Assembly (NCBI GenBank): GCA_001920415.1
Contig: MNJR01000141.1
Span: forward strand, 1-64,000
Reading direction: 5' to 3'
Source: Acidobacteria bacterium 13_1_20CM_3_53_8
GTDB taxonomy: Bacteria; Acidobacteriota; Blastocatellia; Pyrinomonadales; Pyrinomonadaceae
DNA length: 64,000 bases
In this document: positions 1 through 64,000 of the stretch, piece by piece
Layout: each line of letters begins with the position of its first letter
Position numbering within the stretch: position 1 is the first letter of the stretch
Notes under the pieces: model-generated
Seen by the model: only the letters and a program-made list of their open reading frames with translations
Database searches by the model: none
Told to the model about the DNA's origin: nothing
Translations under genes and position numbers: made by a program

Positions 1-336
1 AAGCATCCCCTCCCGAATGTTGTTGCCGCATTCAAAGACTATCAGGAGGGGATGCTTGCGCGACAGAACAGAAAGCGTATTAAGCAAGAGATGAAGCAAG
101 AGGAAGCACTGCAAAGGCTAAAAGGAAAGAGATTTGATGAGCTTGTTACTTTGGTAAATACCCTGCTCACGTCGGAGCATAAGCACCTTAATGCGCCTAT
201 TAGATTCGCACGAACGCGGGTTATATCCGTAACTATCAAAATCAAAGACAAGACCGAAGCGGAAATATCTTCACAGGACAAGTTTGACTATACACGGCGC
301 AGACGCAAGATTGCGCTTGACGATGAAGAGTTTTAA
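1..336 (+). CDS. Hypothetical protein, 3' part only
   Basis: The reading frame is open from the first base of the window, so the true start lies upstream; the Met at base 52 is only an internal candidate. The visible 111 residues are highly charged, rich in Lys, Arg and Glu, with a probable helical segment over the first half and an acidic C-terminus ending LDDEEF. No catalytic motif or signal sequence is visible and I do not recognise the family. It lies on the outer side of the broken recombinase gene and may belong to the same mobile region. Confidence 0.45.
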   Translation, partial: KHPLPNVVAAFKDYQEGMLARQNRKRIKQEMKQEEALQRLKGKRFDELVTLVNTLLTSEHKHLNAPIRFARTRVISVTIKIKDKTEAEISSQDKFDYTRRRRKIALDDEEF

Positions 337-350
337 GGAAATACCAACTC

Positions 351-386
351 AAAATTACATCACTACCCAAAATTACATCACTACCC
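351..386. repeat. Perfect 18-bp tandem direct repeat
   Basis: Two head-to-tail copies of AAAATTACATCACTACCC, at 351-368 and 369-386, sit between the stop of the upstream gene and the truncated end of the recombinase gene. The position suggests replication slippage or the edge of a past rearrangement that removed the recombinase 3' end. Confidence 0.8.
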
Positions 387-389
387 TAA

Positions 390-1305
390 TTAGAGGGTGC
401 GGGGGTTCGAGTGAGGCTGGATGATATACTGGTCTAAGCCATCTGTTCCCAGCATAGTTCTCCTCTCATGATCCAACTCAAGATAATCATCAATGGCCTG
501 CTTAACGTCAGGTGGCAGCGGCCACACCTCCTCCCTGCCCCGCTTTACTTTGAGCCTAAGAATCCATCGGCCATGACTCCACTTAATATATGATAGGCGG
601 GTGGTACACGCTTTCGTGACCCGCAAGCTCAACCGCAGCATTATAGCGGTTCTCACTTGGGTGCGACCACTCTGATCAAGGCATGCAGGTCAGTCCCGCC
701 TGCGGTAGCGGGCGGGTATCGGTGCGGCTACGACCCGCCCGCTACCGCAGGCGGTACTGACATGAGTCGCATTCAAGTGAGAACCGCTATAAAAGCATCA
801 GCGCATGATCACGAGCGCCCTCCGGAGTTGAACGGTTCGGTCCGCTCAAAAGGTAACGCACTTCTTTCGGCGTGAGAGCTCGCCCTGCTGGCGTGTCGGG
901 CGTTGGCGGCGTCGGGACAAGCCGCGTCGAGGCCGGATTGCATTCTAAATGTCCATCGGCAATCAAATAGTCATAAAAGCTTCGCAGGATAGAGAGCTTT
1001 AAGGCGACTGTATTAGCACTCTTCTTGTTATTGATTAAGTGGTCTCGGTAAGCGATCACATGCTGTGATGTTACCTGCGTTGGGTTCATGTGTTTAACGA
1101 AGACGAAAAAGCTCTTGATAGCTATGCTGTAAGTTTGCCTCGTCGCTACAGAGATCGATTTAAAAATAAAAGTGTCCGCCAAACTGAGATCAAATTTTCT
1201 TTGGTCTTCAGTCTGTTCTGGACTCTGAAGTTCGATATCGTCACAAATCTGAGGGGTTGCAAGATCATTTCCGGCAAGCGCTGGTGGCATAGGCCTTTGT
1301 ATCAA
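390..1305 (-). pseudogene. Tyrosine recombinase (XerC/D type), split by a MITE and truncated
   Basis: The N-terminal half (1305 to about 790) has the SAM-like DNA-binding fold of phage-type integrases, with ATRQTYSIAIKSFFVF and NTVALKLSILRSFYDYL. It is cut off just after GARDHALMLL by a stop created by the inserted 146-bp element. The frame resumes on the other side with MLRLSLRVTKAC and the beta-strand region around WILRLKVKRGRE. Removing the element plus one TA rejoins the halves in frame (codons CTT TTA ATG CTG). The protein then ends at QPHSNPRTL, before the His-x-x-Arg and Tyr catalytic motifs, so the gene is dead even without the insertion. The likely start is TTG 1305 behind AAAGGA, or ATG 1290. 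It marks the edge of an accessory island. Confidence 0.85.
644..789. mobile_element. 146-bp MITE, copy 1, inserted in the recombinase gene
   Basis: The element begins TAGCGGTTCTCACTTG and ends with the inverse CAAGTGAGAACCGCTA, is flanked by TA on both sides (642-643 and 790-791), and has an inner palindrome around CCGCCTGCGGTAGCGGGCGG, so almost the whole unit can fold as one hairpin. A second copy at 32526-32671 differs by one visible base. No transposase is encoded; TA target duplication suggests mobilisation by an IS630/Tc1-mariner-type enzyme elsewhere (inference). The clean in-frame reconstruction of the host gene supports the boundaries. Confidence 0.9.
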
Positions 1306-1774
1306 GGTCCTTTCTCTGAAATTCGCACGGTCTTATACAACTGGGATTCAACTTGTAAGTGCAGAAGTTCTTTGATTGAAGAATACCTCATCCTGTATCC
1401 GAACGCCGAGCATCTCGTCCAAGCGCTGGAGGTGGGTTTAAGTCTCAAGCTACCCGAAGTTGACAAAAGATACTTTTATTACTTCGTCTGCTTCTATTGC
1501 GCGTAAGTAGCTTTTGCTCTCCGATACGTTACGTCCGGCAATCCGGAAAGTATCCGGCAAACCGACCTCGTATCGAACTGAATTCCCGTAAAACAGCGGT
1601 TCTGCTAAGCCATTCCCGTGGCACACGACATGCACTGTGTAAGAGCGCGAGTAGTTGAAATAGGTTGGAGTTGAGATAGCTAAAACAGGCCCAGCCTAAA
1701 ACCAGAGTAAGTCAGCGGGTGAACTTTAGTCGCCCGGTGCTTGAAACCCTTAACAGGTATGAAAGGAGAAAGTC
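1306..1774. other. Stretch with no convincing gene
   Basis: Short frames exist on both strands here (1090-1506 on +, 1450-1635 on -), but none has a recognisable motif, a good ribosome site or a plausible composition, and the first overlaps the recombinase antisense. The only clear signal is the AGGAG at 1764-1768 that serves the next gene. It probably contains decayed mobile DNA and the promoter of the small secreted protein gene. Confidence 0.4.
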
Positions 1775-2107
1775 ATGGTGAAGAGGATATTTGGTATAGC
1801 GTTGATGCCTTTTGTGATCGCGTGCGCATTAGGTGGTGCAGTAATCGGTAACGATTTCCAACGCGGAATCGAGATGCAGGGGTGCTGCGATACAGCGCTG
1901 GGTTCTACGGTGCGAGGTGATCTTCTAGATGAGGTGCTGGATTCGAGCAACATCATCGTAAGCCACTTTCCAAAGAATCAGCTTTTGGAAGAAAACCTCC
2001 CAGTAACATCGCTGCCACAGAAAGAGTTGCTAGAAGATCAGGTGGCGCTGTTAGATTCGTCAAACTTCGTAGGTGGTCTCGATCTGCAAGATAAGCTGGT
2101 GCTTTGA
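1775..2107 (+). CDS. Small predicted secreted or membrane-anchored acidic protein
   Basis: 110 residues. AGGAG lies 6 nt before the ATG, which supports real translation. Residues 1-25 (MVKRIFGIALMPFVIACALG) look like a signal peptide, with a Cys at position 17 that could be a weak lipobox. The rest is acidic and Leu-rich, with a loosely repeated motif LL-D/E-E/D followed by SSN (DLLDEVLDSSN, QLLEENL, ELLEDQVALLDSSN). Adjacent cysteines occur at GCCD. I recognise no family. It lies on the same strand upstream of the kinase-CHAT operon with a 364-nt gap, so it may be an extracytoplasmic partner, ligand or substrate of that system; this is only a positional argument. It could instead be an unrelated island gene. 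Confidence 0.55.
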   Translation: MVKRIFGIALMPFVIACALGGAVIGNDFQRGIEMQGCCDTALGSTVRGDLLDEVLDSSNIIVSHFPKNQLLEENLPVTSLPQKELLEDQVALLDSSNFVGGLDLQDKLVL

Positions 2108-2155
2108 GCTGGAGCTACAAGAGTAGTTAGCTCTTTGAGACAACCGAGTAACCTT

Positions 2156-2281
2156 GTGAATCAAGGGCAGAGATTTAGCATCTAGAATCAGCGGTACAGT
2201 TCTCCGATTGGCTAGCAAGCCACTTTGTTCCTCTGTAAGCGCTGCATCTGCGACACAGCTAATTCTCTGCCCTTGATTCGC
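2156..2281. repeat. 24-bp inverted repeat with 78-nt spacer, upstream of the kinase operon
   Basis: The arm GTGAATCAAGGGCAGAGATT (2156 onward) returns as its reverse complement ending at 2281; 22 of 24 positions match. The gap between the small protein gene and the kinase (2108-2471) otherwise shows no gene with good support, though one + frame ends in a Cys/Arg-rich tail (YSPECKRRQ) just before the kinase. The repeat may be a small mobile unit, or a long-range hairpin in the leader of the operon. Confidence 0.6.
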
Positions 2282-2471
2282 ACTGCTGTCGTCTGAGAGT
2301 CGCCGCACGCTTTCTTCGCCTCTGACGCCAGCCCGCCTGAGACATGTACCGAGAAAAGTCAGGACATGGGCGACCTTGATTCAGCGAGGGGCAGCCAAGC
2401 GGAAAGCCCATAGGGTACGGAAGTTTTACAGTCCAGAATGCAAACGGCGACAGGAGGTATAGCTTAACTCC

Positions 2472-5400
2472 ATGAACTTCATTCAGATGGTTCAAGATTT
2501 TTTCAGATTCCTCGTTGCACATGAATCGGCGACACACCTGTTGACGGCTATCATGTCGCTCTCATTCGCGCTCGTGATTTTCTTGGTGCTGCGCCGCTTC
2601 AATGTCTCGCAAAACGACGCATGGGCTAAGCCCTTTGCATGGGCTTTTGTCGTTCTTGCCGCGCTGCATTCGCTCCCGCTCTTATTAGTGCTGCTCAAAC
2701 AACTCGGAATAACATCGCCCTACACGTCCTACGTGTTTTACCTTGTCGCCGCCGCCGGTTCGAGTCTGTCCAATTACCTTTTTTTTCTGGTCGGCATCAG
2801 CTTAGGATTATTTCGCCTCAAAGCTGCCGCTACCAAACACATCAAATACACAGCCCTCGTACTCCTGTTTATCGCAGCTCTTATCTCGACAATTGGAGAT
2901 ATAAAGATTGAGCAACTTCAGATAGTAGGCCATTGGTGGTCGTGGGCGCGCATTCCAGATGTTTTATTCTCAACGTCGGCTTTATTGTTTGTAGGGTGGG
3001 TGCTGTATAGCAATGTAAGTTCACGTCGTGCTCCTCGCATGGCATTATTGGCGCAGATAACGCTGGCGGCAGCAGTGGCCTACGCGGCTCTTTTCATCTT
3101 GTACGGTGCCCACCCCTTGATGGCTCAGGCGGGGTGGGCCGATTGGTTGGTCACCGGTCAGCCAAAGCTAAGTGAGAAAATCTGGGCGATGGACGCGGCC
3201 GTCATGTCTCTATCGCTTCCCTTGAAATTCGGCTATTTCTTCCCCGCCTTAACCCTGATGTTGATGATCGCCGATCCAGCCGAGGGGATCAGGCGGCTGC
3301 TGAAAAATGTTACCCACGGCGAGGCCGAGTTTTTGGATAACAACGGTGTGACCCGCTCAATACAGGAGGAGATCAAAGCCGACCGGGTTGAACTCTACAT
3401 AAAACTGCCGGGCACGGAGAGAGACAAGGTCGCCTATTACTGCTACTCACGCAAGAACGGAGAGGTCGGACAACCGGAAGAGATTCAGTTTGATAAGGAC
3501 ACGGTCTACGGCTGGGTTATGAGCGGTCCCAACAGAGTCTTGCTGTTTCGCCTGATTAACTACGCAGACAGCGTACCTGACCACTTAAGACAACGATTGT
3601 CCCCGCGCTCGTCCGTCATTGCCGTGCCTATCCTTTTCCACAATGCGGTCATCGGCTGCCTGAAGGCGAACATTGGCAAGGAGAATGGCGCTGAGGACGA
3701 GAAATCCGCTGAGAAGAATGTGGCTGAGGATGAGAAATTCGCCGAGGCGGACTTGCAGAATATACACAGGTTCGCAGCCCTGCTCTCGCCCATTAGTCAG
3801 GATCATCGCAAGGGGGAGGCATCGAAAGAGATCAGCCATCGCCTGACTAAGTTACAGGTCGAAGCCCGCGATTATGACATCGATAGAGACATCGGGAATG
3901 TAGCGCATATCGCCCAAGACATCCTCGCCCCGCTAGCAACCGGGATTTCAATCAAAGCCGGATTTCGCCACTACGAGGAGTACTTCCCCAAAGACTCACC
4001 CTACCGCGCGATGATGGAGAGGCAGATGAATTCCCCCGACTCAACAACAGTCTCCGCAGGTGGTCGTAAAAGTCCAGACTTTCTGCTCAAAGAGCTGAAA
4101 GTTGCTTCGGGTGAACTGACAGGCAAGTCAGATGGCGAACACCCTCTAGGCAAGCTCGTGTTGGCGGCTCATCCCACTGTGAAAAGAACCAAACTGCCAG
4201 CGTCAGCCCTCGTCTCGAAGCTGATTTACAGCCGGGATGTGTCGAATTTAATCACGGACGCCTTGCTCAACTTCATTCGCGGGTCGCTCAACGAGACCAC
4301 GAGAGAGCTAAACATACGCATGAGTCGCTTGGGCGCGACGAAAGCGCCTGCGGGGGCTGAGCAGGCGGTTGAGGTGGAGCGACAGGATAACGTGCCCACA
4401 TGGTTCGAGACGATAGATGAAATGGCGAGGAAGGTCGGCTTCCTGTGGACTGTGGCGAAGTATTCAAACCACCACGAGTGGCTCGGCAGTGAGATAGAAC
4501 TAGTGAAAGAGTTGGAAGGCAGGAAAAACCTCTGGCAGGATAAAGGTAAAGTTGAGAAAGAAGGGCAGACACACAACATTTACGAAGATTATGCGCCTAA
4601 CATTGATATTGCGCTCTGCACTATCAAGCAGCCCGAGAGGGAGACATCTCACGTCATCAGGATTTCTTTACGCGAAAGCGAACAAGTGGTGTGGCTAGGC
4701 GTGGGCAACCCTGTTTTCGAGTTGGAATTTGATTACCTTTCCCCATGGCTGGGATTCATTCTGCGATTCGGGGATATCGCGCACACCAGCCTGAAGCAAA
4801 ACTTGAGCAAGCAGAAGCAAGAGAAATTTGAGAAAGAGGCAGCGGAGGCTATCGGGATCGCCACCGTCTGGGTGATGACCAACACCTTCGTCCACCAGAT
4901 GGTAAACCAGGTGCGGGACCTGACCAGCCCCCTGACCATGCTGGAGGATGCGGTCAAACGCGGCAGGTTGAAAGGTAACGAGAATCACAGGAAGATAATT
5001 CTCGGTATGGGCGAGGCTGTCTCCCAGATCGAAGGGCTGATGAAGCTTTTCTCCAAAGAGACGAAGCCCGATGACCGGCGACCCTGTTCGTTAGATGAGG
5101 CCTATCAGTACGCCTTTGACCTCCTGCGGGCCGCGCTAGCGAGGTATAACATCAATGTCACCACAGACAACCTTGACGGGCAAGTCGTTGATGTTCCTTT
5201 CTACGTGGCGGCCTACGCTCTAGCCAACCTGCTCAATAATGCCAGGGACGCCATCAGGGACGGGAAGGTGAAACACGGGCTGATAGAAGTCAGGGCCGAA
5301 GAGACGCAGACAATGATCCTATGCCACGTTACCGACAACGGTCTCGGCGTGCCTCCCGACTTCACAACACCGTTTGAATCAGGCGGGAAAAGTAGCAAAG

Positions 5401-5537
5401 CTCATGGCAGCGGATTGGGACTCTACCTATCAGCACACTCGTTACGGGAGAACCGGGGCGACATAAAACTCACCAGTCGCGGTCCGACCCCCCCTACCAC
5501 ATTTACGCTCTGTTTTCCCAAACAGAGAAAAGATTAA
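2472..5537 (+). CDS. Membrane sensor histidine kinase of the CHAT-linked operon
   Basis: 1021 residues, far longer than a common kinase. Residues 1-270 contain about seven hydrophobic helices without a clear extracytoplasmic loop domain. A GAF-like segment follows (about 285-440, including SSVIAVPILFHNAVIGCLKA), then a 350-residue region of unknown fold. The catalytic core is at the C-terminus: a DHp-like helix with candidate phospho-acceptor His808 (NTFVHQMVNQVRD), N-box at about 920 (NLLNNARDAI), G1 DNGLGVP at about 955 and G2 GSGLGLYL at about 980. The H-box is divergent from the classical HELRTPL. The only in-frame ATG is at 2472; AGGAGG is 14 nt upstream, longer than usual. First of four co-directional genes; 64 nt separate it from the receiver gene. 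Autophosphorylation and relay to the next gene are inferred. Confidence 0.85.
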   Translation: MNFIQMVQDFFRFLVAHESATHLLTAIMSLSFALVIFLVLRRFNVSQNDAWAKPFAWAFVVLAALHSLPLLLVLLKQLGITSPYTSYVFYLVAAAGSSLSNYLFFLVGISLGLFRLKAAATKHIKYTALVLLFIAALISTIGDIKIEQLQIVGHWWSWARIPDVLFSTSALLFVGWVLYSNVSSRRAPRMALLAQITLAAAVAYAALFILYGAHPLMAQAGWADWLVTGQPKLSEKIWAMDAAVMSLSLPLKFGYFFPALTLMLMIADPAEGIRRLLKNVTHGEAEFLDNNGVTRSIQEEIKADRVELYIKLPGTERDKVAYYCYSRKNGEVGQPEEIQFDKDTVYGWVMSGPNRVLLFRLINYADSVPDHLRQRLSPRSSVIAVPILFHNAVIGCLKANIGKENGAEDEKSAEKNVAEDEKFAEADLQNIHRFAALLSPISQDHRKGEASKEISHRLTKLQVEARDYDIDRDIGNVAHIAQDILAPLATGISIKAGFRHYEEYFPKDSPYRAMMERQMNSPDSTTVSAGGRKSPDFLLKELKVASGELTGKSDGEHPLGKLVLAAHPTVKRTKLPASALVSKLIYSRDVSNLITDALLNFIRGSLNETTRELNIRMSRLGATKAPAGAEQAVEVERQDNVPTWFETIDEMARKVGFLWTVAKYSNHHEWLGSEIELVKELEGRKNLWQDKGKVEKEGQTHNIYEDYAPNIDIALCTIKQPERETSHVIRISLRESEQVVWLGVGNPVFELEFDYLSPWLGFILRFGDIAHTSLKQNLSKQKQEKFEKEAAEAIGIATVWVMTNTFVHQMVNQVRDLTSPLTMLEDAVKRGRLKGNENHRKIILGMGEAVSQIEGLMKLFSKETKPDDRRPCSLDEAYQYAFDLLRAALARYNINVTTDNLDGQVVDVPFYVAAYALANLLNNARDAIRDGKVKHGLIEVRAEETQTMILCHVTDNGLGVPPDFTTPFESGGKSSKAHGSGLGLYLSAHSLRENRGDIKLTSRGPTPPTTFTLCFPKQRKD

Positions 5538-5601
5538 GCCAACATTATATAGCACTGCCAAGCCACAATCGCGCGACGGCGGTGTAAAAGGAGTAACTAT
5601 C

Positions 5602-7284
5602 ATGGCAAGGAAGAAAGTGCTAATCGTCGAAGACAAGGAGCGACTAAGAATATCACTATACGAGCTACTAGATGCGCGCGGCTTTGAAGTCTACAGCGCG
5701 GGTCGCGTCGCCGAAGCTCGTAAACTGGTTGAGGAGCATGGGGAAGAGTTCGACGTAGCCGTACTGGACATGAGACTAGAAGACCCTGATGAGCCGAATA
5801 TTACTGGGGCCGACATCGGCATCGAGTTTCGTTACAAGAAAAAAGGTTATCCGCCCGAATTCCTCATCTATTCTGCTCATCCCGAGGTTGATTATTATCG
5901 CTTGGCTTTGAAGCTCGGCGTGGCGGCTTATCTGGCGAAACAGGTAGAGAACGAAATTGATGTGGTCCGGCACGTGAAGGTGCTGGCCTTGCGCCACGCG
6001 TTGAGCAGCGAAAATCCTGTGACTGCCGACCGGGTCGCCCGGATAGCGGCGCAGAGCCATAGCCGCTTCGAAGCAATCGTGAAGTTTTGCCATAACATAC
6101 TCAAACCAGAGTTCGAGTCCTGCCTTGGAGCGCCGTTCATCATTTTGCTCAGCGAAGGGAATAGTACGCAGAACTGCAGCGATAATGCCGACCTGCCTCA
6201 AGCGAGCAACCCGTTCTACCACACGCTCCAGGCTTTGGCGCACGGTAAGGGCAGCCCTATCGAACCTTTCGTCCTCAAGAGGAGCGAGTTGGAAGCGCCG
6301 ACAGACGCGGAAGCCGCGAAGCTGTATGAAAAGTTGAACGGGGCTGCCTTCGTCCCGCTTTCCATCTCCCGAGACTTCAGGCTCTCAATCGGCATCCTAC
6401 AGGAGCAAGAAAGCGAGAAGACGCCCGTGCCGGAGGACGCTAAGGCCCTCTGCAAAATTCTGGCGCAGTATCTCCGCCCGACCGTCCTTGAGAATTTGCT
6501 TCACATCTGGCCCCGGTGGACCGAGCTAAGGGCTACACGCACTAGCACAGCGAAGCTATGTCTGTTCGTCGGGCAAGAGTTGAAGGATATGCTCCCCGCT
6601 GAGGAAACCGGTGGGTCATTAGCTGAAGATTCGCTCTGGCGCATGCGGAATCTGGCGAACGACCTAGTTGACACGGGCGAACTGCTGAACGATCTGCAAA
6701 ACAGGCGCTGGGATGAAAAAAGTAGTCCTGTTTCTATCAAAGAGATCGCCGAAACGTCGTGGCGTTGGATAACGCAGGCCGAAGAGGTGCCCGGTAAGAG
6801 TTTCGAGATAGTGGGAGACTGCACCGTCGAAGCGGATAGAAGAGATTTAGAGATAGCAGTTTCTCGCCTGTTGCACTGGCTAGCGCAACGGCGCGCGGCG
6901 ACGCCTTTTGATGAAGAGCCGCTAGTCTCACTTCAATGCCGGAAAGATGAGGACGGACCAATAATTGTCTTTGAGGATAAAAGTCAGCGTCTCAATAAAG
7001 AGCTACGCGCCAACATGTTCGCACCGTTCACACAGGCCGTCCAGGTTCCCTTCACGTCTGAGGCCGAGTCATTAGAGTCGAAGGGGCACGCATCGGAGGC
7101 TGCGGCAGAAAATGTGGGACGCAAGCGCGCAGGCCGCTACCTTCCGCTATACCTGGCTAAAGTGCTAGTTGAAGGGCGGTATCACGGCACTCTGGAGGAT
7201 CACTCCGACGATGAAGATTTGAAGGAACTGACATACAGGCACCGAATCGTGATGCGATTCCCGCCAAGCAGGAACAAAGATTGA
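5602..7284 (+). CDS. Response regulator: receiver fused to GAF-like region and degenerate kinase core
   Basis: 560 residues. The receiver (1-135) keeps the acidic pair E10/D11, phospho-acceptor D56 in VAVLDMRLED, S91 and K113 in YLAKQ, so it should be phosphorylatable. The middle (about 150-300) resembles a GAF fold. Residues 320-555 follow the order of a HisKA/HATPase core but lack the catalytic boxes: the N-box position reads AVSRLLHWLAQ without Asn, G1 becomes VFEDKSQ, and the G2 lid lacks GxGLG (RYLPLYLAKVLVEG). It is probably a non-catalytic kinase-like scaffold that binds the partner kinase. No DNA-binding domain is present, so output must be by protein contact. Its stop codon overlaps the TTG start of the CHAT gene. 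Confidence 0.8.
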   Translation: MARKKVLIVEDKERLRISLYELLDARGFEVYSAGRVAEARKLVEEHGEEFDVAVLDMRLEDPDEPNITGADIGIEFRYKKKGYPPEFLIYSAHPEVDYYRLALKLGVAAYLAKQVENEIDVVRHVKVLALRHALSSENPVTADRVARIAAQSHSRFEAIVKFCHNILKPEFESCLGAPFIILLSEGNSTQNCSDNADLPQASNPFYHTLQALAHGKGSPIEPFVLKRSELEAPTDAEAAKLYEKLNGAAFVPLSISRDFRLSIGILQEQESEKTPVPEDAKALCKILAQYLRPTVLENLLHIWPRWTELRATRTSTAKLCLFVGQELKDMLPAEETGGSLAEDSLWRMRNLANDLVDTGELLNDLQNRRWDEKSSPVSIKEIAETSWRWITQAEEVPGKSFEIVGDCTVEADRRDLEIAVSRLLHWLAQRRAATPFDEEPLVSLQCRKDEDGPIIVFEDKSQRLNKELRANMFAPFTQAVQVPFTSEAESLESKGHASEAAAENVGRKRAGRYLPLYLAKVLVEGRYHGTLEDHSDDEDLKELTYRHRIVMRFPPSRNKD

Positions 7285-8957
7285 AGAGTTCGAAAGCTCA
7301 GATGTCCGGAAGAGTTCGCATGATCTTACCAGATGTGGCACAGCTCTTGATCTATGGGCAGCGAGGTGTCTGTATGCGGGTTGATGTCATCGTCATGGCC
7401 GAGAAAAACACCCAGCTTGTTATGAGTTGGACGTTGCGACCTAACCGCAAAGGCGAGTTGCGCGCCGTGTGTCATAACGGCTCCAGTCAATCGCCTGAAA
7501 AGTCATGGAAAGACCTTGCACTTAAAATTAACCGCCGCGCGCTGAGAGGCAACCACGCTCCCGTAGAAATCTTTCTGTACTTGCGTGATGGTCTGCGTAG
7601 TAGCATCTATGATTATGGCATCTTGGAAGATATCGTCTTAAGTGCGCTGGAGCATGCGTGGGCCGGGAAGCTGTACGTTGTATGGGATAGACTCCCCGCT
7701 ACTGCGCTGGAGGCGGGCTTCGGTGAAGAACAGGAACAGATACTGCTCGCCAAGTGTTTCTGCGCCTTCCTCTGCGGGAGAGTTACAGACCTGATCGAGC
7801 TTAATCACAGAGAAAAACCGCGTGGAAGATTAACTTGTGAGGAGGAGAGACAACTCCTTCGCGGTTGCGCCGCTAAATCACAGAGGCGTTGGGAGATACT
7901 TCAAGGCGTCGCTAGTGAAGGCGGGTGGGGTTATATCGCGCGCAAGAATGCGCGGATACTGGGAAGCTTCTTGAGCGAGCTTGTCAGCGAGGGCTGTCTG
8001 CTCTCTTCCGGCACCAATCATGTCATCATTCTCGATGCCGCTCCCGAGTTTGGCCCCAAGGAGTTATTAGACGAATTCAGAAGAGTCAACCGGGTTAACA
8101 ATGGCATCGTCGCGGCGACGCCTGAAGGTTACTCAAAAGATTTATGCTATCAATGCCGCGGCGAATCTCCGCTCCTGGAGGTGCTGACTTTCAACGGAGT
8201 GTTCGAAGTCGTTTATGCGCTGCTTCAATTGAACACTGTGAGAAAAGTCGAGACTCGTCAGGAACATCTCAAAGCTGACACTCAGGTGGAGATTAAAGAC
8301 GTCAAATTAATTAGGAGCCCGGTTTTTCATCCACCTGCTGCGCAGTCTTCCCCACGGCTGTTGATTACTAGCGCCTTTCATCCCAACGAGGAGCCGGAAC
8401 ATAGTATTGCTGCCGCCCACGAAGTCGGGGCGATGCTCCGCGGGCTGCCCTTCCACCTTGACGTGGTAGTTCACCCGTGCATTACCTGTGAGTCCCTGCC
8501 CAATCTGCTAGAATCCGGGGAGTTCACGGCTTGGATTCACCTCAGTCATGGCGAGAAAGAGGAAGGGCTATACGAGCCGCAACTTAAAGAGTATGCCTCG
8601 CCCCAGAGGTGGCTCACTTGCTTCACGGCTTATAAAAGCAGCTTGAAGTTAGCCGTGTTCTCCTCTTGCGAATCGGCCTGCGTGGCTAGATTGTTCGCCG
8701 AGGCTGGCGTTAGTGTCGCTGTCGGGTTTGAGAGCGTAGTGCTCGTGCAGGCGACCCGACTCCTGGCACAGAAAGTTATCCGCGCAGCCATGTTGGATGG
8801 AAGCGGCCAGGAGTCAATCCTCGAAGCCTTCCGCGATGCCTGCGATAGTCTGGCGGCGAGGACCTATGCCGAGGGTGGCAATGATGTGAGCTACAACGCC
8901 GCCCGCCCAATAGCATTTCGCTCTACCGAAGTAGCATTTCGCTTTACCGGAAAATGA
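7281..8957 (+). CDS. CHAT-domain protease (caspase-like)
   Basis: 558 residues from a TTG start that overlaps the previous stop (TTGA); ATG 7302 is the alternative. The N-terminal 330 residues have no motif I recognise. The C-terminal 210 residues form a CHAT domain: catalytic His423 in WIHLSHGEKEEG after a hydrophobic strand, and catalytic Cys463 in AVFSSCESACVARLF, followed by the helix VSVAVGFESVVLVQATRL and AFRDACDSLAA. Both residues of the dyad are intact, so protease activity is likely. CHAT proteases are known as effectors or processors in conflict and cell-death systems, for example TPR-CHAT with type III-E CRISPR or with bacterial gasdermins. Here the partners are two-component proteins rather than CRISPR or gasdermin genes. 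The substrate is unknown; neighbours are the first candidates. Confidence 0.85.
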   Translation: MKSSKAQMSGRVRMILPDVAQLLIYGQRGVCMRVDVIVMAEKNTQLVMSWTLRPNRKGELRAVCHNGSSQSPEKSWKDLALKINRRALRGNHAPVEIFLYLRDGLRSSIYDYGILEDIVLSALEHAWAGKLYVVWDRLPATALEAGFGEEQEQILLAKCFCAFLCGRVTDLIELNHREKPRGRLTCEEERQLLRGCAAKSQRRWEILQGVASEGGWGYIARKNARILGSFLSELVSEGCLLSSGTNHVIILDAAPEFGPKELLDEFRRVNRVNNGIVAATPEGYSKDLCYQCRGESPLLEVLTFNGVFEVVYALLQLNTVRKVETRQEHLKADTQVEIKDVKLIRSPVFHPPAAQSSPRLLITSAFHPNEEPEHSIAAAHEVGAMLRGLPFHLDVVVHPCITCESLPNLLESGEFTAWIHLSHGEKEEGLYEPQLKEYASPQRWLTCFTAYKSSLKLAVFSSCESACVARLFAEAGVSVAVGFESVVLVQATRLLAQKVIRAAMLDGSGQESILEAFRDACDSLAARTYAEGGNDVSYNAARPIAFRSTEVAFRFTGK

Positions 8958-8958
8958 T

Positions 8959-10338
8959 ATGACCATCGCGCTTTTCGCTTACGATCAGTCCCTTTCAAAA
9001 GAGGTCGCAGCTTTTCTGCTCGACGAAGGGGTCGAGGCGCGCTCTTTCGCCCTGAATACAGCGGCACAAGTTCGCGAGATTGATGATGCCTGTCACAAGG
9101 GGGTTTTGATCTTCCGTGAACACGGAGCGGGCGAAACGACGGGAATCGTCAAAAAATTGCTCGGCGACAAAAGAGACTTGATTCTCTGCGCTAAGCTGCC
9201 GGATGCCGAGAATCGTCAGCTACTGATAGAAGAGGGGGCCTCGGAAATTATCACCCCGCGCTCGTGGGAAGCCGAACATGTGGCTGAACGAATTCTGGCC
9301 CAGTTGATTTTGGACGGCGAGGTGCAACCCGATTCGTGTGGAAAGATGCTCGGGGCGACTGCCGTCATGCGCCGGGTCTACGAACTGATTGCGATGTATG
9401 CCCGCGTCTCCGACCCGGTGCTCATCCTCGGTGAGACGGGGACGGGCAAAGATTTAGTCGCCGAGGAAATTCACAGGTTAAGCGTGGGAAAGCGCGGACG
9501 ACAGGATAAGCTCATGGCTCTTAATTGCAGCACGCTGAGGCCTGATCTTTCGGGGAGTGAACTATTCGGGCACACGAAAGGCTCCTTCACGGGAGCCATA
9601 GCTGTCCGCCAAGGTATAATCGCGGCCGCGGGTCACGGAACTCTTTTTCTTGACGAGTTCGGAGAGTTGGATTTACAGGTGCAAGCGGACTTGCTGAAGG
9701 TGTTAGACCACAACGAGGTCAAGCCCGTCGGCTCAAATGATCCTGTCAAAGTCCACGCGAGAATCGTGCTGGCAACCAACCGCAAGCTCAAAAAGGAGTA
9801 CGAGGAGGGAAGATTCCGCCAAGACCTCTTCCGGCGGATTAGAGGCTTCAGCATAGAGTTGCCGCCCCTGCGCGAGCGCCGCGCCGACATTCCATTGCTG
9901 GCGCGATATTTCCTCTCCGAGTGGAATGAGGAGAGTGACACAAGCTTACAGATACCGGGCGGGGCCTTTGATTGCTTATTCAAAGACGACTGGGCGGAAG
10001 GTAATCTAGGCGACCTTCGCTCCGCCGTGCGGAAAGCCGCCACCTACGCCGATAGCATCGGCTCCGAGTACGTTTACCCTTTGACGGAAACGAATGAGCT
10101 TGGGCACAAGCTGACCCAGCCGACATCCCCTAGCGTGCCGACCGGTAAGGGATTCACTATCACCTGCGATCCGAGCACTGAGAAGTGGGAAGAGTTCATC
10201 AAGCGTGTTCGGCCGCTCTACTTCAAATCACTTCTTGAGGTGACAGGAGGAGACAAGAAGAAAGCTCGTATTCTCTCCGGGCGCCACCACACACAGTTTT
10301 ACGAGTACATGAAAGAGCTTGATTCGAGCGATGAATAA
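8959..10338 (+). CDS. Sigma-54-dependent activator with degenerate receiver
   Basis: 459 residues, starting one base after the CHAT stop, so translation is probably coupled. Residues 1-120 have receiver-like alternation, but the phospho-acceptor position reads GVLIFREHGAG with no Asp and the conserved Lys site reads IITPRS, so phosphorylation is unlikely. The AAA+ domain is complete: Walker A GETGTGKD (about 158), sigma-54 contact loop GSFTGA (about 208; Ser replaces the usual Ala), Walker B TLFLDEFGELD, and arginine-finger region FRQDLFRRIRG. The C-terminus (KKKARILSGRHHTQFYEYMK) fits a Fis-type helix-turn-helix. Last gene of the operon; it is likely the transcriptional output. Activation by contact or cleavage rather than phosphate is an inference. 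Confidence 0.88.
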   Translation: MTIALFAYDQSLSKEVAAFLLDEGVEARSFALNTAAQVREIDDACHKGVLIFREHGAGETTGIVKKLLGDKRDLILCAKLPDAENRQLLIEEGASEIITPRSWEAEHVAERILAQLILDGEVQPDSCGKMLGATAVMRRVYELIAMYARVSDPVLILGETGTGKDLVAEEIHRLSVGKRGRQDKLMALNCSTLRPDLSGSELFGHTKGSFTGAIAVRQGIIAAAGHGTLFLDEFGELDLQVQADLLKVLDHNEVKPVGSNDPVKVHARIVLATNRKLKKEYEEGRFRQDLFRRIRGFSIELPPLRERRADIPLLARYFLSEWNEESDTSLQIPGGAFDCLFKDDWAEGNLGDLRSAVRKAATYADSIGSEYVYPLTETNELGHKLTQPTSPSVPTGKGFTITCDPSTEKWEEFIKRVRPLYFKSLLEVTGGDKKKARILSGRHHTQFYEYMKELDSSDE

Positions 10339-10341
10339 AGC

Positions 10342-10605
10342 CACATCGCCATTACGAGCGGGATAGATTCCGGTGTAGATGATTTCATGCGGCGAAGCAG
10401 ACGCCGCGTGGACAGTGATGGGAAGACCATAAAGATCTGCCATTCCCATGAGCTTCGTGCCTTTACCCCATTTCGTGGCACCCACAGTGTAAACCCCTTT
10501 TTAGTCATGACGAACGTCCCGTCGCTGAAGCATTCTGAAAGATTAATATCCCCGCGTTCTTCTGAGCCATGGGTTCTATTAAAAAGACTTTTCAGCCCTG
10601 CAAAA
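10342..10605 (-). pseudogene. IS5-type transposase remnant
   Basis: Reading the minus strand gives GDINLSECFSDGTFVMTKKG in one frame and then, after a +1-type slip, VGATKWGKGTKLMGMADLYG followed by LPITVHAASASPHEIIYTG in another. This order (catalytic Asp segment, KxGKGTKxM, SASPHE) is typical of the DDE domain of IS5-family transposases. Stops upstream and loss of homology downstream show it is a fragment. It sits directly after the CHAT operon and marks the right edge of the island. The terminal repeats of the IS are not visible. Confidence 0.75.
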
Positions 10606-10861
10606 TAGTGTTATTCTAATTTCGGGAAATGATTCCTTTCAGTACCTCTCATTTAAGGTTTACCGTCAATGAAGCGAGCACTTCTCAGCATACTTTTGCA
10701 AATCCGACTCCAGTAGCTATTAAAAATCAGAGGCGAACGAATCAAATACCCGGAATGTTCAAAAACGCGAAAGATGCAAATACCCTCGGGTGAACGATTC
10801 GGATGCCACTGAGGCACTGACGCCTGACGAACAATCATAACCATACGGCAGTTTGAAGATG

Positions 10862-10891
10862 ATGCCCGGCGTTCTAGTGCCGGGCATTTTT
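10862..10891 (+). terminator. Rho-independent terminator without an obvious gene
   Basis: A 9-bp perfect stem (ATGCCCGGC / GCCGGGCAT) with an 8-nt loop is followed by TTTTCTTCC on the + strand. The nearest + gene ends 500 nt upstream, and the gap 10606-11131 has no convincing ORF. It may end a small RNA from 10620-10860 or be left from lost genes. Confidence 0.75.
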
Positions 10892-11131
10892 CTTCCTGTT
10901 AAATTCTTCTGATCCAATGCGTAGATGACCTCATCTCGAAGCCAATGCCACATTCCGCAATGCTGAATCTGTTGAGACACACGTGCAAGCCTTCAAATTT
11001 GTTCTAACACTTAAATTAATTCGCTGTGAAACGTCTGCATCGTGCGACAAGTTCCCGATGAAAGACAAGCTGATTACGCTCCGGTTGAATGAGTTGTTAT
11101 GCGCGGCATTGTATGCACCTCATCTCCCGCC

Positions 11132-11482
11132 TCAACTGAAGAATCTGTCTTTAATCTTCAACAAAATAGCAAAGAGTAGATAAAGACTGCCGATGGTTAG
11201 AGGAAATATACCCCAAATGAACACCTCCATATCCGTCGAGTGATAGCGCCCGCCGCCCTTCGCCCATATTAATTTCCCTGGAGGGTAATACCTGAAGAAG
11301 CCCATCGCCCCAACGAAGATGATAGTTAGACTGACCATCAGATGTGCGCCTGTGTCGAATGAACTGCGTTTCGAGCGCGCTTCGATCTTGGCACCGCATC
11401 CTTCGCAGACAGAAGCGTCGGGGGGATTGTACATACCGCAAGCTGTGCAGACTGTCTGGTTCGACGGAAGAATAGAGTTCAT
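11132..11482 (-). CDS. Zinc-ribbon membrane protein
   Basis: 116 residues. GAGGTG lies about 8 nt before the ATG. The N-terminus has a zinc ribbon with two CxxC pairs (VCTACGMYNPPDASVCEGCG, residues 11-30), followed by two hydrophobic segments (about 48-65 and 88-108) separated by a basic loop, and a basic C-terminus. This is a common small architecture of unknown role; the ribbon would be cytoplasmic. It is monocistronic and divergent from the PilS-like kinase. Confidence 0.75.
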   Translation of the reverse strand: MNSILPSNQTVCTACGMYNPPDASVCEGCGAKIEARSKRSSFDTGAHLMVSLTIIFVGAMGFFRYYPPGKLIWAKGGGRYHSTDMEVFIWGIFPLTIGSLYLLFAILLKIKDRFFS

Positions 11483-11812
11483 AAGAGCACCTCACTGGTG
11501 TTAGAAGCGCATAACTATATATTAGGCGAACTAAAAGGCTTGTTATATCACGTCAATTTAGATGCATAGCACTGATGTGGCAGCTTAGTCTAAAACGCTT
11601 TCTAAAGACTACCCGGTGAGAACGCCGGGACTCTATCCTCTGGCTTGATTAGTGTCAAGATGTTTTCGCTCCTCTAAACATATCGGACAATCATCTCGTT
11701 TATATACTTAATGCCGCCACTGAAAGAACAAATTAACCCTTAATCTCATTTCAGTTTTCTGCTGAAAGAAATACTGCGCGCAACGCCAATCTCGTGGTAC
11801 GCTTTTAGAGTA
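11483..11812. other. Divergent intergenic region before the pilS-like gene
   Basis: 330 nt between the zinc-ribbon gene and the kinase. It is AT-richer than its surroundings and must hold both promoters. A small CCCGG/CCGGG stem lies at 11612-11629. I see no small ORF, repeat or canonical -24/-12 element here. Confidence 0.4.
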
Positions 11813-13459
11813 ATGAAGCGAGATGGTGCGGCAGGTCAAAGCGGCGCGCTGGACGTTAAGCTGTGGTGGCTTATCGTTGGTAGAGCCGCAGTCTCTGTTT
11901 TGCTGCTCGTTGCGAGCGCGCTATGGACTGGCGAGTGGAGCAAGACTGCCGGGCGCGGCGCGCTCTATATCTTCGCAACGGTTGTTGCGCTCACGATTCT
12001 GTACGCTCTGGCGCTGCGCTTTCTCTCGCGCCTGCTCCTACAGGCTGGCATACAACTCTTCGCAGATATAATGTTGGTGACGTGGCTGGTCTGGATCACG
12101 TCTGATGTTTACTCTCCGAACAAAGCGCTCTACATAATAATCATTTCGGTTGCAAGCATATTGCTTGGCCCGCGCGGAGCACTCCTGACAGCGCTCGGCT
12201 GCGTCATAGCCTTTACGGCACTCACGCTCTCTGCGACCTTCGGCCTTGTGCCACATTATGGAATCGCGCCGTTTGAAATTTCCACTGTGAAATCAATTCA
12301 GGCGATAGGCTTTGATGACGTTGCTTTCCTGGTCGTTGGCCTTCTAGCAGCCCGTCTGGCCGAGCGACAGTCGCGCTCTGACGTGCAGTTGATTGCCGCA
12401 ACTCAATCGCTCGCTAATCTGCGTGCGCTGCACGAGCGCATCGTAGAATCAATTCGCTCCGGCGTTGTAACAACAGACTTGCAGGGTCGCATCTACACCT
12501 TCAACGCGGCTGCCGAAGAGATTACAGGCTACCGCGCCGAAGATGTTCGTGGACAAGAGGCTTCTATCTTCTTCGGCGAATTGAAGGAGCATACGGAAGA
12601 ATCTTTGCGCGCAGCAGAAGCCGGTGAAGCAAGCCCGCGATTCGAGGCAGACTGTTTGACTTCCGACGGGCTGCGCCTTCGCTTAGGGTTCACAATCTTT
12701 CCGCTCTCGCTTGAATCGGGCGAGACCACAGGATTCGTAATTACATTCCAGGACTTGACTCAAGTGCGCTCGCTCGAAGAGACTTCGCGCCGACAGGATC
12801 GTCTGGCCGCCGTGGGTCGCGTTGCCGCTAGCATCGCGCATGAGATTAGAAACCCGCTCGCTGCTATGCGCGGCTCTATTCAAGTTCTGCGTTCAGAAGT
12901 TGACGGCAAATCGTCTCAGGCCGAATTGATGGACATAATCTTGCGCGAGTCAGACCGCTTGAATCGCATCATCACGGACTATCTGTCTTACGCTCGCCCG
13001 CGCTCGCGCATGCTCTCAAGCGTTGACCTGCGCGAACTTCTTACTGAAACATTCACACTTTTGCGACACAGCCCTGAGATTCGTGACGGACACACGCTGG
13101 AAGAGAATCTTCCAGAAGAGCCTGTGATGACGGACGCAGACGCAGAGCAGTTGAAGCAGGTCTTCTGGAATCTGGCACGAAACGCTCTTCAGGCTATGCC
13201 GGAAGGAGGCGCGCTTCGAGTTGAGCTGGAGCGCGCGCCGTCTGGCCGTTCGCGCATAGTTTTTACGGACACAGGACGCGGCATGTCGCCCGTGCAGGTC
13301 GAGCGCCTTTTTGAGCCATTCTCTTCGACCACGGGCGGCACAGGATTGGGTCTGTCAATTGTCTATCAAATCGTACGCGAACATGGTGGTACAATAAACG
13401 TTCGCAGCCGTGAGGGTCAGGGCACAACCATTACGATTGAATTGCCGGGAGAGCGTTGA
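11813..13459 (+). CDS. pilS: PilS-like sensor histidine kinase
   Basis: 548 residues. Residues 17-190 hold about six membrane helices with short loops, as in PilS. A PAS domain follows (about 205-320, IVESIRSGVVTTDLQGRIYT), then HisKA with the H-box SIAHEIRNPLAAMRG (His about 343) and an HATPase with NLARNALQAM, DTGRGM and GTGLGLSIV. All catalytic boxes are intact. It is followed by a Uma2 gene and then a PilR-like regulator, and pilin genes lie 5 kb downstream. This supports control of pilin transcription. The symbol rests on architecture and context. Confidence 0.85.
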   Translation: MKRDGAAGQSGALDVKLWWLIVGRAAVSVLLLVASALWTGEWSKTAGRGALYIFATVVALTILYALALRFLSRLLLQAGIQLFADIMLVTWLVWITSDVYSPNKALYIIIISVASILLGPRGALLTALGCVIAFTALTLSATFGLVPHYGIAPFEISTVKSIQAIGFDDVAFLVVGLLAARLAERQSRSDVQLIAATQSLANLRALHERIVESIRSGVVTTDLQGRIYTFNAAAEEITGYRAEDVRGQEASIFFGELKEHTEESLRAAEAGEASPRFEADCLTSDGLRLRLGFTIFPLSLESGETTGFVITFQDLTQVRSLEETSRRQDRLAAVGRVAASIAHEIRNPLAAMRGSIQVLRSEVDGKSSQAELMDIILRESDRLNRIITDYLSYARPRSRMLSSVDLRELLTETFTLLRHSPEIRDGHTLEENLPEEPVMTDADAEQLKQVFWNLARNALQAMPEGGALRVELERAPSGRSRIVFTDTGRGMSPVQVERLFEPFSSTTGGTGLGLSIVYQIVREHGGTINVRSREGQGTTITIELPGER

Positions 13460-13532
13460 TTGTTAATAAGTAGAATTGCTGATTCTGATATTCACCCTAA
13501 GATTTAATCGGTTGTTCTGAAGGATTAGCGCC

Positions 13533-14105
13533 ATGTCAACACTTCCAAGCTACTATTTAAGTCCAGACGAATATTTAGCCATTGAGCGCAAGGCCGAATT
13601 TAAGAGCGAGTACGTTGACGGCGTAATGTACGCAATGGCTGGCGGCAGCGAGCGCCATAATCTGATCGCAGGCAACATGCCCACTGCGCTAAACAATCAA
13701 CTCCGAGAAGTCGCTTGCAGAGTGTATCCAAGTGATCTGAAAATTCGTATGCCGAATTCAAGAAGATTCTTCTACCCGGATGTTTCTGTTGTTTGCGGCG
13801 AGACTCAATTTGCCGATGAAGAGAGAGACGTTATTCTCAATCCCATCCTTATCGTCGAAGTATTGTCCGAGAGCACGGCGGCTTTCGACCGAGGCAAGAA
13901 GTTTCAATCGTACCAGCAGATCGAAGCCTTGCAAGAATACTTGTTGGTTTCTCAGGATGAATTTGTGGTAGAGCATTTTCTTAGACAGGAAGATCAGCAC
14001 TGGCTTTATACGAAAGTGAGCGGACCGGATTCATCCATGGTTCTGCCAACGTTAAGATGTGAATTAACTTTGAGCGATATTTATAATAAAGTGACATGGC
14101 AATGA
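13533..14105 (+). CDS. Uma2-family (DUF820) endonuclease-like protein
   Basis: 190 residues with the usual Uma2 order: LSPDEYLAIERKAEFKSEY, DGVMYAMAGGSERHNLIAGN, the catalytic-type strand FYPDVSVVCG with the PD residues, and LIVEVLSESTAAFDRGKKF with E-x-L-S. These correspond to the PD-(D/E)xK nuclease fold core, so it may cut DNA, but the cellular role of the family is unsettled. Uma2 genes are multi-copy and mobile in cyanobacteria and acidobacteria. It interrupts the pilS-pilR pair; a second family member is at 47.8 kb. Confidence 0.85.
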   Translation: MSTLPSYYLSPDEYLAIERKAEFKSEYVDGVMYAMAGGSERHNLIAGNMPTALNNQLREVACRVYPSDLKIRMPNSRRFFYPDVSVVCGETQFADEERDVILNPILIVEVLSESTAAFDRGKKFQSYQQIEALQEYLLVSQDEFVVEHFLRQEDQHWLYTKVSGPDSSMVLPTLRCELTLSDIYNKVTWQ

Positions 14106-14151
14106 TTGAGTAATCGAAGAAAATATTAAATGACTTTTCCCTTTTACAATT

Positions 14152-15657
14152 ATGTCTAACCTTCTAATCGTTGACGACGAACCAAGCATGCGACAGCTTC
14201 TGACGCTCGTGTTCGGGCGCGAGGGTCATAGCGTGCGTGCTTCGGAAAACGGAAGACAGGCGCTTGCGGCTCTGCGCGTCGAGCCTGCTGATTTGATTGT
14301 GTCGGACGTGAAGATGCCTGACATGGACGGCATTTCGCTGCTTCGTGCTGCGCGTGATGTGCAGCCGGATGTGGCCGTCATAATGATGACCGCGTTCGCA
14401 ACTGTAGAGACTGCGCGCGAGGCTTTCAAGCTGGGCGCAGACGATTTTATACAGAAACCTTTCGATGTTGAAGAGTTGAAATTGATAGTTGCCAAAGCGC
14501 TCGAACGCCAGGCGCTCGTCAAAGAGAATCGCGCGTTTCGGCGTGCTCAGCGCGAACGTGGCTCACTCGGAAATATCATAGGTCGTTCTGACCGTATGCA
14601 GGCCGTCTATCAAATGATTGAGACTGTGGCGGAGGTTCAATCAACCGTGCTGGTCACGGGCGATTCGGGCACAGGGAAAGAGTTGGTCGCGCGTGCTATT
14701 CATGATCTTAGCCCGCGCGCCGAAAAACCTTTCATCTCTGTAAACTGCGGCGCGTTCACAGAGACGCTGTTGGAATCGGAACTCTTCGGCTACACGAAAG
14801 GGTCATTCACGGGCGCGACCGCTAATCGCAAAGGACTGTTCGAGGCTGCTAACAAAGGCACTATCTTTCTGGACGAGATTGGCGAGATGTCGCCAGCTAT
14901 GCAGGTGAAGTTGCTGCGCGTGCTTCAGGAGCGAAAGGTTAGACCCGTTGGCGCGCACGATGAAGCCGAAGTTGACACACGCGTTATCGCTGCAACGAAC
15001 CGCGACCTCGCCGCTATGGTCAAGGACGGAACTTTCCGCGAAGACCTCTTCTACCGCATCTCTGTCATTCCGATTGAATTGCCGCCCTTGCGCGACCGGC
15101 GCGAAGACATAGCAGACCTCGTGCAGCATTTCATACGAAAGTACGGCGAGCAGACCGGGCGTGTTCTGGGCATCAGCGAAAAAGCTTTGCAGCTTTTGGA
15201 AAACTATTCGTGGCAGGGCAACGTGCGCGAACTTGAGAACACAATCGAGCGCGCTGTTGCGCTCGAACGCACGGACGAGATTCAACCCGAAAGATTGCCG
15301 GAGCACATAACCAACTACGACCCCGGGCGAGTCGCAGAAGCTTTCGACCTGCCAGATGGCGGCATTAACCTGACGGCTTTCCTTGACCAGTTGGAGAAGA
15401 CTTACGTCATGGAAGCTTTGCGGCGCTCGGGCGGCAACCAGACGCAGGCCGCAGAGCTACTCGAACTCTCCGTGCGCTCCTTGCGCCACCTTCTGGACAA
15501 GCACGGCATACGCAGCCTCTCGGCGCACATGCGCGACGAGAAACGCACCACCGATTCCCCGCCCCGCCGCCGTGCAACCGATCCCTTCCCACGACGCCGC
15601 GCCGAAGATGAGTCAGGTATGGCCGCAAGCGCTGGCGATGATTCCTCTACGGGCTGA
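14152..15657 (+). CDS. pilR: PilR-like sigma-54 response regulator
   Basis: 501 residues. Receiver (1-120) with D51 in LIVSDVKMPDMDG and the Lys in FIQKPF; AAA+ with Walker A GDSGTGKE, contact loop GSFTGA, Walker B TIFLDEIGEMS and FREDLFYRIS; C-terminal Fis-type helix-turn-helix (GGNQTQAAELLELSVRSLRH). After the HTH there is an unusual 40-residue tail with two related Pro-Arg-Arg-Arg-Ala motifs (PPRRRATDP, FPRRRAEDE). The likely partner is the PilS-like kinase 700 nt upstream; likely targets include the sigma-54-like site before the first pilin gene. Confidence 0.87.
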   Translation: MSNLLIVDDEPSMRQLLTLVFGREGHSVRASENGRQALAALRVEPADLIVSDVKMPDMDGISLLRAARDVQPDVAVIMMTAFATVETAREAFKLGADDFIQKPFDVEELKLIVAKALERQALVKENRAFRRAQRERGSLGNIIGRSDRMQAVYQMIETVAEVQSTVLVTGDSGTGKELVARAIHDLSPRAEKPFISVNCGAFTETLLESELFGYTKGSFTGATANRKGLFEAANKGTIFLDEIGEMSPAMQVKLLRVLQERKVRPVGAHDEAEVDTRVIAATNRDLAAMVKDGTFREDLFYRISVIPIELPPLRDRREDIADLVQHFIRKYGEQTGRVLGISEKALQLLENYSWQGNVRELENTIERAVALERTDEIQPERLPEHITNYDPGRVAEAFDLPDGGINLTAFLDQLEKTYVMEALRRSGGNQTQAAELLELSVRSLRHLLDKHGIRSLSAHMRDEKRTTDSPPRRRATDPFPRRRAEDESGMAASAGDDSSTG

Positions 15658-15863
15658 AAATTTAAGTAGCCAATGCTTCCGCTCATTCCGCCGCCCGTGA
15701 CATTAAACTACTCCAACGATTACTAGCCTCATGGCATACCTATTGCTGCCTTTCGTGGCTCGGGGTTTCTGTGTCTCTGTCGCGCGCGCGCGTACAGGCC
15801 GGATTCCTCAAGCTGAAAAAGTTTGCAATAGCGAACAGTCAATACCGCCTGCGGTAGCTTCGC

Positions 15864-15995
15864 AAAGGTAAAAGTAAAAGTAAAAAGGTAAAAGGCAAAA
15901 GGTAAAAGTAAGGCAGAAACTATCTATTAATTAAAGATGTAAAATGCTTTTCGCCTTATCCCTTTTGCCTTTTTACTTTTGACTTTTGACTTCTT
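15864..15995. repeat. Heptamer hairpin, AAAAGGY family, copy 1
   Basis: The left arm is tandem words of about 7 nt (AAAGGTA, AAAAGGT, AAAAGGC); the right arm is the inverse (CTTTTGC, TTTTGAC). About 50 nt lie between them. It fills most of the 370-nt gap 15658-16027, which also holds a fragment of the MITE inner palindrome (TACCGCCTGCGGTAGC at 15842-15857). No gene is seen in the gap. Confidence 0.75.
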
Positions 15996-16027
15996 CACGC
16001 AGGCGACTCTTCTATTAGCCCAGTAAG

Positions 16028-16219
16028 ATGAGATTCCAACGAGTAACATTCCTCTGCTCAAGACTATTGTTTGCCCTGCTGCTCTCGCTGACATCAGTCT
16101 ACTGCCTGCTCATCTACATCCCATTCACGCGCCAATCGCTGATTGCACCTTGCGTGAAGACTTGCGACGCGCGAACACGCGAAGCCTTGCGCGCAGCTTT
16201 ATCGTCGTCAACCTGCTAG
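16028..16219 (+). pseudogene. Displaced N-terminus of the following sulfatase-fold protein
   Basis: 63 residues beginning MRFQRVTFLCSRLLFALLLS, a clear first membrane helix, then IYIPFTRQSLIAP and an unconvincing Ala/Arg tail to a stop. The next gene continues in the -1 frame, overlaps it by 70 nt, and lacks an ATG start. The simplest reading is that both belong to one ancestral gene whose N-terminal region carries a frameshift, perhaps with a deletion between the two parts. Confidence 0.6.
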
Positions 16220-18555
16220 CCTGCGTTAGCCTTTCGTTTCATCCGCTGCTTCCGAATCTTCCTGAAGATGAGAGAAGTTTTATATGGGGCATAGTGTCGC
16301 TCTTCCCTTTGCTGTGGGTTGCGGCGATTGATTACAAGTCAAGATGGAAAGAGAGAGCATGGGTGATGGAAGCCAGTTCTCTTCCATGTCCAATCCTTCT
16401 GCTGACATCTCTTTTTCTCTCTTTACTCTATTTCGTCATCTTCTATCTACGATACATAGCTTCCGGCATAGCCAGCTTCAGCCGAACCGAGATGCTCGTC
16501 GTCCTGATGTGGAGCATCACTTCGCACCTGCTTGTGTTCGGCACGATCTTCCTAGTCCTCAGACTTCTGCGCGCAACTGCCTGCCGTTTCCGCGCTTCAG
16601 CGAAAGCCTGGTTTCTATTACGCAGCGCAGCCTTGGCCCTGCTAGGCATGACGGTGCTCAGCAAGATAGTTCTAAACGCCGTATCGTTCAATGACCTGAC
16701 GGCAGACTTTTATGCAGCATCACTCTCATTTGTCTTGATAACTTTTCTCTCCGGGCTTGTAATCGGTCTGGACAGGTTCGCGCACGCAGACGAAAGTTCA
16801 AGGCTCGCCGTCTCTCGTCTCAAACAGCTTCTTCCGGCGCAAGAAGCGTTGCTATCGGTCAAGCTGCTGTGGCTGGCTCTAATCTCGCTCATCGCTTATC
16901 TCATTCCAGTAGAAATCGCCAGCACAGATTGGGACTCGCTTTTGCAGAAGCTCTCTGCGCTTTTAGTCTGGGCGCTTGCCACACTTTTCTTCAGCCGCAT
17001 AATGCCCTCTATTAAAATGAAGCGGCAATCGCTCGCTCTACTGCTTCTGGTAGCGACGACGGGCGTGTGCGGTTTCAAGTTTCTGGATAACTCTCGCGCG
17101 AAGATTCCGGCTCTGCTGCATGACGGGCATCTGGATGTCCCCATTTTATTGGAGCAATACGCCAGTTATGACATCTCTTACGGCGTAGCACGCAAGATTT
17201 TGTCTCCGGCTGAGGTCAGGGGCGCGGAAACGTCTGCCGAGAAACTTTTCTACGACTATCTTGGACGAAGCACTAACATCCCTCCCGGAGGCAGCGCCGC
17301 GCCCGCTCCTATAAATCTAGTCCCTGCCCTTGAACAATCTTCTGGGAAGAAACCCAACATCTTCATTTTCGTCGTTGACAGTCTACGACAGGATTACGTT
17401 TCACCTTACAACAGCAAGGTTAAGTTCACGCCGTCCATAGAGAGGTTCGCGCGCGAAAGCGTTGTGATGAAGAACGCATTCACGCGCTACGGCGGAACGG
17501 CGCTCTCCGAGCCTGCACTGTGGGCTGGAGCCATGCAGTTGCACATGCGCTACGTTCACCCCTTCTATCCGATGAACTCCTTACAGCACCTTATCGAAGC
17601 TGAAAGGTATAAACCCTTCATCACAGTAGACCCTATCTTGAGTGAAATCTTGCGCCCTTCGTCTGACATAGTAGAGTTGGACAGAGGAGCATACTGGGAA
17701 GAGTATGATTTCAGTCGCACCTTAACAGAACTCCAGTCTAAGCTTGATGAAAGAGATGAGACGGGCAGGCCAATCTTCGTTTACACGCAGCCTCAGAATG
17801 TGCACATGGCAGCGTTGCAGAGACATGCAGGCAAGCTGATTTCAAGCAGTGTCTATTCCGGTTTTGATGCGCAACATGCAGATGAAATCGCGCGCATTGA
17901 TGATAGCTTCGGCAAGTTCATACAATACCTGAAACGAAACAATCTTTATGATGACAGCATCATCGTTCTGACTTCGGATCATGGCGACTCGCTAGGCGAA
18001 GAGGGACACTGGGGGCACAGCACTTATATATATCCCGAGGTGATGCGTATTCCTTTAATCATTCATCTTCCACCCGCGCTACAAAAAAATCTTTTCTACA
18101 ACACGGAGAACGTGGCCTTCTCTACAGACATTACGCCAAGCCTTTACTACCTGCTTGGACATAGCCCTGTTGCGCGCAACGAATTGTTCGGGAGACCGCT
18201 TTTTACAGAGTCTGCTGAAGAGCAGAGCCAGTATTTACAGGAATCCTATCTGGTGGCGAGCAGTTACGGGGCAGTGTACGGGACTATAAGCGACAATGGC
18301 CGGTCTCTTTTCATAGCGGACGTTGGCAATCAAAAGTCTTGCTTCTACGATATGAGCCAGAGTTATGCTGGAACGCGTCGCAGTGTTCCCGAATCTATTC
18401 GCGCGCAAGAAGAGCAACGCATCCTGATGGGCGTTAAAGCAATTAACAAGTTCTATCGTTTTCAACCCGACGAGCGGAACGAATTCTCTCTCAAGCAGCT
18501 TGCCCAAACCGCAACCTTGTACTACCAATTTTTACCGCTCCCACACAACTTTTAA
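16150..18555 (+). CDS. Membrane protein with sulfatase/LTA-synthase-like domain
   Basis: About 800 residues from a TTG that is the only available start in this frame. The first half has eight or more membrane helices. The second half (from about 400) is an alkaline-phosphatase-superfamily domain: FIFVVDSLRQDYVSPYNS with the first metal Asp, a Thr at the nucleophile position in YGGTALSEPALW, and the metal site LTSDHGDSLGEEGHWGH. Such proteins transfer phospho-head groups to membrane or surface glycans (for example LtaS, EptA, OpgB); the exact substrate is unknown. The N-terminus probably needs the displaced fragment just upstream. It ends 290 nt before the pilin cluster. Confidence 0.75.
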   Translation: MREDLRRANTRSLARSFIVVNLLACVSLSFHPLLPNLPEDERSFIWGIVSLFPLLWVAAIDYKSRWKERAWVMEASSLPCPILLLTSLFLSLLYFVIFYLRYIASGIASFSRTEMLVVLMWSITSHLLVFGTIFLVLRLLRATACRFRASAKAWFLLRSAALALLGMTVLSKIVLNAVSFNDLTADFYAASLSFVLITFLSGLVIGLDRFAHADESSRLAVSRLKQLLPAQEALLSVKLLWLALISLIAYLIPVEIASTDWDSLLQKLSALLVWALATLFFSRIMPSIKMKRQSLALLLLVATTGVCGFKFLDNSRAKIPALLHDGHLDVPILLEQYASYDISYGVARKILSPAEVRGAETSAEKLFYDYLGRSTNIPPGGSAAPAPINLVPALEQSSGKKPNIFIFVVDSLRQDYVSPYNSKVKFTPSIERFARESVVMKNAFTRYGGTALSEPALWAGAMQLHMRYVHPFYPMNSLQHLIEAERYKPFITVDPILSEILRPSSDIVELDRGAYWEEYDFSRTLTELQSKLDERDETGRPIFVYTQPQNVHMAALQRHAGKLISSSVYSGFDAQHADEIARIDDSFGKFIQYLKRNNLYDDSIIVLTSDHGDSLGEEGHWGHSTYIYPEVMRIPLIIHLPPALQKNLFYNTENVAFSTDITPSLYYLLGHSPVARNELFGRPLFTESAEEQSQYLQESYLVASSYGAVYGTISDNGRSLFIADVGNQKSCFYDMSQSYAGTRRSVPESIRAQEEQRILMGVKAINKFYRFQPDERNEFSLKQLAQTATLYYQFLPLPHNF

Positions 18556-18710
18556 TCCTTAGTGGTTGACGGAAAGTGTCAGTTATGCCCTGACAGCTTT
18601 TGTCAATTACTCTATGCGAGCAGAGGCTTTCAGCCCCTGCGCGTGAACGATTTCAATAAACAGTCAATTATTTCCTGCCTCTTTTTCATCTTCACGGATT
18701 GAGCCGGGCG

Positions 18711-18726
18711 CGGCACGCCGTTTGTT
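18711..18726 (+). promoter_or_regulatory. Putative sigma-54 promoter of pilA copy 1
   Basis: CGGCACGCCGTTTGTTT matches the -24 GG / -12 GC consensus TGGCACG-N4-TTGC except for GT instead of GC at -12; there are 10 nt between GG and GT, as required. The inferred start point would give a leader of about 105 nt before the pilin ATG. PilR-like control makes a sigma-54 promoter expected here. Confidence 0.5.
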
Positions 18727-18841
18727 TAAGGCTTGCCTGACATTATCGCGCTATAGCGCGGCACTAGACCTGAGACGAAAGCCGTTGGCGCGAGACGAAG
18801 AATAAACCCTTCACCCTAAAGTTTAAGGAGAATCTAAAGAA

Positions 18842-19339
18842 ATGCAGCAGACAAAAGGCCAAAAAGGCTTCTCTCTAATCGAACTATTGATCGTAGTAGC
18901 GATCATCGGCATCATCGCCGCCATCGCAATCCCTAACCTCCTCGCTTCTAAGCGCGCCGCCAATGAAGGAAGTGCGCAGTCTTCGCTCCGCACCGTACAT
19001 AGTTCTGAAGTTGTTTACCAGTCAACGGCTGGCAACGGCAGCTTCGGCGACCTTTCGGCACTCAGAACCAACAATCTGGTTGACTCTGTTCTAGGCAACG
19101 CTACAACTGCGGCAGCCGCAAAGAGTGGCTACATCTTCGCCGCGACGCCGAACAACTCGGCCACGCCGAAGAACTTCTTCGCGTCGGCAGCTCCTTCGAA
19201 CACCGCGAACATAACTCGCACAGGCCATCGCAGCTTCTCTATAGCTGATGACGGCATCCTGCGCGGCATCGTGAGCGACACTGGCCCGGCTGACTATGCT
19301 ACGGCCACTGGCGCGACATGGACTCCGCTCGGAAACTAA
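18842..19339 (+). CDS. pilA: Type IV pilin (PilA), copy 1
   Basis: 165 residues. A nine-residue leader ends at Gly before the prepilin peptidase site: KG|FSLIELLIVVAIIG, with the conserved Glu at mature position 5. The hydrophobic alpha-helix continues to IPNLLASKRAANEGSAQSSL. The globular part is small, rich in Ala, Ser, Thr and Asn, and lacks the C-terminal disulfide cysteines of Neisseria-type pilins. AAGGAG lies 11 nt before the ATG, and a sigma-54-like site lies upstream. The first 158 nt after the leader are identical to copy 2 (see findings). It forms, or contributes to, a type IV pilus fibre. Confidence 0.93.
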   Translation: MQQTKGQKGFSLIELLIVVAIIGIIAAIAIPNLLASKRAANEGSAQSSLRTVHSSEVVYQSTAGNGSFGDLSALRTNNLVDSVLGNATTAAAAKSGYIFAATPNNSATPKNFFASAAPSNTANITRTGHRSFSIADDGILRGIVSDTGPADYATATGATWTPLGN

Positions 19340-19369
19340 GATCACTTGATTTGACGCCGCTCGCGCGTG

Positions 19370-19402
19370 CGGGGCAGAGGGCTTCCTCTCTGCCCCGTTC
19401 TA
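19370..19402 (+). terminator. Hairpin terminator after pilA copy 1
   Basis: GGGGCAGAG pairs with CTCTGCCCC around a short loop and is followed by GTTCT. The T-run is weak, so some read-through to copy 2 is possible. Confidence 0.55.
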
Positions 19403-19521
19403 TAAGACCGGGCGATCATACTTCAAGCGTGAACCACTCACAGCATGCGCGGCATGAATGACATCTTAAGAAGTTGACAGACATGCGTTCATGCCTCTAA
19501 CTCAATGAGGAAAAAATAGTC

Positions 19522-20013
19522 ATGCAGAAAAATCAAAAAGGCTTCTCTCTAATCGAACTATTGATCGTAGTAGCGATCATCGGCATCATCGCCGCCATCG
19601 CAATCCCTAACCTCCTCGCTTCTAAGCGCGCCGCCAATGAAGGAAGTGCGCAGTCTTCGCTCCGCACCGTACATAGTTCTGAAGTTGTTTATGCGTCGTC
19701 AGCAGGCGCGGGCAGCTACGGCGACCTTTCGGCGCTTCAGACCAACAACTTGCTTGACTCTGTTCTAGGCAACGCTACAACTGCGGCAACCGCTAAGAGC
19801 GGTTACGTATTCGCAGCTACTGCTAACAACAGCGCTACACCGAAGAACTTCTATGCAACGGCATCGCCATCCAACACCGCGAACATAACTCGCACAGGCC
19901 ATCGCAGCTTCTCCATAGCTGATGACGGCATCCTGCGCGGCATCGTGAGCGACACTGGCCCGGCTGACTATGCTACGGCCACAAGCGCAGCGTGGACGCC
20001 ACTGGGCAATTAA
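19522..20013 (+). CDS. pilA: Type IV pilin (PilA), copy 2
   Basis: 163 residues with a seven-residue leader (MQKNQKG) and the same FSLIELL cleavage region as copy 1. Nucleotides from the leader to mature residue about 48 are identical to copy 1, and a 3' block of about 110 nt differs by one base. Between them the two genes diverge in patches, including at silent sites, with a 33-nt identical island in the middle. AGG near the ATG serves as a ribosome site. No -24/-12 promoter is visible in the 180-nt gap, so it may depend on read-through or on another sigma factor. Confidence 0.93.
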   Translation: MQKNQKGFSLIELLIVVAIIGIIAAIAIPNLLASKRAANEGSAQSSLRTVHSSEVVYASSAGAGSYGDLSALQTNNLLDSVLGNATTAATAKSGYVFAATANNSATPKNFYATASPSNTANITRTGHRSFSIADDGILRGIVSDTGPADYATATSAAWTPLGN

Positions 20014-20044
20014 CAGGTAAGGTTCGAGCCAATACCTGCTAGTG

Positions 20045-20078
20045 CGGGGGCTGGAGTTCAAGCTCCGCCCCCGTTCTT
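20045..20078 (+). terminator. Rho-independent terminator after pilA copy 2
   Basis: CGGGGGC and CTCC-GCCCCCG form an 11-bp stem with one bulged T, a 6-nt loop, and TTCTT after it. It would separate copy 2 from the leaderless third pilin. Confidence 0.65.
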
Positions 20079-20217
20079 ACTATAAAAGATAATTCCCATC
20101 TTCCGGGAAAGAATTGAAGATTGCTTTTCTCAACATCGCGCGCGCGATTAATGTTCGTGAGCCTGAGACGGATGCCCCTGGCGAAAAGCAAATTCCAAAC
20201 TGTTTGCTAACGAGGTT

Positions 20218-20654
20218 GCATCATCGCCGCCATCGCAATCCCTAACCTCCTCGCTTCTAAGCGCGCCGCCAATGAAGGAAGCGCTCAATCATCTTTGCGC
20301 TCCGTTCATAGCTCTGAGCTGAGCTTCAAGGCTACGGCGGGCGCAGGGCAATTCGGGACGATTGCCGATCTGCAGACGGCAGGTTTCCTGGACAGCGTTC
20401 TTGGCGGCGACGGAACATCCACTACAACAACCAAGAGCGGCTATAACTTCGAGGCAAGTCCGGTCGCAATCACAGCCCTGCCGCAGTTTTATGCCACGGC
20501 TGTTCCGGCGCAGACCGGGAATCTATCGCGCACGGGTCATCGCAGCTTTACCATTGACGACTTCGGCGTGTTGCGCGGCAAAGTCAGCGACACAGGGCCT
20601 GCCGATTACAACGAAGCTACAGACAATACGGCATGGCCGCCCGTTAATAACTGA
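20218..20654 (+). pseudogene. Leaderless third pilin copy (possible silent cassette)
   Basis: Homology to the two pilin genes begins abruptly inside the N-terminal helix (at IIAAIAIPNLLAS) and the first 64 nt are identical to both. The leader, cleavage site and FSLIELL helix are absent, and TAA lies in frame three codons before the join. Downstream the frame is intact to a normal C-terminus (DTGPADYNEATDN), with its own variant middle. ATG 20295 could start a 119-residue cytosolic product, but it could not be assembled as a pilin. The structure is like Neisseria pilS silent cassettes, which lack the 5' end and donate sequence by gene conversion. A simple 5' deletion is the alternative. Confidence 0.8.
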
Positions 20655-20709
20655 AGACGCGCGCCCGTTCCTGCCGGCTGCTCAATTTCGGTAAACAAGC
20701 CATTCCTCT

Positions 20710-22410
20710 ATGAGCCTGTCGCTACGCTCTTCTATCAGTTACCGAACCGTTGTGTCCGTCGCTCTTACCAAAGAGCGACGGGCATTGCTTTGTGTTCTGT
20801 TATTCGCAGCGCTAGCCGTTCTGCCGGCGTTGATGAAAGGCGTGCCCAGCAACATTGATTTAGATAATCACTTTCGCGTCGCGCTTCCCTTTTACGAATC
20901 GGTGCGTGCGGGCAATCTTTCACCAAGTTGGTTAGCAGAATCGAATGGAGGCTACGGCGATGTGAGCTTTCGATTTTACCCGCCCGCCTTCTTTTATCTT
21001 CTCTCTGCGGCGCGCTCTCTCTGCGGCGATTGGTATGCAGCGACCCTTCTGGTCTTTCTTCTTCTCTCCATCTCAGGCGCGCTCGGCGCTTATCTATGGG
21101 CGCGTGAATTTTTACAGCCTCAGTTCGCTCTCTGGGCCGGAGTTTTTTACACAATCGCGCCCTATCATCTCAATGAACTGTATCAAGCGGCGCTTCTGCC
21201 CGAATATGCCGCAGGCGCGGTTCTTCCTTTCACGTTCCTCTTCGTCGAGAGAGTTTGTCGCAGAGGCCGTGCGCAAGACGTAGGCGCTCTAGCTCTCTCT
21301 TACAGCGCTTTAATCTTTACACATTTGCCGCTCACAGTTATTGGCTCGCTGGCACTCTGCTTCTACGCGCTGCTGCGAATAGAGAGAGCAAAGCTATGGG
21401 CGACGCTCCTGAAATTATCTTTCGCAGTGCTGTTAGGATTGATAGCTACCGCATGCTATTGGACGACGATGGTTGCGGAATTGGGTTGGATCAACGGCAC
21501 TGATCCGGCTGCCGATTATCGCCAGAATTTTCTCTTCTCAAGTTTTTCGGCAGATGACGCGAGCGTCTGGTGGGTCAGCATCATAGCGCTCTGCACTGTA
21601 GCGCTGTTTGCGCCCGCACTCGCACATCTTCGACGCACGCATGACGAAAGTTTTCCGGCGCGTGGCGTAAAAGCATTGGCGCTCTTGCTACTCTTTTCGC
21701 TCCTGATAGCTACGCCGCTTGCTAGACCACTCTGGGATCACTTCCGGCCTCTGCGTGAAGTGCAATACCCTTGGCGCTGGCTCGCTGTGAGTTCACTGGC
21801 GGGCGCTCTGCTCGTCTCAACCTCCTCGCCCGGATGGCTCTCATATGCGCGAAGCAAACAGAGGCCGCTCGCGCTTTTAATGATAGGCTGCGTGCTTCTT
21901 TCCCTTACCTTCTCCAGCGCACATATCATGCGCGAGGCGCAATATCTTTCGCAGGAAAAATTCGCTAGCCTTTTGCGTTCGCTCCCCGGAACGCCCTGCG
22001 TAAGTTTGTGGTTTCCCATCTGGGCTGTAGAGCCTTTGCGAGAGATGAGCGGCGACGTCGAAGCCGGGCAAAGGGCTGTCGTCATCAACGAGTGGCAGCC
22101 GGAGAGGCGAGTCTTTCACGTAGAGGCTGGCGCTGCTGCAACGGCGCGCGTGCGAACTTTCTATTATCCGCTCTGGGTCGCAACCGCGAACGGCAAACCT
22201 CTTGAGACGCATCCTTCACGGGACGGCGCGCTTCTAATCTCGCTGCCCGCTGATGCCGCTACGGTGCAGTTGGAACTGCGCGAGCCTTTGCGCACGCGCA
22301 TTTCGTCAATTGTAAGTGTTGTCGGATGGGCGCTGATTGTGGCACTCTTGCTATGGGAATTTTTCAGGAAGAGAAATGCCACGCGCGCGTCCTCCGAATA
22401 TGAATTCTGA
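20710..22410 (+). CDS. Multi-pass membrane protein, PTPS-related/glycosyltransferase-like
   Basis: 566 residues with about ten membrane helices. The loop after the first helix reads SNIDLDNHFRVALPFYESV and then FYPPAFFYLLSAARSL, resembling the acidic D-x-D/H loops of polyprenol-dependent GT-C proteins and of the family labelled 6-pyruvoyl-tetrahydropterin synthase-related (YfhO-like). A C-terminal beta-rich section (about 470-530, ARVRTFYYPLWVATANG) is followed by a last helix. It may move sugars across the membrane; the substrate is unknown. The gene lies right after the pilin cluster, so a role in pilin or surface glycosylation is possible but not shown. Confidence 0.7.
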   Translation: MSLSLRSSISYRTVVSVALTKERRALLCVLLFAALAVLPALMKGVPSNIDLDNHFRVALPFYESVRAGNLSPSWLAESNGGYGDVSFRFYPPAFFYLLSAARSLCGDWYAATLLVFLLLSISGALGAYLWAREFLQPQFALWAGVFYTIAPYHLNELYQAALLPEYAAGAVLPFTFLFVERVCRRGRAQDVGALALSYSALIFTHLPLTVIGSLALCFYALLRIERAKLWATLLKLSFAVLLGLIATACYWTTMVAELGWINGTDPAADYRQNFLFSSFSADDASVWWVSIIALCTVALFAPALAHLRRTHDESFPARGVKALALLLLFSLLIATPLARPLWDHFRPLREVQYPWRWLAVSSLAGALLVSTSSPGWLSYARSKQRPLALLMIGCVLLSLTFSSAHIMREAQYLSQEKFASLLRSLPGTPCVSLWFPIWAVEPLREMSGDVEAGQRAVVINEWQPERRVFHVEAGAAATARVRTFYYPLWVATANGKPLETHPSRDGALLISLPADAATVQLELREPLRTRISSIVSVVGWALIVALLLWEFFRKRNATRASSEYEF

Positions 22411-22435
22411 AATCAGAACGAGTCGAGACAGAGAG

Positions 22436-23290
22436 ATGAGCAGCACAGCCACACACGCTGCAAACGCTGAAACAAGTGTTGCAGCCACTTCCATTGAAAA
22501 GCGCTCCTCAATGCCGCGACGCATACGCACCATTGCACGCAACGCATTCCGCGAAGCCTTGCGCGATCGCGTGCTCTACAACTTGGTGCTTTTCGTACTG
22601 CTGCTGACTGCGGGCGCTATATTGTTGGGCGAGCTATCAGCCGCTCAGGAATCTAAGATAATCGTTGATCTGGGATTGAGCGCAAGCCTTCTCTTCGGAG
22701 CGTTCATAAGCATCTTCGTAGGCGTAGGACTTGTTTATAAAGAGATTGAGCGGCGAACTGTTTACGCAATCTTCTCGAAGCCAGTGGGGCGCGGCGAGTT
22801 TCTAGTGGGCAAATACCTCGGCCTGTGCCTGACGCTTCTTGTGAACATAGCTGTGATGGGTTTCGGCGTGTCGCTCGCGCTTATCTACGTGAAAGGCGGC
22901 TGGGACCCGCTCGCGCTGCGTATCTGGCCTGCCATCTTGCTCATCTACATGGAATTGATGATTCTAACAGCAGTCGCGCTGCTCTTCTCTTCGTTCTCAT
23001 CCCCCGCTCTTTCCGCGCTGCTAACATTCTTCATCTTCATCATAGGCCACTTCAGCGCAGACCTTAAAACTTTTGCTGCATCGCTCGGCACTACTTCTGC
23101 GCGCGTGTTCTTCGGAGCGCTCTATTACCTTCTGCCCAATCTAGCCAACTACAGTTTTATAAAGCCTGCCGCGCACGGTGTAGTCCCCGACGCTCAAACG
23201 CTTCTGGCTTCGCTGGCCTACGCCGTCGCCTACATAGCTGTTCTGCTATCAGCCGCGACTCTCATCTTTAGCCGACGCAACTTCAAATGA
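22436..23290 (+). CDS. ABC-2 type transporter permease
   Basis: About 285 residues from ATG 22436; ATG 22400, which overlaps the previous stop, and ATG 22511 are alternatives. Six membrane helices follow the basic stretch MPRRIRTIARNAFREALRDR. The coupling-helix region EIERRTVYAIFSKPVGRGEF is typical of ABC-2 permeases. The stop overlaps the next start by ATGA, and an ATPase gene lies one gene further, so these form an exporter unit. The substrate is not evident. Confidence 0.85.
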   Translation: MSSTATHAANAETSVAATSIEKRSSMPRRIRTIARNAFREALRDRVLYNLVLFVLLLTAGAILLGELSAAQESKIIVDLGLSASLLFGAFISIFVGVGLVYKEIERRTVYAIFSKPVGRGEFLVGKYLGLCLTLLVNIAVMGFGVSLALIYVKGGWDPLALRIWPAILLIYMELMILTAVALLFSSFSSPALSALLTFFIFIIGHFSADLKTFAASLGTTSARVFFGALYYLLPNLANYSFIKPAAHGVVPDAQTLLASLAYAVAYIAVLLSAATLIFSRRNFK

Positions 23291-24228
23291 AGACAAAGAG
23301 CGTTAAAACTGAAACCGATGGTCGTGCGCGGAGAAAGACTGTCGCGCTGCTTATGATTATAGTGCTCGGTCTATCTTGCGCCGCAGCCGTCTCGCGCCTG
23401 ATTGAAGCGCGCCGCCCGCCCATTGATGTCGCGCAAGAGGAAGAGAATCTTTACGTCAGCGGCGCGACAGCAAAACGCATGAGCTTAGGGTTTGATGGAC
23501 TCGTGGCCGACTGGTACTGGATGCGCTCGCTGCAATACGTGGGGCGCAAGGTCATCGCGCGTGGAGACGATTTGCAGTTTGAAGATTTGAAGCAACTAGA
23601 CCTGCGTCTGCTCGCGCCGCTTCTCGATACAACGACAACGCTCGACCCGCAGTTCATGGCTGCGTACGATTACGGTGCTGCTCTGCTTCCGGCAATCGAA
23701 CAGAACGATGCCGCAATCGCTCTTCTCAAAAAGGGGATTGCGGCCAATCCTTCCGAGTGGCGTCTCTATCACCTGCTCGCATACATACACTGGCAGCGCG
23801 GCGAATACGTTGCGGCTGGCGAGTTATATCATAAGGGCGCGCAAATCAATGGCGCGCCCCCCTGGATGGAAGCCATGAGCGCGAAGATGGCCGCCGAAGG
23901 AGGCAGCCGCAGTGTAGCGCGCCAGATGTACCAGCAGATGTACGAGCAATCAGACGACGAGCAAGTGAAGCACATGGCGAAAGTTCGTTTGATGCAACTA
24001 GATTCGCTGGACGAGCGCGACCGTTTACGCCGCGTGCTCCAGGAATTCAACTCGCGCTCAGGCCGTTGCGCCTCTTCGTGGCGCGAAGTCGCGCCCGTGT
24101 TGCGCGCTCTTCATTTCAGACTCAACGAAACGGGCGCACCGCTAGACCCTACAGATGCGCCTTATGTTCTTACCGCTCGCGGCTGCGACGTTGGTCTAGT
24201 CGTAGGCTCGCACATTCCTGAAAATTGA
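23287..24228 (+). CDS. TPR-containing membrane-anchored protein
   Basis: 313 residues. A basic N-terminus is followed by one membrane helix (about 18-37). The periplasmic part starts with a conserved-looking GFDGLVADWYWMRSLQYVG and then has TPR-like helices (about 115-230, including NPSEWRLYHLLAYIHWQRGE). It overlaps the permease gene by four bases and is followed after 4 nt by the ABC ATPase, so it is probably an accessory subunit of the transporter. Confidence 0.75.
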   Translation: MKTKSVKTETDGRARRKTVALLMIIVLGLSCAAAVSRLIEARRPPIDVAQEEENLYVSGATAKRMSLGFDGLVADWYWMRSLQYVGRKVIARGDDLQFEDLKQLDLRLLAPLLDTTTTLDPQFMAAYDYGAALLPAIEQNDAAIALLKKGIAANPSEWRLYHLLAYIHWQRGEYVAAGELYHKGAQINGAPPWMEAMSAKMAAEGGSRSVARQMYQQMYEQSDDEQVKHMAKVRLMQLDSLDERDRLRRVLQEFNSRSGRCASSWREVAPVLRALHFRLNETGAPLDPTDAPYVLTARGCDVGLVVGSHIPEN

Positions 24229-24232
24229 ACTT

Positions 24233-25168
24233 ATGTCTGCCATAGTTGAAATCGAAAATCTGACGAAGGATTACGAAGTGGGCTTCTGGCGCAAGCGAAA
24301 GGTGCGTGCGCTCGATGGGCTGTCGCTTTCCGTAGAGCGCGGAGAAATCTTCGGTTTCCTGGGCGCGAACGGCGCTGGGAAAACTACTACGCTGAAGCTT
24401 CTGATGCGATTAATCTACCCGACGGCTGGACGCGCGACTATTTTGGGACGAGACATTGGCGACATCCAGATGCACGCGCGGCTGGGCTACCTGCCCGAAA
24501 ACCCTTACTTCTATGACTATCTAACTGCGCGCGAATTTCTGGAATACTGCGCAGAGCTTTTCGGCTATGGGAAGCGCGAGCGCACTGAACGCGCAAGAGA
24601 GCTTCTCACGCTCGTGCGTCTTGAAGAGAAGAGTTGGGATAAGCAGCTAAGAAAATTTTCAAAAGGCATGTTGCAGCGCGTAGGTTTGGCCCAATCAATC
24701 GTCAACGATCCCGAAGTAGTTTTTTTGGACGAACCTATGAGTGGTCTTGATCCTGTTGGGCGGCGCGAGGTGCGCGACCTGATAGCTTCTCTGCGCGGGC
24801 GCGGCACAACCGTCTTCATGTGCACGCACATACTCTCGGACATAGAAGTGCTCTGCGACCGCGCTGCTATAATGAAGCGAGGGCGAATCCGGCACGTCGG
24901 CACAATTGAAGAACTGCACAAACGCGCGGGCGAGAGTAGCCGCATGGAGATGGTCGTCGCAGGCGTCGAGGCCGACAACTTAGTACAAAAATTCTCTTCG
25001 TTCAAAGGCACTATCGTCACATCGCATTCGGGCGGCGCTCGCATAGAACTTGCAGACGAAAGAGAAGTTGACGAAGCGCTCGCGGTTGTGCGCTCAGCCT
25101 GTGGCCGTCTAATCTCCGTCCAACCCGTCAGACAGTCGCTCGAAGAATTGTTCGTCAGAGACGAATAA
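24233..25168 (+). CDS. ABC transporter ATP-binding protein
   Basis: 311 residues. Walker A GANGAGKTTT (about 44), signature-like FSKGMLQRVGLAQ (about 142), Walker B VVFLDEPMSGLDP and the H-loop THILSD. The A/B spacing and C-terminal extension (residues 220-311) fit the DrrA/CcmA group that pairs with ABC-2 permeases. It powers the permease two genes upstream. The LolA-like gene follows after 13 nt. Confidence 0.92.
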   Translation: MSAIVEIENLTKDYEVGFWRKRKVRALDGLSLSVERGEIFGFLGANGAGKTTTLKLLMRLIYPTAGRATILGRDIGDIQMHARLGYLPENPYFYDYLTAREFLEYCAELFGYGKRERTERARELLTLVRLEEKSWDKQLRKFSKGMLQRVGLAQSIVNDPEVVFLDEPMSGLDPVGRREVRDLIASLRGRGTTVFMCTHILSDIEVLCDRAAIMKRGRIRHVGTIEELHKRAGESSRMEMVVAGVEADNLVQKFSSFKGTIVTSHSGGARIELADEREVDEALAVVRSACGRLISVQPVRQSLEELFVRDE

Positions 25169-25169
25169 G

Positions 25170-25280
25170 ACAAGAGGGGAAATGGGGAAGAGGGAAAAGG
25201 GTAAAAGCAAAATAGTTCGATTATTGGTTGCTGCTCTTCTCCTTTTCCCCATTTCCCCTTTTCCCCTCTTCCCCTTGTCT
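25170..25280. repeat. Octamer hairpin, GGGGAAAA family, overlapping the LolA signal peptide
   Basis: The left arm (GGGGAAATGGGGAAGAGGG) and the right arm (repeats of CCCCTTTT, ATTTCCCC, TCTTCCCC) are inverse. The left arm covers the ribosome site, start codon and basic n-region of the LolA-like gene; the right arm encodes its Phe/Pro/Leu-rich core. A related pair lies at 52660-52758. Confidence 0.8.
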
Positions 25281-25874
25281 CCGATTGCTTTCGCTCAGCG
25301 CAGCGACGTTGATCTTTTGCTCCAAAAGATCGAGTCGCGCTACGGGCGCATGCGCGGGTTGTCTGCGGACTTCGAGCAGGTCGTTCACGCGCCGGGCGTG
25401 CGAGAGCGGCGCGAGCGCGGCACTCTTATCTTGCGGCGACCGAGACTGATGCGATGGGAGTACGAGTCTGGCAAGCTTTTTATCGTCAACAACCGCGAGG
25501 TCTGGTTCTACGTTCCTGCGGACGGCGAAGCAACGCACGCACAAGTTAGTGAAGTTGCTGACGCGCGATTCCCTTTCCTTTTTCTTCTTAGTGACACGAA
25601 CCTGCGACGCATTTCTCGTTCGATAGCGCTGGCCGTTGGCGATCAGCAATCCGACACGCGCAGCTTGCGCATCATCCCACGCAACGGAAGCGGTATTCGG
25701 GAAGTTATCTTAGATGTTTTTCAGGACGGAAGAATTTCCAGAGTGAAGATGACGGATGAGAGCGGCGCTGTCTCGGAAATTTCTCTAACGAACGTGCGCG
25801 AAAACTTCGTCGCGCCTTTGAATGCTTTTCAATTTCAGCCGCCTGCGGGAGTTACGGTTAGAACGATGAGATGA
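25182..25874 (+). CDS. lolA: LolA-like outer-membrane lipoprotein carrier
   Basis: 230 residues. After an unusual signal peptide (MGKREKGKSK then a hydrophobic stretch ending IAFA|Q), the mature part begins VDLLLQKIESRYGRMRGLSADFEQ, as in LolA. Strands GTLILRRPRLMRWEY and KLFIVNNREVWFYVPADG follow, and the C-terminal NVRENFVAPLNAFQFQPPAGV matches the LolA end. It carries lipoproteins through the periplasm to the outer membrane. The signal peptide is encoded by both arms of a tandem-word hairpin (see findings). TTG codons within the hydrophobic stretch are alternative starts. Last gene of the ABC operon. Confidence 0.85.
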   Translation: MGKREKGKSKIVRLLVAALLLFPISPFPLFPLSPIAFAQRSDVDLLLQKIESRYGRMRGLSADFEQVVHAPGVRERRERGTLILRRPRLMRWEYESGKLFIVNNREVWFYVPADGEATHAQVSEVADARFPFLFLLSDTNLRRISRSIALAVGDQQSDTRSLRIIPRNGSGIREVILDVFQDGRISRVKMTDESGAVSEISLTNVRENFVAPLNAFQFQPPAGVTVRTMR

Positions 25875-26009
25875 AAAGAAAGGCAAAAGTAAAAAGGTAA
25901 AAGGCAAAAGGGATAAGGACGAAAGAAATTCTATTACTGCTTTTCTCTAAATCTTAAAAATAGTTTCCGCCTAACTTTTGCCTTTTACCTTTTTACTTTT
26001 GCCTTTCCT
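25873..26009. repeat. Heptamer hairpin, AAAAGGY family, copy 2
   Basis: AAAGTAAAAAGGTAAAAGGC and its inverse CTTTTGCCTTTTACCTTTTT flank about 60 nt between two convergent genes. Here it could act as a two-way terminator, although the runs of T lie within the arms. Confidence 0.75.
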
Positions 26010-26525
26010 TTATTGAAGCCTTATCGCGGTTATTCTCATCTGCAAACTTGCGCGGTCGTCCGATTCTTTGAAGCCTTCTATTCCTACGTGCACGTTCGTG
26101 GTTTTGTTGTTTTCAAGATCAGGCGCGTGGCCGGGAATCCATATGATGGTGCGCGATTTGACGGGCTTCTTCTGCATGTCAAGAACTGCTGCGTAAATCT
26201 CAAGGCCGTTTACGGTGCGCCCTGAAAAGTTTCGCACGGTAGTTCTTAAATCCATTACTATGTCGCCGAGCGCACGCCTGGCTTCGGTCGCCTCAGGGTC
26301 GTCCATTCTTATGTTCTGCATAGCTTGCTGAAACTCTGGCGTGCCTTCGCGCAAGACGCCTGCGCCTTCAAGTCTCTCCTCACCTGTGCCGCGACCGGCA
26401 GGCGTCGGGCGGGTTATCAGGTAGATGAGTCCCGCAATCAAAAGCAGCGAGACGACGCCGACGATTATGTAGATTGTGCGGCGCGTACTTTCTGTTTCAT
26501 TCCTGTTAGCTTCGGTCATTGACAT
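26010..26525 (-). CDS. Single-pass membrane protein with periplasmic beta domain
   Basis: 171 residues. A cytoplasmic tail of about 17 residues, one helix (IYIIVGVVSLLLIAGLIYLI), a linker, and a domain with DLRTTVRNFSGRTVNGLEIY and KKPVKSRTIIWIPG. This strand pattern resembles FxLYD-type domains, in which a comment on neutral N- and C-terminal strands is all that can be said. I do not recognise a function. It is convergent with the LolA gene and follows the kinase cluster on the same strand after 145 nt. Confidence 0.65.
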   Translation of the reverse strand: MSMTEANRNETESTRRTIYIIVGVVSLLLIAGLIYLITRPTPAGRGTGEERLEGAGVLREGTPEFQQAMQNIRMDDPEATEARRALGDIVMDLRTTVRNFSGRTVNGLEIYAAVLDMQKKPVKSRTIIWIPGHAPDLENNKTTNVHVGIEGFKESDDRASLQMRITAIRLQ

Positions 26526-26669
26526 AACGTCACCTGCAAGAGAGAAGAAGTTGAATTTAAGAGCGCTTCCTTTTTTATTGGAATTATCCCGCCGTCACAG
26601 CAATTGTCAATTCTTTAGACACAAGCGAACGAAACTTTGTTCCCTTTCGCGCCCGCGAATAATTTATGG

Positions 26670-29027
26670 CTAGCGCGCACGATAAAATAATCTGTTCGAT
26701 GCAGGCACTGCTTTTTCGACAAGCGAGCCTGTGCCCGTGCGCTGGCGCACAATGCGCGGCCAGGTGATGCGAAAGCTGCTGCCCTTTTGCGGCAGACTTT
26801 CAACGGAAATCTCGCCTTCCAAAAGCTCCACGATCTTTCTTGTAATCGCAAGGCCAAGCCCCGTTCCGCCGTAAGCGCGAGCGAGGCGATCATCAACCTG
26901 TCGAAACTCGTCAAAGATGTAGCCGAGCGCCTCTCTAGTCATTCCTATTCCAGTGTCGCTCACTTCCAGATACCAGAACTGGTCGTCAACGGGCGCGGCT
27001 GTGATGGCTATGCTGCCTTCGGCAGTGAACTTAATCGCGTTGCCTAAAAGATTCGAGAGCACCTGAGAGAGCTTATGGCGATCCGTCAGAACGTAATCGA
27101 GTTCAGGAGCGATTTCGGCCTTCACCTCCACACGCTTATCTTTTATCTCCGCAGCATAATCTTTGACGACCTCTTCGACGACACTGCCGACTTTAATCTT
27201 TTCCAGATGAAGCGCGGCGCGCCCCGCTTCAAGCCTTGAATAATCCAGAAGATCATTGACCATCTCAAGCAGCGCACGCGCATTACGCTCCATGCGAACG
27301 ACTGCTTCCGTTTGCAAGTCTGCTAGCGGTAGCCTACGGTCTCGCTCAAGCAGTTGGCACAGCCCTATTATGACGTTGAGCGGTGTGCGCAGTTCGTGGC
27401 TTATGTTCGTCACGAACGCAGACTTCAAACGGTCGTGCTCGCGCAAGCGGTCGTATGCGGCGACCAGTTCTTCATGGCTTTGAACCTCTTCCGTAATGTC
27501 GCGGAACACAGCAACAGCCCCTTCGGGTTTGCCGTCTTCGCCCGTGAGCGGCGTGGCGCTGATGGAAACAACACGGACTGTGCCGTCCGTGTGCGCTATC
27601 TTCCATTGCTCTATTCCAACGCGCTCGCGCCGCTCCAATGCGCGCCACAAAGGTGTTTCTTCCGCCGCAAGCTTGTTGCCGTCCGCCCCGAGCAGTTGAA
27701 TGTCTTCGATTAGAGCCTCTGCGCCGTCGCGGAAATCCTGTGGTGAGCGCCCTATGATTTGCGCCGCCGCCGGATTGATCTTGTAGCGACGATTGCGGTC
27801 AATGATTATGACGCCCTCGCTCATCTGCGTGATTACGCTCTCTAATTCAGCGGCGCGCGTTCTTTCCAGAGCGAATGCAGAAGTCGCAAGACGCTCGGCG
27901 CGCACGCGCTTCGAGACTTCAGAGAGAATCAATATGAGGTCGCCGCGCGTTGCGCTTCTCTCTGACATAGGCCAGATGATTACGTCCCATGCAGACTGCG
28001 CATCAGCTTCCTTATCTTGCGGGCGCGCCACCAGATTGAGCGGTAGCCCATAGGAGACAAACGGTCGTCGTGTACGGCGCACGTCCTCCACAACGTCGCT
28101 CAAAATCGCAAGCCCTGCTGCCGCTTCGTACAAGCCGCGATCTTTCAGCGTGTCCGGCTCGCGCCCTATAAACTGAGAGAAGGCTGCGTTCGCTCGGCGC
28201 ACTGTGAGTTTAGAGTCGAGCACGACGACGCCTAGCGGCAGTCCGTCCAGAACTTCTTCAATGAAAGCTCCCTGCGTTTGCACCTCTGAGAATTTTGCTT
28301 CAAGGTGCTCGGCCATCAGATTGAACCTTTGGGCCAAATCGCCAACTTCATCATCCGTCTCTACGGCTGCGCGCTCTTGCAGATGTCCCTCGCCTAAATG
28401 CGAAGCGGTCGCAGCAAGCTTCAGCAAAGGTTTCGTGAAACGGCCAACCGCCCACACACCCAGGAAGATGGAGGCTATGAGCACGAGCGACCAGGTTGCT
28501 GCGAATACTAGAATTGATTCGCTGGAAACTTCCCTCTGTTTCAGTGGCGCTCCGACAGCCACACTCCATCCAGAAGGATTGATTCGCCTAACGCCTGTTA
28601 ATCGCGTGACGCCGTCGCTCCATCTTTTAGACTCAATTGAAGCTTGCGAATTTTCTACGGGCACTGACTGTGCGCTTCCAGAAGGGTTTCCAATGAGCTT
28701 TCCTTTAGAATCGAAAACGGTGAAGGCAGCGCCTGAGTCAGACGAAACGCTTTGTGCAAGGTGCGCGTAGAGGCTTCGCGCTTCTTCTTCTCCAATCGGC
28801 TTAGACTGTGCGTCTGTATGAGCTTCTAGCCATGAGGCGAGCGTTCCTGCGGCTGCCGTCGTCTCAATGCGCACGATTGTCGCGGCCTGCTCGTTCTGCG
28901 TTCGCCTATGGCTGTTGAGTTGATAGAGTCCGACTAAGAGCAGCGGAATCGAGAGCGCGGCGAGCAATATTAGAAGCTTTGCGCGCACGCTGCGCAAGAG
29001 CGCTTTTGCGTGAAGCTCTGCCATCAA
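26670..29027 (-). CDS. Multi-PAS membrane sensor histidine kinase
   Basis: 785 residues. Helix 1 (about 13-32), a Cache-like periplasmic domain to about 170 (GVRRINPSGWSVAVGAPL), helix 2 (about 173-195) and HAMP (to about 245). Two or three PAS domains follow (VLDGLPLGVVVLDSKLTVRR; VITQMSEGVIIIDRNRRYK, with C-terminal PAC strand GTVRVVSISATPL). HisKA has AFVTNISHELRTPLNVI; HATPase has NLLGNAIKF, DTGIGM and GTGLGLAI. All catalytic boxes are intact. Its start lies 10 nt after the stop of the RsbRD-N gene, so the two are co-transcribed. Confidence 0.9.
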   Translation of the reverse strand: MMAELHAKALLRSVRAKLLILLAALSIPLLLVGLYQLNSHRRTQNEQAATIVRIETTAAAGTLASWLEAHTDAQSKPIGEEEARSLYAHLAQSVSSDSGAAFTVFDSKGKLIGNPSGSAQSVPVENSQASIESKRWSDGVTRLTGVRRINPSGWSVAVGAPLKQREVSSESILVFAATWSLVLIASIFLGVWAVGRFTKPLLKLAATASHLGEGHLQERAAVETDDEVGDLAQRFNLMAEHLEAKFSEVQTQGAFIEEVLDGLPLGVVVLDSKLTVRRANAAFSQFIGREPDTLKDRGLYEAAAGLAILSDVVEDVRRTRRPFVSYGLPLNLVARPQDKEADAQSAWDVIIWPMSERSATRGDLILILSEVSKRVRAERLATSAFALERTRAAELESVITQMSEGVIIIDRNRRYKINPAAAQIIGRSPQDFRDGAEALIEDIQLLGADGNKLAAEETPLWRALERRERVGIEQWKIAHTDGTVRVVSISATPLTGEDGKPEGAVAVFRDITEEVQSHEELVAAYDRLREHDRLKSAFVTNISHELRTPLNVIIGLCQLLERDRRLPLADLQTEAVVRMERNARALLEMVNDLLDYSRLEAGRAALHLEKIKVGSVVEEVVKDYAAEIKDKRVEVKAEIAPELDYVLTDRHKLSQVLSNLLGNAIKFTAEGSIAITAAPVDDQFWYLEVSDTGIGMTREALGYIFDEFRQVDDRLARAYGGTGLGLAITRKIVELLEGEISVESLPQKGSSFRITWPRIVRQRTGTGSLVEKAVPASNRLFYRAR

Positions 29028-29036
29028 GAATCATCT

Positions 29037-29534
29037 CTAGCGCGTAGGGTCACGTCGTCTGGGAGGCGGCCAGATTGAAGACCGTGTCTCAACCGGCGGT
29101 CTATAGCTGGTCGCATAGATAAGTATGACTTGCACTATCATCTCATCAAAAAAGGTGTCAGCACGCTTCAAAGCATCGCGCAACTCCCAAAGGTCTACAG
29201 CCGTGCTTAAACCTTCGCGCCATAAAAATTGGCCCAAAATCTTTCTTAGAATCATCAACTCGCGTGCCACTTCGTCAATCATAGCGCCCTGGCGGAAACG
29301 CACCTGCGCGAGAGAGCGCAAGCGTCTGGTTGCCTCCTGAATTTCTGCATCATCGGCAGTTTTGTCCAGCAGATGTCCCAACTCGTCAAGGATGTCCGGC
29401 AGGTGGTCAACCAGTTGAGCGTAAGGCACAAGCGTAGTCAGATTAATACGGCTGTCTGCGTAGATTTCATCCACCCACGCGCGCACTACGTCCTCTTCGT
29501 GCGTTCTTAGAAATGAAGAATAATGGTCAGACAT
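29037..29534 (-). CDS. RsbRD N-terminal-domain protein (sensor-like)
   Basis: About 165 residues from ATG 29534; an upstream ATG at 29576 is possible. It has the all-helical fold of the RsbRD N-terminal domain: YSSFLRTHEEDVVRAWVDEI, LVDHLPDILDELGHLL, and RQGAMIDEVARELMILRKIL. In other bacteria this domain sits before STAS or kinase domains and senses stress; here it is a stand-alone protein encoded directly upstream of the kinase. It may supply input to that kinase. The C-terminus is Pro/Arg-rich and probably disordered. Confidence 0.75.
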   Translation of the reverse strand: MSDHYSSFLRTHEEDVVRAWVDEIYADSRINLTTLVPYAQLVDHLPDILDELGHLLDKTADDAEIQEATRRLRSLAQVRFRQGAMIDEVARELMILRKILGQFLWREGLSTAVDLWELRDALKRADTFFDEMIVQVILIYATSYRPPVETRSSIWPPPRRRDPTR

Positions 29535-29628
29535 GCGTGTGTGAGAAGAACCAAAATTAAGAGCACTGGGCAGCAACGCGACGTGCGCGAGGATTTTAAT
29601 TAATAGATAGCCTCCAGCCCTCTTGTTT

Positions 29629-30066
29629 TTACAGTTTTTTCGGTAGCAGACGATGTAAAAGAGATTCTAGTTGATCGAAGTCAATGGGCTTGGTCACATA
29701 ATCATTGCAGCCTGCTGCTAAAGCGTCTGCATGAAAATCCGCTGTATCATGCGCAGAGACGGCAACAATGGGCACGTCTCGCAACTCAGGCTGCTGCCTT
29801 ATTCGGCGCGTTGCGGCCAGACCGTCTAGCAAAGGCAGGCTCAAATCCATAAGAATCAGGCCGGGGCGTTCTCGTCTTGCGACCTCAACAGCCTCTTCGC
29901 CGTTCATGGCTTCGACCACACTATAGCCGCTCATCTCCAACAAACGCCTCATCATGAAGCGATTATCCTCGAAATCTTCTACGACCATCACTAGCGGGGC
30001 ATGGGCTTCGTACCCGTTTGCCTCAATGACTCTACGGTCATTTCCCTTCAAACTGTCTGCTGGCAT
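29629..30066 (-). CDS. Stand-alone CheY-type receiver protein
   Basis: 145 residues, one receiver domain with a 20-residue N-terminal extension. Acidic pair in VVEDFEDN, phospho-acceptor Asp in GLILMDLSLPLLDG, Thr/Ser in VPIVAVSAHD and Lys in DYVTKPIDF are all present. There is no output domain, so it acts by protein contact, as CheY or Spo0F do. It heads the minus-strand cluster that includes the RsbRD-N protein and the multi-PAS kinase. Confidence 0.88.
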   Translation of the reverse strand: MPADSLKGNDRRVIEANGYEAHAPLVMVVEDFEDNRFMMRRLLEMSGYSVVEAMNGEEAVEVARRERPGLILMDLSLPLLDGLAATRRIRQQPELRDVPIVAVSAHDTADFHADALAAGCNDYVTKPIDFDQLESLLHRLLPKKL

Positions 30067-30267
30067 GTTAAATTCTTCCCTGAATTGGCGTCGCCAACCT
30101 AAAATTGATGCATCGCTAGCATACGCTGAGCTTTTTTGTTAAGATGGTCGCATCGAAACGCAACACAACGAGACACGAGTTTTGGGTTCAATTCGTACAC
30201 GCGAACGGCCTTCAAAGGGTCATGAGCGGGCGCGAACTGCAGACCGCAGACCTCAATTTAGCGTGAC

Positions 30268-30954
30268 ATGAAGCCGTTAATTTCGGAAGAGCAAGATACT
30301 AACACACTCCGGGATTTAGGTCGCGCGTCGGTGCAAATCGTGCACGACCTGAAAAATCAACTGAACGGTCTCAAACTCTATGCCACATTTCTGCGCAAGC
30401 GCATGGAGAAGAGCGACCACCCGGCGGACGAGTTGGAAACGGTCGGCAAGCTTATCAGCGGACTTGACCGCGTGGCTGGCGACATGACCCTTCTAGTGCG
30501 TTACAGTCGCCCTGTGGAGCTTCGCCGCCAGCCCGGAGTTTCCATCTTGGAGATTATGAAGGCCATGAGCGAACAGGAGCAGGAGAGCGAGCGCTCCTTT
30601 CATCTAAACGCAGGAAACGAAGCGCTCGAAGGCGACTTCGACGTTACAGCGCTGACCGAAAGCTTCAAAGCTATAACTTCCGGCGCGCTCAAGTTGAGAC
30701 CGGCTCAAGCGAAAGAGCCTCTGGAGATTTCAATTGGACGCGAGACGGATGTAGACAGCACGTCAGCAATCATAGAGTGGCGCGGCCTGCAAATTGGCGA
30801 AGGGCTTGACCCGTTTCATTCCTTCGCAGGAAGCGACGGGCTGCGCATGGCAATGGCAGCAAAAATCATAGAAGCGCACGGCGGCAGCGCAAATGCAGAG
30901 AACGGAAACCGGATGGTTGTACGATTGCCAGTAAAAGCAGTTTTCAGTTTTTAG
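30268..30954 (+). CDS. Small soluble kinase-like protein with H-box and degenerate ATPase
   Basis: 228 residues. A HisKA-like dimerisation helix has a clear candidate phospho-site (SVQIVHDLKNQLNGLKLY, His about 29). The C-terminal half follows the HATPase outline (AMAAKIIEAHGGSANAENGN resembles the G2/F region) but the Asn box and DxGxG are missing. It could be a phosphotransfer protein or a pseudo-kinase that helps the regulator encoded next. The last residues (VKAVFSF) are encoded by a tandem-word hairpin. It is divergent from the receiver gene across a 200-nt gap. Confidence 0.7.
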   Translation: MKPLISEEQDTNTLRDLGRASVQIVHDLKNQLNGLKLYATFLRKRMEKSDHPADELETVGKLISGLDRVAGDMTLLVRYSRPVELRRQPGVSILEIMKAMSEQEQESERSFHLNAGNEALEGDFDVTALTESFKAITSGALKLRPAQAKEPLEISIGRETDVDSTSAIIEWRGLQIGEGLDPFHSFAGSDGLRMAMAAKIIEAHGGSANAENGNRMVVRLPVKAVFSF

Positions 30955-31013
30955 TTTTCAGTTTTCAGTAAAAACAGTTCGCTTCTTTCTGAAAACTAAA
31001 AACTGAAAACTGT
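30937..31013. repeat. Heptamer hairpin, GTTTTCA family, copy 1
   Basis: GTTTTCA, GTTTTTA, GTTTTCA, GTTTTCA in tandem, a 20-nt spacer, and the inverse words. It covers the 3' end of the kinase-like gene and ends 16 nt before the GTG start of the sigma-54 regulator, next to the ribosome site GGAGG. Confidence 0.85.
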
Positions 31014-31028
31014 TCTTCGGAGGTTAAG

Positions 31029-32420
<1,392 letters not shown>

Positions 32421-32477
32421 AGAATTGGTAATAGCAAATTGTAATCAAGAGAGAGAGGAGAAGATAAATCCACTAAA

Positions 32478-32523
32478 ACACACGAAGCGACACGAAGGGA
32501 GCTTCAATCAGTTTCGTGTGATT
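32478..32523. repeat. Degenerate CACGAA/TTTCGTG hairpin
   Basis: CACACGAAGCGACACGAA and TTTCGTGTGATTTA are inverse words around a short spacer, directly beside MITE copy 2. A longer relative lies at 37939-38010. The gap 32421-32762 is filled by this repeat and the MITE; no gene is seen. Confidence 0.6.
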
Positions 32524-32525
32524 TA

Positions 32526-32671
32526 TAGCGGTTCTCACTTGGGTGCGACCACTCTGATCAAGGCATGCAGGTCAGTACCGCCTGCGGTAGCGGGCGGGTA
32601 TCGGTGCGGCTACGACCCGCCCGCTACCGCAGGCGGTACTGACATGAGTCGCATTCAAGTGAGAACCGCTA
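32526..32671. mobile_element. 146-bp MITE, copy 2, intergenic
   Basis: Same length and ends as copy 1 (TAGCGGTTCTCACTTG to CAAGTGAGAACCGCTA), flanked by TA at 32524-32525 and 32672-32673, with one visible base change (GTCAGTACC for GTCAGTCCC). It lies between two convergent genes, where the insertion does no harm. Fragments of the same sequence occur at 15842-15857 and 40621-40632. Confidence 0.9.
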
Positions 32672-32762
32672 TAGTGTACAGTATCACCTTTTTCTCACTG
32701 CAATCTGGTATAAGCAGTTTCCGTTTATAGCAATAAGAAAGACTGCTTTCTTATTGCTTCCG

Positions 32763-33146
32763 CTAATCCACCTGATACGTGGCGATGCTCGTGGGAGTCT
32801 CAAAGCAGCGAACTTTATAAATCTGAACGCGGTCGTCCGTGACGCGGCGCGCGACTCGTTCGAGTATGAAACGCGCAAGGTTTTCCGCCGAAGGGTTCAA
32901 CTCTTTGTCGAAAGGGGGCAGTTCGTTAATGTTGCGATGGTCAAGATACTGCACTATCTCGTCCGCCGCTTCTTTCAATTCAACGAAATCAACCAGCAGA
33001 CCTATGTTGTTCAACTCACTTCCACGCGCGTAAATCTCAATCTTGTAGTTATGCCCGTGCAGGTTCTCGCACTTCCCCTTGTAACCGCGCAACTGGTGCG
33101 CGCTAGAAAAGTTGCGCTCAATCATCACTTCAAACGTTCCAGCCAT
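32763..33146 (-). CDS. queD: 6-carboxytetrahydropterin synthase (QueD)
   Basis: 127 residues, normal family length. Zinc ligands are in FSSAHQLRG and LHGHNYKIEI; the catalytic Cys is in KGKCENLHGH. The region LLVDFVELKEAADEIVQYLDH and the final Glu motif RCFETPTSIATY agree with QueD. The enzyme makes 6-carboxy-tetrahydropterin from dihydroneopterin triphosphate for queuosine (7-deazaguanine) synthesis. It starts 8 nt after the helicase gene stop, so both are probably co-transcribed. Confidence 0.93.
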   Translation of the reverse strand: MAGTFEVMIERNFSSAHQLRGYKGKCENLHGHNYKIEIYARGSELNNIGLLVDFVELKEAADEIVQYLDHRNINELPPFDKELNPSAENLARFILERVARRVTDDRVQIYKVRCFETPTSIATYQVD

Positions 33147-33154
33147 GATAAGGA

Positions 33155-35122
33155 TTATCCCACCATCTCCTCGTTAGCCTCAAACACGCGCGCGATCTCT
33201 TCAACCTCCGAAGTCACACGGCACGGCGGCAAGCTCTCTAGAAAAAGTCTCCCGTAAGCTTTCGTGCGAAGTCGCGGGTCAAGCACTGCGAGCACGCCTT
33301 TGTCCGTAGTGCTGCGAATCAAGCGACCAAGACCTTGCTTCAAGGAGATGATAGCCTGCGGCACGCTATACTCATAAAAACTTGAGCCTTCCTGTTCTTC
33401 AATGTAGCGCTGGCGCGCAGCCACAACAGGATCGGTCGGTACAGCAAACGGCAGCTTGTCAATGATGACGCACGACAACTGCTCGCCACGTACATCAACG
33501 CCCTGCCAGAAGCTAGCGGTTGCGAAGAGCACTGCGTTCTTTGTGGCGCGGAATTTTTCAAGAAGCCCGGCCTTAGACGCGCTGCCCTGCACAAAACAAG
33601 GAAAATCTATTTTTTGGGAGACCATCTCATAAAGCGCATTCATTCCTGCGAAGCTCGTAGAGAGAACGAACGCGCGCCCTCGCGTAGCATTTAGAATCTT
33701 GATGACTTCATCCGCAGCCGCACGTGCCCATTGCGGCGAGCGCGGGTCGGGCATTCTTTTGGGAAGATAAAGGATAGCCTGGTTCTCGTAATCAAAAGAC
33801 GAGGGCGCAATGAGATCGTCGGCTTCTACAAGGCCTAGACGTTCACGTATGAACGAAAAACTTCCCGCGCTTGCCAGCGTCGCAGAAGTCAACACAACTG
33901 TCTCTACTCGCTCGAACAGTTTGTCTTGCAGAAGTCCTGACACGTCTATGGGAGAAGCGCGAAGAAAGAGGCCGCGCCCGCGACGTTCCAGCCAGTAGAC
34001 AAAGTGGCGATCATCGCCAGCGACTATGAATTGCAGGTCGAAGCGAATCTGACGAATGCGCCTGACTATGTTTTCAACTTCCGGCGGTTGTTCTGTCATT
34101 GCATCCAGCAGCGTCTCCATCCTTTCGAGCGCGCCGTCAAGACCAAGGTATGCTTCGCCGAGCGGAGTTGCTTCCACCTCGCCGTCCCGTTTTTTTACAG
34201 CGAACGTGCCCGGCAAAATAGGAAACCTTCCCTCCTCGCCCCGGCTCTCTCTGAATCCCATCCAGAGATTTTCCGCAAAGCGCATCACGCGCCCCGAAGC
34301 CTTAGTTAAATCACGATTCACTTCGACGTTCGTAATGGGCAGCATAGTGAGGTCACGCACCAGATCGTCCAACTGGTAATTCGACACCTGCGCCCCGAAA
34401 TATTCTGAAGCTATATCTTCTATCAAGTGAGCCTCGTCGAAAACCACAGCCGAGTAATCCGGCAGCACTTGTCCGTAATTGCTATCGCGCAATGCAAGGT
34501 CTGCGAAGAAGAGATGATGATTGACAATGACTATGTCCGCGTCCATAGCGCGCTGGCGCATGCGCGTGATGAAGCACGGGTCGTAGTCCGGGCATTTTTG
34601 GCCCAGACAAGTTTCCGTGCGCGCATCAATGTGACGCCAGAACGAAAGGTTTTCGGGAAGCTCAATCAACTCCGCGCGGTCGCCCACTTCCGACTCTCTA
34701 GCCCAACGGCGAACCTCGTCGAAGTAATCCAACTCGTCCAGCCCATCAAGCACGGGCGCATTCTCCGCGCGCTTGATTCTGTTCAGGCAGGCGTAGTTGC
34801 TTCTGCCCTTCATGTATGCGGCAGTAAATTTACGGGGCAGCACGCGCTGCAAGAACGGAATATCTTTCTCCATCAACTGCTCTTGCAAATTTTTCGTGCC
34901 CGTTGAAATAACAACGCGCCCGCCGCGACTCACAGCCGCCGCAATAGCAGGAACGAGATAAGCCAAAGTCTTACCCGTGCCCGTGCCCGCTTCTACGATC
35001 AGGTGTCGCTTCTCATCGAACGCGCGCAGCACGGCCTCGGCCATCTGAATCTGGCCGGGACGATATTCGTATTCGGGATGAGCGCTGGCGATCAAACCAT
35101 TGCGCCCGAAAATTTCTTCCAT
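33155..35122 (-). CDS. dinG: DinG/XPD-type ATP-dependent DNA helicase
   Basis: 655 residues. Motif I EAGTGTGKTLAYLVP (about 41), an iron-sulfur domain with Cys in YACLNRI and CLGQKCPDYDPCF, the DEAH box AVVFDEAHLIED (about 230), and C-terminal motifs ATASFWQGVDVRGEQL and QGLGRLIRS. This is the superfamily 2 Fe-S helicase layout that unwinds 5' to 3' and handles R-loops or repair intermediates. It has no N-terminal exonuclease domain. Upstream of queD and downstream of a secreted-protein gene. Confidence 0.9.
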   Translation of the reverse strand: MEEIFGRNGLIASAHPEYEYRPGQIQMAEAVLRAFDEKRHLIVEAGTGTGKTLAYLVPAIAAAVSRGGRVVISTGTKNLQEQLMEKDIPFLQRVLPRKFTAAYMKGRSNYACLNRIKRAENAPVLDGLDELDYFDEVRRWARESEVGDRAELIELPENLSFWRHIDARTETCLGQKCPDYDPCFITRMRQRAMDADIVIVNHHLFFADLALRDSNYGQVLPDYSAVVFDEAHLIEDIASEYFGAQVSNYQLDDLVRDLTMLPITNVEVNRDLTKASGRVMRFAENLWMGFRESRGEEGRFPILPGTFAVKKRDGEVEATPLGEAYLGLDGALERMETLLDAMTEQPPEVENIVRRIRQIRFDLQFIVAGDDRHFVYWLERRGRGLFLRASPIDVSGLLQDKLFERVETVVLTSATLASAGSFSFIRERLGLVEADDLIAPSSFDYENQAILYLPKRMPDPRSPQWARAAADEVIKILNATRGRAFVLSTSFAGMNALYEMVSQKIDFPCFVQGSASKAGLLEKFRATKNAVLFATASFWQGVDVRGEQLSCVIIDKLPFAVPTDPVVAARQRYIEEQEGSSFYEYSVPQAIISLKQGLGRLIRSTTDKGVLAVLDPRLRTKAYGRLFLESLPPCRVTSEVEEIARVFEANEEMVG

Positions 35123-35142
35123 TAGTGAGATCTACTTTGTGA

Positions 35143-35814
35143 CTATGTACGTTCAATTTTCACTTGAAAAGAGTTCAAGAAACGCAAAGCATCTGATTCG
35201 CTTGCCGGGTCGCTATTCCAAACCGCCACAAGCATGTAAGCACGTCTATTAGCTAACACTACTTGCGCCCGCCCACGTTGTGAGCCAACCCTAAAATCCT
35301 GCATTCGACGTTCACGCCCCTGGCTAACCTGTACTCCTTGTTGTCCCGAACCTATATCGAACGTTCCGCCGAATCTTTCTTCAAGTGATTGGCTCACGCG
35401 CATAGCGACTCCTCGCCAACAGCTATAAAAAATATCCCCTCTCTCAGCATCCGTCATATTTTCTGAAGGCTTGGGTAGATCAATGAACATGACAAAATAG
35501 AGCTTTGCGTTCTCTGACACCATGTAGAGGTGTACCGGCAAGCTAACATTTGGAGCTACTTTGAACTGTCCGCCCGGAAAGTTTTCTGGCTCACCAGGCA
35601 ATAGAACACTGATACTGCTTCCATTTCCGCCGTCGAGTTGGTGTCGTTTCCATCCTGCAGGAAGGCGCTCATCTCCAATAGGCCCGCCTGATCCCTGAGT
35701 CAGAATAAGTGTTGAAGAGGTTAGACTATGCATCGTGAAGGCGTAAGCCATGCTGGAACAACTTGCGGCGATGCATACACACAAGAGCGGCCAGAAGATT
35801 GATTGACGCTTCAT
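35143..35814 (-). CDS. Predicted secreted protein of unknown function
   Basis: 223 residues. The N-terminus (MKRQSIFWPLLCVCIAASCS, then SMAYA) is a signal peptide. The mature part starts with GDERLPAGWKRHQLDGGNG and has a compact alternating pattern similar to small lipoproteins that sit in stress or import assays (PsbP/MOG1-like), including SVLLPGEPENFPGG and ALRFLNSFQVK. No catalytic motif is visible. It lies between glyA and the helicase on the same strand. Confidence 0.65.
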   Translation of the reverse strand: MKRQSIFWPLLCVCIAASCSSMAYAFTMHSLTSSTLILTQGSGGPIGDERLPAGWKRHQLDGGNGSSISVLLPGEPENFPGGQFKVAPNVSLPVHLYMVSENAKLYFVMFIDLPKPSENMTDAERGDIFYSCWRGVAMRVSQSLEERFGGTFDIGSGQQGVQVSQGRERRMQDFRVGSQRGRAQVVLANRRAYMLVAVWNSDPASESDALRFLNSFQVKIERT

Positions 35815-35830
35815 GTATACTCCTTAATTC

Positions 35831-37132
35831 CTAATCTGCGCTCGCGGCTTCCTGCTGCTCTCTTCTCTTCCAACGCTTCGGGTAGAGCGGAAAGCGCGCG
35901 GCGAGTTCTGCGACTGCGCGTTGAACCTGACCGCGCACCTCTTCGGATTCGGGGTCGTAAATGATTGCTGCTATGAGCGAGCCGATTTCACGCATCTCCG
36001 CTTCGCCCATGCCGCGTGTGGTGAGCGCAGGAGTCCCAAGGCGTATACCTGAAGCTGTGAAAGGCGAATTAGTGTCGAATGGGATAGTGTTTTTGTTGAC
36101 GGTGATGTGCGCAGATTCAAGAGCTTTTTCAGCGACCTTGCCCGTGATGCCTTTGCCGCCCATGAAAACGTCAACGAGCATAAGGTGATTGTCCGTCCCG
36201 CCTGAAACAATGCGCAGGCCACTCTCTTGAAGCGCAGACGCAAGCGCCTTAGCGTTCTTCAGAATCCGATGCTGGTATTCTTTGAACTCTTCCGTCAACG
36301 CTTCGCCGAACGCTACGGCTTTCGCGGCGATGATGTGAACGAGCGGGCCGCCCTGCACGCCCGGAAAAAGTTTTCTGTCAATCTCTTTCGCGTGCTCCTC
36401 TTTGCAAAGGATTAGACCGCCGCGCGGGCCGCGCAGAGTCTTGTGCGTGGTGGTCGTGACGTAATCGGCGTGCGGGACGGGCGAAGGATGGAGCTTTGCG
36501 ACGACAGGCCCTGCGATGTGCGCGATGTCCGCAAACATGCGAGCGCCGACCTCGCGCGCAATCTCTCCGATTCTTTCAAAATCGATTGTGCGCGGGTAGG
36601 CAGACGCGCCGCAGATGATAAGTTTAGGTTTAGTTTCTTCCGCGATGCGCTGAAGCTCATCGTAATCAATCTGCTCCGTCTCGCGCGAAACGCCGTAATC
36701 CGCCACCTTGTAGCTCAGGCCGGAAAAATTCAGTGGATGACCGTGCGTAAGGTGGCCGCCGTGCGAGAGGTTCATCCCTAAAATCTGGTCGCCGTAAGCA
36801 ATCGCGGCCATGTAAACGGCCATGTTCGCCTGCGCTCCGCTGTGTGGCTGCACGTTGGCGTGATCGGCTCCGAAAAGTTCTTTCGCGCGATCAATCGCTG
36901 CCTGCTCTACTACATCAGTCCACTCGCATCCGCCGTAGTAACGCTTCTTCGGATAGCCTTCCGCATATTTATTCGTGAAGACCGAACCCATAGCTTCCAG
37001 CACCGCCTCGCTCACGAAATTCTCAGACGCGATAAGCTCAAGGCCGTCAGCTTGACGACGAACCTCGTTGTCAATCGCCTCCGAAATCAACGGATCAACT
37101 TCCGCCAGCGGCGCATTCATCTTCTCGTTCAT
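35831..37132 (-). CDS. glyA: Serine hydroxymethyltransferase
   Basis: 433 residues from ATG 37132, which matches normal GlyA length; the open frame upstream gives a 23-residue extension with no homology value. Key motifs: [43 protein letters not shown], the PLP lysine in [13 protein letters not shown], and [16 protein letters not shown]. It converts serine and tetrahydrofolate to glycine and methylene-THF in the cytoplasm. RpiB is encoded just upstream on the same strand. Confidence 0.95.
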
Positions 37133-37213
37133 CCTCTCATCCCTTTCATCATTTATAAGCATTCGCTCAGCTAAGCAATGATCTCTCGGGCGTACTGACA
37201 TACCAGAATCTCT

Positions 37214-37789
37214 TCAATCGCCAAGCCGCTTCATCTCTGCAAAAGTGTCCCCATGCTTTTCGACTATTCGCTCGACGAACTCATCTATTTCGGGCGAAGT
37301 TGAAGGAAGAATTTCTGCCGTTTTGTCATCTCTCCCACTTCTGAGCCGCGAGCCGTTTTCAATCTCCTTTATCTTCTCGACTCTCGCAGCATGTCGCCCG
37401 CCGTCGAACTTCGTATCGAACCATGCGCGCACAATTTTTGGTATATCACTTTGCGGCGTGGTGCGCGCTCCTATGGCTAGAACGTTGGCGTCGTTGTGTT
37501 GGCGGGCGAGTCGTGCGGTCTCTTCAGACCATGCGACGGCTGCGCGCACGCCCGGAATTTTGTTCGCGGTTATAGCCATGCCAATGCCTGAGCCGCAGAC
37601 GAGCAAGCCCTGCTCTGCTTCACCTTCGGAAACAGCTTCGGCAACTTTCCGCGCGTAATCAGGATAATCAACTGACTCTTCCGAGACCGTTCCGTAATCC
37701 TGAATCTCAAAACCGAGTTCTCGAAGAAGCGGTTTCAAACGTTCCTTCTCAGCATAGCCTGCGTGGTCACTTGCGAGCGCAATCTTCAT
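37214..37789 (-). CDS. rpiB: Ribose-5-phosphate isomerase B
   Basis: 191 residues; the core is about 145, so there is a C-terminal extension of about 40 residues (DKTAEILPSTSPEIDEF and on). Motifs: ASDHAGYAEKERLKPLL, DYPDYARKVAEAV, active-site Cys in LLVCGSGIGMAITANK, and RQHNDANVLAIGAR. It interconverts ribose-5-phosphate and ribulose-5-phosphate. RpiB next to glyA is a common bacterial order. Confidence 0.93.
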   Translation of the reverse strand: MKIALASDHAGYAEKERLKPLLRELGFEIQDYGTVSEESVDYPDYARKVAEAVSEGEAEQGLLVCGSGIGMAITANKIPGVRAAVAWSEETARLARQHNDANVLAIGARTTPQSDIPKIVRAWFDTKFDGGRHAARVEKIKEIENGSRLRSGRDDKTAEILPSTSPEIDEFVERIVEKHGDTFAEMKRLGD

Positions 37790-37938
37790 TCTCAGAAAAA
37801 CCTCGAAAGAGATATGTAAAGGCGTGCAGATGCTGATGGTACATCACGCTTCGCGCAGCTAGCAACCGTTGCGGCTCTCAGGGTTTATTCATTCATAGTT
37901 TTCACTGCTAAGCCATTCAAAAATCAGCCGGGTAATCG

Positions 37939-38010
37939 TCCACGAAGCCACACGAAACAGCACGAAAGAAGCAATAGAGAATTTCGTGCTGTTTCGTGTG
38001 ATTTAGTGGA
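37939..38010. repeat. CACGAAA-word hairpin upstream of proS
   Basis: ACACGAAACAGCACGAAA and its perfect inverse TTTCGTGCTGTTTCGTGT with 14 nt between. It occupies the middle of the 356-nt divergent gap 37790-38145, which must also hold the rpiB and proS promoters. No T-box, tRNA or ORF is seen. Confidence 0.75.
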
Positions 38011-38145
38011 TAATCTCCTCCATGCAGAGATTGAATCGTCATGATTGCGGCTGCGACGCCAAGTTGCGTTACATGCTTGGGCTTTGCGAGAATGAGGTGT
38101 TCTAAAAGTTAGTTCGATTTTCTAGGAGCATTTTTACAAAATTCC

Positions 38146-39966
38146 ATGCGCTGGTCAGAATATTTTATTCCAACACTCCGTGAAGTCCCTGCGGACGCAG
38201 AGGTGGTTTCGCATCGCCTTCTTCTGCGTGCAGGCTACATACGTCAACTTGGCGCTGGCATCTACTCGTTTCTCCCACTGGGCTGGCGCGTAGCTCAGCG
38301 CGCCATGAAGATAATACGCGAGGAGATGGACGCAATTGGCGGACAGGAATTCTTTCTGCCTGCGCTGCATCCCGCAGAAGTTTGGAAAGAGTCGGGTCGG
38401 TGGGACGTGATGGGGCAGACTATGTTTCGTCTGAAAGATCGCAAGGGCGCAGACCTCTGTCTTGGCATGACGCACGAAGAGATTTTTACGGCGATTGCGC
38501 GCCACGAGATTCGTTCTTATAAGCAACTGCCGCAGGTCTGGTATCAGATTCAAACGAAATTCCGCGACGAGGAGCGACCGAAATCCGGGTTGATGCGTCT
38601 CAGGCAATTCATAATGAAAGACGCCTACACGTTCGACGTGGATTGGGAAGGACTCGACCGCTCGTTCAACCACCAGCGCGAGGCTTACAAAAAAATCTTC
38701 GACCGATGCGGCATCAAGTATCACATAGTAGAGGCTTCGTCGGGAGCAATGGGCGGCTCGGAATCTAGTGAATTCATGGCGCGGACGAACGCTGGCGAAG
38801 ATTTCATAGCCGTCTGCGAGAATTGCGGCTATGCAGGCAATCTTGAGAAAGCTACTTCGCGCCTGCCTGTGATTGAAGACGAAGCGGGGCCGGAAGCGCC
38901 CGAAGAGTTTCCCACTCCGGGCGTGCGAACGATTGAGGATTTGACGACTTTTCCGGGTGGTGCGAGCGCAGATCGTCAGATTAAGACGCTTGTTTATATC
39001 GCTACTGACTCATTAACGCAGGAAACATATCCTGTACTCGCACTCCTACGCGGCGATCACCAGTTACATGATACTAAGCTTGCCGACAATATCGGCGCGT
39101 CTCAGGTGCGGCCTGCGCATCCTGAAGAAATACGCGACCTACTCGGCGCAAGCGCTGGAAGTCTAGGCGCTGTTAAGGCAAAGGAGAAAGTGAAGACTAA
39201 TTTTAGACCACTCATTTCTCCTGATGCCACGAGTCCGGTAGTGCGTAAACTGAAAGACCTTAGCCGCCCGACGCGCGAGCTATTAATAGTGGCTGATGAA
39301 TCACTACGAGGTCGGCGCAACATGACAACCGGCGCGAACCGTGACGACCATCACTTGCGCGGAGTGAACATCGAGCGCGACATTAAACCAGACCAGTGGG
39401 CTGACCTACGCACTGTCATGCCGGGCGAAGCATGTCCGAATTGTGATGTTGGCACGCTAGAAGTTTTCAAGGCTATGGAGATTGGGCACATCTTCAAGCT
39501 CGGCACGAAGTATTCGGATTCTATGGGCGCGCGTGTGCTCACTGCCGACGGCAAGGAAGTGCCGGTTGTGATGGGCAGCTACGGCATTGGCGTCGAGCGC
39601 ATAATGTCTGCTGCCATAGAACAGAACAACGACTCGGATGGCATCATCTGGCCCAGGGCGATTGCGCCGTTCGATGTGATCGTTACGGTCACGAACACCA
39701 AAGACGAGGCTATGCGCGAGGCTGGCGAGAGGCTTTATAGAGAGTTGCGCGGCGCTGGTCTAGATGTTCTTCTGGATGACAGGGATGAGCGTGCTGGCGT
39801 GAAGTTCAAGGACGCGGATTTGATTGGTGTTCCCCTTCGCATCACTGTTGGAAAGAAGATGGCTGGCGGCGCAGTGGAGCTTTTCGAGCGCGCTGCGAAA
39901 AAGTCTGAAGACGTTGCGCTTGATGATGTAGTCGCGCGCGTGCAGCAACTCGCGCTTTCCAGATGA
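38146..39966 (+). CDS. proS: Prolyl-tRNA synthetase
   Basis: 606 residues, bacterial-type length. Class II motifs: motif 1 around [20 protein letters not shown], motif 2 [20 protein letters not shown], motif 3 [14 protein letters not shown]. The editing (INS) domain lies between motifs 2 and 3 (about 230-400, TLVYIATD and [14 protein letters not shown]), and a C-terminal anticodon-binding domain follows. TAGGAG lies upstream of the ATG. It charges tRNA-Pro in the cytoplasm. Confidence 0.96.
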
Positions 39967-39979
39967 CGGAGCTTCTACG

Positions 39980-40483
39980 ATGAGCGACGAAGCCAATCAA
40001 GTTTTCACTATCATCGTGCTTCTCTTCGCGCTTGCGCTTTTCCTGCTGCCGTTCTTCGCCTTCATGGTTTACGTCTTCTACCAGAACAGCAAACGCAAGC
40101 GCATACGCAAGCGAATTATGAGCCGCGTGGGACAGTTCGCCAATAATAACCGGTGGCAGCCCGTTCGCTACGCATCGCAGCAGCGATTCAAGAGCCTTTT
40201 TAAAATCTTTCCGTGGGAAGGCGCGGGCATTCTCGTCGTCGCTCCCGGCTCTCTGCTCTTCTTCGGAGAGACTAACTCCGGCGTGCCCGTAGAGCTTCAA
40301 CTGACGCCGCAGAATTCGCGCGCCGCGTACCTTGGAAAAGTTCCCTGGCCCAACGGCGCGGTCTCATGGATTGAGTTCGAGACGCCTAGCGGCAAACATT
40401 ACTTCACGTCCGAGACCGGCGCATTCATCATAGGCTCGCACAGATCAACTAAAGCGATTTACGATGCGATTGCGAGGATGTGA
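39980..40483 (+). CDS. Membrane-anchored protein of unknown function
   Basis: 167 residues. One or two N-terminal helices (VFTIIVLLFALALFLLPFFA), a very basic stretch (NSKRKRIRKRIMSR), then a soluble beta-rich domain (AGILVVAPGSLLFFGETNSG; SGKHYFTSETGAFIIGS). I do not recognise the family. It starts 14 nt after proS, so it is probably on the same transcript. Confidence 0.65.
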   Translation: MSDEANQVFTIIVLLFALALFLLPFFAFMVYVFYQNSKRKRIRKRIMSRVGQFANNNRWQPVRYASQQRFKSLFKIFPWEGAGILVVAPGSLLFFGETNSGVPVELQLTPQNSRAAYLGKVPWPNGAVSWIEFETPSGKHYFTSETGAFIIGSHRSTKAIYDAIARM

Positions 40484-40491
40484 TATTGGAG

Positions 40492-40616
40492 AAAGGCAAA
40501 AGTAAAAAGGCAAAAGGTAAAAGTAAGGCGGAAACCATTTTCAGATTAGGGGAAGAGTAATAGAATTGATTTCATACTTATCCCTTTTGCCTTTTGCCTT
40601 TTTACTTTTGCCTTAA
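40492..40616. repeat. Heptamer hairpin, AAAAGGY family, copy 3
   Basis: GGCAAAAGTAAAAAGGCAAA and the inverse TTTGCCTTTTTACTTTTGCC around about 60 nt. It lies directly before the trypsin-TPR gene; the frame of that gene runs open through the right arm. Confidence 0.75.
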
Positions 40617-40653
40617 GCAAGCGGTACTGACACGGATGCTTCTAGCTTTAGTG

Positions 40654-42108
40654 ATGAGACGAACGGCGATTCTTCAAATCTTCTTTCTCATGCTCGCAGC
40701 ATGGCCGCACGTGCGCGCGCAAGAAGAGTACCTGCCCGAATTAGTTCGGCGCATCAAACCGTCTGTGGTTTCCATAATCACTTACGATGCGCGCGGACAG
40801 AAGCTAGCACGCGGTAGCGGCTTTTTCATTGCACCCGACCGCGCCGTAACGAACCGTCACGTCATAGAAGGAGCGTACAAGGCGGAAGTTCATCTTGCTA
40901 ATGGAAACATTTTTCCGGTGAAAGGCGTGCTGGCCGTTGACGGCGAAGGCGATGTTGCGCTGTTGCAGGTTGACGTTCCGCCGAGTGCAGTTCCACCACT
41001 TCAAATCGTTCGCACGTCGCCGCAGGAGGGCGAATCAATCGTCGTTATAGGCAACCCTTTGGGGCTTGAAGGCTCAGTCTCGAATGGAATTGTTTCGGCT
41101 GTGCGCGACATTCCGAACTTCGGTCGAATAATTCAGATCACTGCGCCAATCTCGCCCGGATCATCTGGCAGCCCAGTAGTCAACATGCAGGGTCAAGTCA
41201 TAGGCGTAGCCACCTTGCAATTAGCCGAAGGCCAGAGCCTGAACTTTGCAGTTCCATCGGATCGCATAGCGCAGTTACAGGCCGGGACGTTGAAAACCTT
41301 GGGCGGCCTTTCAGTTGAAACAAGCCGTAGCCAGCGCGCGACGGCAGAGCGATTCTACAATCAGGGGCTAGCTTTTCTTTCGCGCGACGATTGCGAAACG
41401 GCGCTCATCTATTTCAAGAAGGCTACGGACGCAGACCCGCGATACGCAGAACCCTGGGCGCAATCAGGTTTTTGTCATGGAAAGTTAGGCCATCATGAAG
41501 AAGCATTGAAGGCTTCAAAGCAGGCCATAGCTCTTCGCCCGGATTCTTTTGAATCCTACATGAACATTGGCGCGGCCTACTTCGCTTTGGGCCAATACAG
41601 GGAATCCGTAGAAGCTTATAAGAAAGCAATCGCCCTAAAACCGGAAAGCGCAGAGGCTTTCTACTATCTGGGGCGCACTTACGGAAAGATGGGGCGCAGC
41701 GAAGACGAGCTTTCATCATACAGGCGCGCAGTGATGGTCAGGCCGGATTTCGTTATCGCTTACGAAAGACTTGGTCAAGGGTATCAACAGGCTGGTCGCT
41801 TGCGTGAAGCCGTCTGGGCTTTTAATCAACAGATTCTTTACCGCCCGGACGATTATAAGGCGCGCAACAACCTGGGCGAAGTTTACATGCAGATGAATCG
41901 TTATCAGGAAGCGATTGAAGCATTTCAATATGCAATCAATCTAAGACCGGATTTCGCCAAAGCTCATTACAATCTTGGGAGCGCTTACGTCAAGGCAGGC
42001 AACCGCGATGCTGCTATGGAGCAATACAACATCCTCACCAATCTTGATCCTGAATGGGCAGAGCGTCTCTCGAATCTGCTGCCCGAAAGATCACCGAACG
42101 ACAATTGA
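40654..42108 (+). CDS. Trypsin-like serine protease fused to TPR repeats
   Basis: 484 residues from ATG 40654, chosen because it gives a clean signal peptide ([20 protein letters not shown], then RAQ); ATG 40636 is possible. The S1C/HtrA-type domain has His in [10 protein letters not shown], Asp in [10 protein letters not shown] and Ser in [14 protein letters not shown]. It is followed by about six TPRs (from about 225, repeated A-W/Y-G and P-x-x-x-A-x-Y-N-L-G patterns). There is no PDZ domain. Periplasmic quality control is likely. Its stop lies inside the convergent selD gene (18-nt overlap). Confidence 0.88.
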
Positions 42109-43119
42109 GTGCGAGCCGCGCACGGTGACACGACCTATGACGGAGGCTTGAGGGTATGTATTGTGAAGACGTGCCAGAAGATCGTTTGCGCGCTCTCTTG
42201 AAATCGAGATGAGCATTCCGCCAGCCGTCTGCGGGTCGTAGAAGAGGCGCAAAAGATTTTCGTCCATTTCGCCGCCGATTTCGATGTCATCGCTGACGTA
42301 AAGTCTGTTGGTCTTGTCGCCGCTCGTTAGAAGCCCTTGCGCGGCCAGTTCCAGCGCGCCGGGAATCTGCGGCACTTTCGCAGAGTCAATCTCAATCGTT
42401 ACATTGCTAGCTCGCGCCATCTCCCAAGCGTGACCTAGAAGCGCGAAGCCAGTAACGTCCGTAGCCGCGCGCACATCGAATTCTCGCATAGCTTCTGCCG
42501 CATCTCGTCCAGCGAGCAGCATAGTGTTGAGCGACGCTTCAACCGTCTGTGCCTGCGCCTTCTCAAACTTGATCCCAGTGGAAATCACTCCTGTGCCAAT
42601 CGGCTTCGTCAGAATCAATACCTCGCCTGCACGCGCGCCTCTATTCGTAGCAATTTTTTCGGGATCAATCGTGCCCGTCACAGCGTAGCCGAACATTATC
42701 TGATTGTCGTCAACGCTGTGGCCGCCTATGAGTGCAACACCGTTTTCAGTCAGAACGTCAAGGCCGCCTCGCATCATCTCGGCCAGTATGGAGAAGTCCA
42801 AACCCTTTTTTGGAAAGCATGTGATGGCTAGAGCCGTTATAGGCGTGCCGCCCATAGCCCAAACGTCGTTGATGGAATTCAGTGCGGCTATGCGACCATA
42901 TATGTACGGGTCGTCAACAATAGGGGTGAAGAAATCCAGCGTCTGCACCAGAGCCAGACGGTCGTTGATTAGATACACTCCGGCGTCGTCGGCAGTTTCA
43001 ATGCCGACAAGGACACGCGGATTTTCTGGCATCTTCAGTTGGCCCAACACCTGGGCCAGTTCGCTTGGAGCGAGCTTAGCCGCTCAACCAGCGCACGACA
43101 CCATCTCGGTCAGCCGCAT
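42091..43119 (-). CDS. selD: Selenide, water dikinase containing selenocysteine (TGA at 43084-43086)
   Basis: 342 residues when TGA is read as Sec. ATG 43119 follows a strong GGAGGTGA. The N-terminus reads [19 protein letters not shown]: Sec12 and Lys15 take the places of the catalytic Cys17 and Lys20 of E. coli SelD. The rest is a full Sel[67 protein letters not shown] and [14 protein letters not shown] start at the later Met would remove the catalytic residues. The enzyme makes selenophosphate from selenide and ATP. A hairpin suitable as a bacterial SECIS lies just after the TGA. Confidence 0.93.
43040..43058 (-). promoter_or_regulatory. Putative bacterial SECIS hairpin in selD
   Basis: On the minus strand TGGCCCA-GGTGT-TGGGCCA gives a perfect 7-bp stem with a G-containing 5-nt loop. 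The stem begins 25 nt and the loop 33 nt after the TGA, within the range reported for bacterial SECIS elements bound by SelB. It lies within coding sequence. Confidence 0.65.
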
Positions 43120-43162
43120 TCCCTTCACCTCCCTTCAGAAATTATTAACTTCATTCAGAACA

Positions 43163-43288
43163 CCTTAGCGAGCTTATCTTTTATCTTTGCGCCTTTGCGT
43201 GAAACTGCAACTCTACTTAATACTTAAGATTCATGCGAGTTGCATGTTCACGCAAAGGCGCAAAGGGAAATACTTAAGCTCGCTAAGG
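43163..43288. repeat. Long nested palindrome with TTTGCGCC words, upstream of selD
   Basis: Outer arms CCTTAGCGAGCTTA / TAAGCTCGCTAAGG; inner arms TTTGCGCCTTTGCGTGAAAC / GTTCACGCAAAGGCGCAAA, plus GCAACTC / GAGTTGC. It fills most of the gap between the selD start and the lipase gene and would lie in the 5' region of selD or form the terminator of an upstream unit. Confidence 0.8.
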
Positions 43289-43364
43289 AATTTTGAAGTT
43301 CCAACGTTGAACAATTCTCTGAGCGCAAAGCAAGTATAGGCTGCATGTCGTCGTCAATAAAGCT

Positions 43365-44903
43365 TCACCTGATAATCTCGTTCACGAGCGTGGTCAGCGC
43401 GTTGTCCAGAAGATTTTTGTTGTTCTGCAATTTGCCATGCAGGTCACAGGCGAAGATGGCGTAACTGATTGGAAGCGGCGTGTTGAATAGCGAGTCGCTG
43501 CTATGGCTGCCCGGTAAGTCTGCGCCCAGAAGCGAGCGGCGCGTCACACGCCCATCGCCCGGCATGTACATTGCTTCGAGCGCCGTTTCGCGCGAAATCT
43601 TTTTGCCCGAAGAGGTGACGAACGAGCGTGGACGGACGAGCGTCACCCATCGTCCCGTCTTTCGGTCGCGCATAAGTACGGGCGCGTCCAGCGTCTCTTC
43701 GCAATCACCGCCGAAAGCGAAAAGCGGCACGGGCGTCTGCCCATCAACCTGCATGTCCAGCGCTTCGTGAAAACGTTTAGCGCGGTGAAGCGCAGCAGCA
43801 AAATATGCGTCCAAATCTTCTAGCGAGCCTGGCTTGAGCGGCGCGTAATCGCCGTGCATTCTCCCTTCAACAAATCTTTGCCTGAAATCTGGATCGCCGT
43901 AAGCAGACCATCCGTAGCGAAGCCAAGACGCTGGATCATAAAGGTCAACCGTGATTGGCTGAAGGTTTTCGTCAAGAAAGCGTACGACCGAAGCATGAGG
44001 CAGCAGTTGAAAAATAGATGGGCCTGTCAGCACGTCCTCCCTGGTAAGCTTATTCAAGAGAGGCAAGCGCGGACGAAGACCTTCCGTGACTGAATAACCT
44101 TCCAATAATGTGGCGAAAGCATCCGCGCTGCCTTCGTTCGGCGTGCCGAATATAATGATCTTGCTGATGTGCGTAGCGCCTGCCCACGTAGGCTGAGGGC
44201 GCACTCCGTCTGGCGGCAAATCCGTGTTGCCATATTCTGCCGCGTAACGCGCCACAAGACCGCCCATTGAATGCGCCAGCACGTTGAAACGCAGGTCAGG
44301 CCGGTTAAGCTTCTGTTTCAAGCTCTCAATCTTGCGAATGAGAAGACGCGCGCTCTCTACATTATCGCGCCGCCAGTCGTATGCGAAGACGTAGAACGTA
44401 TCTTGATCGCCGCCCTCGCCCGGATTGTCCCAATCGCCTTCGCGGTAGCCACCGTAATTCTTCAGCGCTTCAAGCAGATCGTGATAGATGTAAACCTCAG
44501 GCCCTATCTTTATATTCGCGTACTGGAAGCGAGCCGTGTCAACTATCTTTCGCGGAACAAGGCTGTCGCGGTTCGCCTCAAGATTAGATGAGATGGGCAG
44601 AGTAAGTCCGTCATCCGAAGAGCGGAATGCAGAAGGCCAGACCACTTCGCCCGTCTCGGAATTTACGAGTTGAGAACCCAGGATTCCGGGAATGACAATG
44701 ATAGGGCGTTTCCCCTTCTGCGTGCGCGCTTCAGCAAAGATGCGCTCAAGGTTGGGCGTGTGGTGAGCGCCGCAGCCTTGTAGAAGAATTAAGATGAATA
44801 AAAAGAAGAAGACGCGGAGACGCGGAGACGCGGGGACGCGGCGAAAAAAAGAAGGAGAGGAGATGATAGAGAAATAGTTGGGCGGGGGATTTTGTTTGTA
44901 CAT
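43365..44903 (-). CDS. LCAT-type acyltransferase/lipase, predicted lipoprotein
   Basis: 512 residues. The hydrophobic region FFFLFILILLQGCG has a lipobox-like LQGC. The alpha/beta hydrolase domain has IIVIPGILGSQLVN (oxyanion region), nucleophile Ser in VLAHSMGGLVARYAAEYG, and later Asp/His candidates in PGDGRVTRRSLL and LPGSHSSDSL. This order fits the lecithin:cholesterol acyltransferase family. It probably acts on lipids in the periplasm or at the cell surface. The start is uncertain: ATG 44903 lies upstream of [11 protein letters not shown], which is encoded by a tandem-word repeat. Confidence 0.82.
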   Translation of the reverse strand: MYKQNPPPNYFSIISSPSFFRRVPASPRLRVFFFLFILILLQGCGAHHTPNLERIFAEARTQKGKRPIIVIPGILGSQLVNSETGEVVWPSAFRSSDDGLTLPISSNLEANRDSLVPRKIVDTARFQYANIKIGPEVYIYHDLLEALKNYGGYREGDWDNPGEGGDQDTFYVFAYDWRRDNVESARLLIRKIESLKQKLNRPDLRFNVLAHSMGGLVARYAAEYGNTDLPPDGVRPQPTWAGATHISKIIIFGTPNEGSADAFATLLEGYSVTEGLRPRLPLLNKLTREDVLTGPSIFQLLPHASVVRFLDENLQPITVDLYDPASWLRYGWSAYGDPDFRQRFVEGRMHGDYAPLKPGSLEDLDAYFAAALHRAKRFHEALDMQVDGQTPVPLFAFGGDCEETLDAPVLMRDRKTGRWVTLVRPRSFVTSSGKKISRETALEAMYMPGDGRVTRRSLLGADLPGSHSSDSLFNTPLPISYAIFACDLHGKLQNNKNLLDNALTTLVNEIIR

Positions 44904-44997
44904 TCTGTCTATTATCTTGCGCCTTCCGTACTCCTCGCCGCGTCCCCGCGTCCCCGCGTCCCCGCGTCCAGCTTTTCCCGCGTCTCCGCGTCCGCCT
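44806..44997. repeat. Octamer hairpin, GACGCGGA family, spanning lipase 5' end and larB 3' end
   Basis: Left arm: tandem GACGCGGA/GACGCGGG (44814-44845). Right arm: tandem CGCGTCCC and related words (44938-44997). The left arm encodes part of the lipase N-terminus and the right arm encodes the LarB C-terminal tail. Relatives lie at 55905-56070 and 60846-60965. Confidence 0.85.
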
Positions 44998-45772
44998 GCT
45001 CCGCGTCTTCTTCTTCAACCGCTTTCCACTGGCGATTAATCAAACTTGCGACGAAGCCCGCGCCGAAACCGTTGTCAATGTTCACGACCGTGACGTTCGA
45101 GGCGCAGGAATTTAGCATGCCCAACAGCGCGGCCACTCCTCCGAATGATGCGCCGTAGCCTATGCTCGTAGGAATCGCAACGACGGGCACGCTAACAAGA
45201 CCGCCAACGACTGAAGGCAGCGCGCCTTCCATTCCTGCTGCGACTATAATGACGCGCGCTTTCTGCAAAAGGGCGCGCTCTGCAAAGATGCGATGAATAC
45301 CGGCAACGCCTGCATCCCAGATGCGTTCGACGCGGTTGCCCATAGCTTCCGCTGTTAATGCAGCTTCTTCCGCAACAGGGATGTCGCTAGTCCCTGCGGT
45401 TACAACGGCGATTGGCCCAATGCCGCGCTCCGTTCTGTCTCGCTGAATACGAATCAAACGAGCCGTCTCGTGCCACTCTGCATCGGTCGCAACGTTTCGC
45501 ACTTCCCCAAAAGTGTCTGCGTCCGTGCGCGTCACTATCACGTTGGGCGCGTGGCGAACCAGACTCTCTACGATGCCTACAATCTGCGAGCGCGTCTTCC
45601 CTTCACCGAATACGACTTCAGGAAACCCTTGCCTTGAGGCGCGAGCATGATCCACGCGCGCGTATCCAATGTCCTCGAAGTGCAAATCTTTTATGCGCCG
45701 CGCAGCCTCTCGCGTTTCCATCTCGCCCGCGCGATGTGAACGTAACAACTTTTCTATCTCTCTCAAATCCAT
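44912..45772 (-). CDS. larB: LarB, nickel-pincer cofactor synthesis (AIR-carboxylase-like)
   Basis: 286 residues. N-terminal [20 protein letters not shown] and the PurE-like domain ([60 protein letters not shown]) identify LarB. It carboxylates and hydrolyses nicotinic acid adenine dinucleotide to start the pincer cofactor used by lactate racemase and relatives. larC/larE are not in view. The last 30 residues ([16 protein letters not shown] and on) are repeat-encoded and have no family counterpart. Confidence 0.9.
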
Positions 45773-45832
45773 CTGCTCAAATCTTGGGTAAAGAACCGCG
45801 ATTCATTCTAACATCTGACACGACGTCATTCT

Positions 45833-45865
45833 AACCGCGCTGGCTTGCATGAAGCCAGCGCGGTT
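45833..45865. repeat. REP-like 14-bp perfect hairpin
   Basis: AACCGCGCTGGCTT, loop GCATG, and the exact inverse. No T-run follows, so it is more like a REP unit than a terminator. It lies in the 271-nt divergent gap between larB and the ubiX-like gene. Confidence 0.7.
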
Positions 45866-46043
45866 ACTAAGATGCAATAAATAAGTGGCTCATTTTCTCT
45901 CAAGTGCTATGATGATAGGCAAGAGTTCAAGCAGCAAACGTTCAAGCGCGAAAACATTGGTGAGGTTTAATTTTGTCATTCTCTTCTCTCCTAAATGTGA
46001 GGTTTGATATGGCGGTTTAAGTTCGGAGTTTCCCAATAGTTTC

Positions 46044-46685
46044 ATGGAACTGACCGTAGGTATCACCGGAGCATCCGGCTCAATCTACGCCCACCGCACA
46101 CTAATACATTTAGCTGCGAGCGGCGTGGTCGAGCGCATCAATCTGATTATGTCGGAGTCTGCGCTGCTGGTGGCGCGCGTTGAGTTGGGCGCGGACTTGC
46201 GCGATGCGGATGCGCGGAAGGTCAACGAATGGCTAGGTCTTTCAGAAGATTCAAAGCTGATCCATTTTCATCGTCTTAACAACATGGCTGCGACGCCTTC
46301 TTCGGGGTCTCACGCGCAGGTGGGCATGATTATAGTGCCGTGCTCTATGGGCACGCTCGGCGCTATAGCTTCGGGCGCTGGCACGAACCTGATTCACCGC
46401 GCGGCTGATGTGACTCTGAAAGAAGGCAGAAAACTTGTCATAGTTCCGCGAGAAACTCCCTACAATGCCATTCATCTGGAAAACATGCTTAAGCTTGCGC
46501 ACGCAGGCGCGCGAATTCTTCCGGCAAGTCCGGGCTTCTATCACCGCCCGCAATCAATCGAAGCGCTCGTTGACCATCTTGTTTTCCGCATACTGGATCA
46601 GTTCGGCATACCGCATTCGAAAGCGACTGAATGGAAAGGGACTAGAGAGCAGACAGGCGAGCGTGTGACGGTCGAGGGCGACTGA
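46044..46685 (+). CDS. ubiX: UbiX-type flavin prenyltransferase
   Basis: 213 residues. GITGASGSIYAHRTL binds flavin; the central VPCSMGTLGAIASGAGTNLI, the phosphate-binding RAADVTLKEGRKLVIVPRET and the final LPASPGFYHRPQSI are typical. The enzyme prenylates FMN for UbiD-type decarboxylases. Here it probably serves menaquinone synthesis, since ubiA, mqnE and mqnD relatives follow on the same strand. Confidence 0.92.
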   Translation: MELTVGITGASGSIYAHRTLIHLAASGVVERINLIMSESALLVARVELGADLRDADARKVNEWLGLSEDSKLIHFHRLNNMAATPSSGSHAQVGMIIVPCSMGTLGAIASGAGTNLIHRAADVTLKEGRKLVIVPRETPYNAIHLENMLKLAHAGARILPASPGFYHRPQSIEALVDHLVFRILDQFGIPHSKATEWKGTREQTGERVTVEGD

Positions 46686-46833
46686 TATTAGGTTTTGGCA
46701 GAGTGCAAGAGGTTGCGCCTCGCCACTAGCAGATTGCAAAGCCTTATCACCAAAAATCATAAGCTTTTCACGCAGTTTTAAATGGCGCGGCCTTTGCTTT
46801 ATTGAAAGTCGAGGAGGTTGAGGCCGCGTGAAA

Positions 46834-46922
46834 AGCAGTTTTCAGTTTTTAGTTTTCAGTTTTCAGAAAGAACCTGAAGACTAATTTCTGAAAACTGAAA
46901 ACTAAAAACTGAAAACTGCTCT
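46834..46922. repeat. Heptamer hairpin, GTTTTCA family, copy 2
   Basis: AGCAGTTTTCAGTTTTTAGT and so on, inverse at 46888-46920. It ends about 20 nt before the ubiA-like ATG. It fills the gap 46686-46941, which has no gene. Confidence 0.85.
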
Positions 46923-46941
46923 TAAGCGCCTCTTAAAGATT

Positions 46942-47811
46942 ATGTTGACGGTTGCCAGAAACATTCGCACGACGCTCGAAATGATTAAGTTCGAGCATAC
47001 GCTCTTTGCGTTGCCTTTCGCTCTCTTGGGCGCGGTGTTGGCTGCGCGCGGGCTGCCACAACTGCAACAGATTTTCTGGATTACGCTTGCAATGTTCGGC
47101 GCGCGCTCCACAGCTATGGCATTCAATCGCATAGCTGACCGCGAGATTGATGCGCGCAACCCGCGCACGAAGATGCGCGCCATTCCTGCGGGCGCTCTTT
47201 CTGTCGGTTTCGTCTGGGCGTTTACTTTAATCTCTGCGGCGCTCTTCTTCTTCGCCTCAATGATGCTCAACCGCCTGACGCTCATACTCTCGCCCGTAGC
47301 GCTCGCAAGCGTATTGCTCTACTCCTACACGAAACGCTGGACGCTTCTCTCTCATCTAGTCCTGGGCTGGTGTCTGTCAATCGCACCGGCAGGCGCATGG
47401 ATAGCCATACGCGGCGCAATTGACAGCCCCGTGCCGCTTCTGCTTTCTCTGGTAGTCATGCTCTGGACTGCCGGGTTCGACGTGCTCTACGCCTGTCAGG
47501 ATTACGAGTTCGACCGCGAGGAAGGTCTGCATTCAATTCCGCGAACCTACGGCATCGAACGCGCCCTATGGATTTCAAGACTCTTCCACGCGCAAGCCTT
47601 CTCCACACTGGTTGCGCTATACTTTGTTTCGCACCTTGGATTGATTGCTCTGGTTGGAGTCCTTGCGACAGGCGCGTTGTTAATCTACCAGCACACGCTC
47701 GTGCGCGCAGATGATTTGAAGAGATTGAATGCGGCGTTCTTCACCACGAACGCTTTCGTCAGCGTCATACTCTTCGCCACTTTCGGCGCGGGCGTGCTCT
47801 TCAAATTTTGA
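46942..47811 (+). CDS. mqnP: UbiA-family prenyltransferase (probable MqnP)
   Basis: 289 residues with about eight helices. First Asp-rich motif [18 protein letters not shown] (about 54-72), second motif [18 protein letters not shown]. The N-terminal [20 protein letters not shown] is typical of the 4-hydroxybenzoate/MqnP group. It attaches a prenyl chain to the aromatic ring in the membrane. Context with mqnE/mqnD suggests the 1,4-dihydroxy-6-naphthoate substrate of the futalosine route; the symbol is by context. Confidence 0.85.
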
Positions 47812-47843
47812 AGCCGCTTTTTTTAGAGGAAAGGTAAAAGCAG

Positions 47844-48458
47844 ATGAGCACAAAGCTCGCAACGATAGAACAGGAAATCAACGGACTTGTGCTTCACGCC
47901 AAGCCTTTCACGAAGAAGTGGAGCGACGATGAGTTCTATGACTTCTGCATGCTCAACAAAGACCTGCGTATCGAACTCACGAGCGAAGGAGACCTCATCA
48001 TTATGTCGCCAACCGGAGGAGAGACTGGAAATCGCAATTTCAAACTGATTGTCAGCTTCGGCATCTGGGCTGAAAAGGACGGAACAGGTAAAGGCTTCGA
48101 TTCCTCGACCGTCTTTTCGCTTCCGAACGGCGCGAAACGCTCGCCCGATCTTGCGTGGGTGCGAAACGAGAGATGGAATCGGTTGACGAAGAAGCAGCGA
48201 GAGAAATTCCCTCCGCTCTGTCCTGATTTTGTCGTGGAGTTGCGGTCGCCATCCGATCCGCTCCGGTATTTGAAGAGCAAGATGCGAGAATACATAGAGA
48301 ACGGCGCACAGCTAGGCTGGTTGATTGATCCGTTTGAGAAGAAAGTTTATGTCTATCGTCCGAAATCTGCTGTTGAAGTGCTCGATAATCCTGAGAAGAT
48401 TTCCGGCAAGCCGCTCCTGCGCGGATTTGTTCTGGACGTGCGGACACTCTGGGAATGA
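47844..48458 (+). CDS. Uma2-family (DUF820) endonuclease-like protein
   Basis: 204 residues. [40 protein letters not shown], the PD strand in [17 protein letters not shown] and the E-x-R strand [20 protein letters not shown] make the PD-(D/E)xK-like core. It has the Q-like tail typical of the group ([20 protein letters not shown]). It sits within the menaquinone cluster and has no obvious link to it. Confidence 0.87.
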
Positions 48459-48543
48459 GAGCAGTTTTCAGTTTTCAGTTTTCAGAAGAAGAGCGAGCAA
48501 GCTTTTTACTGAAAACTGAAAACCAAAAACTGAAAACTGCTCT
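48459..48543. repeat. Heptamer hairpin, GTTTTCA family, copy 3
   Basis: Three tandem GTTTTCA words, 27-nt spacer, and inverse TGAAAAC/CAAAAAC words. The right arm ends 11 nt before the mqnE ATG. The mqnE frame stays open through the repeat, which would give a false upstream start at 48455. Confidence 0.87.
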
Positions 48544-48553
48544 TAATAAGGCT

Positions 48554-49666
<1,113 letters not shown>

Positions 49667-49687
49667 TCAATAATCTTAGCTAAAGAC

Positions 49688-50275
49688 ATGAGGAAATTTC
49701 TTCTAACCATATTCGTTTTGTGTAGTCTTACGGCTGTAACCTTCCCTCAACGGGCTAACAACCATACAGCAAATGATGATGTGCTAATCTCCAAAGGACA
49801 TCCAACCGTTTACATTACGTTTGAGCGTTACGGTAAAGCCATTGATATTTCTCAATCTCGTTTAGCCGAACCCGGTAATGCCACTCTATCGAGACAGCGA
49901 GGTCGAGACGTTTGGCTACGCCTTCACAATAACACCAGATGGATAATTGAGATTAATACTTGGAGCTTTTATCTTATTCGCCAGCCTAACGGCTCCTTTG
50001 GTCTTAATGATGGAATGGAAGCAAATATCATTTACGGAGTTTTAGAAGGAGACGGGAGGCTAGTGCCTTATGGCGGAGATAGCTTCTCTAATTCGTGGCT
50101 TCCGCCGGGACATTCAGTCCTCTTTAGCGTGAGGCGAGATCACTTGTCTAATAATCGCTCTATCTTTGTTGCTTTCAGGTACGAATGGGAGAGCGAGCAT
50201 GGATTTGCCGATGGTTCAGAGCCAACTCATCGCGCTGAATTTGACAGTTACCATCTACCTGAAAATGAGCATTAG
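49688..50275 (+). CDS. Predicted secreted protein of unknown function
   Basis: 195 residues with a signal peptide ([22 protein letters not shown]). The mature part is rich in Asn and aromatic residues ([40 protein letters not shown]), like an Ig-type beta sandwich. I do not recognise the family. It sits between mqnE and mqnD; the base composition is somewhat AT-richer than its neighbours, which may mean later insertion. Confidence 0.65.
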
Positions 50276-50357
50276 AGAGATGCGCCGCGAATACAGGTTC
50301 GATTACAGCAGAGCAAAACCAAATCGCTTCGTAAGTCAAATATCTCCGACTATTTTA

Positions 50358-51212
50358 ATGAATAAGACAACCGCAACTGAAACACGCACAATCACTGTAG
50401 CGCATTCGCCCGATTCGGATGATGCATTTATGTTTTACGGGCTGGCGACGAATAAGCTGGATACGGGCGAGCTTCGTTTCGAGCACGTTCTGAAGGATAT
50501 TCAGACTTTGAACGAAGAGGCGCGGCGAGGAACTTATGATGTGACGGCGATAAGCTTTCATGCTTACGCTTACATAGCAGAAAAATATGCTCTCTTGCCG
50601 CACGGGGCTAGCATTGGCGATAACTACGGGCCGATTGTAGTGGCGCGCGAAGCGCACGCGCCCGCAGATTTGCAGAACTTGAAAGTCGCCGTTCCGGGCG
50701 AGTTGACGAGCGCGTTTCTGGCGCTACGCATCTTCAATCCGTCGTTCGAGTACGAAGTCATCCCGTTCGATCAGATAATCGAAGCCGTGCAGGAAGGACT
50801 GGCGGATGCAGGACTGTTGATTCACGAAGGGCAACTCTTCTACAAAAATCTTGGGCTTCATAAAGTGATTGACCTGGGCGAGTGGTGGCACGAGCGCACT
50901 GGGCTGCCGCTGCCAATGGGAGGCAACGCCATACGGCGCGAGTTGGGCGAGGAGTTGATGCGAAAGGTTTCTGGCTATTTGCACGAGAGCATTCGCTATT
51001 CGCTTGAACATCGTGAAGACGCGCTTCGTTACGCGATGCAGTTTGCGCGCGACATGGACACGCGACTGGCGGATCGCTTCGTGGCGATGTGGGTCAACGA
51101 TTTGACGCTGGATTATACGGAGCGCGGGCGCGAGGCTGTGCGACGACTTCTAGAAGAGGGTTACGAGCGCGGCATCATTCCGAATCGTGTCGAGGTTGAT
51201 TTCGTAGAGTAG
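50358..51212 (+). CDS. mqnD: MqnA/MqnD-family menaquinone protein, probably MqnD
   Basis: 284 residues from ATG 50358; the open frame upstream overlaps the previous gene and is not conserved in character. It has the periplasmic-binding-protein fold of this family: [19 protein letters not shown] at the N-terminus, [36 protein letters not shown], and [20 protein letters not shown]. The [11 protein letters not shown] segment corresponds to the SPCPND-F-F pattern of 1,4-dihydroxy-6-naphthoate synthase. MqnA (chorismate dehydratase) is the close alternative. With mqnE upstream it supports the futalosine route. Confidence 0.8.
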
Positions 51213-51330
51213 CTTATAGCTGATTGCTTGCGACCAAGTACGAGTCAGTACCGGTTCGGAGGGAGAAAGATAGTACACGCCTTGCAGGCGTGAATTGAAA
51301 ATTAAAAACTGATTCGTCGTTAAGATAAAT

Positions 51331-51380
51331 GGAGGATGCGCGAGATGAGAAATATTCATCTCGCGCATCCTCCGCTTTTA
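51331..51380. terminator. Strong bidirectional terminator, 18-bp perfect stem
   Basis: GGAGGATGCGCGAGATGA, loop GAAATAT, and its exact inverse, followed by GCTTTTAT on + and preceded by ATTTATC on the same strand (AT-rich on both sides). It separates the convergent mqnD gene and the degenerate AAA+ gene. A small CACGCC/GGCGTG hairpin lies at 51274-51290. Confidence 0.8.
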
Positions 51381-51453
51381 TGAGGGCTTCTAGGTTACGC
51401 CTGTCTATAAAGAAGTGGGAGACAGGAGGCACCCTAATTTCACAGAGGGATTT

Positions 51454-52062
51454 CTAGCTTGCCACTGCGAAACGACTGGGGTGAGATTCGAGTAATTCCT
51501 CCTCTTTCAATGCTTCTATCACACGCTCGGCGGCCAGCGAGATGCTGCCAAGAGTCTGCGCAAGATTCCACTCAACAATAAAGTGTGGCACGAGCCTTAC
51601 AAGCGGCCTCTGCGTGACCGTGATGATGCGACAAGCTACGGGGCGCGGAAACGGATCGCCCACTGGCGTGTATCGTCCTGTCTCGACTATACGAGTGAGT
51701 ACGCGCTGAGCGGCTGGCGAAAGCTTTTCGATGTTTGTAATGAAAAGCGTGCCTGTGCCAGCCGCAGCCAGAAGTCCTATCCCATGTTTTATGGGGAGCG
51801 CGACGCCGCCCGTAGCTCCGCCCAGAAGGAGCGACGCGCGGTCGCCGCGCTCGTCATCGGCAAGTTGGCGGCCATCAAGCTCCTCCCACAAGCTCGCCCG
51901 TCCACTTAGTCCGTGCAGCAACGTGGCCGCTCTACGTTGCGCTTGCGCTCGCGCGCTATAGAGGTTCACGGGAAGACGGGATGCCGCCAGTCGCCGACAT
52001 GAGGACCTGAATCTCTCAACGTCAACGCGACGCTCAGAAATTGTCTCAAGAAGATGTTTCAT
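51454..52062 (-). CDS. Degenerate sigma-54 AAA+ domain protein
   Basis: 202 residues from ATG 52062, whose A is shared with the stop of the upstream peptide gene (TAATG). The part GTGTLFITNIEKLSPAAQRV to PVACRIITVTQRPL aligns in order with the Walker B and sensor I region of sigma-54 activators (TLFLDEI, IIAATNRDL), but the acidic DE is replaced by TN. Walker A and the GAFTGA loop are absent, and no HTH is seen. It cannot hydrolyse ATP. It may be a dominant-negative partner of a full activator, or a decaying gene. A full-length TPR-sigma-54 activator lies just upstream on the same strand. Confidence 0.7.
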   Translation of the reverse strand: MKHLLETISERRVDVERFRSSCRRLAASRLPVNLYSARAQAQRRAATLLHGLSGRASLWEELDGRQLADDERGDRASLLLGGATGGVALPIKHGIGLLAAAGTGTLFITNIEKLSPAAQRVLTRIVETGRYTPVGDPFPRPVACRIITVTQRPLVRLVPHFIVEWNLAQTLGSISLAAERVIEALKEEELLESHPSRFAVAS

Positions 52063-52280
52063 TATAAGGGGATGATTTCTGCAATGATTGTGATTATGTC
52101 TGTGATGCCGGGAATCTCTGTCGGCCCACATAGCTGCGCGCCCGGAATCTCTGTAGGGCCGTCAGTGGATGCGGGCGGCGTATTGGTAATGCCCGGAATC
52201 TCTGTAGGGCCAGCGAAAGCTGTCTGCGAGCCTATGCCTAGGACGGCAGCAAGCATGACAACTGAAATAAACCTTCTCAT
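52062..52280 (-). CDS. Small secreted peptide with GPTEIPG repeats
   Basis: 72 residues. Signal peptide MRRFISVVMLAAVLGIGSQT then AFA|GP. The mature part of about 49 residues has three copies of GPTEIPG (one directly at the cleavage site, then after STD and after QLC), a single Cys, and a hydrophobic end (ITDIITIIAEIIPL). GAGAGG-type ribosome site about 11 nt upstream. Stop and next start overlap (TAATG), so translation of the degenerate AAA+ gene is coupled to it. The repeat-bearing secreted peptide next to a regulator could be a signal precursor or a surface peptide; I recognise no family. Confidence 0.65.
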   Translation of the reverse strand: MRRFISVVMLAAVLGIGSQTAFAGPTEIPGITNTPPASTDGPTEIPGAQLCGPTEIPGITDIITIIAEIIPL

Positions 52281-52760
52281 CTCTACGATACCTCTCAAGT
52301 TGGGAGTCAAGTTTTCAAGCAGCCTTTCGTCCAAGCCACCTTTATTATTTCGCACGGCTCTTATTAACAAGAGGCGTGCCAGATGCTCTGGACACACTCG
52401 GAATTCACACGAAAGGCCTTGGTTTACAGGCTTTCATGCATATCGGCTGACTCTAGAGCAAGCTGTGCGAGTGACAGGATTTTTGCTTACTAATTACAGA
52501 GTTATGAGGCTCACGATGCAGCTAACTCGTCTCTTATTAGTCGGTTGAATCGTGTGCAGACTATTTTGCGTGAAGTGCAAAATTTTTTGCGTTTTTAATA
52601 CCGGAATATTAGAGAAGGAATGAGGGCGGCAGCGATGAGGGATGAAATAAGCAAGAAGGGGTAAGAGGGTAAATGGGTAAATGGGAAAAAGGAAAAAGGA
52701 AGAAAGCAGTTCCGTATTATCCTTTCCCCTCTTTCCCTCTTCCCCTTTTCCCCCTTCTTT
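52281..52760. other. Gene-poor gap with GGGGAAAA-type hairpin at 52660-52758
   Basis: The gap holds the promoter of the peptide operon and, at its right end, a tandem-word hairpin: GGTAAATGGGTAAATGGG and its inverse CTTTCCCTCTTCCCCTTTTC. No supported ORF; a + frame over 52054-52548 is the antisense of the GPTEIPG gene and lacks coding features. Confidence 0.6.
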
Positions 52761-55700
52761 TCATCCTTCTTCTTCGTCGTTGCCGGGTTGGTGGGCGATG
52801 TGAAAGCGGCGCAGTTTGTAATCGAGCGTCTGGCGGCGCAGCCCTAATTGGTCTGCCGCGCGCGTGACGTTGCCGTTGTGGCGTGCGAGCGCTTCTGTCA
52901 ACAGTTGGCGCTCGACCTCTATCAGAATCTCTTTGATATTTATCTGCTTGGAGAAGTCCAGGTTGAAATGTACTGGCGCTGGCGTCGCAGCCGAGTTGAG
53001 AATGTCTGACGAGAGCGATTCTGCGCCAACGTACTGCCCGTCTTCTGCGAAGACCACTATGCGTTCAATCTCGCTCTTCAATTGGCGAACGTTGCCCGGC
53101 CACTGGTAGCGCGCAAGATAACCCATAGCCTCCGGCGTTATCCCTGCCAACTGACGATTGTTGCGCCGGCATGTGTCTTCCAGAAAGTATGAGACCAGAA
53201 GCGGTATGTCTTCGGTGCGGTCGCGCAAAGGGGGAATTTTTATGACGAATGTGTTCAGACGATAGTAAAGGTCTTCACGGAAGCGACCTTGACGAACGTC
53301 CTGTTCCAGATCGCGGTTCGTTGCAGCGATTACACGAACATCAACTTTTCTTGGGTTCTCGCCCAGAGGCATTATCTCGCCGCCTTGAAGGAAGCGAAGC
53401 AGCTTGGGCTGAATCTCACTCGGCAGGTCGCCTATCTCATCCAGAAAGAGCGTGCCGCCTTCGGCAGCGCGTATGATGCCGCGCTGGTCGTTAATCGCTC
53501 CTGTAAAACTTCCTTTCTTGTGGCCGAATAGCTGGCTCTCGGCCAACTCGCGCGGCGCTGCCGTGCAGTTGAAAGGCAGGAAGATTTTTTCCCTACGATT
53601 GCTCTCTTCGTGAAGCGATTGCGCTATGATCTCTTTGCCCGTGCCCGATTCTCCCAGAAGAAGAATCGTAGCGTCTGAATCCTTTAACCGCTCCATTCTA
53701 GCCAGCACGTCACGCATCACGAAACTCGCGGCTATTACCTTCTGGAAACGATTCTGCGCGTCCGGCAGCGCAAGAGGATTGAACGGGCGCGCGCGTCGCA
53801 TATCCGTGCGCAGATCAATCATCTGAAGCGCGAGTCGAGCGCAGCCAATAAGCGCTTCAAGAATCTCTGCGCGGCGCTCGGACACAGTAGCAGGCGCGCG
53901 CAGATAAAGAACGAAAGCGCCGCCGCTTCGTCTGGGCGCGAGCGTGTGGCAGTGGTCTGCTACGGGAGCACGCGCATGAAATGCTCGCTCCTCTTTACCT
54001 GAACGGCCAGCGGCTCGCTCCTTCGCAAGATGTTGCGCGATTGCTGCGGATGCGTGCTCGCGCCCCGCTTCGTCCAAATCAATCGTTGCCTGCGCGTACA
54101 GTTGGCCTTCATCGTCTGCGGCGAAGATTGCAGCAGCGTCCGCGCCCAGAGCCTGCTTGGCTGCGAACATCAGTTCGCGCAGCACGCGCTCGCGCCCCGA
54201 TGCGGCTTGAAGAACCTGCATGACGAGCGGCGCAACATCGGGCGGCACGAGGCTTATTGATGCTGGTTGAGCTAGCTGCCATGCGGGTGTCTTATCGGAT
54301 GCGCGCTGAGCTTCGCGCTCAGAGCGTTCTGCATCAAGTTGCGCGCCGAGTTTGTGGAACTGCTCAGCCGCTTCTGTGAAGCGCTCGAAAGCCTGCGCGT
54401 GCTCGCCGCGCCTGACCAGACTCTCGCCGTGCTCGAAGACGGTCACGGCTGTCTGGTAGGCCGCGTTCATAGAACGGAAGACCTCTTCGGCCTGCTTGAA
54501 AAGGCGCTCGCCGCGCGACGGATCGCGGCGTCGCGACGTGAACGCTGCTATGTTCTTCTGAACGAGCGCGTCCAGATACGGATAAGGAAGTTGCTCCAAC
54601 TCTTCCTGAGCGACCTTTGCCCAATCCTCCGCAGGCATCCACTTGTCGCTGCGACGATAGCCCTCGGCCATCAAGATGGCCGCCTCGCTAGCAAGCCTCT
54701 CATCTTTAATCTCGCGCGCAAGTTCGCGTGCGTTGCGCGCGTAAGTTAGAGCAAGATGAGTATTGCGCGCCATCAACCAGAGGCGAGAGAGAGAACAGAG
54801 CGCCTGCGTCTCATCCTTTTTGCTATTAAGCTCTTTCGCTCGCGCGAGCGCAAAGCGAAGATGTTCATTGGCCTCTTTCGTTCTGCCCTGATGCGCGCGC
54901 AGATTGCCGAGCGTCTCAGTCCACTCGCCCTCCCACAGCCTGTGCTCAACGCGACGCGCAATTTCGAGCGCCTGCTGAATGTGACTCTCCGCCTCAGACC
55001 ATTCACCCGTGTAGATACTGATGACAGCAAGGTTGTTGTAGACAATGCCCGTCAGATGATCGCTTGGCGCGCTCGCCAGATGATCGAGCGCGCGTCGGAG
55101 TGAGTTAGCCGCTTCGTAGAAATTCCCTTGAAGCAGTTGCATCACGCCCTGATTGGTCTGAAGACGTGCGCGCGTTACTTCGTCCGTTGTGTTCCGAAGC
55201 AGACGCAGAGCGCGGCGATAACACATCCCGGCCTCGTCAACGTCGCCTTCCTGTCGCGCAACCAGCCCAAGGTTCATGTAAGAGATAGCCACCGAGCGAT
55301 CTTTCCTTGCTCGTCGTCCCCACTCGATTGCAAGCTCGTAATGCTCGCGCGCAAGCGCAATCTCATCAAGCGCCCAATAGGCTCTGCCCAGAGAGTGATA
55401 AGCGCGCGCAAGGTTAACCACGTCGCCCGTCGGCTCAAGTATCTCTTTGGCGCGATTAAGTAGAGTTACAGAGCGTGGGAAATCGTCCTGCCAGTAGGCG
55501 TGCGAGCCGAATGCCACGAGCAGTTGGCCGCGCAAGTGAGTTGGAAGATTATCCAGATTACGAACGTCGTAAGGAGCCAGCACATCGTCGGCATCATCGT
55601 AGTGACTCAGCCCCTCGTAAACTTCCGCGAGTTGTACGCGAGCCTGCACGCCGCGCTCGCTCTCGGCCACATCATGCCCGCTTCCAATCAGATCGAGCAG

Positions 55701-55799
55701 CAGTTTTTGCGCGCCCTTCAAATCGCCGCGATCTGTTGACTGTTGAGCGCGGACAAGAAGCTCTGACCGGGCAGAATCGTTAGCGAAAATCTGTGACAT
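52761..55799 (-). CDS. TPR-GAF-sigma-54 activator (large)
   Basis: 1012 residues. Residues 1-520 are about ten TPR-like repeats (for example AYHSLGRAYWALDEIALARE, YNNLAVISIYTGEWSEAESH). A GAF-type domain follows (about 545-690), then AAA+ with GESGTGKE, contact loop GSFTGA (Ser variant), TLFLDEIGDLP and FREDLYYRLN, and a C-terminal Fis-type HTH (HNGNVTRAADQLGLRRQTLD). There is no receiver, so input is likely through protein contact at the TPRs, or a ligand at GAF. The peptide-AAA+ pair downstream on the same strand may be a target or partner. Confidence 0.88.
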   Translation of the reverse strand: MSQIFANDSARSELLVRAQQSTDRGDLKGAQKLLLDLIGSGHDVAESERGVQARVQLAEVYEGLSHYDDADDVLAPYDVRNLDNLPTHLRGQLLVAFGSHAYWQDDFPRSVTLLNRAKEILEPTGDVVNLARAYHSLGRAYWALDEIALAREHYELAIEWGRRARKDRSVAISYMNLGLVARQEGDVDEAGMCYRRALRLLRNTTDEVTRARLQTNQGVMQLLQGNFYEAANSLRRALDHLASAPSDHLTGIVYNNLAVISIYTGEWSEAESHIQQALEIARRVEHRLWEGEWTETLGNLRAHQGRTKEANEHLRFALARAKELNSKKDETQALCSLSRLWLMARNTHLALTYARNARELAREIKDERLASEAAILMAEGYRRSDKWMPAEDWAKVAQEELEQLPYPYLDALVQKNIAAFTSRRRDPSRGERLFKQAEEVFRSMNAAYQTAVTVFEHGESLVRRGEHAQAFERFTEAAEQFHKLGAQLDAERSEREAQRASDKTPAWQLAQPASISLVPPDVAPLVMQVLQAASGRERVLRELMFAAKQALGADAAAIFAADDEGQLYAQATIDLDEAGREHASAAIAQHLAKERAAGRSGKEERAFHARAPVADHCHTLAPRRSGGAFVLYLRAPATVSERRAEILEALIGCARLALQMIDLRTDMRRARPFNPLALPDAQNRFQKVIAASFVMRDVLARMERLKDSDATILLLGESGTGKEIIAQSLHEESNRREKIFLPFNCTAAPRELAESQLFGHKKGSFTGAINDQRGIIRAAEGGTLFLDEIGDLPSEIQPKLLRFLQGGEIMPLGENPRKVDVRVIAATNRDLEQDVRQGRFREDLYYRLNTFVIKIPPLRDRTEDIPLLVSYFLEDTCRRNNRQLAGITPEAMGYLARYQWPGNVRQLKSEIERIVVFAEDGQYVGAESLSSDILNSAATPAPVHFNLDFSKQINIKEILIEVERQLLTEALARHNGNVTRAADQLGLRRQTLDYKLRRFHIAHQPGNDEEEG

Positions 55800-55904
55800 C
55801 GAAAACGTTAAAGGACTGGGAAACTAACTCAACCTAAGCAGGGCCGGGCACCAGAAAAGCTGGCGGTGAGTATAGCACAGCAGAAGAGCGAGGCGGAAGC
55901 AGGA

Positions 55905-56070
55905 AGAAGAGACGCGGAGACACGGAGACGCGGGGAGTGGGAGACCGAGGAGACACGGCGAGAAAGAGAGAAGCTGTTTGGTTTTATCTCCGCGTCGCCT
56001 CGGTCTCCGCGTCCCCGCGTCTGTTCTTCCCCGCGTCGCCTCGGTCTCCCACTCTCCGCGTCGTCTCTTT
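55905..56070. repeat. Octamer hairpin, GACGCGGA family, upstream of the TonB-domain gene
   Basis: AGACGCGGAGACACGGAGAC with the following words, and the inverse CGTCGCCTCGGTCTCC words. It lies in the 395-nt divergent gap 55800-56194. The TonB-domain frame is open through it, which would give a false early start. Confidence 0.8.
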
Positions 56071-56194
56071 TCTCTGGCAACACGCGGCGCAAGTGCGGCA
56101 TCTGAATGGTTTGCATCTTCCGCGTGGCGAGATTTTGGGTAGGCCATCTTTCGCCGTTTTCGATTATAATCTTCCGACGAGAACTGAAGTTTTT

Positions 56195-57346
56195 ATGAGA
56201 CGCTTCTTAACTGTTACAGCCATCGCCCTGCTTGCGATTGTGGGGTTGCTCAACTACGGCCATACGCGTGCGCAGCAGCAGCAAGCGAACGCGACTGTTT
56301 CCGGCGGCACGCTCTCGCAGACGGAAATTGATCGCATTATTCATGCTTTGTCTCAGCACGAGACGGAGTTCCGCCACGCGCTCAACAGCTACGGCTTCAG
56401 GCGCGACGTTGTCGTACAGAGCATTGGACTGGGCGGACAGATAATGGGCGAGTATCACCGCACCTCCACCTTTACTTTCGACAATTCAGGAAATCGCTAT
56501 GAGAAGATAGTCTTCTTCCCCATGCCCACGCTGACGGATATGTCCATCACGCCGGAAGATTTGGAAGACCTTGGCGGGGTCAATCCTTTCGCGCTTGAGC
56601 CGTCGCAGATTAATCAATACAACTTCACCTACGTTGGCCGCGAGCACATTGACGAACTGGACTTATATGTTTTTGACGTAGCGCCCAAAGTAATGCCCGA
56701 CCCTCGCTCTCACCGGCGACTTTTTCAAGGACGCATCTGGGTTGACCAGCGCGATTTGCAGATAGTTAAGACACGCGGCAAAGGCGTGCCCGAAACCAAG
56801 ACCAACAAGTTTCCGACCGTAGAGACCTACCGCGAGCAGATTGACGGGCGCTACTGGTTTCCGACCTATTCATATGCAGATGATCAACTAATCTTCGGCA
56901 ACGGCAGCGTCCTGCACGTTCGCATGCGTGTTCGCTACACAGACTTCACGCCGGGCGTCGGGCGCGCGACCATCACAGAGGTCGAGGGGCCGGAGCCGGA
57001 TGCGTCGCCAACGCCAACGCCTACACCACAGCCAACGCCGCAGGTCGGCGTCGGCTCGGCGCACGACATAGTAAGCGGCGGCGTGCTTAACGAGCGCGCT
57101 CTTGAACTGCCGAAACCTGTCTATCCACCTGCGGCAAAGCGTGCGCACGTGACCGGCACTGTGAAGGTGAAAGTTCTAGTTGACGAGCACGGAAAGGTCA
57201 CCTCGGCTGAAGTGATTGAAGGGCCTGACGAGCTTCAACAGGCGGCGATTGACGCAGCATACAAGGCACGCTTTTCGCCCATGATAATTGACGGTCACCC
57301 TGTGAAAGTTTCGGGCGAGCTTGACTACGATTTTACAGGACAGTGA
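56195..57346 (+). CDS. TonB C-terminal-domain secreted protein
   Basis: 383 residues from ATG 56195 (MRRFLTVTAIALLAIVGLLN, a signal peptide or anchor). The centre (about 60-270) resembles a LolA/outer-membrane sorting-type beta fold (FQGRIWVDQRDLQIVKTRGK; YWFPTYSYADDQLIFG). A Pro/Thr linker (PTPTPTPQPTP) leads to a TonB C-terminal domain: VYPPAAKRAHVTGTVKVKVL and AAIDAAYKARFSPMIIDG. TonB links the inner-membrane proton-motive force to outer-membrane receptors, but here the N-terminal part suggests a stand-alone periplasmic role. Upstream Mets lie in translated repeat DNA. Confidence 0.8.
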   Translation: MRRFLTVTAIALLAIVGLLNYGHTRAQQQQANATVSGGTLSQTEIDRIIHALSQHETEFRHALNSYGFRRDVVVQSIGLGGQIMGEYHRTSTFTFDNSGNRYEKIVFFPMPTLTDMSITPEDLEDLGGVNPFALEPSQINQYNFTYVGREHIDELDLYVFDVAPKVMPDPRSHRRLFQGRIWVDQRDLQIVKTRGKGVPETKTNKFPTVETYREQIDGRYWFPTYSYADDQLIFGNGSVLHVRMRVRYTDFTPGVGRATITEVEGPEPDASPTPTPTPQPTPQVGVGSAHDIVSGGVLNERALELPKPVYPPAAKRAHVTGTVKVKVLVDEHGKVTSAEVIEGPDELQQAAIDAAYKARFSPMIIDGHPVKVSGELDYDFTGQ

Positions 57347-57352
57347 TAAAAA

Positions 57353-57474
57353 GTCATACTGATTTTAGATTTTGGATTTTAGATTTTCGATTGAAGGCAA
57401 GCGATTAGAAACAGCGCGCCTCTCGTTATCTGCGAAATCTAAAATCCAAAATCTAAAATCCAAAATCAGTATGA
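57353..57474. repeat. Heptamer hairpin, ATTTTAG family
   Basis: CATACTGATTTTAGATTTTG and following words, about 50 nt, then the exact inverse AAATCTAAAATCCAAAATC to CAGTATG. It lies between convergent genes; its last bases encode the final residues of the acyltransferase gene. Confidence 0.85.
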
Positions 57475-58257
57475 CTCCAGACTGTTCCGGCTTAACTCCT
57501 CTGAAATCATCCCTCGAACTTTTTCAATCAGGCCAGCAATCTCTTCATCCGTCTTTAGTCCTTCGGTCGAGATGGGCTGCATGATGGTCATTTCAATCGT
57601 GCCCGGTTTCGCCACGCCCGTTCCCTTGCCCATCAGCACGTCCGTGTTCTTGATGGCTACAGGAACAACGGGCACGCCTGCGTCGCGCGCCATATAGAAC
57701 GCGCCCTTTTTGAAAGGCAATAGTTGACCGGGACGAGCGCGCGTGCCTTCTGCGAAAACACCAAAAGAGACCCCTGAGCGAATGCGCGCGGTCGCTGCCT
57801 GCACGGTCTCAATAGCTCGCGTACGGTTCGAGCGATCAATCGCCATCACGTTCACATATCCCATACCGTAACCGAGTATAGGAACTTTCAGAAGCTCTTT
57901 TTTGGCAAGAAGTCCTATGCGCCGACCTACGTAACAGAATAGCGTGCCCGTATCCAGATACGACCTGTGATTAGAGATGAAGACGTAAGTCCTCTGGTGG
58001 TCTAAATTCTCAAGCCCGATGACTCTTACCTCGCAACCGCTCAGTCGCAGCCACATACGCGCGCCCCAATTGGCCCAGGGGTAAACCCAATACCTGTGAC
58101 GCGCCGCCCAGGACACAGTAATTATGGGCGGGCCAAGAATTAACAGAAGCATCGCGGCGACGAAGAGTGACCACCAGTACCACAATCGCCCGGCGAGCGT
58201 ACGCCGGACAGTTGTGCTAGACTTTGCATCAAGCACATTCACACTTTCATCATTCAT
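57466..58257 (-). CDS. plsC: 1-acyl-sn-glycerol-3-phosphate acyltransferase (PlsC)
   Basis: 263 residues. One or two N-terminal helices, then the H-x4-D motif in FISNHRSYLDTG (His about 97), substrate loop VMAIDRSNRTRAI, FAEGTRARPGQL (the Glu-Gly-Thr-Arg motif) and GVPVVPVAIKNTDVL. The enzyme acylates lysophosphatidate to phosphatidate at the inner membrane. Its stop codon lies in the edge of the ATTTTAG repeat. Confidence 0.92.
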   Translation of the reverse strand: MNDESVNVLDAKSSTTVRRTLAGRLWYWWSLFVAAMLLLILGPPIITVSWAARHRYWVYPWANWGARMWLRLSGCEVRVIGLENLDHQRTYVFISNHRSYLDTGTLFCYVGRRIGLLAKKELLKVPILGYGMGYVNVMAIDRSNRTRAIETVQAATARIRSGVSFGVFAEGTRARPGQLLPFKKGAFYMARDAGVPVVPVAIKNTDVLMGKGTGVAKPGTIEMTIMQPISTEGLKTDEEIAGLIEKVRGMISEELSRNSLESY

Positions 58258-58285
58258 TTCGGTCTGACCGGAAATTTTTGGAGCT

Positions 58286-60847
58286 ATGCATACTGTTCGT
58301 CGCGCTTGCCGTTTCTCTCTTCTCCTGATAACTGCCCTGCTCTGCCTCTCTGTAAACTCCGCGAGCGCGCAGCAACGTCATCGTCGCCCCGCTCAGCCGC
58401 GTGCTACAGAAACCAGCACAGCCTCAATCGAAAACGTTCCCAGCCCGCGCGGCGTACTCGGTTTCGCGCCGGGCGATGATAGAAAGATTGCCGATTGGAC
58501 TCAGATAACAAATTATTTCGCGCGATTAGACCGCGCGAGCGACCGCATTCAGGTAGAGCAAATCGGCGAGACGACTCTGCATCGTCCCATTATTGTCGCA
58601 TTCATCAGCGCGCCTGAGAATATACGCGAACTCAAAAAATACAAAGAGATTCAGCGCAGGCTTGCAGACCCACGCGCAGTTCGCAGCGACGCAGAGCGCG
58701 ATCAATTAATTCGTGAAGGCAAATCTGTTGTCGTCATCTCTTGCTCGATTCACTCGACCGAGATCGTTGCGTCGCAGATGTCTTTGCAGCTAGCTTACGA
58801 ACTTGCTACGGCGCAGGACGCGGAGACACGCGCGATTCTAGAGAATACAATTTTACTTCTAATACCTTCCGCCAACCCGGACGGAGTTGACATCGTAGCC
58901 GACTGGTATCGAAAGACTCTGGGCACGCCATACGAAGGCACAGACCCGCCGGAAATTTATCATCATTACGCGGGGCACGACGACAACCGCGACTGGTTCA
59001 TGCTAGACCTTCAGGAGACTAAAGCGATAACGCGGCTTCTGTGGAAAGAGTGGTTCCCTGAAATTGTTTATGACATACATCAGCAGGGCGTTACAGGCTC
59101 TCGCTTTTTCGTCCCGCCTTTTTTCGATCCGCCAAACCCGAACATTGCGCCGCTCTTGCTTCGCCAAGTAGGACTCATAGGCCACAAGATTGCCGCCGAT
59201 GTCGAAGCCGCTGGCATAAAAGGCGTTCTTACAAATGCAGTCTATGACACATGGTGGCACGGCGGCTTTCGCACAGCGCCCTACTATCACAACTCCGTTG
59301 GCATACTCACAGAGGCCGCGAGCGCACGCATCATGACGCCCGCGACCGTTACGCGCGAACAACTCGAACGCTCGGCGACTCGCGGCATGGCTACGGCACT
59401 GCCGCAGTTTCCTACGACCAACTTCCCAGACCCCTGGCCCGGCGGCGTCTGGCACCCGCGCGACATCATGCGTATGGAGATGATCGCCTCGCGCTCTGTG
59501 CTTTCGCTCGCCGCGAATTATCGAACCGATTATCTACGCAATTTTTATGAACTCGGTCGCGCCGGACTCAAGCAGATTCCTGAAGGAGAGCCGCTCGCTT
59601 ATCTTGTTCCTGCTGGAGAGGGTAACGATGAGGCGATTGCGAAGTTGATAGGCACGCTCGTAGAGCAGGGCGTTGAAGTTTTCCGGCTCGATAGAGAGTT
59701 GCACGCTGTGACGGGGCTTCAATCGCTTTCAGTTGTAGAGAGCAGACAGACGCCTAACGTTAGACCTGTCAATCAGGTGGAAGCGTCCGGCGCGATGCGA
59801 CGAATTATCAGCACAACTTTGCGCCCTATGCAGGAGATTCCTGCCGGAAGCTACGTAATCTTTCTCAATCAACCTTACCGCTCGAACATCCTGACGCTCT
59901 TCGAGCCGCAGCTTTACCCTGACCGCATGACTGCTTCGGGCGAGGCCGAGCGGCCTTACGATGTTGCAGGGTGGACGCTGCCAATGCAGATGGGCATTGA
60001 AGCGCCCATCGTTCTAAAAATCAGAGAGACAGTAGCAGAGAGACGATTGACGCCCGTGCGCGACGAGAACGATGTACGGCGCGATCTGGGTCTTTCATTG
60101 CGAAGCGGTACTGCGTCCCCGATTGCGAATCCTGTCAAAGCAAATATTCGCGTAGCGCTCTACAAAAGCTGGACTGCTTCTATGGACGAAGGATGGACGC
60201 GTTGGCTCTTTGACACTTTCAACGTGCCGTACAAATCGCTGCTCGATGAAGAGGTGCGACGCGGTAATCTTCATGGAAGATACGATGTCATCATTCTGCC
60301 TTCTATGCGTATGAAGGAGATAGTTGAAGGCAACGCTGCGGGAACTTATCCCCAAAAATTTACGGGCGGGATTGGAGATGCGGGCGTCGAGAATTTAAGG
60401 AAATTCGTTGAAGAGGGCGGGACGCTTATTTGCTTTGACGCTTCTACGGAACTCGCAATCAAGCGCTTCAATCTGGGCTTGCGCAACGTACTTGAAGGCG
60501 TAAAATCTTCTGACTTCTACTGCCCCGGCTCAATCCTGCGCGCGTCGGTTGATACATCCAACCCGATTGCGCGCGGCCTGTCCCATGACGCAGACGTTTA
60601 TTTCATCAACAGCTCTGCCTTTGAAGTTACAGACGCGCGCTCGGTTCACGTCGTCGCTCGCTACGCAGACGACAACGTGCTTCGCTCAGGCTGGCTTCTG
60701 GGCGAACGACGCATCGCAGGTAAAGTTGCCATGGCAGAAGTCCAATTGGGTCGCGGGCGCATCATACTCTTCGCCTTCCGCCCGCAGCATAGAGGCCAAA
60801 CTTGGGGCACGTTTCCATTTATATTCAACGTAATCTCTACGAGCTAA
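58286..60847 (+). CDS. M14-type zinc carboxypeptidase, secreted
   Basis: 853 residues. Signal peptide (RFSLLLITALLCLSVNSASA|QQ). Zinc ligands: His and Glu in SCSIHSTEIVASQ (HxxE) and His in YDIHQQG; the segment LLIPSANPDGVDIVADWYRK and the following conserved NRDWFMLDLQET are typical of M14 proteins of the larger secreted type. A C-terminal glutamine-amidotransferase-like domain (about 620-850, YDVIILPSMRMKEIVEG; GGTLICFDASTELAI) is typical of these long acidobacterial/bacteroidete members. It probably digests peptides outside the cytoplasm. Confidence 0.87.
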   Translation: MHTVRRACRFSLLLITALLCLSVNSASAQQRHRRPAQPRATETSTASIENVPSPRGVLGFAPGDDRKIADWTQITNYFARLDRASDRIQVEQIGETTLHRPIIVAFISAPENIRELKKYKEIQRRLADPRAVRSDAERDQLIREGKSVVVISCSIHSTEIVASQMSLQLAYELATAQDAETRAILENTILLLIPSANPDGVDIVADWYRKTLGTPYEGTDPPEIYHHYAGHDDNRDWFMLDLQETKAITRLLWKEWFPEIVYDIHQQGVTGSRFFVPPFFDPPNPNIAPLLLRQVGLIGHKIAADVEAAGIKGVLTNAVYDTWWHGGFRTAPYYHNSVGILTEAASARIMTPATVTREQLERSATRGMATALPQFPTTNFPDPWPGGVWHPRDIMRMEMIASRSVLSLAANYRTDYLRNFYELGRAGLKQIPEGEPLAYLVPAGEGNDEAIAKLIGTLVEQGVEVFRLDRELHAVTGLQSLSVVESRQTPNVRPVNQVEASGAMRRIISTTLRPMQEIPAGSYVIFLNQPYRSNILTLFEPQLYPDRMTASGEAERPYDVAGWTLPMQMGIEAPIVLKIRETVAERRLTPVRDENDVRRDLGLSLRSGTASPIANPVKANIRVALYKSWTASMDEGWTRWLFDTFNVPYKSLLDEEVRRGNLHGRYDVIILPSMRMKEIVEGNAAGTYPQKFTGGIGDAGVENLRKFVEEGGTLICFDASTELAIKRFNLGLRNVLEGVKSSDFYCPGSILRASVDTSNPIARGLSHDADVYFINSSAFEVTDARSVHVVARYADDNVLRSGWLLGERRIAGKVAMAEVQLGRGRIILFAFRPQHRGQTWGTFPFIFNVISTS

Positions 60848-60965
60848 GAAGACGCGGGGAAGAACAGACGCGGAGACGCGGGGAGTGGGAGACGCGGAGA
60901 TAAAGCCAAACAGCTTCTCTCTTTCTCGCCGCGTCTCCTCGGTCTCCCACTCCCCGCGTCTTCTT
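60846..60965. repeat. Octamer hairpin, GACGCGGA family, copy 3
   Basis: AGACGCGGGGAAGAACAGAC and related words, then the inverse CGCCGCGTCTCCTCGGTCTC and CCCACTCCCCGCGTC. It lies upstream of the VWA gene; together with the unit at 55905-56070 it shares a CTTCTCTCTTTCTCGCCG-type core, so these two are close relatives. Confidence 0.8.
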
Positions 60966-61065
60966 TCTCACTCTTCTCTGGCATCTAATTCCCGCCTCGC
61001 GCATCAAAGGTTTGGACTTTTCCGGCAGGTCTGATATTCTCGCCTCTCAAAGGAGCCAACGGACA

Positions 61066-62391
61066 ATGAGAAAGATTTTTGTCGCAGTTCTTGCGTTGCT
61101 CCTCTCCCCATTACTGATTACCCCTATAATAGTAAGCGCTCAGACGCGACCGCGACGCATAGGCCAGACCACAAGTGCGCCAATAGCATCACAGCCGACC
61201 ACTGTGCCCGCAAGACCGCCCGTGTTAGTGGGCGCGTCTCCAAACAGTTCTTCGCAAGCACAGCAGAATTCTGCGCCGCAGAACGACGGCCCCGAAGAGG
61301 TGGGCGAGGGCGATGTTGTGCGTGTCAACACAACGCTTGTGACGGTTCCCGTGAGCGTGATGGATCGCAACGGGCTCTACGTGCCTGACCTGCGCCAAGG
61401 CGATTTTCGTCTCTACGAAAACGGAGTGGAGCAGCAGTTAGCTTACTTCGCTTCAGTCGAAAAACCTTTTACCGTCGCGCTCGTGCTAGATACCAGCAAC
61501 TCTACACATTTTCGACTCGAAGAGATTCAAGAAGCTGCGATAGAGTTTGTAAATCAACTGCGACCGGACGACCGCGTAATGGTTGTGTCGTTCGACGAGC
61601 GCATCAACGTGCTGTCGGAGGCGACAAGCGACCGCTATGCTCTGCGCGACGCCATTCGCCGTTCGCGCCCGGGCGGTAACACTAAGCTCTATGACGCAGT
61701 TGATTTCGTCATGCAGCGCATGAGCCGCATAGAAGGGCGCAAGGCTGTAGTCCTTTTTACTGACGGCGTTGACACTGCGAGCAGGGGGTCGAATTATCAG
61801 AAGACCTTGAAGGAAGCAGAAGAGTTCGACGGTCTAATCTACACTGTTCAGTACGACACCTATCAAGATATGGGCGGTGGAGGAGGCGGTGGCGGTTGGC
61901 CTGGTGGTGGTGGCGGTGGCTGGCCCGGCAGCAGGCGCAGCCGGTCTTCCGGCAGCGTTCTCATTGACATACTCGGCGGCGTGCTCGGCGGGGGCGGAGG
62001 CCCTGTCACAATCGGCAGAGGCGGCGGAGGCGCTGGCCGCGATGATTATCGTCGCGCAGATGCTTACCTGCACGATCTGGCTAACAAGACGGGCGCGCAC
62101 GTCTATCCAGCAGAGACTACGCAAAACCTCTCGCAAGCTTTCAACATGATTGCCGAAGAGCTTCGCAGGCAGTACAGCCTTGGATACTACTCTAACAACG
62201 CAGGGCAGGCTGGCGAGCGGCGCGAGATTCGCGTGCGTGTGATGCGACCCAATCTGGTCGTGCGCTCGCGTGAGAGTTACACAACGGGCAGCAGCACCAC
62301 GAACGCGCAGAACCCGCCAGCAAACGCGCCAGTGCTTCGCGGCAATCACATAATAAGAAACTTAAGCGCCGGTTCCGGCATGAATCGTTAA
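61066..62391 (+). CDS. VWFA-related protein, acidobacterial type
   Basis: 441 residues from ATG 61066 with AAAGGAG about 8 nt upstream. Signal peptide (MRKIFVAVLALLLSPLLITP, to SAQ). VWA domain with the MIDAS DTSNST (about 142), TLVTVPVSVMDRNGLYVPDL and RLYENGVEQQLAYFASVEKP before it, the pattern of a VWFA-related family that is abundant in Acidobacteria. A Gly/Trp-rich insertion (GGGGGGGGWPGGGGGGWPG) breaks the domain at about 265-290. It is probably an extracytoplasmic adhesion or assembly protein. Confidence 0.9.
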   Translation: MRKIFVAVLALLLSPLLITPIIVSAQTRPRRIGQTTSAPIASQPTTVPARPPVLVGASPNSSSQAQQNSAPQNDGPEEVGEGDVVRVNTTLVTVPVSVMDRNGLYVPDLRQGDFRLYENGVEQQLAYFASVEKPFTVALVLDTSNSTHFRLEEIQEAAIEFVNQLRPDDRVMVVSFDERINVLSEATSDRYALRDAIRRSRPGGNTKLYDAVDFVMQRMSRIEGRKAVVLFTDGVDTASRGSNYQKTLKEAEEFDGLIYTVQYDTYQDMGGGGGGGGWPGGGGGGWPGSRRSRSSGSVLIDILGGVLGGGGGPVTIGRGGGGAGRDDYRRADAYLHDLANKTGAHVYPAETTQNLSQAFNMIAEELRRQYSLGYYSNNAGQAGERREIRVRVMRPNLVVRSRESYTTGSSTTNAQNPPANAPVLRGNHIIRNLSAGSGMNR

Positions 62392-62500
62392 GAAGGTAAA
62401 AGGTAAAAGGGAGAAGGCGTAAAGCATTTCAATTAAAAATTAAAAAGCGGTTTGCGGCCTTACTTTTGACTTTTACCTTTTGCCTTTTACCTTTTTATTT
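62392..62500. repeat. Heptamer hairpin, AAAAGGY family, copy 4
   Basis: AAGGTAAAAGGTAAAAGGGA and the inverse TTTTACCTTTTGCCTTTTAC around about 45 nt, between convergent genes, as for copy 2. Confidence 0.78.
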
Positions 62501-62502
62501 CT

Positions 62503-62760
62503 TCACTCACCCAACTCTTGAATCTGTTTTTCGAGTGCGATGAGCGTGCGATGCAACATCTCGCGGTGAGCCGGTCGTGTGGCGCGTTCAAGTTGATCGA
62601 GCGTTCGCGCACGCGAAAGTTTCAACGATTCGAGTTGCGCAAGCCTAGCCTTCTCCTCTGGCGAATTCGGCAGAAGCTCTCGACGCTCTGCCAGACGCGC
62701 ACGCTCTTCTGCCTCCTGCACCTGATCCTCTACAGCTTTACTCTCCCATCCTCTAGCCAT
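62503..62760 (-). CDS. Small coiled-coil protein of unknown function
   Basis: 85 residues from ATG 62760; an upstream ATG at 62802 is possible. The whole length is charged and helical with regular heptads (QVQEAEERARLAERRELL; KARLAQLESLKLSRARTLDQ). No further domain. Encoded between the glgC gene (same strand, upstream) and the convergent VWA gene; the gap of 120 nt before it carries ATTGAATCA- and TCATCCC-type word repeats. Confidence 0.6.
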   Translation of the reverse strand: MARGWESKAVEDQVQEAEERARLAERRELLPNSPEEKARLAQLESLKLSRARTLDQLERATRPAHREMLHRTLIALEKQIQELGE

Positions 62761-62880
62761 AGCTTTTAAGGGATGAGGGAAGAATAAGAAGAATTGATTC
62801 ATTAACTCATTGGCTCATTGAATCAATGAATCAATCTATCAATTCCTTTTCATCCCTCATCCCTCCGCCCTCATCCCTTT

Positions 62881-64000
62881 TCAGACCACAGTTCCGTCTT
62901 TCACCGTAGCATTCTTCGGCACGATTATAATGCGGTCGCGTATGTAGTAGCTGCCGTCTGGCGCGTCCGCCTCTTCGACGCCTGCCTCGTTTAGAAGTTT
63001 CACGCCAGCGCCTATGCGCGCGTTCTTGTCTATGATTGCGCGGCGGACTACGGAATCTTCGCCTATGCCTATGCGCGACAATCCTGCCATCTTATCCTCG
63101 CGCATCTCTTCGATTGTCTGGTAATAGTCTGCGCCCATGATTATTGAAGATTCTACGTGCGCGCCTCTTTCGATGCGGCTGCGAAGACCTATCACAGAGC
63201 GATAGATACGCGCGCCGTTAACGATGCAGCCTTCGCTCAAGATAGAATCGCGTATCTCGCAGTTTTGAACTTTTGATGAAGGCAGAAAGCGCGAGCGCGT
63301 GAAGATTGGCGCTTCTGCGTCGAAGAAGTTGAATTTAGGCACAGGCCAAGTCATGTCAAGGTTAGCATTGTAGAAAGCTTTAATCGTCCCTATGTCTTCC
63401 CAGTAGCCGTCGAACATGAACGCCTGCACGTTGTCCGTATGAATCGCAGCCGGAATAATCTCGCGCCCGAAATCCATCCACGCTCCATCTCTGGAAAGCA
63501 GTTCCTCAAGCTTCTCATACTTGAAGAGGTAAATTCCCATAGAAGCAAGAAAGGGACGCTCGCGCCCTTCGTCCGCGCTTAACCCCAGATTCGTCGTGTC
63601 CACTTTCATAGTTTCGAGCGCTTCGCCTTTAGGCTTTTCGCTGAACTCTACGACGCGACCCGTAGCATCAGTCTTGAGTAACCCGAAACCTTCTGCAACA
63701 TCATGCGTGCAAGGGATAACGGAGATTGTGACAGCCGCATCAGTCTCGTAATGGCGCGCGAGAAATCCCCTGTAATCCATCCTGTAAAGATGATCGCCAG
63801 ACAAGATGAGCAGCGTGTCAATGCCCCAATCTCTGATGTGCGGCAGAACCTGGCGCACCGCATCAGCCGTCCCCTGAAACCATTGCGGGTTTTCGGGCGT
63901 TTGCTCTGCGGCCAGGATTTCAACGAAGCCGTCTGCGAAAGGCGAGAAGCGATAGGTTCGCGCTATGTGACGATTGAGAGACGCTGAGTTGTACTGCGTC
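62881..64000 (-). CDS. glgC: Glucose-1-phosphate adenylyltransferase, 3' part
   Basis: The frame runs out of the window on the right; about 372 residues are seen and the N-terminal nucleotide-binding start is missing. A Met assigned at 63858 is an internal GTG. Visible motifs: [86 protein letters not shown] and C-terminal left-handed beta-helix repeats ([36 protein letters not shown]). It makes ADP-glucose for glycogen. Confidence 0.94.

Follow-up and report, generated by a model that had tools for sequence, protein, structure and literature searches.

The window (the whole stretch of 64,000 nts analysed here) contains four long open reading frames (ORFs) on one strand, encoding a membrane histidine kinase (HK), a response regulator (RR), a CHAT-like cysteine protease and a sigma-54 activator. 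This arrangement, proposed in a first-pass annotation of the letters, was recovered from the ORF list and Pfam. The features of the cassette and its flanks are the following:

390-689 and 787-1305 (390..1305), minus strand: two pieces of a Xer-type recombinase; flank, outside the system
1775..2107, plus strand: ORF of 110 aa with a hydrophobic N-terminus; cassette membership doubtful
2472..5537, plus strand: HK, membrane histidine kinase of 1021 aa (ORF, Pfam HATPase, alignment)
5602..7284, plus strand: RR, response regulator of 560 aa, with an intact receiver (5617-5952, phospho-site Asp56) followed, C-terminally, by the degenerate catalytic half of a kinase
7374..8957, plus strand: CHAT-like cysteine protease; read from ATG 7374 it has 527 aa (the ORF opens at TTG 7281; alignment, predicted model)
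8547-8549 and 8667-8669, plus strand: putative catalytic His and Cys codons of the CHAT gene
8959..10338, plus strand: sigma-54 activator of 459 aa, with a weakly TrkA-N-like N-terminal domain (8959-9330), an AAA+ core (9349-9855) and a GSFTGA loop
10381..10500, minus strand: IS5 transposase fragment, 43 nts past the activator stop; flank, outside the system
11002..11103, plus strand: lone attC-like repeat; flank, outside the system

The annotation had placed the operon in a mobile island bounded by a dead integrase and an IS5 remnant, and both remnants fit the sequence. The integrase is a Xer-type tyrosine recombinase broken in two, while 40 residues of the IS5 fragment match plasmid-borne proteins (best identity 65%), five of the eight matches listed being annotated as IS5 transposase; Pfam and NCBIfam did not detect this fragment. 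As to the island itself, the GC content in 2-kb blocks is 0.521-0.550 over the operon (2001-10000) and 0.486-0.586 over the whole window, the lowest blocks being those with the remnants, 1-2000 (0.487) and 10001-12000 (0.486). The ORF at 1775-2107 had no Pfam match and no relative in the eight loci searched (best E 0.67).

Linkage and distribution of the cassette

In the window, the HK and RR genes are separated by 64 nts and the CHAT and activator genes by 1 nt, the latter as first annotated. The 4-nt overlap reported between the RR and CHAT genes depends on a doubtful TTG start at 7281, and gives way to a gap of 89 nts when the CHAT gene is read from ATG 7374. This ATG is the likelier start. 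It is preceded by GAGGTG 5 nts upstream, and three of the other four homologues carry a Met in the column of the window Met32, the fourth starting three codons earlier. Residue numbers of the protease (His423, Cys463) are counted from the TTG.

The CHAT gene is present in 5 of the 162 genomes of the class Blastocatellia, in three families. At all five loci (the window, L005, L006, L007 and L014) it stands in the order HK-RR-CHAT, and in four it is followed by the activator gene, the exception being L006; the intergenic gaps range from -86 to 97 nts across loci. The linkage of these genes, which could have been a chance assembly had the CHAT gene never stood with the other three, recurs beyond chance, the order at 5/5 loci ruling out a chance assembly of HK-RR-CHAT. 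The five loci all lie in one class. From one locus to another the cassette proteins share no more than 25-53% identity, so the linkage is old, and since L006 does without the activator gene, this gene is dispensable to the core.

In a draw of 396 genomes, which includes the genome of L006 (G051), the RR module was found at high score in four (E <= 4e-177, next best 2.1e-8), all of them CHAT genomes, and a CHAT match was likewise obtained in four. A genome-contig scan confirmed 1 of 117 candidate stretches, on a contig equal in length to G307:C7; being based on two degenerate peptide patterns, it says little on absence outside the class. Plasmids gave no tblastn match with the CHAT protein, the RR part, the HK part or the L006 CHAT protein, and viral contigs gave none with the CHAT protein or with the CHAT and RR alignments. 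In addition, a metallophosphoesterase gene heads the operon at three of the five loci, including L005 and L014, and is absent from the window operon. None was found in window 1-12500 (best E 0.93), and across the whole genome of the window a single remote match (E 2.5e-5) came up, next to a further CHAT-like gene.

The kinase, the response regulator and the protease

HK has five hydrophobic stretches ahead of residue 215 and a HATPase domain at 5217-5525 (Pfam 3.3e-12), in which N923, D955/G957/G959 and G981/G983 (N, G1 and G2 boxes) are identical at 5/5 loci. His808 (4893-4895), the candidate phospho-acceptor, lies within an HQxxN motif and is also invariant in all five, Pfam HisKA giving no match. 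In RR, the receiver (Pfam 4.3e-11) keeps E10, D11, D56 and K113 at every locus, with Ser or Thr at position 91, while in the HATPase-like C-terminus all five have Trp426 in the place of the N-box and lack the glycines of the G1 box. Judged by these residues, the ATP site of HK and the phospho-site of RR are intact and the kinase half on RR is dead, so that the earlier reading of RR as a receiver fused to a pseudokinase is right. A profile of the RR C-terminus searched against the PDB returned a ribosomal protein first (0.0013), which was taken as chance, and the kinase SrrB only at 0.88.

The third gene product consists of an N-terminal alpha/beta part and a C-terminal caspase-fold domain. Its catalytic dyad, annotated as intact, is identical in all five homologues. 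The fold prediction also held: the best match of the protease domain in the predicted model is the SAVED-CHAT structure 8tl0 (Z 19.5, rmsd 3.0 over 182 residues), and residues ~351-552 match CHAT, C11, gingipain and caspase structures at Z 12-19.5. Pfam CHAT scored below its curated cut-off in the window (13.3 bits versus 24, E=0.055) and reached 13 bits in L014, with no match at E <= 10 in L005, L006 or L007; the protein was hence filed as CHAT-like on fold and dyad rather than on Pfam, and together these support its assignment as a CHAT-like cysteine protease. A sequence profile of the protease found nothing meaningful in the PDB (four saposin-type matches, best E 0.19). Foldseek aligned 511 columns of the whole model to 8tl0 (E 2.7e-8) but at an rmsd of ~21.6. 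A SAVED reading of the N-terminal part gained no support from its isolated model: modelled alone (mean pLDDT 63), this part matched best a SIS-type isomerase fold, at a Z of 7.9 that is common among alpha/beta folds, and no SAVED domain was among the matches listed.

The sigma-54 activator

The fourth gene encodes a protein with a Sigma54_activat domain (Pfam 3.9e-53), whose AAA+ core residues (Walker motifs) are conserved in 4/4 activators, and RpoN (Sigma54_DBD) is found in all five genomes. Two of the four have GAFTGA itself as their GAFTGA-type loop, whereas the window protein has GSFTGA and L007 GSFTNA; moreover, the window protein lacks the Arg of the lid motif NVRELR, next to which it has one extra residue. 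With these loop variants and the altered lid, some members may be less able to activate sigma-54.

Pfam found no receiver at the activator N-terminus in any of the four (E <= 10), and hhalign gave a probability of 0.2 to the RR receiver. A pseudo-receiver reading was therefore dropped, the searches pointing to TrkA-N instead. The PDB yielded KtrC (E 0.0037), and all seven weak matches followed on the reverse route led to TrkA_N proteins, Pfam itself giving none. With per-genome E values of 7.5e-5 to 0.0077, over parts of residues 23-122, the similarity is weak, and a Gly-rich nucleotide loop is not evident. The N-terminus thus bears a weak resemblance to TrkA-N, a domain of potassium-uptake regulators. 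It was found at high score in 3 of the 396 genomes, which are the three of the draw with an activator gene in the cassette; counting weak matches as well, 11 of the 396 had one, and G051 was none of these.

A candidate protease-based circuit and its alternatives

That a sensor system recurs next to a caspase-like protease, in most cases together with a gene switch, suggests a signalling circuit that works through the protease. In the preferred reading, to which a probability of roughly 40% is given, HK and RR would gate the CHAT protease, the sigma-54 activator would be the usual transcriptional output and the metallophosphoesterase a further enzyme at three of the five loci. HK would sense a membrane signal and phosphorylate Asp56 of RR, whose pseudokinase, related to the catalytic half of HK, could serve as the binding module holding or releasing the protease. 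Once free, the protease would cleave a target, the likeliest being the activator's TrkA-N-like N-terminal region or else a contact keeping the activator off, after which the AAA+ core would drive sigma-54 promoters. The reason for proposing a step of proteolysis or binding is that the activator has no detectable receiver, making direct phosphotransfer to it unlikely; the direction of the signal, from HK through RR and the protease to the activator, is what we infer. At L006, which has HK-RR-CHAT and no activator, the protease must have another target. A narrower version, a CRISPR-independent switch run by the two-component pair, in which RR phosphorylation frees the protease to cut the TrkA-N-like N-terminus off the activator and the metallophosphoesterase or trypsin-like enzyme is an exchangeable effector, is itself unlikely.

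The nearest known systems in logic are Csx29/CASP and CalpL/T/S. In Craspase/CASP (Cas7-11, the TPR-CHAT protein Csx29, Csx30 and CASP-sigma), as far as the available text of PMC10028731 describes it, a CHAT protease is encoded beside a transcription switch and Csx29 cuts a sigma-factor inhibitor. Similarly, CalpL responds to cA4 and cuts an anti-sigma factor, and the available text of PMC11417357 describes for CalpL/CalpT/CalpS the same logic, from signal through protease to sigma release. The CHAT folds of Craspase align with the cassette protease (7y85 Z 12.8, 8eex Z 12.3). However, Craspase has a CRISPR RNA complex as its input and an ECF sigma factor as its output, whereas in the cassette the input would be a histidine kinase/receiver pair and the output a sigma-54 activator; furthermore, the TPR of Csx29 was not found by Pfam in the cassette CHAT protein. 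SAVED-CHAT (8tl0), the top structural match, responds to cyclic oligonucleotides; the N-terminal part of the cassette protein had no SAVED match among those listed for its low-confidence model. For the activator, the best PADLOC model is RtcR_PspF2 (CARF_AAA_HTH; E 3.7e-77, residues 91-455), a match that covers the AAA+ core and tail and is not specific, since a receiver-type activator at 31029-32417 of the same window scores higher (2.3e-108).

A protease-based circuit of this make-up was not found described in the open-licence literature, most subscription papers lying outside that scope. The CHAT switches on transcription found described have CRISPR or cyclic-nucleotide inputs, whereas the input here would be an ordinary sensor kinase. 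The cassette would hence show caspase-like proteases wired into other bacterial signalling, give the receiver-pseudokinase a defined job and offer a candidate route for switching on a sigma-54 activator without a receiver, with five diverged natural versions on offer. If true, such a two-component protease switch would give bacteria a counterpart of kinase-to-caspase signalling and add a new control of sigma-54 transcription.

It is somewhat unlikely that the cassette is instead a death or defence system, in which the CHAT protease would be a toxic effector set free by the kinase pair, the metallophosphoesterase or a trypsin-like enzyme would be its co-effector, and the activator would control only cassette expression or a parallel stress response. 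The patchy spread over three families, the strong divergence between loci and the mobile remnants on either side of the window operon are consistent with this, as are a trypsin-like gene 534 nts upstream in L006 and the second CHAT-metallophosphoesterase pair in the window's genome. The portions available of PMC7159879 and PMC8195603 describe conflict systems, in multicellular prokaryotes, whose effectors are of the caspase, trypsin and calcineurin-like types. Among them, VMAP, iSTAND and EACC1-caspase join peptidases of the caspase superfamily to regulatory modules and to effectors that can be exchanged, but have MoxR-vWA, STAND or membrane adaptors at their base, and PMC7159879 states that no histidine kinase turned up among the vWA-associated effectors. 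Against a defence role, PADLOC-DB 2.0.0, run on five window proteins and the L005 metallophosphoesterase, gave no system model beyond generic domains (RtcR-type AAA+ on the activator; SduA 0.0021 and PDC-M60B 0.042 on the receiver), plasmids and viral contigs lacked matches, and no defence genes were recognised around L005, L006, L007 and L014 by reading ORFs rather than by whole-region profile scan.

The protease could also act upward, trimming HK, RR or an unlinked protein while a ligand of the TrkA-N-like domain controls the activator separately. The nature of that domain and the lack of an activator in L006 would fit, but a strong N-terminal match confined, in the draw of 396, to cassette genomes argues for a joint function and the Gly-rich nucleotide loop is not evident, making this improbable. 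Equally improbable is a surface or pilus module that would use regulated proteolysis to tune genes of the pilus or envelope, and whose neighbourhood would reflect function. Two species have pilus-type genes next to the cassette. The kinase/regulator pair downstream of the window cassette is one that, in the relative L076, follows pilus-assembly-type genes, and in G307 a pilC-like gene is the neighbour; HK is, moreover, a membrane protein. However, these pilus names are assumed from family knowledge, the orientation differs between the two species, the neighbours in L005, L006 and L014 differ by reading, and in G307 nothing that follows, as far as 425999, matches the pair found downstream in the window; a shared insertion hotspot would explain the neighbourhood equally well.

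Sigma-54-like sites, counted against a mononucleotide shuffle, lent the preferred reading no support. Found versus shuffled numbers were 2 versus 3.2 in window 1-12500, 1 versus 6.05 in L005, 1 versus 3.4 in L007, 4 versus 2.5 in L014 and 8 versus 3.55 in L006, the locus without an activator.

Layout and recurrence of the cassette

The window covers the first 64 kb of a 90,635-base contig (C5) in a genome of 6.1 Mb distributed over 155 contigs. As the first-pass annotation had proposed, it carries four co-directional genes (2472-10338, all on one strand, four ORFs):

2472-5537, membrane histidine kinase (HK)
5602-7284, receiver-pseudokinase response regulator (RR)
7374-8957, CHAT-type protease
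8959-10338, sigma-54 activator

The 4-nt overlap previously described between RR and CHAT depends on TTG 7281 opening the CHAT ORF. From the sequence, ATG 7374 is the likelier start: GAGGTG lies 5 nt upstream, and three of the four other homologues have a Met in the alignment column of Met32 (counted from the TTG). Starting there, CHAT would be separated from RR by 89 nt.

Among 396 genomes of the phylum Acidobacteriota, a protein search located the CHAT gene in four, and a profile built from a five-row alignment recovered the same four. In the class Blastocatellia, profile searching detected it in 5 of 162 genomes, spread over three families; the fifth genome (G484) was matched in the class search and gave no match in the phylum draws. 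The order HK-RR-CHAT, on one strand, is found at all five loci (the window and the homologous cassettes L005, L007, L006 and L014). Hence, the earlier claim that CHAT is linked with the other three genes stands in full for HK and RR, and for the activator, located downstream of CHAT, at four of the five loci, the exception being L006, which lacks it. With the gene starts adopted here, intergenic distances lie between -86 and 97 nt. Pairwise identities between loci are low (HK 27-34.5%, RR 28-43%, CHAT 25-34%, activator 40-53%), indicating that the linkage has survived much divergence. In L005, L007 and L014 the first gene encodes a calcineurin-like metallophosphoesterase of 446-471 aa (38-43.5% identity), matched by Pfam Metallophos in L005 (6.4e-8) and L007 (4.4e-9) and assigned by alignment in L014. 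So far, the cassette is known from a single class.

The RR region behind the receiver matches at E <= 4e-177 in four of the 396 genomes, and these are precisely the ones with CHAT; counting all matches, 63 genomes reach E <= 0.001, and the best match after those four has 2.1e-8, covering positions 209-366 of the 422-position profile. Similarly, the activator N-terminal domain matches at E <= 6e-54 in 3 of 396 genomes, the three of the draw with an activator in the cassette, followed by 8 weak matches. By this shared distribution, RR, CHAT and the activator N-terminus look like parts of one system within the phylum sample.

Elsewhere in the window's genome, Pfam CHAT exceeds its cut-off six times (twice in C135, once each in C119, C100, C2 and C108), one match having two internal stops. 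In another locus of this genome (L023 8654-11248, contig C16), a gene for a 400-aa protein with CHAT/C25-like motifs (Peptidase_C25 0.026, under cut-off) is directly followed by a metallophosphoesterase gene (463 aa), another instance of this pairing that lies apart from the kinase cassette.

Features of the four proteins

The window HK has five hydrophobic stretches before residue 215, with a weaker sixth at residues 381-399; a GAF domain is over cut-off in L005 and weak in L006. Pfam HisKA gave no match to HK, and an HQxxN motif at His808, the putative phospho-acceptor, is invariant in all five members together with the ATP-site residues. The RR receiver residues E10, D11, D56 and K113 are invariant. 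Its C-terminal part aligns to the catalytic half of the partner kinase (hhalign probability 85, E 6.2e-6), and Pfam HATPase_c matches four of the five members, at best with E 1.2e-4. In all five the N-box has an invariant Trp and the G1-box glycines are missing. On these residues, this part is a conserved dead kinase and, since it is conserved yet dead, probably a binding module.

The predicted CHAT model has a mean pLDDT of 65, rising to 77-89 over residues 401-520. Residues 353-552 best match the SAVED-CHAT structure 8tl0 (Z 19.5, rmsd 3.0, 182 aligned), followed by C11 peptidases, gingipain and the transmembrane anti-sigma factor DdvA (Z 13.0), then the Craspase TPR-CHAT (Z 12.8) and caspases. 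The model thus supports the CHAT fold initially proposed, and the dyad H423 and C463 is invariant (5/5). The N-terminal part is modelled, with low confidence, as alpha/beta units.

The activator has an ordinary AAA+ core (closest PDB relative ZraR, E 1.4e-82), and no receiver was detectable at its N-terminus. The best PDB match of this N-terminus is KtrC (E 0.0037), and Pfam TrkA_N was found in all seven proteins scanned from its 8 weak matches; the eighth, at locus L089, had no hit in a frame scan. RCK/TrkA-N domains of transport regulators bind nucleotides; a Gly-rich loop is not evident here. The GAFTGA-type loop is altered in two members (GSFTGA in the window, GSFTNA in L007) and the window activator has lost the lid Arg, which count against full activator function. 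Sigma54_DBD was found in all five cassette genomes.

Proposed circuit and its alternative

RR has no output domain besides its dead kinase half, and the CHAT gene sits between the RR and activator genes. The simplest circuit using every conserved part would have the kinase act on the regulator, the regulator on the CHAT protease and the protease on the activator. A death or defence role, in which the kinase pair would free CHAT as a toxic effector, is a live alternative. It is kept in play by L006, which has no activator and carries a trypsin-like gene (3607-4587; Pfam Nal1_C 1.8e-4 and Trypsin_2 0.024, both under cut-off) 534 nt upstream of the kinase gene, and thus shows that CHAT can act through a different output. 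Conflict-system surveys report caspase, trypsin and calcineurin-like effectors, and the portions available mention no kinase-receiver-CHAT-sigma-54 operon (PMC7159879, PMC8195603).

The proposed circuit shares its logic of signal, protease and transcription with the CRISPR-linked Csx29 (PMC10028731) and with CalpL/T/S (PMC11417357). No published description of the operon was recognised in the literature searched; hence the HK-RR-CHAT-sigma-54 arrangement appears, so far, to be a new variant of an already known logic.

Flanks and pilus-type neighbours

The following features surround the operon:

upstream of the operon, minus strand, Xer-type recombinase in two pieces
beginning 43 nt after the activator stop, IS5 transposase fragment of 40 residues
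about 11002-11103 (about 0.66 kb behind the activator), lone attC-like repeat
11813-13459, downstream, kinase
14152-15657, downstream, sigma-54 regulator

The dead integrase and the IS5 remnant of the first-pass annotation correspond to the split recombinase and the transposase fragment. The repeat, presumably attC as judged from the attC consensus, is matched at 45 other places in this genome. Many of these matches stand in arrays, separated by small ORFs (e.g., loci L064, L065 and L066); these arrays resemble integron cassette arrays.

In the related locus L076, the counterpart of the 11813-13459 kinase comes after genes read as pilus-assembly genes (we take these and the pilC-like names from family knowledge); L075, L077 and L078 were compared by tblastn alone. 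The cassette of G307 (L007) adjoins, in the other orientation, a gene 75% identical to the L076 pilC-like gene, and positions 406000-425999 of the same contig gave no match to the window's downstream kinase/regulator pair. The pilC-like gene of the window's genome reaches the end of contig C94 (53,443 bases). Two species have the cassette next to pilus-type genes, with its orientation reversed between them (L007 6249-9035; window 11813-15657); this may reflect either a hotspot for insertion or a functional link.

Sigma-54 promoter-like sites in positions 1-12500 of the window do not exceed shuffled sequence in number. One, with two mismatches, lies at 1619-1634, 140 nt before a small ORF (1775-2107). 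In L006, the locus lacking the activator gene, a site with one mismatch lies at 2413-2428, 42 nt upstream of a presumably OsmC-like ORF at 2471.

Follow-up and report, generated by a model that had tools for sequence, protein, structure and literature searches.

A secreted repeat peptide, a degenerate AAA protein and a TPR-sigma-54 activator form a candidate peptide-signalling locus in the Pyrinomonadaceae

The window, a 64-kb stretch of the genome of a soil bacterium of the family Pyrinomonadaceae, carries on its minus strand three genes in the order activator, peptide, pseudo-AAA (positions 55799..52761, 52280..52062 and 52062..51454, respectively). The first codes for a 1012-residue sigma-54 activator (52761..55799) that, from domain searches and a structure model, comprises a TPR domain, a weak GAF-like region, an AAA+ domain, an AAA lid and a Fis-type HTH. 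It lies upstream of the peptide gene on the same strand, with a gap of 480 bp in the window, and hence reads towards the peptide/pseudo-AAA pair. The stop codon of the peptide gene and the start codon of the pseudo-AAA gene overlap in the sequence TAATG. A strong hairpin terminator (51330..51374, no strand assigned) is located between these genes and a convergent mqnD-like gene and separates the two, so that the operon consists of the peptide and pseudo-AAA genes only; no exporter or protease gene was found within it. The adjoining region (46044-51212 of the window) resembles a futalosine menaquinone cluster, with UbiX-like, prenyltransferase, mqnC/E-like radical SAM and mqnD-like genes, and relatives retain the synteny of the operon with this cluster. 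The earlier note on this DNA had described the TAATG overlap, a signal sequence and three GPTEIPG repeats in the peptide, and a full TPR-sigma-54 activator next to the pair, all of which are borne out by the ORFs and their translations. It had not picked up the sigma-54 promoter, nor the wider family described below.

The peptide gene (52062..52280) codes for a secreted repeat peptide precursor of 72 amino acids, as judged from the ORF, its orthologues and the peptide HMM A5, which it matches at 4.1e-14, although its own sequence is among the 24 rows that make up A5. The precursor starts with the signal sequence MRRFISVVMLAAVLGIGSQTAFA (residues 1-23, 52212..52280), for which a sequence pattern found family-wide predicts cleavage after AFA. 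Three GPTEIPG units follow, defined by translation and codon analysis, at residues 24-30 (52191..52211), 41-47 (52140..52160) and 52-58 (52107..52127). The precursor ends with the hydrophobic C-terminal segment ITDIITIIAEIIPL (52065..52106), a feature common to the whole peptide family; all these elements are on the minus strand. Weak single matches aside, searches of Pfam, NCBIfam, PHROGs and PADLOC gave no curated family to which the peptide belongs. Among the focal orthologues the unit varies as a set (GPTEIPG, GPQETPG, GPGETPG, GTAESPG and GPQESPG). The same genome carries an orphan peptide with the units GDIASPG, GPQESPG and GDISSPG (L301:6109-6318, contig C9), which has no adjoining TPR regulator and lies 3' of receiver-domain/two-component genes; since it has no clear sigma-54 site, we make no claim of a regulon.

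The second gene of the operon (51454..52062, minus strand) codes for the pseudo-AAA, a protein of 202 amino acids that its ORF, Pfam and a motif comparison identify as a partial sigma-54-activator AAA core. The Pfam Sigma54_activat profile covers residues 77-159 (2.5e-11), and the Walker A motif, the Walker B acids, the GAFTGA loop, the lid and the HTH are all missing. As the earlier note had read it, there is no Walker A and the DE of Walker B is changed to TN: the degenerate motif is TLFITN (51733..51750, minus strand), where the activator has TLFLDE, and GGVALP stands at the position of the activator's GSFTGA. The orthologues have TLFLTN, TLYLAN, TIFIKN or TLFISH as their Walker B version, and motifs for nucleotide binding and sigma-54 contact, as well as the lid and the HTH, are absent from every full-length one. 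Pairwise dN/dS values of 0.25-0.39 at a dS of about 1 revealed purifying selection, and thus point to a functional protein, even though no full-length copy retains the catalytic residues. In a tree the pseudo-AAA has a long branch; it did not arise recently by copying of the activator next to it. A structure model built from six sequences was poor (pLDDT 41).

Orthologues of the pseudo-AAA, with 58-66% identity, were found in five other Pyrinomonadaceae genomes, with the peptide gene directly upstream in four of them; in a family-wide scan the pseudo-AAA was present in 6 of 119 genomes, which belong to four genera. The earlier note had staked the pair on its conservation among close relatives, and there it is kept. 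The order activator-peptide-pseudo-AAA is found in five genomes (the focal one, G006, G012, G030 and G003), the peptide/pseudo-AAA junction being an overlap in G012, abutting in G003 and G030, and separated in G006. In G036 (locus L056, contig C684), there is no peptide gene and the activator lacks the greater part of its TPR domain, and the AAA domain, the HTH, the promoter and the pseudo-AAA are kept. Such a joint loss of peptide and TPR domain is the outcome that a ligand-receptor link would predict, in a single fragmented MAG. Locus L056 is either a natural case of loss or an assembly artefact.

An alignment of the six loci revealed a putative sigma-54 (-24/-12) promoter, TGGCACGCCTCTTGT (52367..52381, minus strand), about 100 bp 5' of the peptide start. 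The pattern TGGCAC-N5-TTGY has a single exact match in the whole window, where 0.24 are expected. The sequence TGGCAC-N5-TTGT is present at all six loci, between -101 and -144 relative to the start of the peptide gene (for G036, where the peptide gene is absent, the distance was counted from the end of the intergenic stretch), so the -12 box is TTGT in every case, versus the commoner TTGC. About 210 bp 5' of the promoter the same alignment showed a palindrome, CGCAAAAAATTTTGCA (52576..52591, minus strand), a putative upstream activator site. Its consensus, TGCAAAATTTTTTGCA, occurs in six of the six loci at about -311 to -350, which places it 203-211 bp 5' of the promoter, the latter distances being subtractions between alignment outputs. 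Promoter and palindrome are kept in the intergenic alignment and little else is, the flanking sequence having drifted.

The motifs of the activator are intact (GESGTGKE as Walker A, GTLFLDE as Walker B, and GSFTGA), and the protein matches PF00158 (3.4e-64), AAA_lid_14 and HTH_8. It has all the features by which a sigma-54 enhancer-binding protein is recognized, namely Walker A, Walker B, a GAFTGA-type loop, lid and HTH, and RpoN is encoded in the genome. By sequence, a -24/-12 target promoter with an upstream site is present at each of the six orthologous loci. Read most simply, these features mean that the palindrome is the site from which the activator drives the peptide operon, and we consider this very likely. 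The activator had previously been treated as a bystander; with this promoter footprint it becomes the likely controller of the operon and a probable receptor.

That the activator is a candidate receptor agrees with its TPR domain, which was modeled with a pLDDT of 92.8 and whose nearest solved structures are the TPR superhelices of LGN/Pins with extended peptide ligands. Sequence searches with this domain returned LGN and KLC and, weakly, Rap105 (8rte, E 0.0088) and another bacterial TPR regulator. Since TPR folds are generic, the likeness of the model to LGN/Pins indicates a capacity to bind peptides, and no more. Distant TPR sigma-54 proteins exist at about 25% identity.

The same genome has a weak peptide paralogue, and from it a second TPR protein family (HMM A1) was reached. 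Of the 60 relatives searched, 26 carry this family, in 1-8 copies, and all of them are Pyrinomonadaceae; none was found outside the Pyrinomonadaceae in a 297-genome sample of the phylum. The named members come from Pyrinomonadaceae, Blastocatellia or Acidobacteria MAGs and from the cultured type strain Pyrinomonas methylaliphatogenes K22, which has a single pair with three GEMGTG units. A divergent secreted peptide, defined as a divergent ORF of 45-115 amino acids within 600 bp with a signal-like start and a hydrophobic C-terminus, lies beside 93 of 108 A1 regulators versus 1 of 180 control genes from these loci (Fisher 3e-58). The difference is very wide, but the ratio is descriptive, since the rule was drawn up once initial examples were known and some genomes behind the 108 had been sampled in two collections. 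The single control match is antisense to a peptide. By eye, peptides were also seen at at least six of the remaining 15 regulators (L131, L119, L144, L089, L147 and L255, the last being the L116 locus). In the reverse search, strong matches to the peptide HMM A5 fell in nearly the same genomes as the regulators; almost all of them adjoin A1 TPR proteins or sit at focal loci, and a few are orphans. The palindrome TGCAA-N5/6-TTGCA (at least 9 of 10 positions) was found in 30 of 71 intergenic regions, versus 4.4% of dinucleotide shuffles, usually 15-30 bp from the regulator start, and is of an operator type shared with the focal locus. The focal TPR domain is outside the HMM family of the 108 regulators, so that analogy, peptide homology and the common operator type are the grounds for applying the pairing rule to it. 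At L305 and L306, at least two tandem or alternating peptide genes surround TPR proteins, suggesting recent channel duplication.

In this family the TPR domain is fused to HTH_8, to AAA plus HTH, to HTH plus receiver, to HisKA-HATPase-receiver (L144) or to GGDEF-EAL (L151). The outputs vary and the peptide stays; hence it is the TPR domain, not DNA binding, that tracks the peptide. Because the kinase and c-di-GMP versions also keep it, a regulator-target relation is insufficient to account for the pairing, and a shared input explains it. At L145, where a TPR domain is joined to an OmpR-type winged helix, no peptide was found. The divergent peptides of L144 and L151 have the repeats GNITVS x5 and GDLGTD x5, respectively, and are preceded, at about 140 bp, by TGGCAC-type sigma-54-like sites; compared with their own shuffles, the promoter-like sites of L151 and L144 showed no excess (p 0.17 and 0.27). 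Overall, sigma-54 promoters 5' of the divergent peptides did not exceed the shuffled expectation, so the sigma-54 link is not general. In L060, L064, L076 and other TPR-AAA-HTH proteins the GAFTGA loop has frequently changed (GSFTDA, GFSERA), and their peptides showed no sigma-54 promoter, suggesting that sigma-54 activation has been lost and the domain kept.

The repeat unit itself is under selection. An exactly repeated 6-mer was present in the mature part of 26 of the 76 peptides, versus 0.03% of shuffles, with up to five copies; identical repeats often number two to five per precursor. These exact repeats, far above the shuffled expectation, together with 58-66% identical pseudo-AAA orthologues, four of the five with the peptide upstream, reject ordinary chance. 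Of 259 codon pairs compared between units of identical sequence, 132 differ, with 55% at four-fold sites; the weight lies in the amount of synonymous change, non-synonymous differences being excluded by construction once exact repeats are chosen. Such synonymous divergence means that amino-acid identity is kept up by selection and is not due to recent duplication. Paralogues inside one genome have different units. A mirror-tree test on the core set gave correlations with TPR distance of 0.30 for the unit, 0.28 for the C-terminus and 0.49 for the signal sequence, and over all pairs the C-terminal segment followed TPR divergence with r 0.66; no part of the peptide was singled out as the ligand. 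On balance, the peptide is probably a ligand of the TPR domain, and cell-to-cell signalling is somewhat less likely than that.

We propose, with a probability of roughly 0.55, that the focal operon serves peptide signalling and belongs to an undescribed Pyrinomonadaceae peptide/TPR family. The activator would bind the palindrome as an enhancer and open the sigma-54 promoter, and the precursor would be exported by Sec and then cut. A repeat unit or the C-terminal segment could re-enter the cell across its two membranes, for instance via an Opp-type permease (four SBP_bac_5 proteins in the genome offer a possible uptake route), and bind the TPR superhelix, which would alter the output of the activator. 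Since the sigma-54 promoter would drive the peptide itself, this would amount to positive feedback. In the weakest step, the pseudo-AAA, devoid of motifs for ATP binding, hydrolysis and sigma-54 contact, would most likely damp the loop by docking onto the AAA ring of the activator; that it is a brake on the activator we regard as a tentative idea, rather less than evenly probable. The earlier note had suggested a peptide signal with an inhibitory regulator. The signal half is now well supported by the conserved TPR pairing, by selection on the repeat unit and by a peptide that stays constant while output domains vary; the inhibitor half is still a guess.

The peptides might instead be secreted effectors, that is membrane-active antimicrobial, adhesive or envelope peptides, with the TPR protein as an ordinary regulator that senses something else. 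A hydrophobic, amphipathic-looking C-terminal segment is found family-wide and could be membrane-active, and the sigma-54 promoter fits a simple regulator-target pair. However, TPR-GGDEF-EAL and TPR-histidine-kinase proteins that have no DNA-binding domain also have peptides, selected identical units that diversify between paralogues are unusual for membrane-active peptides, and no immunity, processing or transporter genes are linked; we regard this explanation as rather unlikely. Less probable still is that the TPR protein gauges the export load by binding precursor that has not yet left the cytoplasm, in which case no signal would pass between cells. The TPR proteins are cytosolic and would meet the precursor there first, positive feedback would report blocked export, and the C-terminal segment does track TPR divergence, but this leaves unexplained both the identical units directly after the cleavage site and the up to eight distinct units per genome. 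That the pseudo-AAA and the peptide are functionless, decaying remnants of a duplicated activator, as an AAA fragment devoid of any catalytic motif might suggest, is very improbable given the purifying selection, the conserved promoter, the tight gene coupling, the orthologues in four genera and a pseudo-AAA that is not a recent activator copy; ordinary coincidence and decay are both very unlikely.

The peptide-signalling operon is, as far as sequence comparison goes, best read as RRNPP-like peptide/TPR signalling in Acidobacteriota, and not as a member of RRNPP. As in the RRNPP/RRNPPA systems of Firmicutes (Rap-Phr, PlcR-PapR, NprR, Rgg-SHP, AimR), a small secreted precursor adjoins a cytosolic TPR regulator, many paralogous pairs with distinct units occur per genome, and the receptors have DNA-binding or other outputs. 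A secreted propeptide gene adjoins the receptor at the focal locus and, at the ratio given above, throughout the family. However, the RRNPP receptor is a protein of 250-500 amino acids with an RRNPP-type TPR and an N-terminal HTH; the focal protein has 1012 amino acids and matches Rap105 with an E of about 0.009, for which reason we do not file the system as RRNPP. Here the TPR domain is N-terminal and of LGN/KLC type, the Fis-type HTH is C-terminal, the outputs are AAA+, receiver, HK or GGDEF-EAL, the hosts are Gram-negative Acidobacteriota and the peptide gene is usually divergent. A large-scale survey of RRNPP covered Firmicutes and viruses only (PMC10075063).

The Phr105/Phr3T propeptides carry several identical or near-identical pheromone units in tandem per precursor (PMC11343458). 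The focal system shares the multi-unit precursor and the weak match of its TPR domain to Rap105, and differs in that the precursors are unrelated in sequence, with as many as five units in the wider family, and in its control by sigma-54 and its host from another phylum. The closest solved folds and sequences, the TPR domains of LGN/Pins and kinesin light chain, also bind extended peptides, but belong to eukaryotic scaffolds and not to transcription regulators. With PF00158, Walker A and B, GSFTGA, the AAA lid, HTH_8 and an upstream site, the activator resembles bEBPs of the NtrC/NorR/PspF class, from which it differs in having TPR as its sensor domain. PspA, which inhibits PspF in trans (PMC3791423), sets a precedent for control of a bEBP ring by another protein; the role of the pseudo-AAA is conjecture, and the putative inhibitor is here, unlike PspA, a degenerate AAA core.

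Peptide/TPR quorum sensing is regarded as a Gram-positive trait. Within the part of the literature covered, no description of such a system in Acidobacteriota was found, and the family of peptide/TPR pairs appears to be unnamed and previously undescribed. The pairs, up to about eight per genome, are here confined to one Acidobacteriota family. It is possible, at slightly less than even odds, that they form a multi-channel, lineage-specific peptide communication in Gram-negative Pyrinomonadaceae, with paralogue-specific units, cytosolic TPR receptors and interchangeable outputs (transcription, sigma-54 activation, phosphorelay, c-di-GMP), in which the focal locus would be a sigma-54-amplified channel with a pseudo-AAA brake. 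The single pair of P. methylaliphatogenes K22 makes direct tests possible. If the proposal is true, the principle would also apply in a major phylum of soil bacteria about whose signalling little is known, and its outputs there would range from transcription to c-di-GMP, which suggests more than one origin of TPR-peptide signalling; the family would then be a natural experiment on receptor modularity, with the pseudo-AAA as a candidate for regulating a sigma-54 activator.
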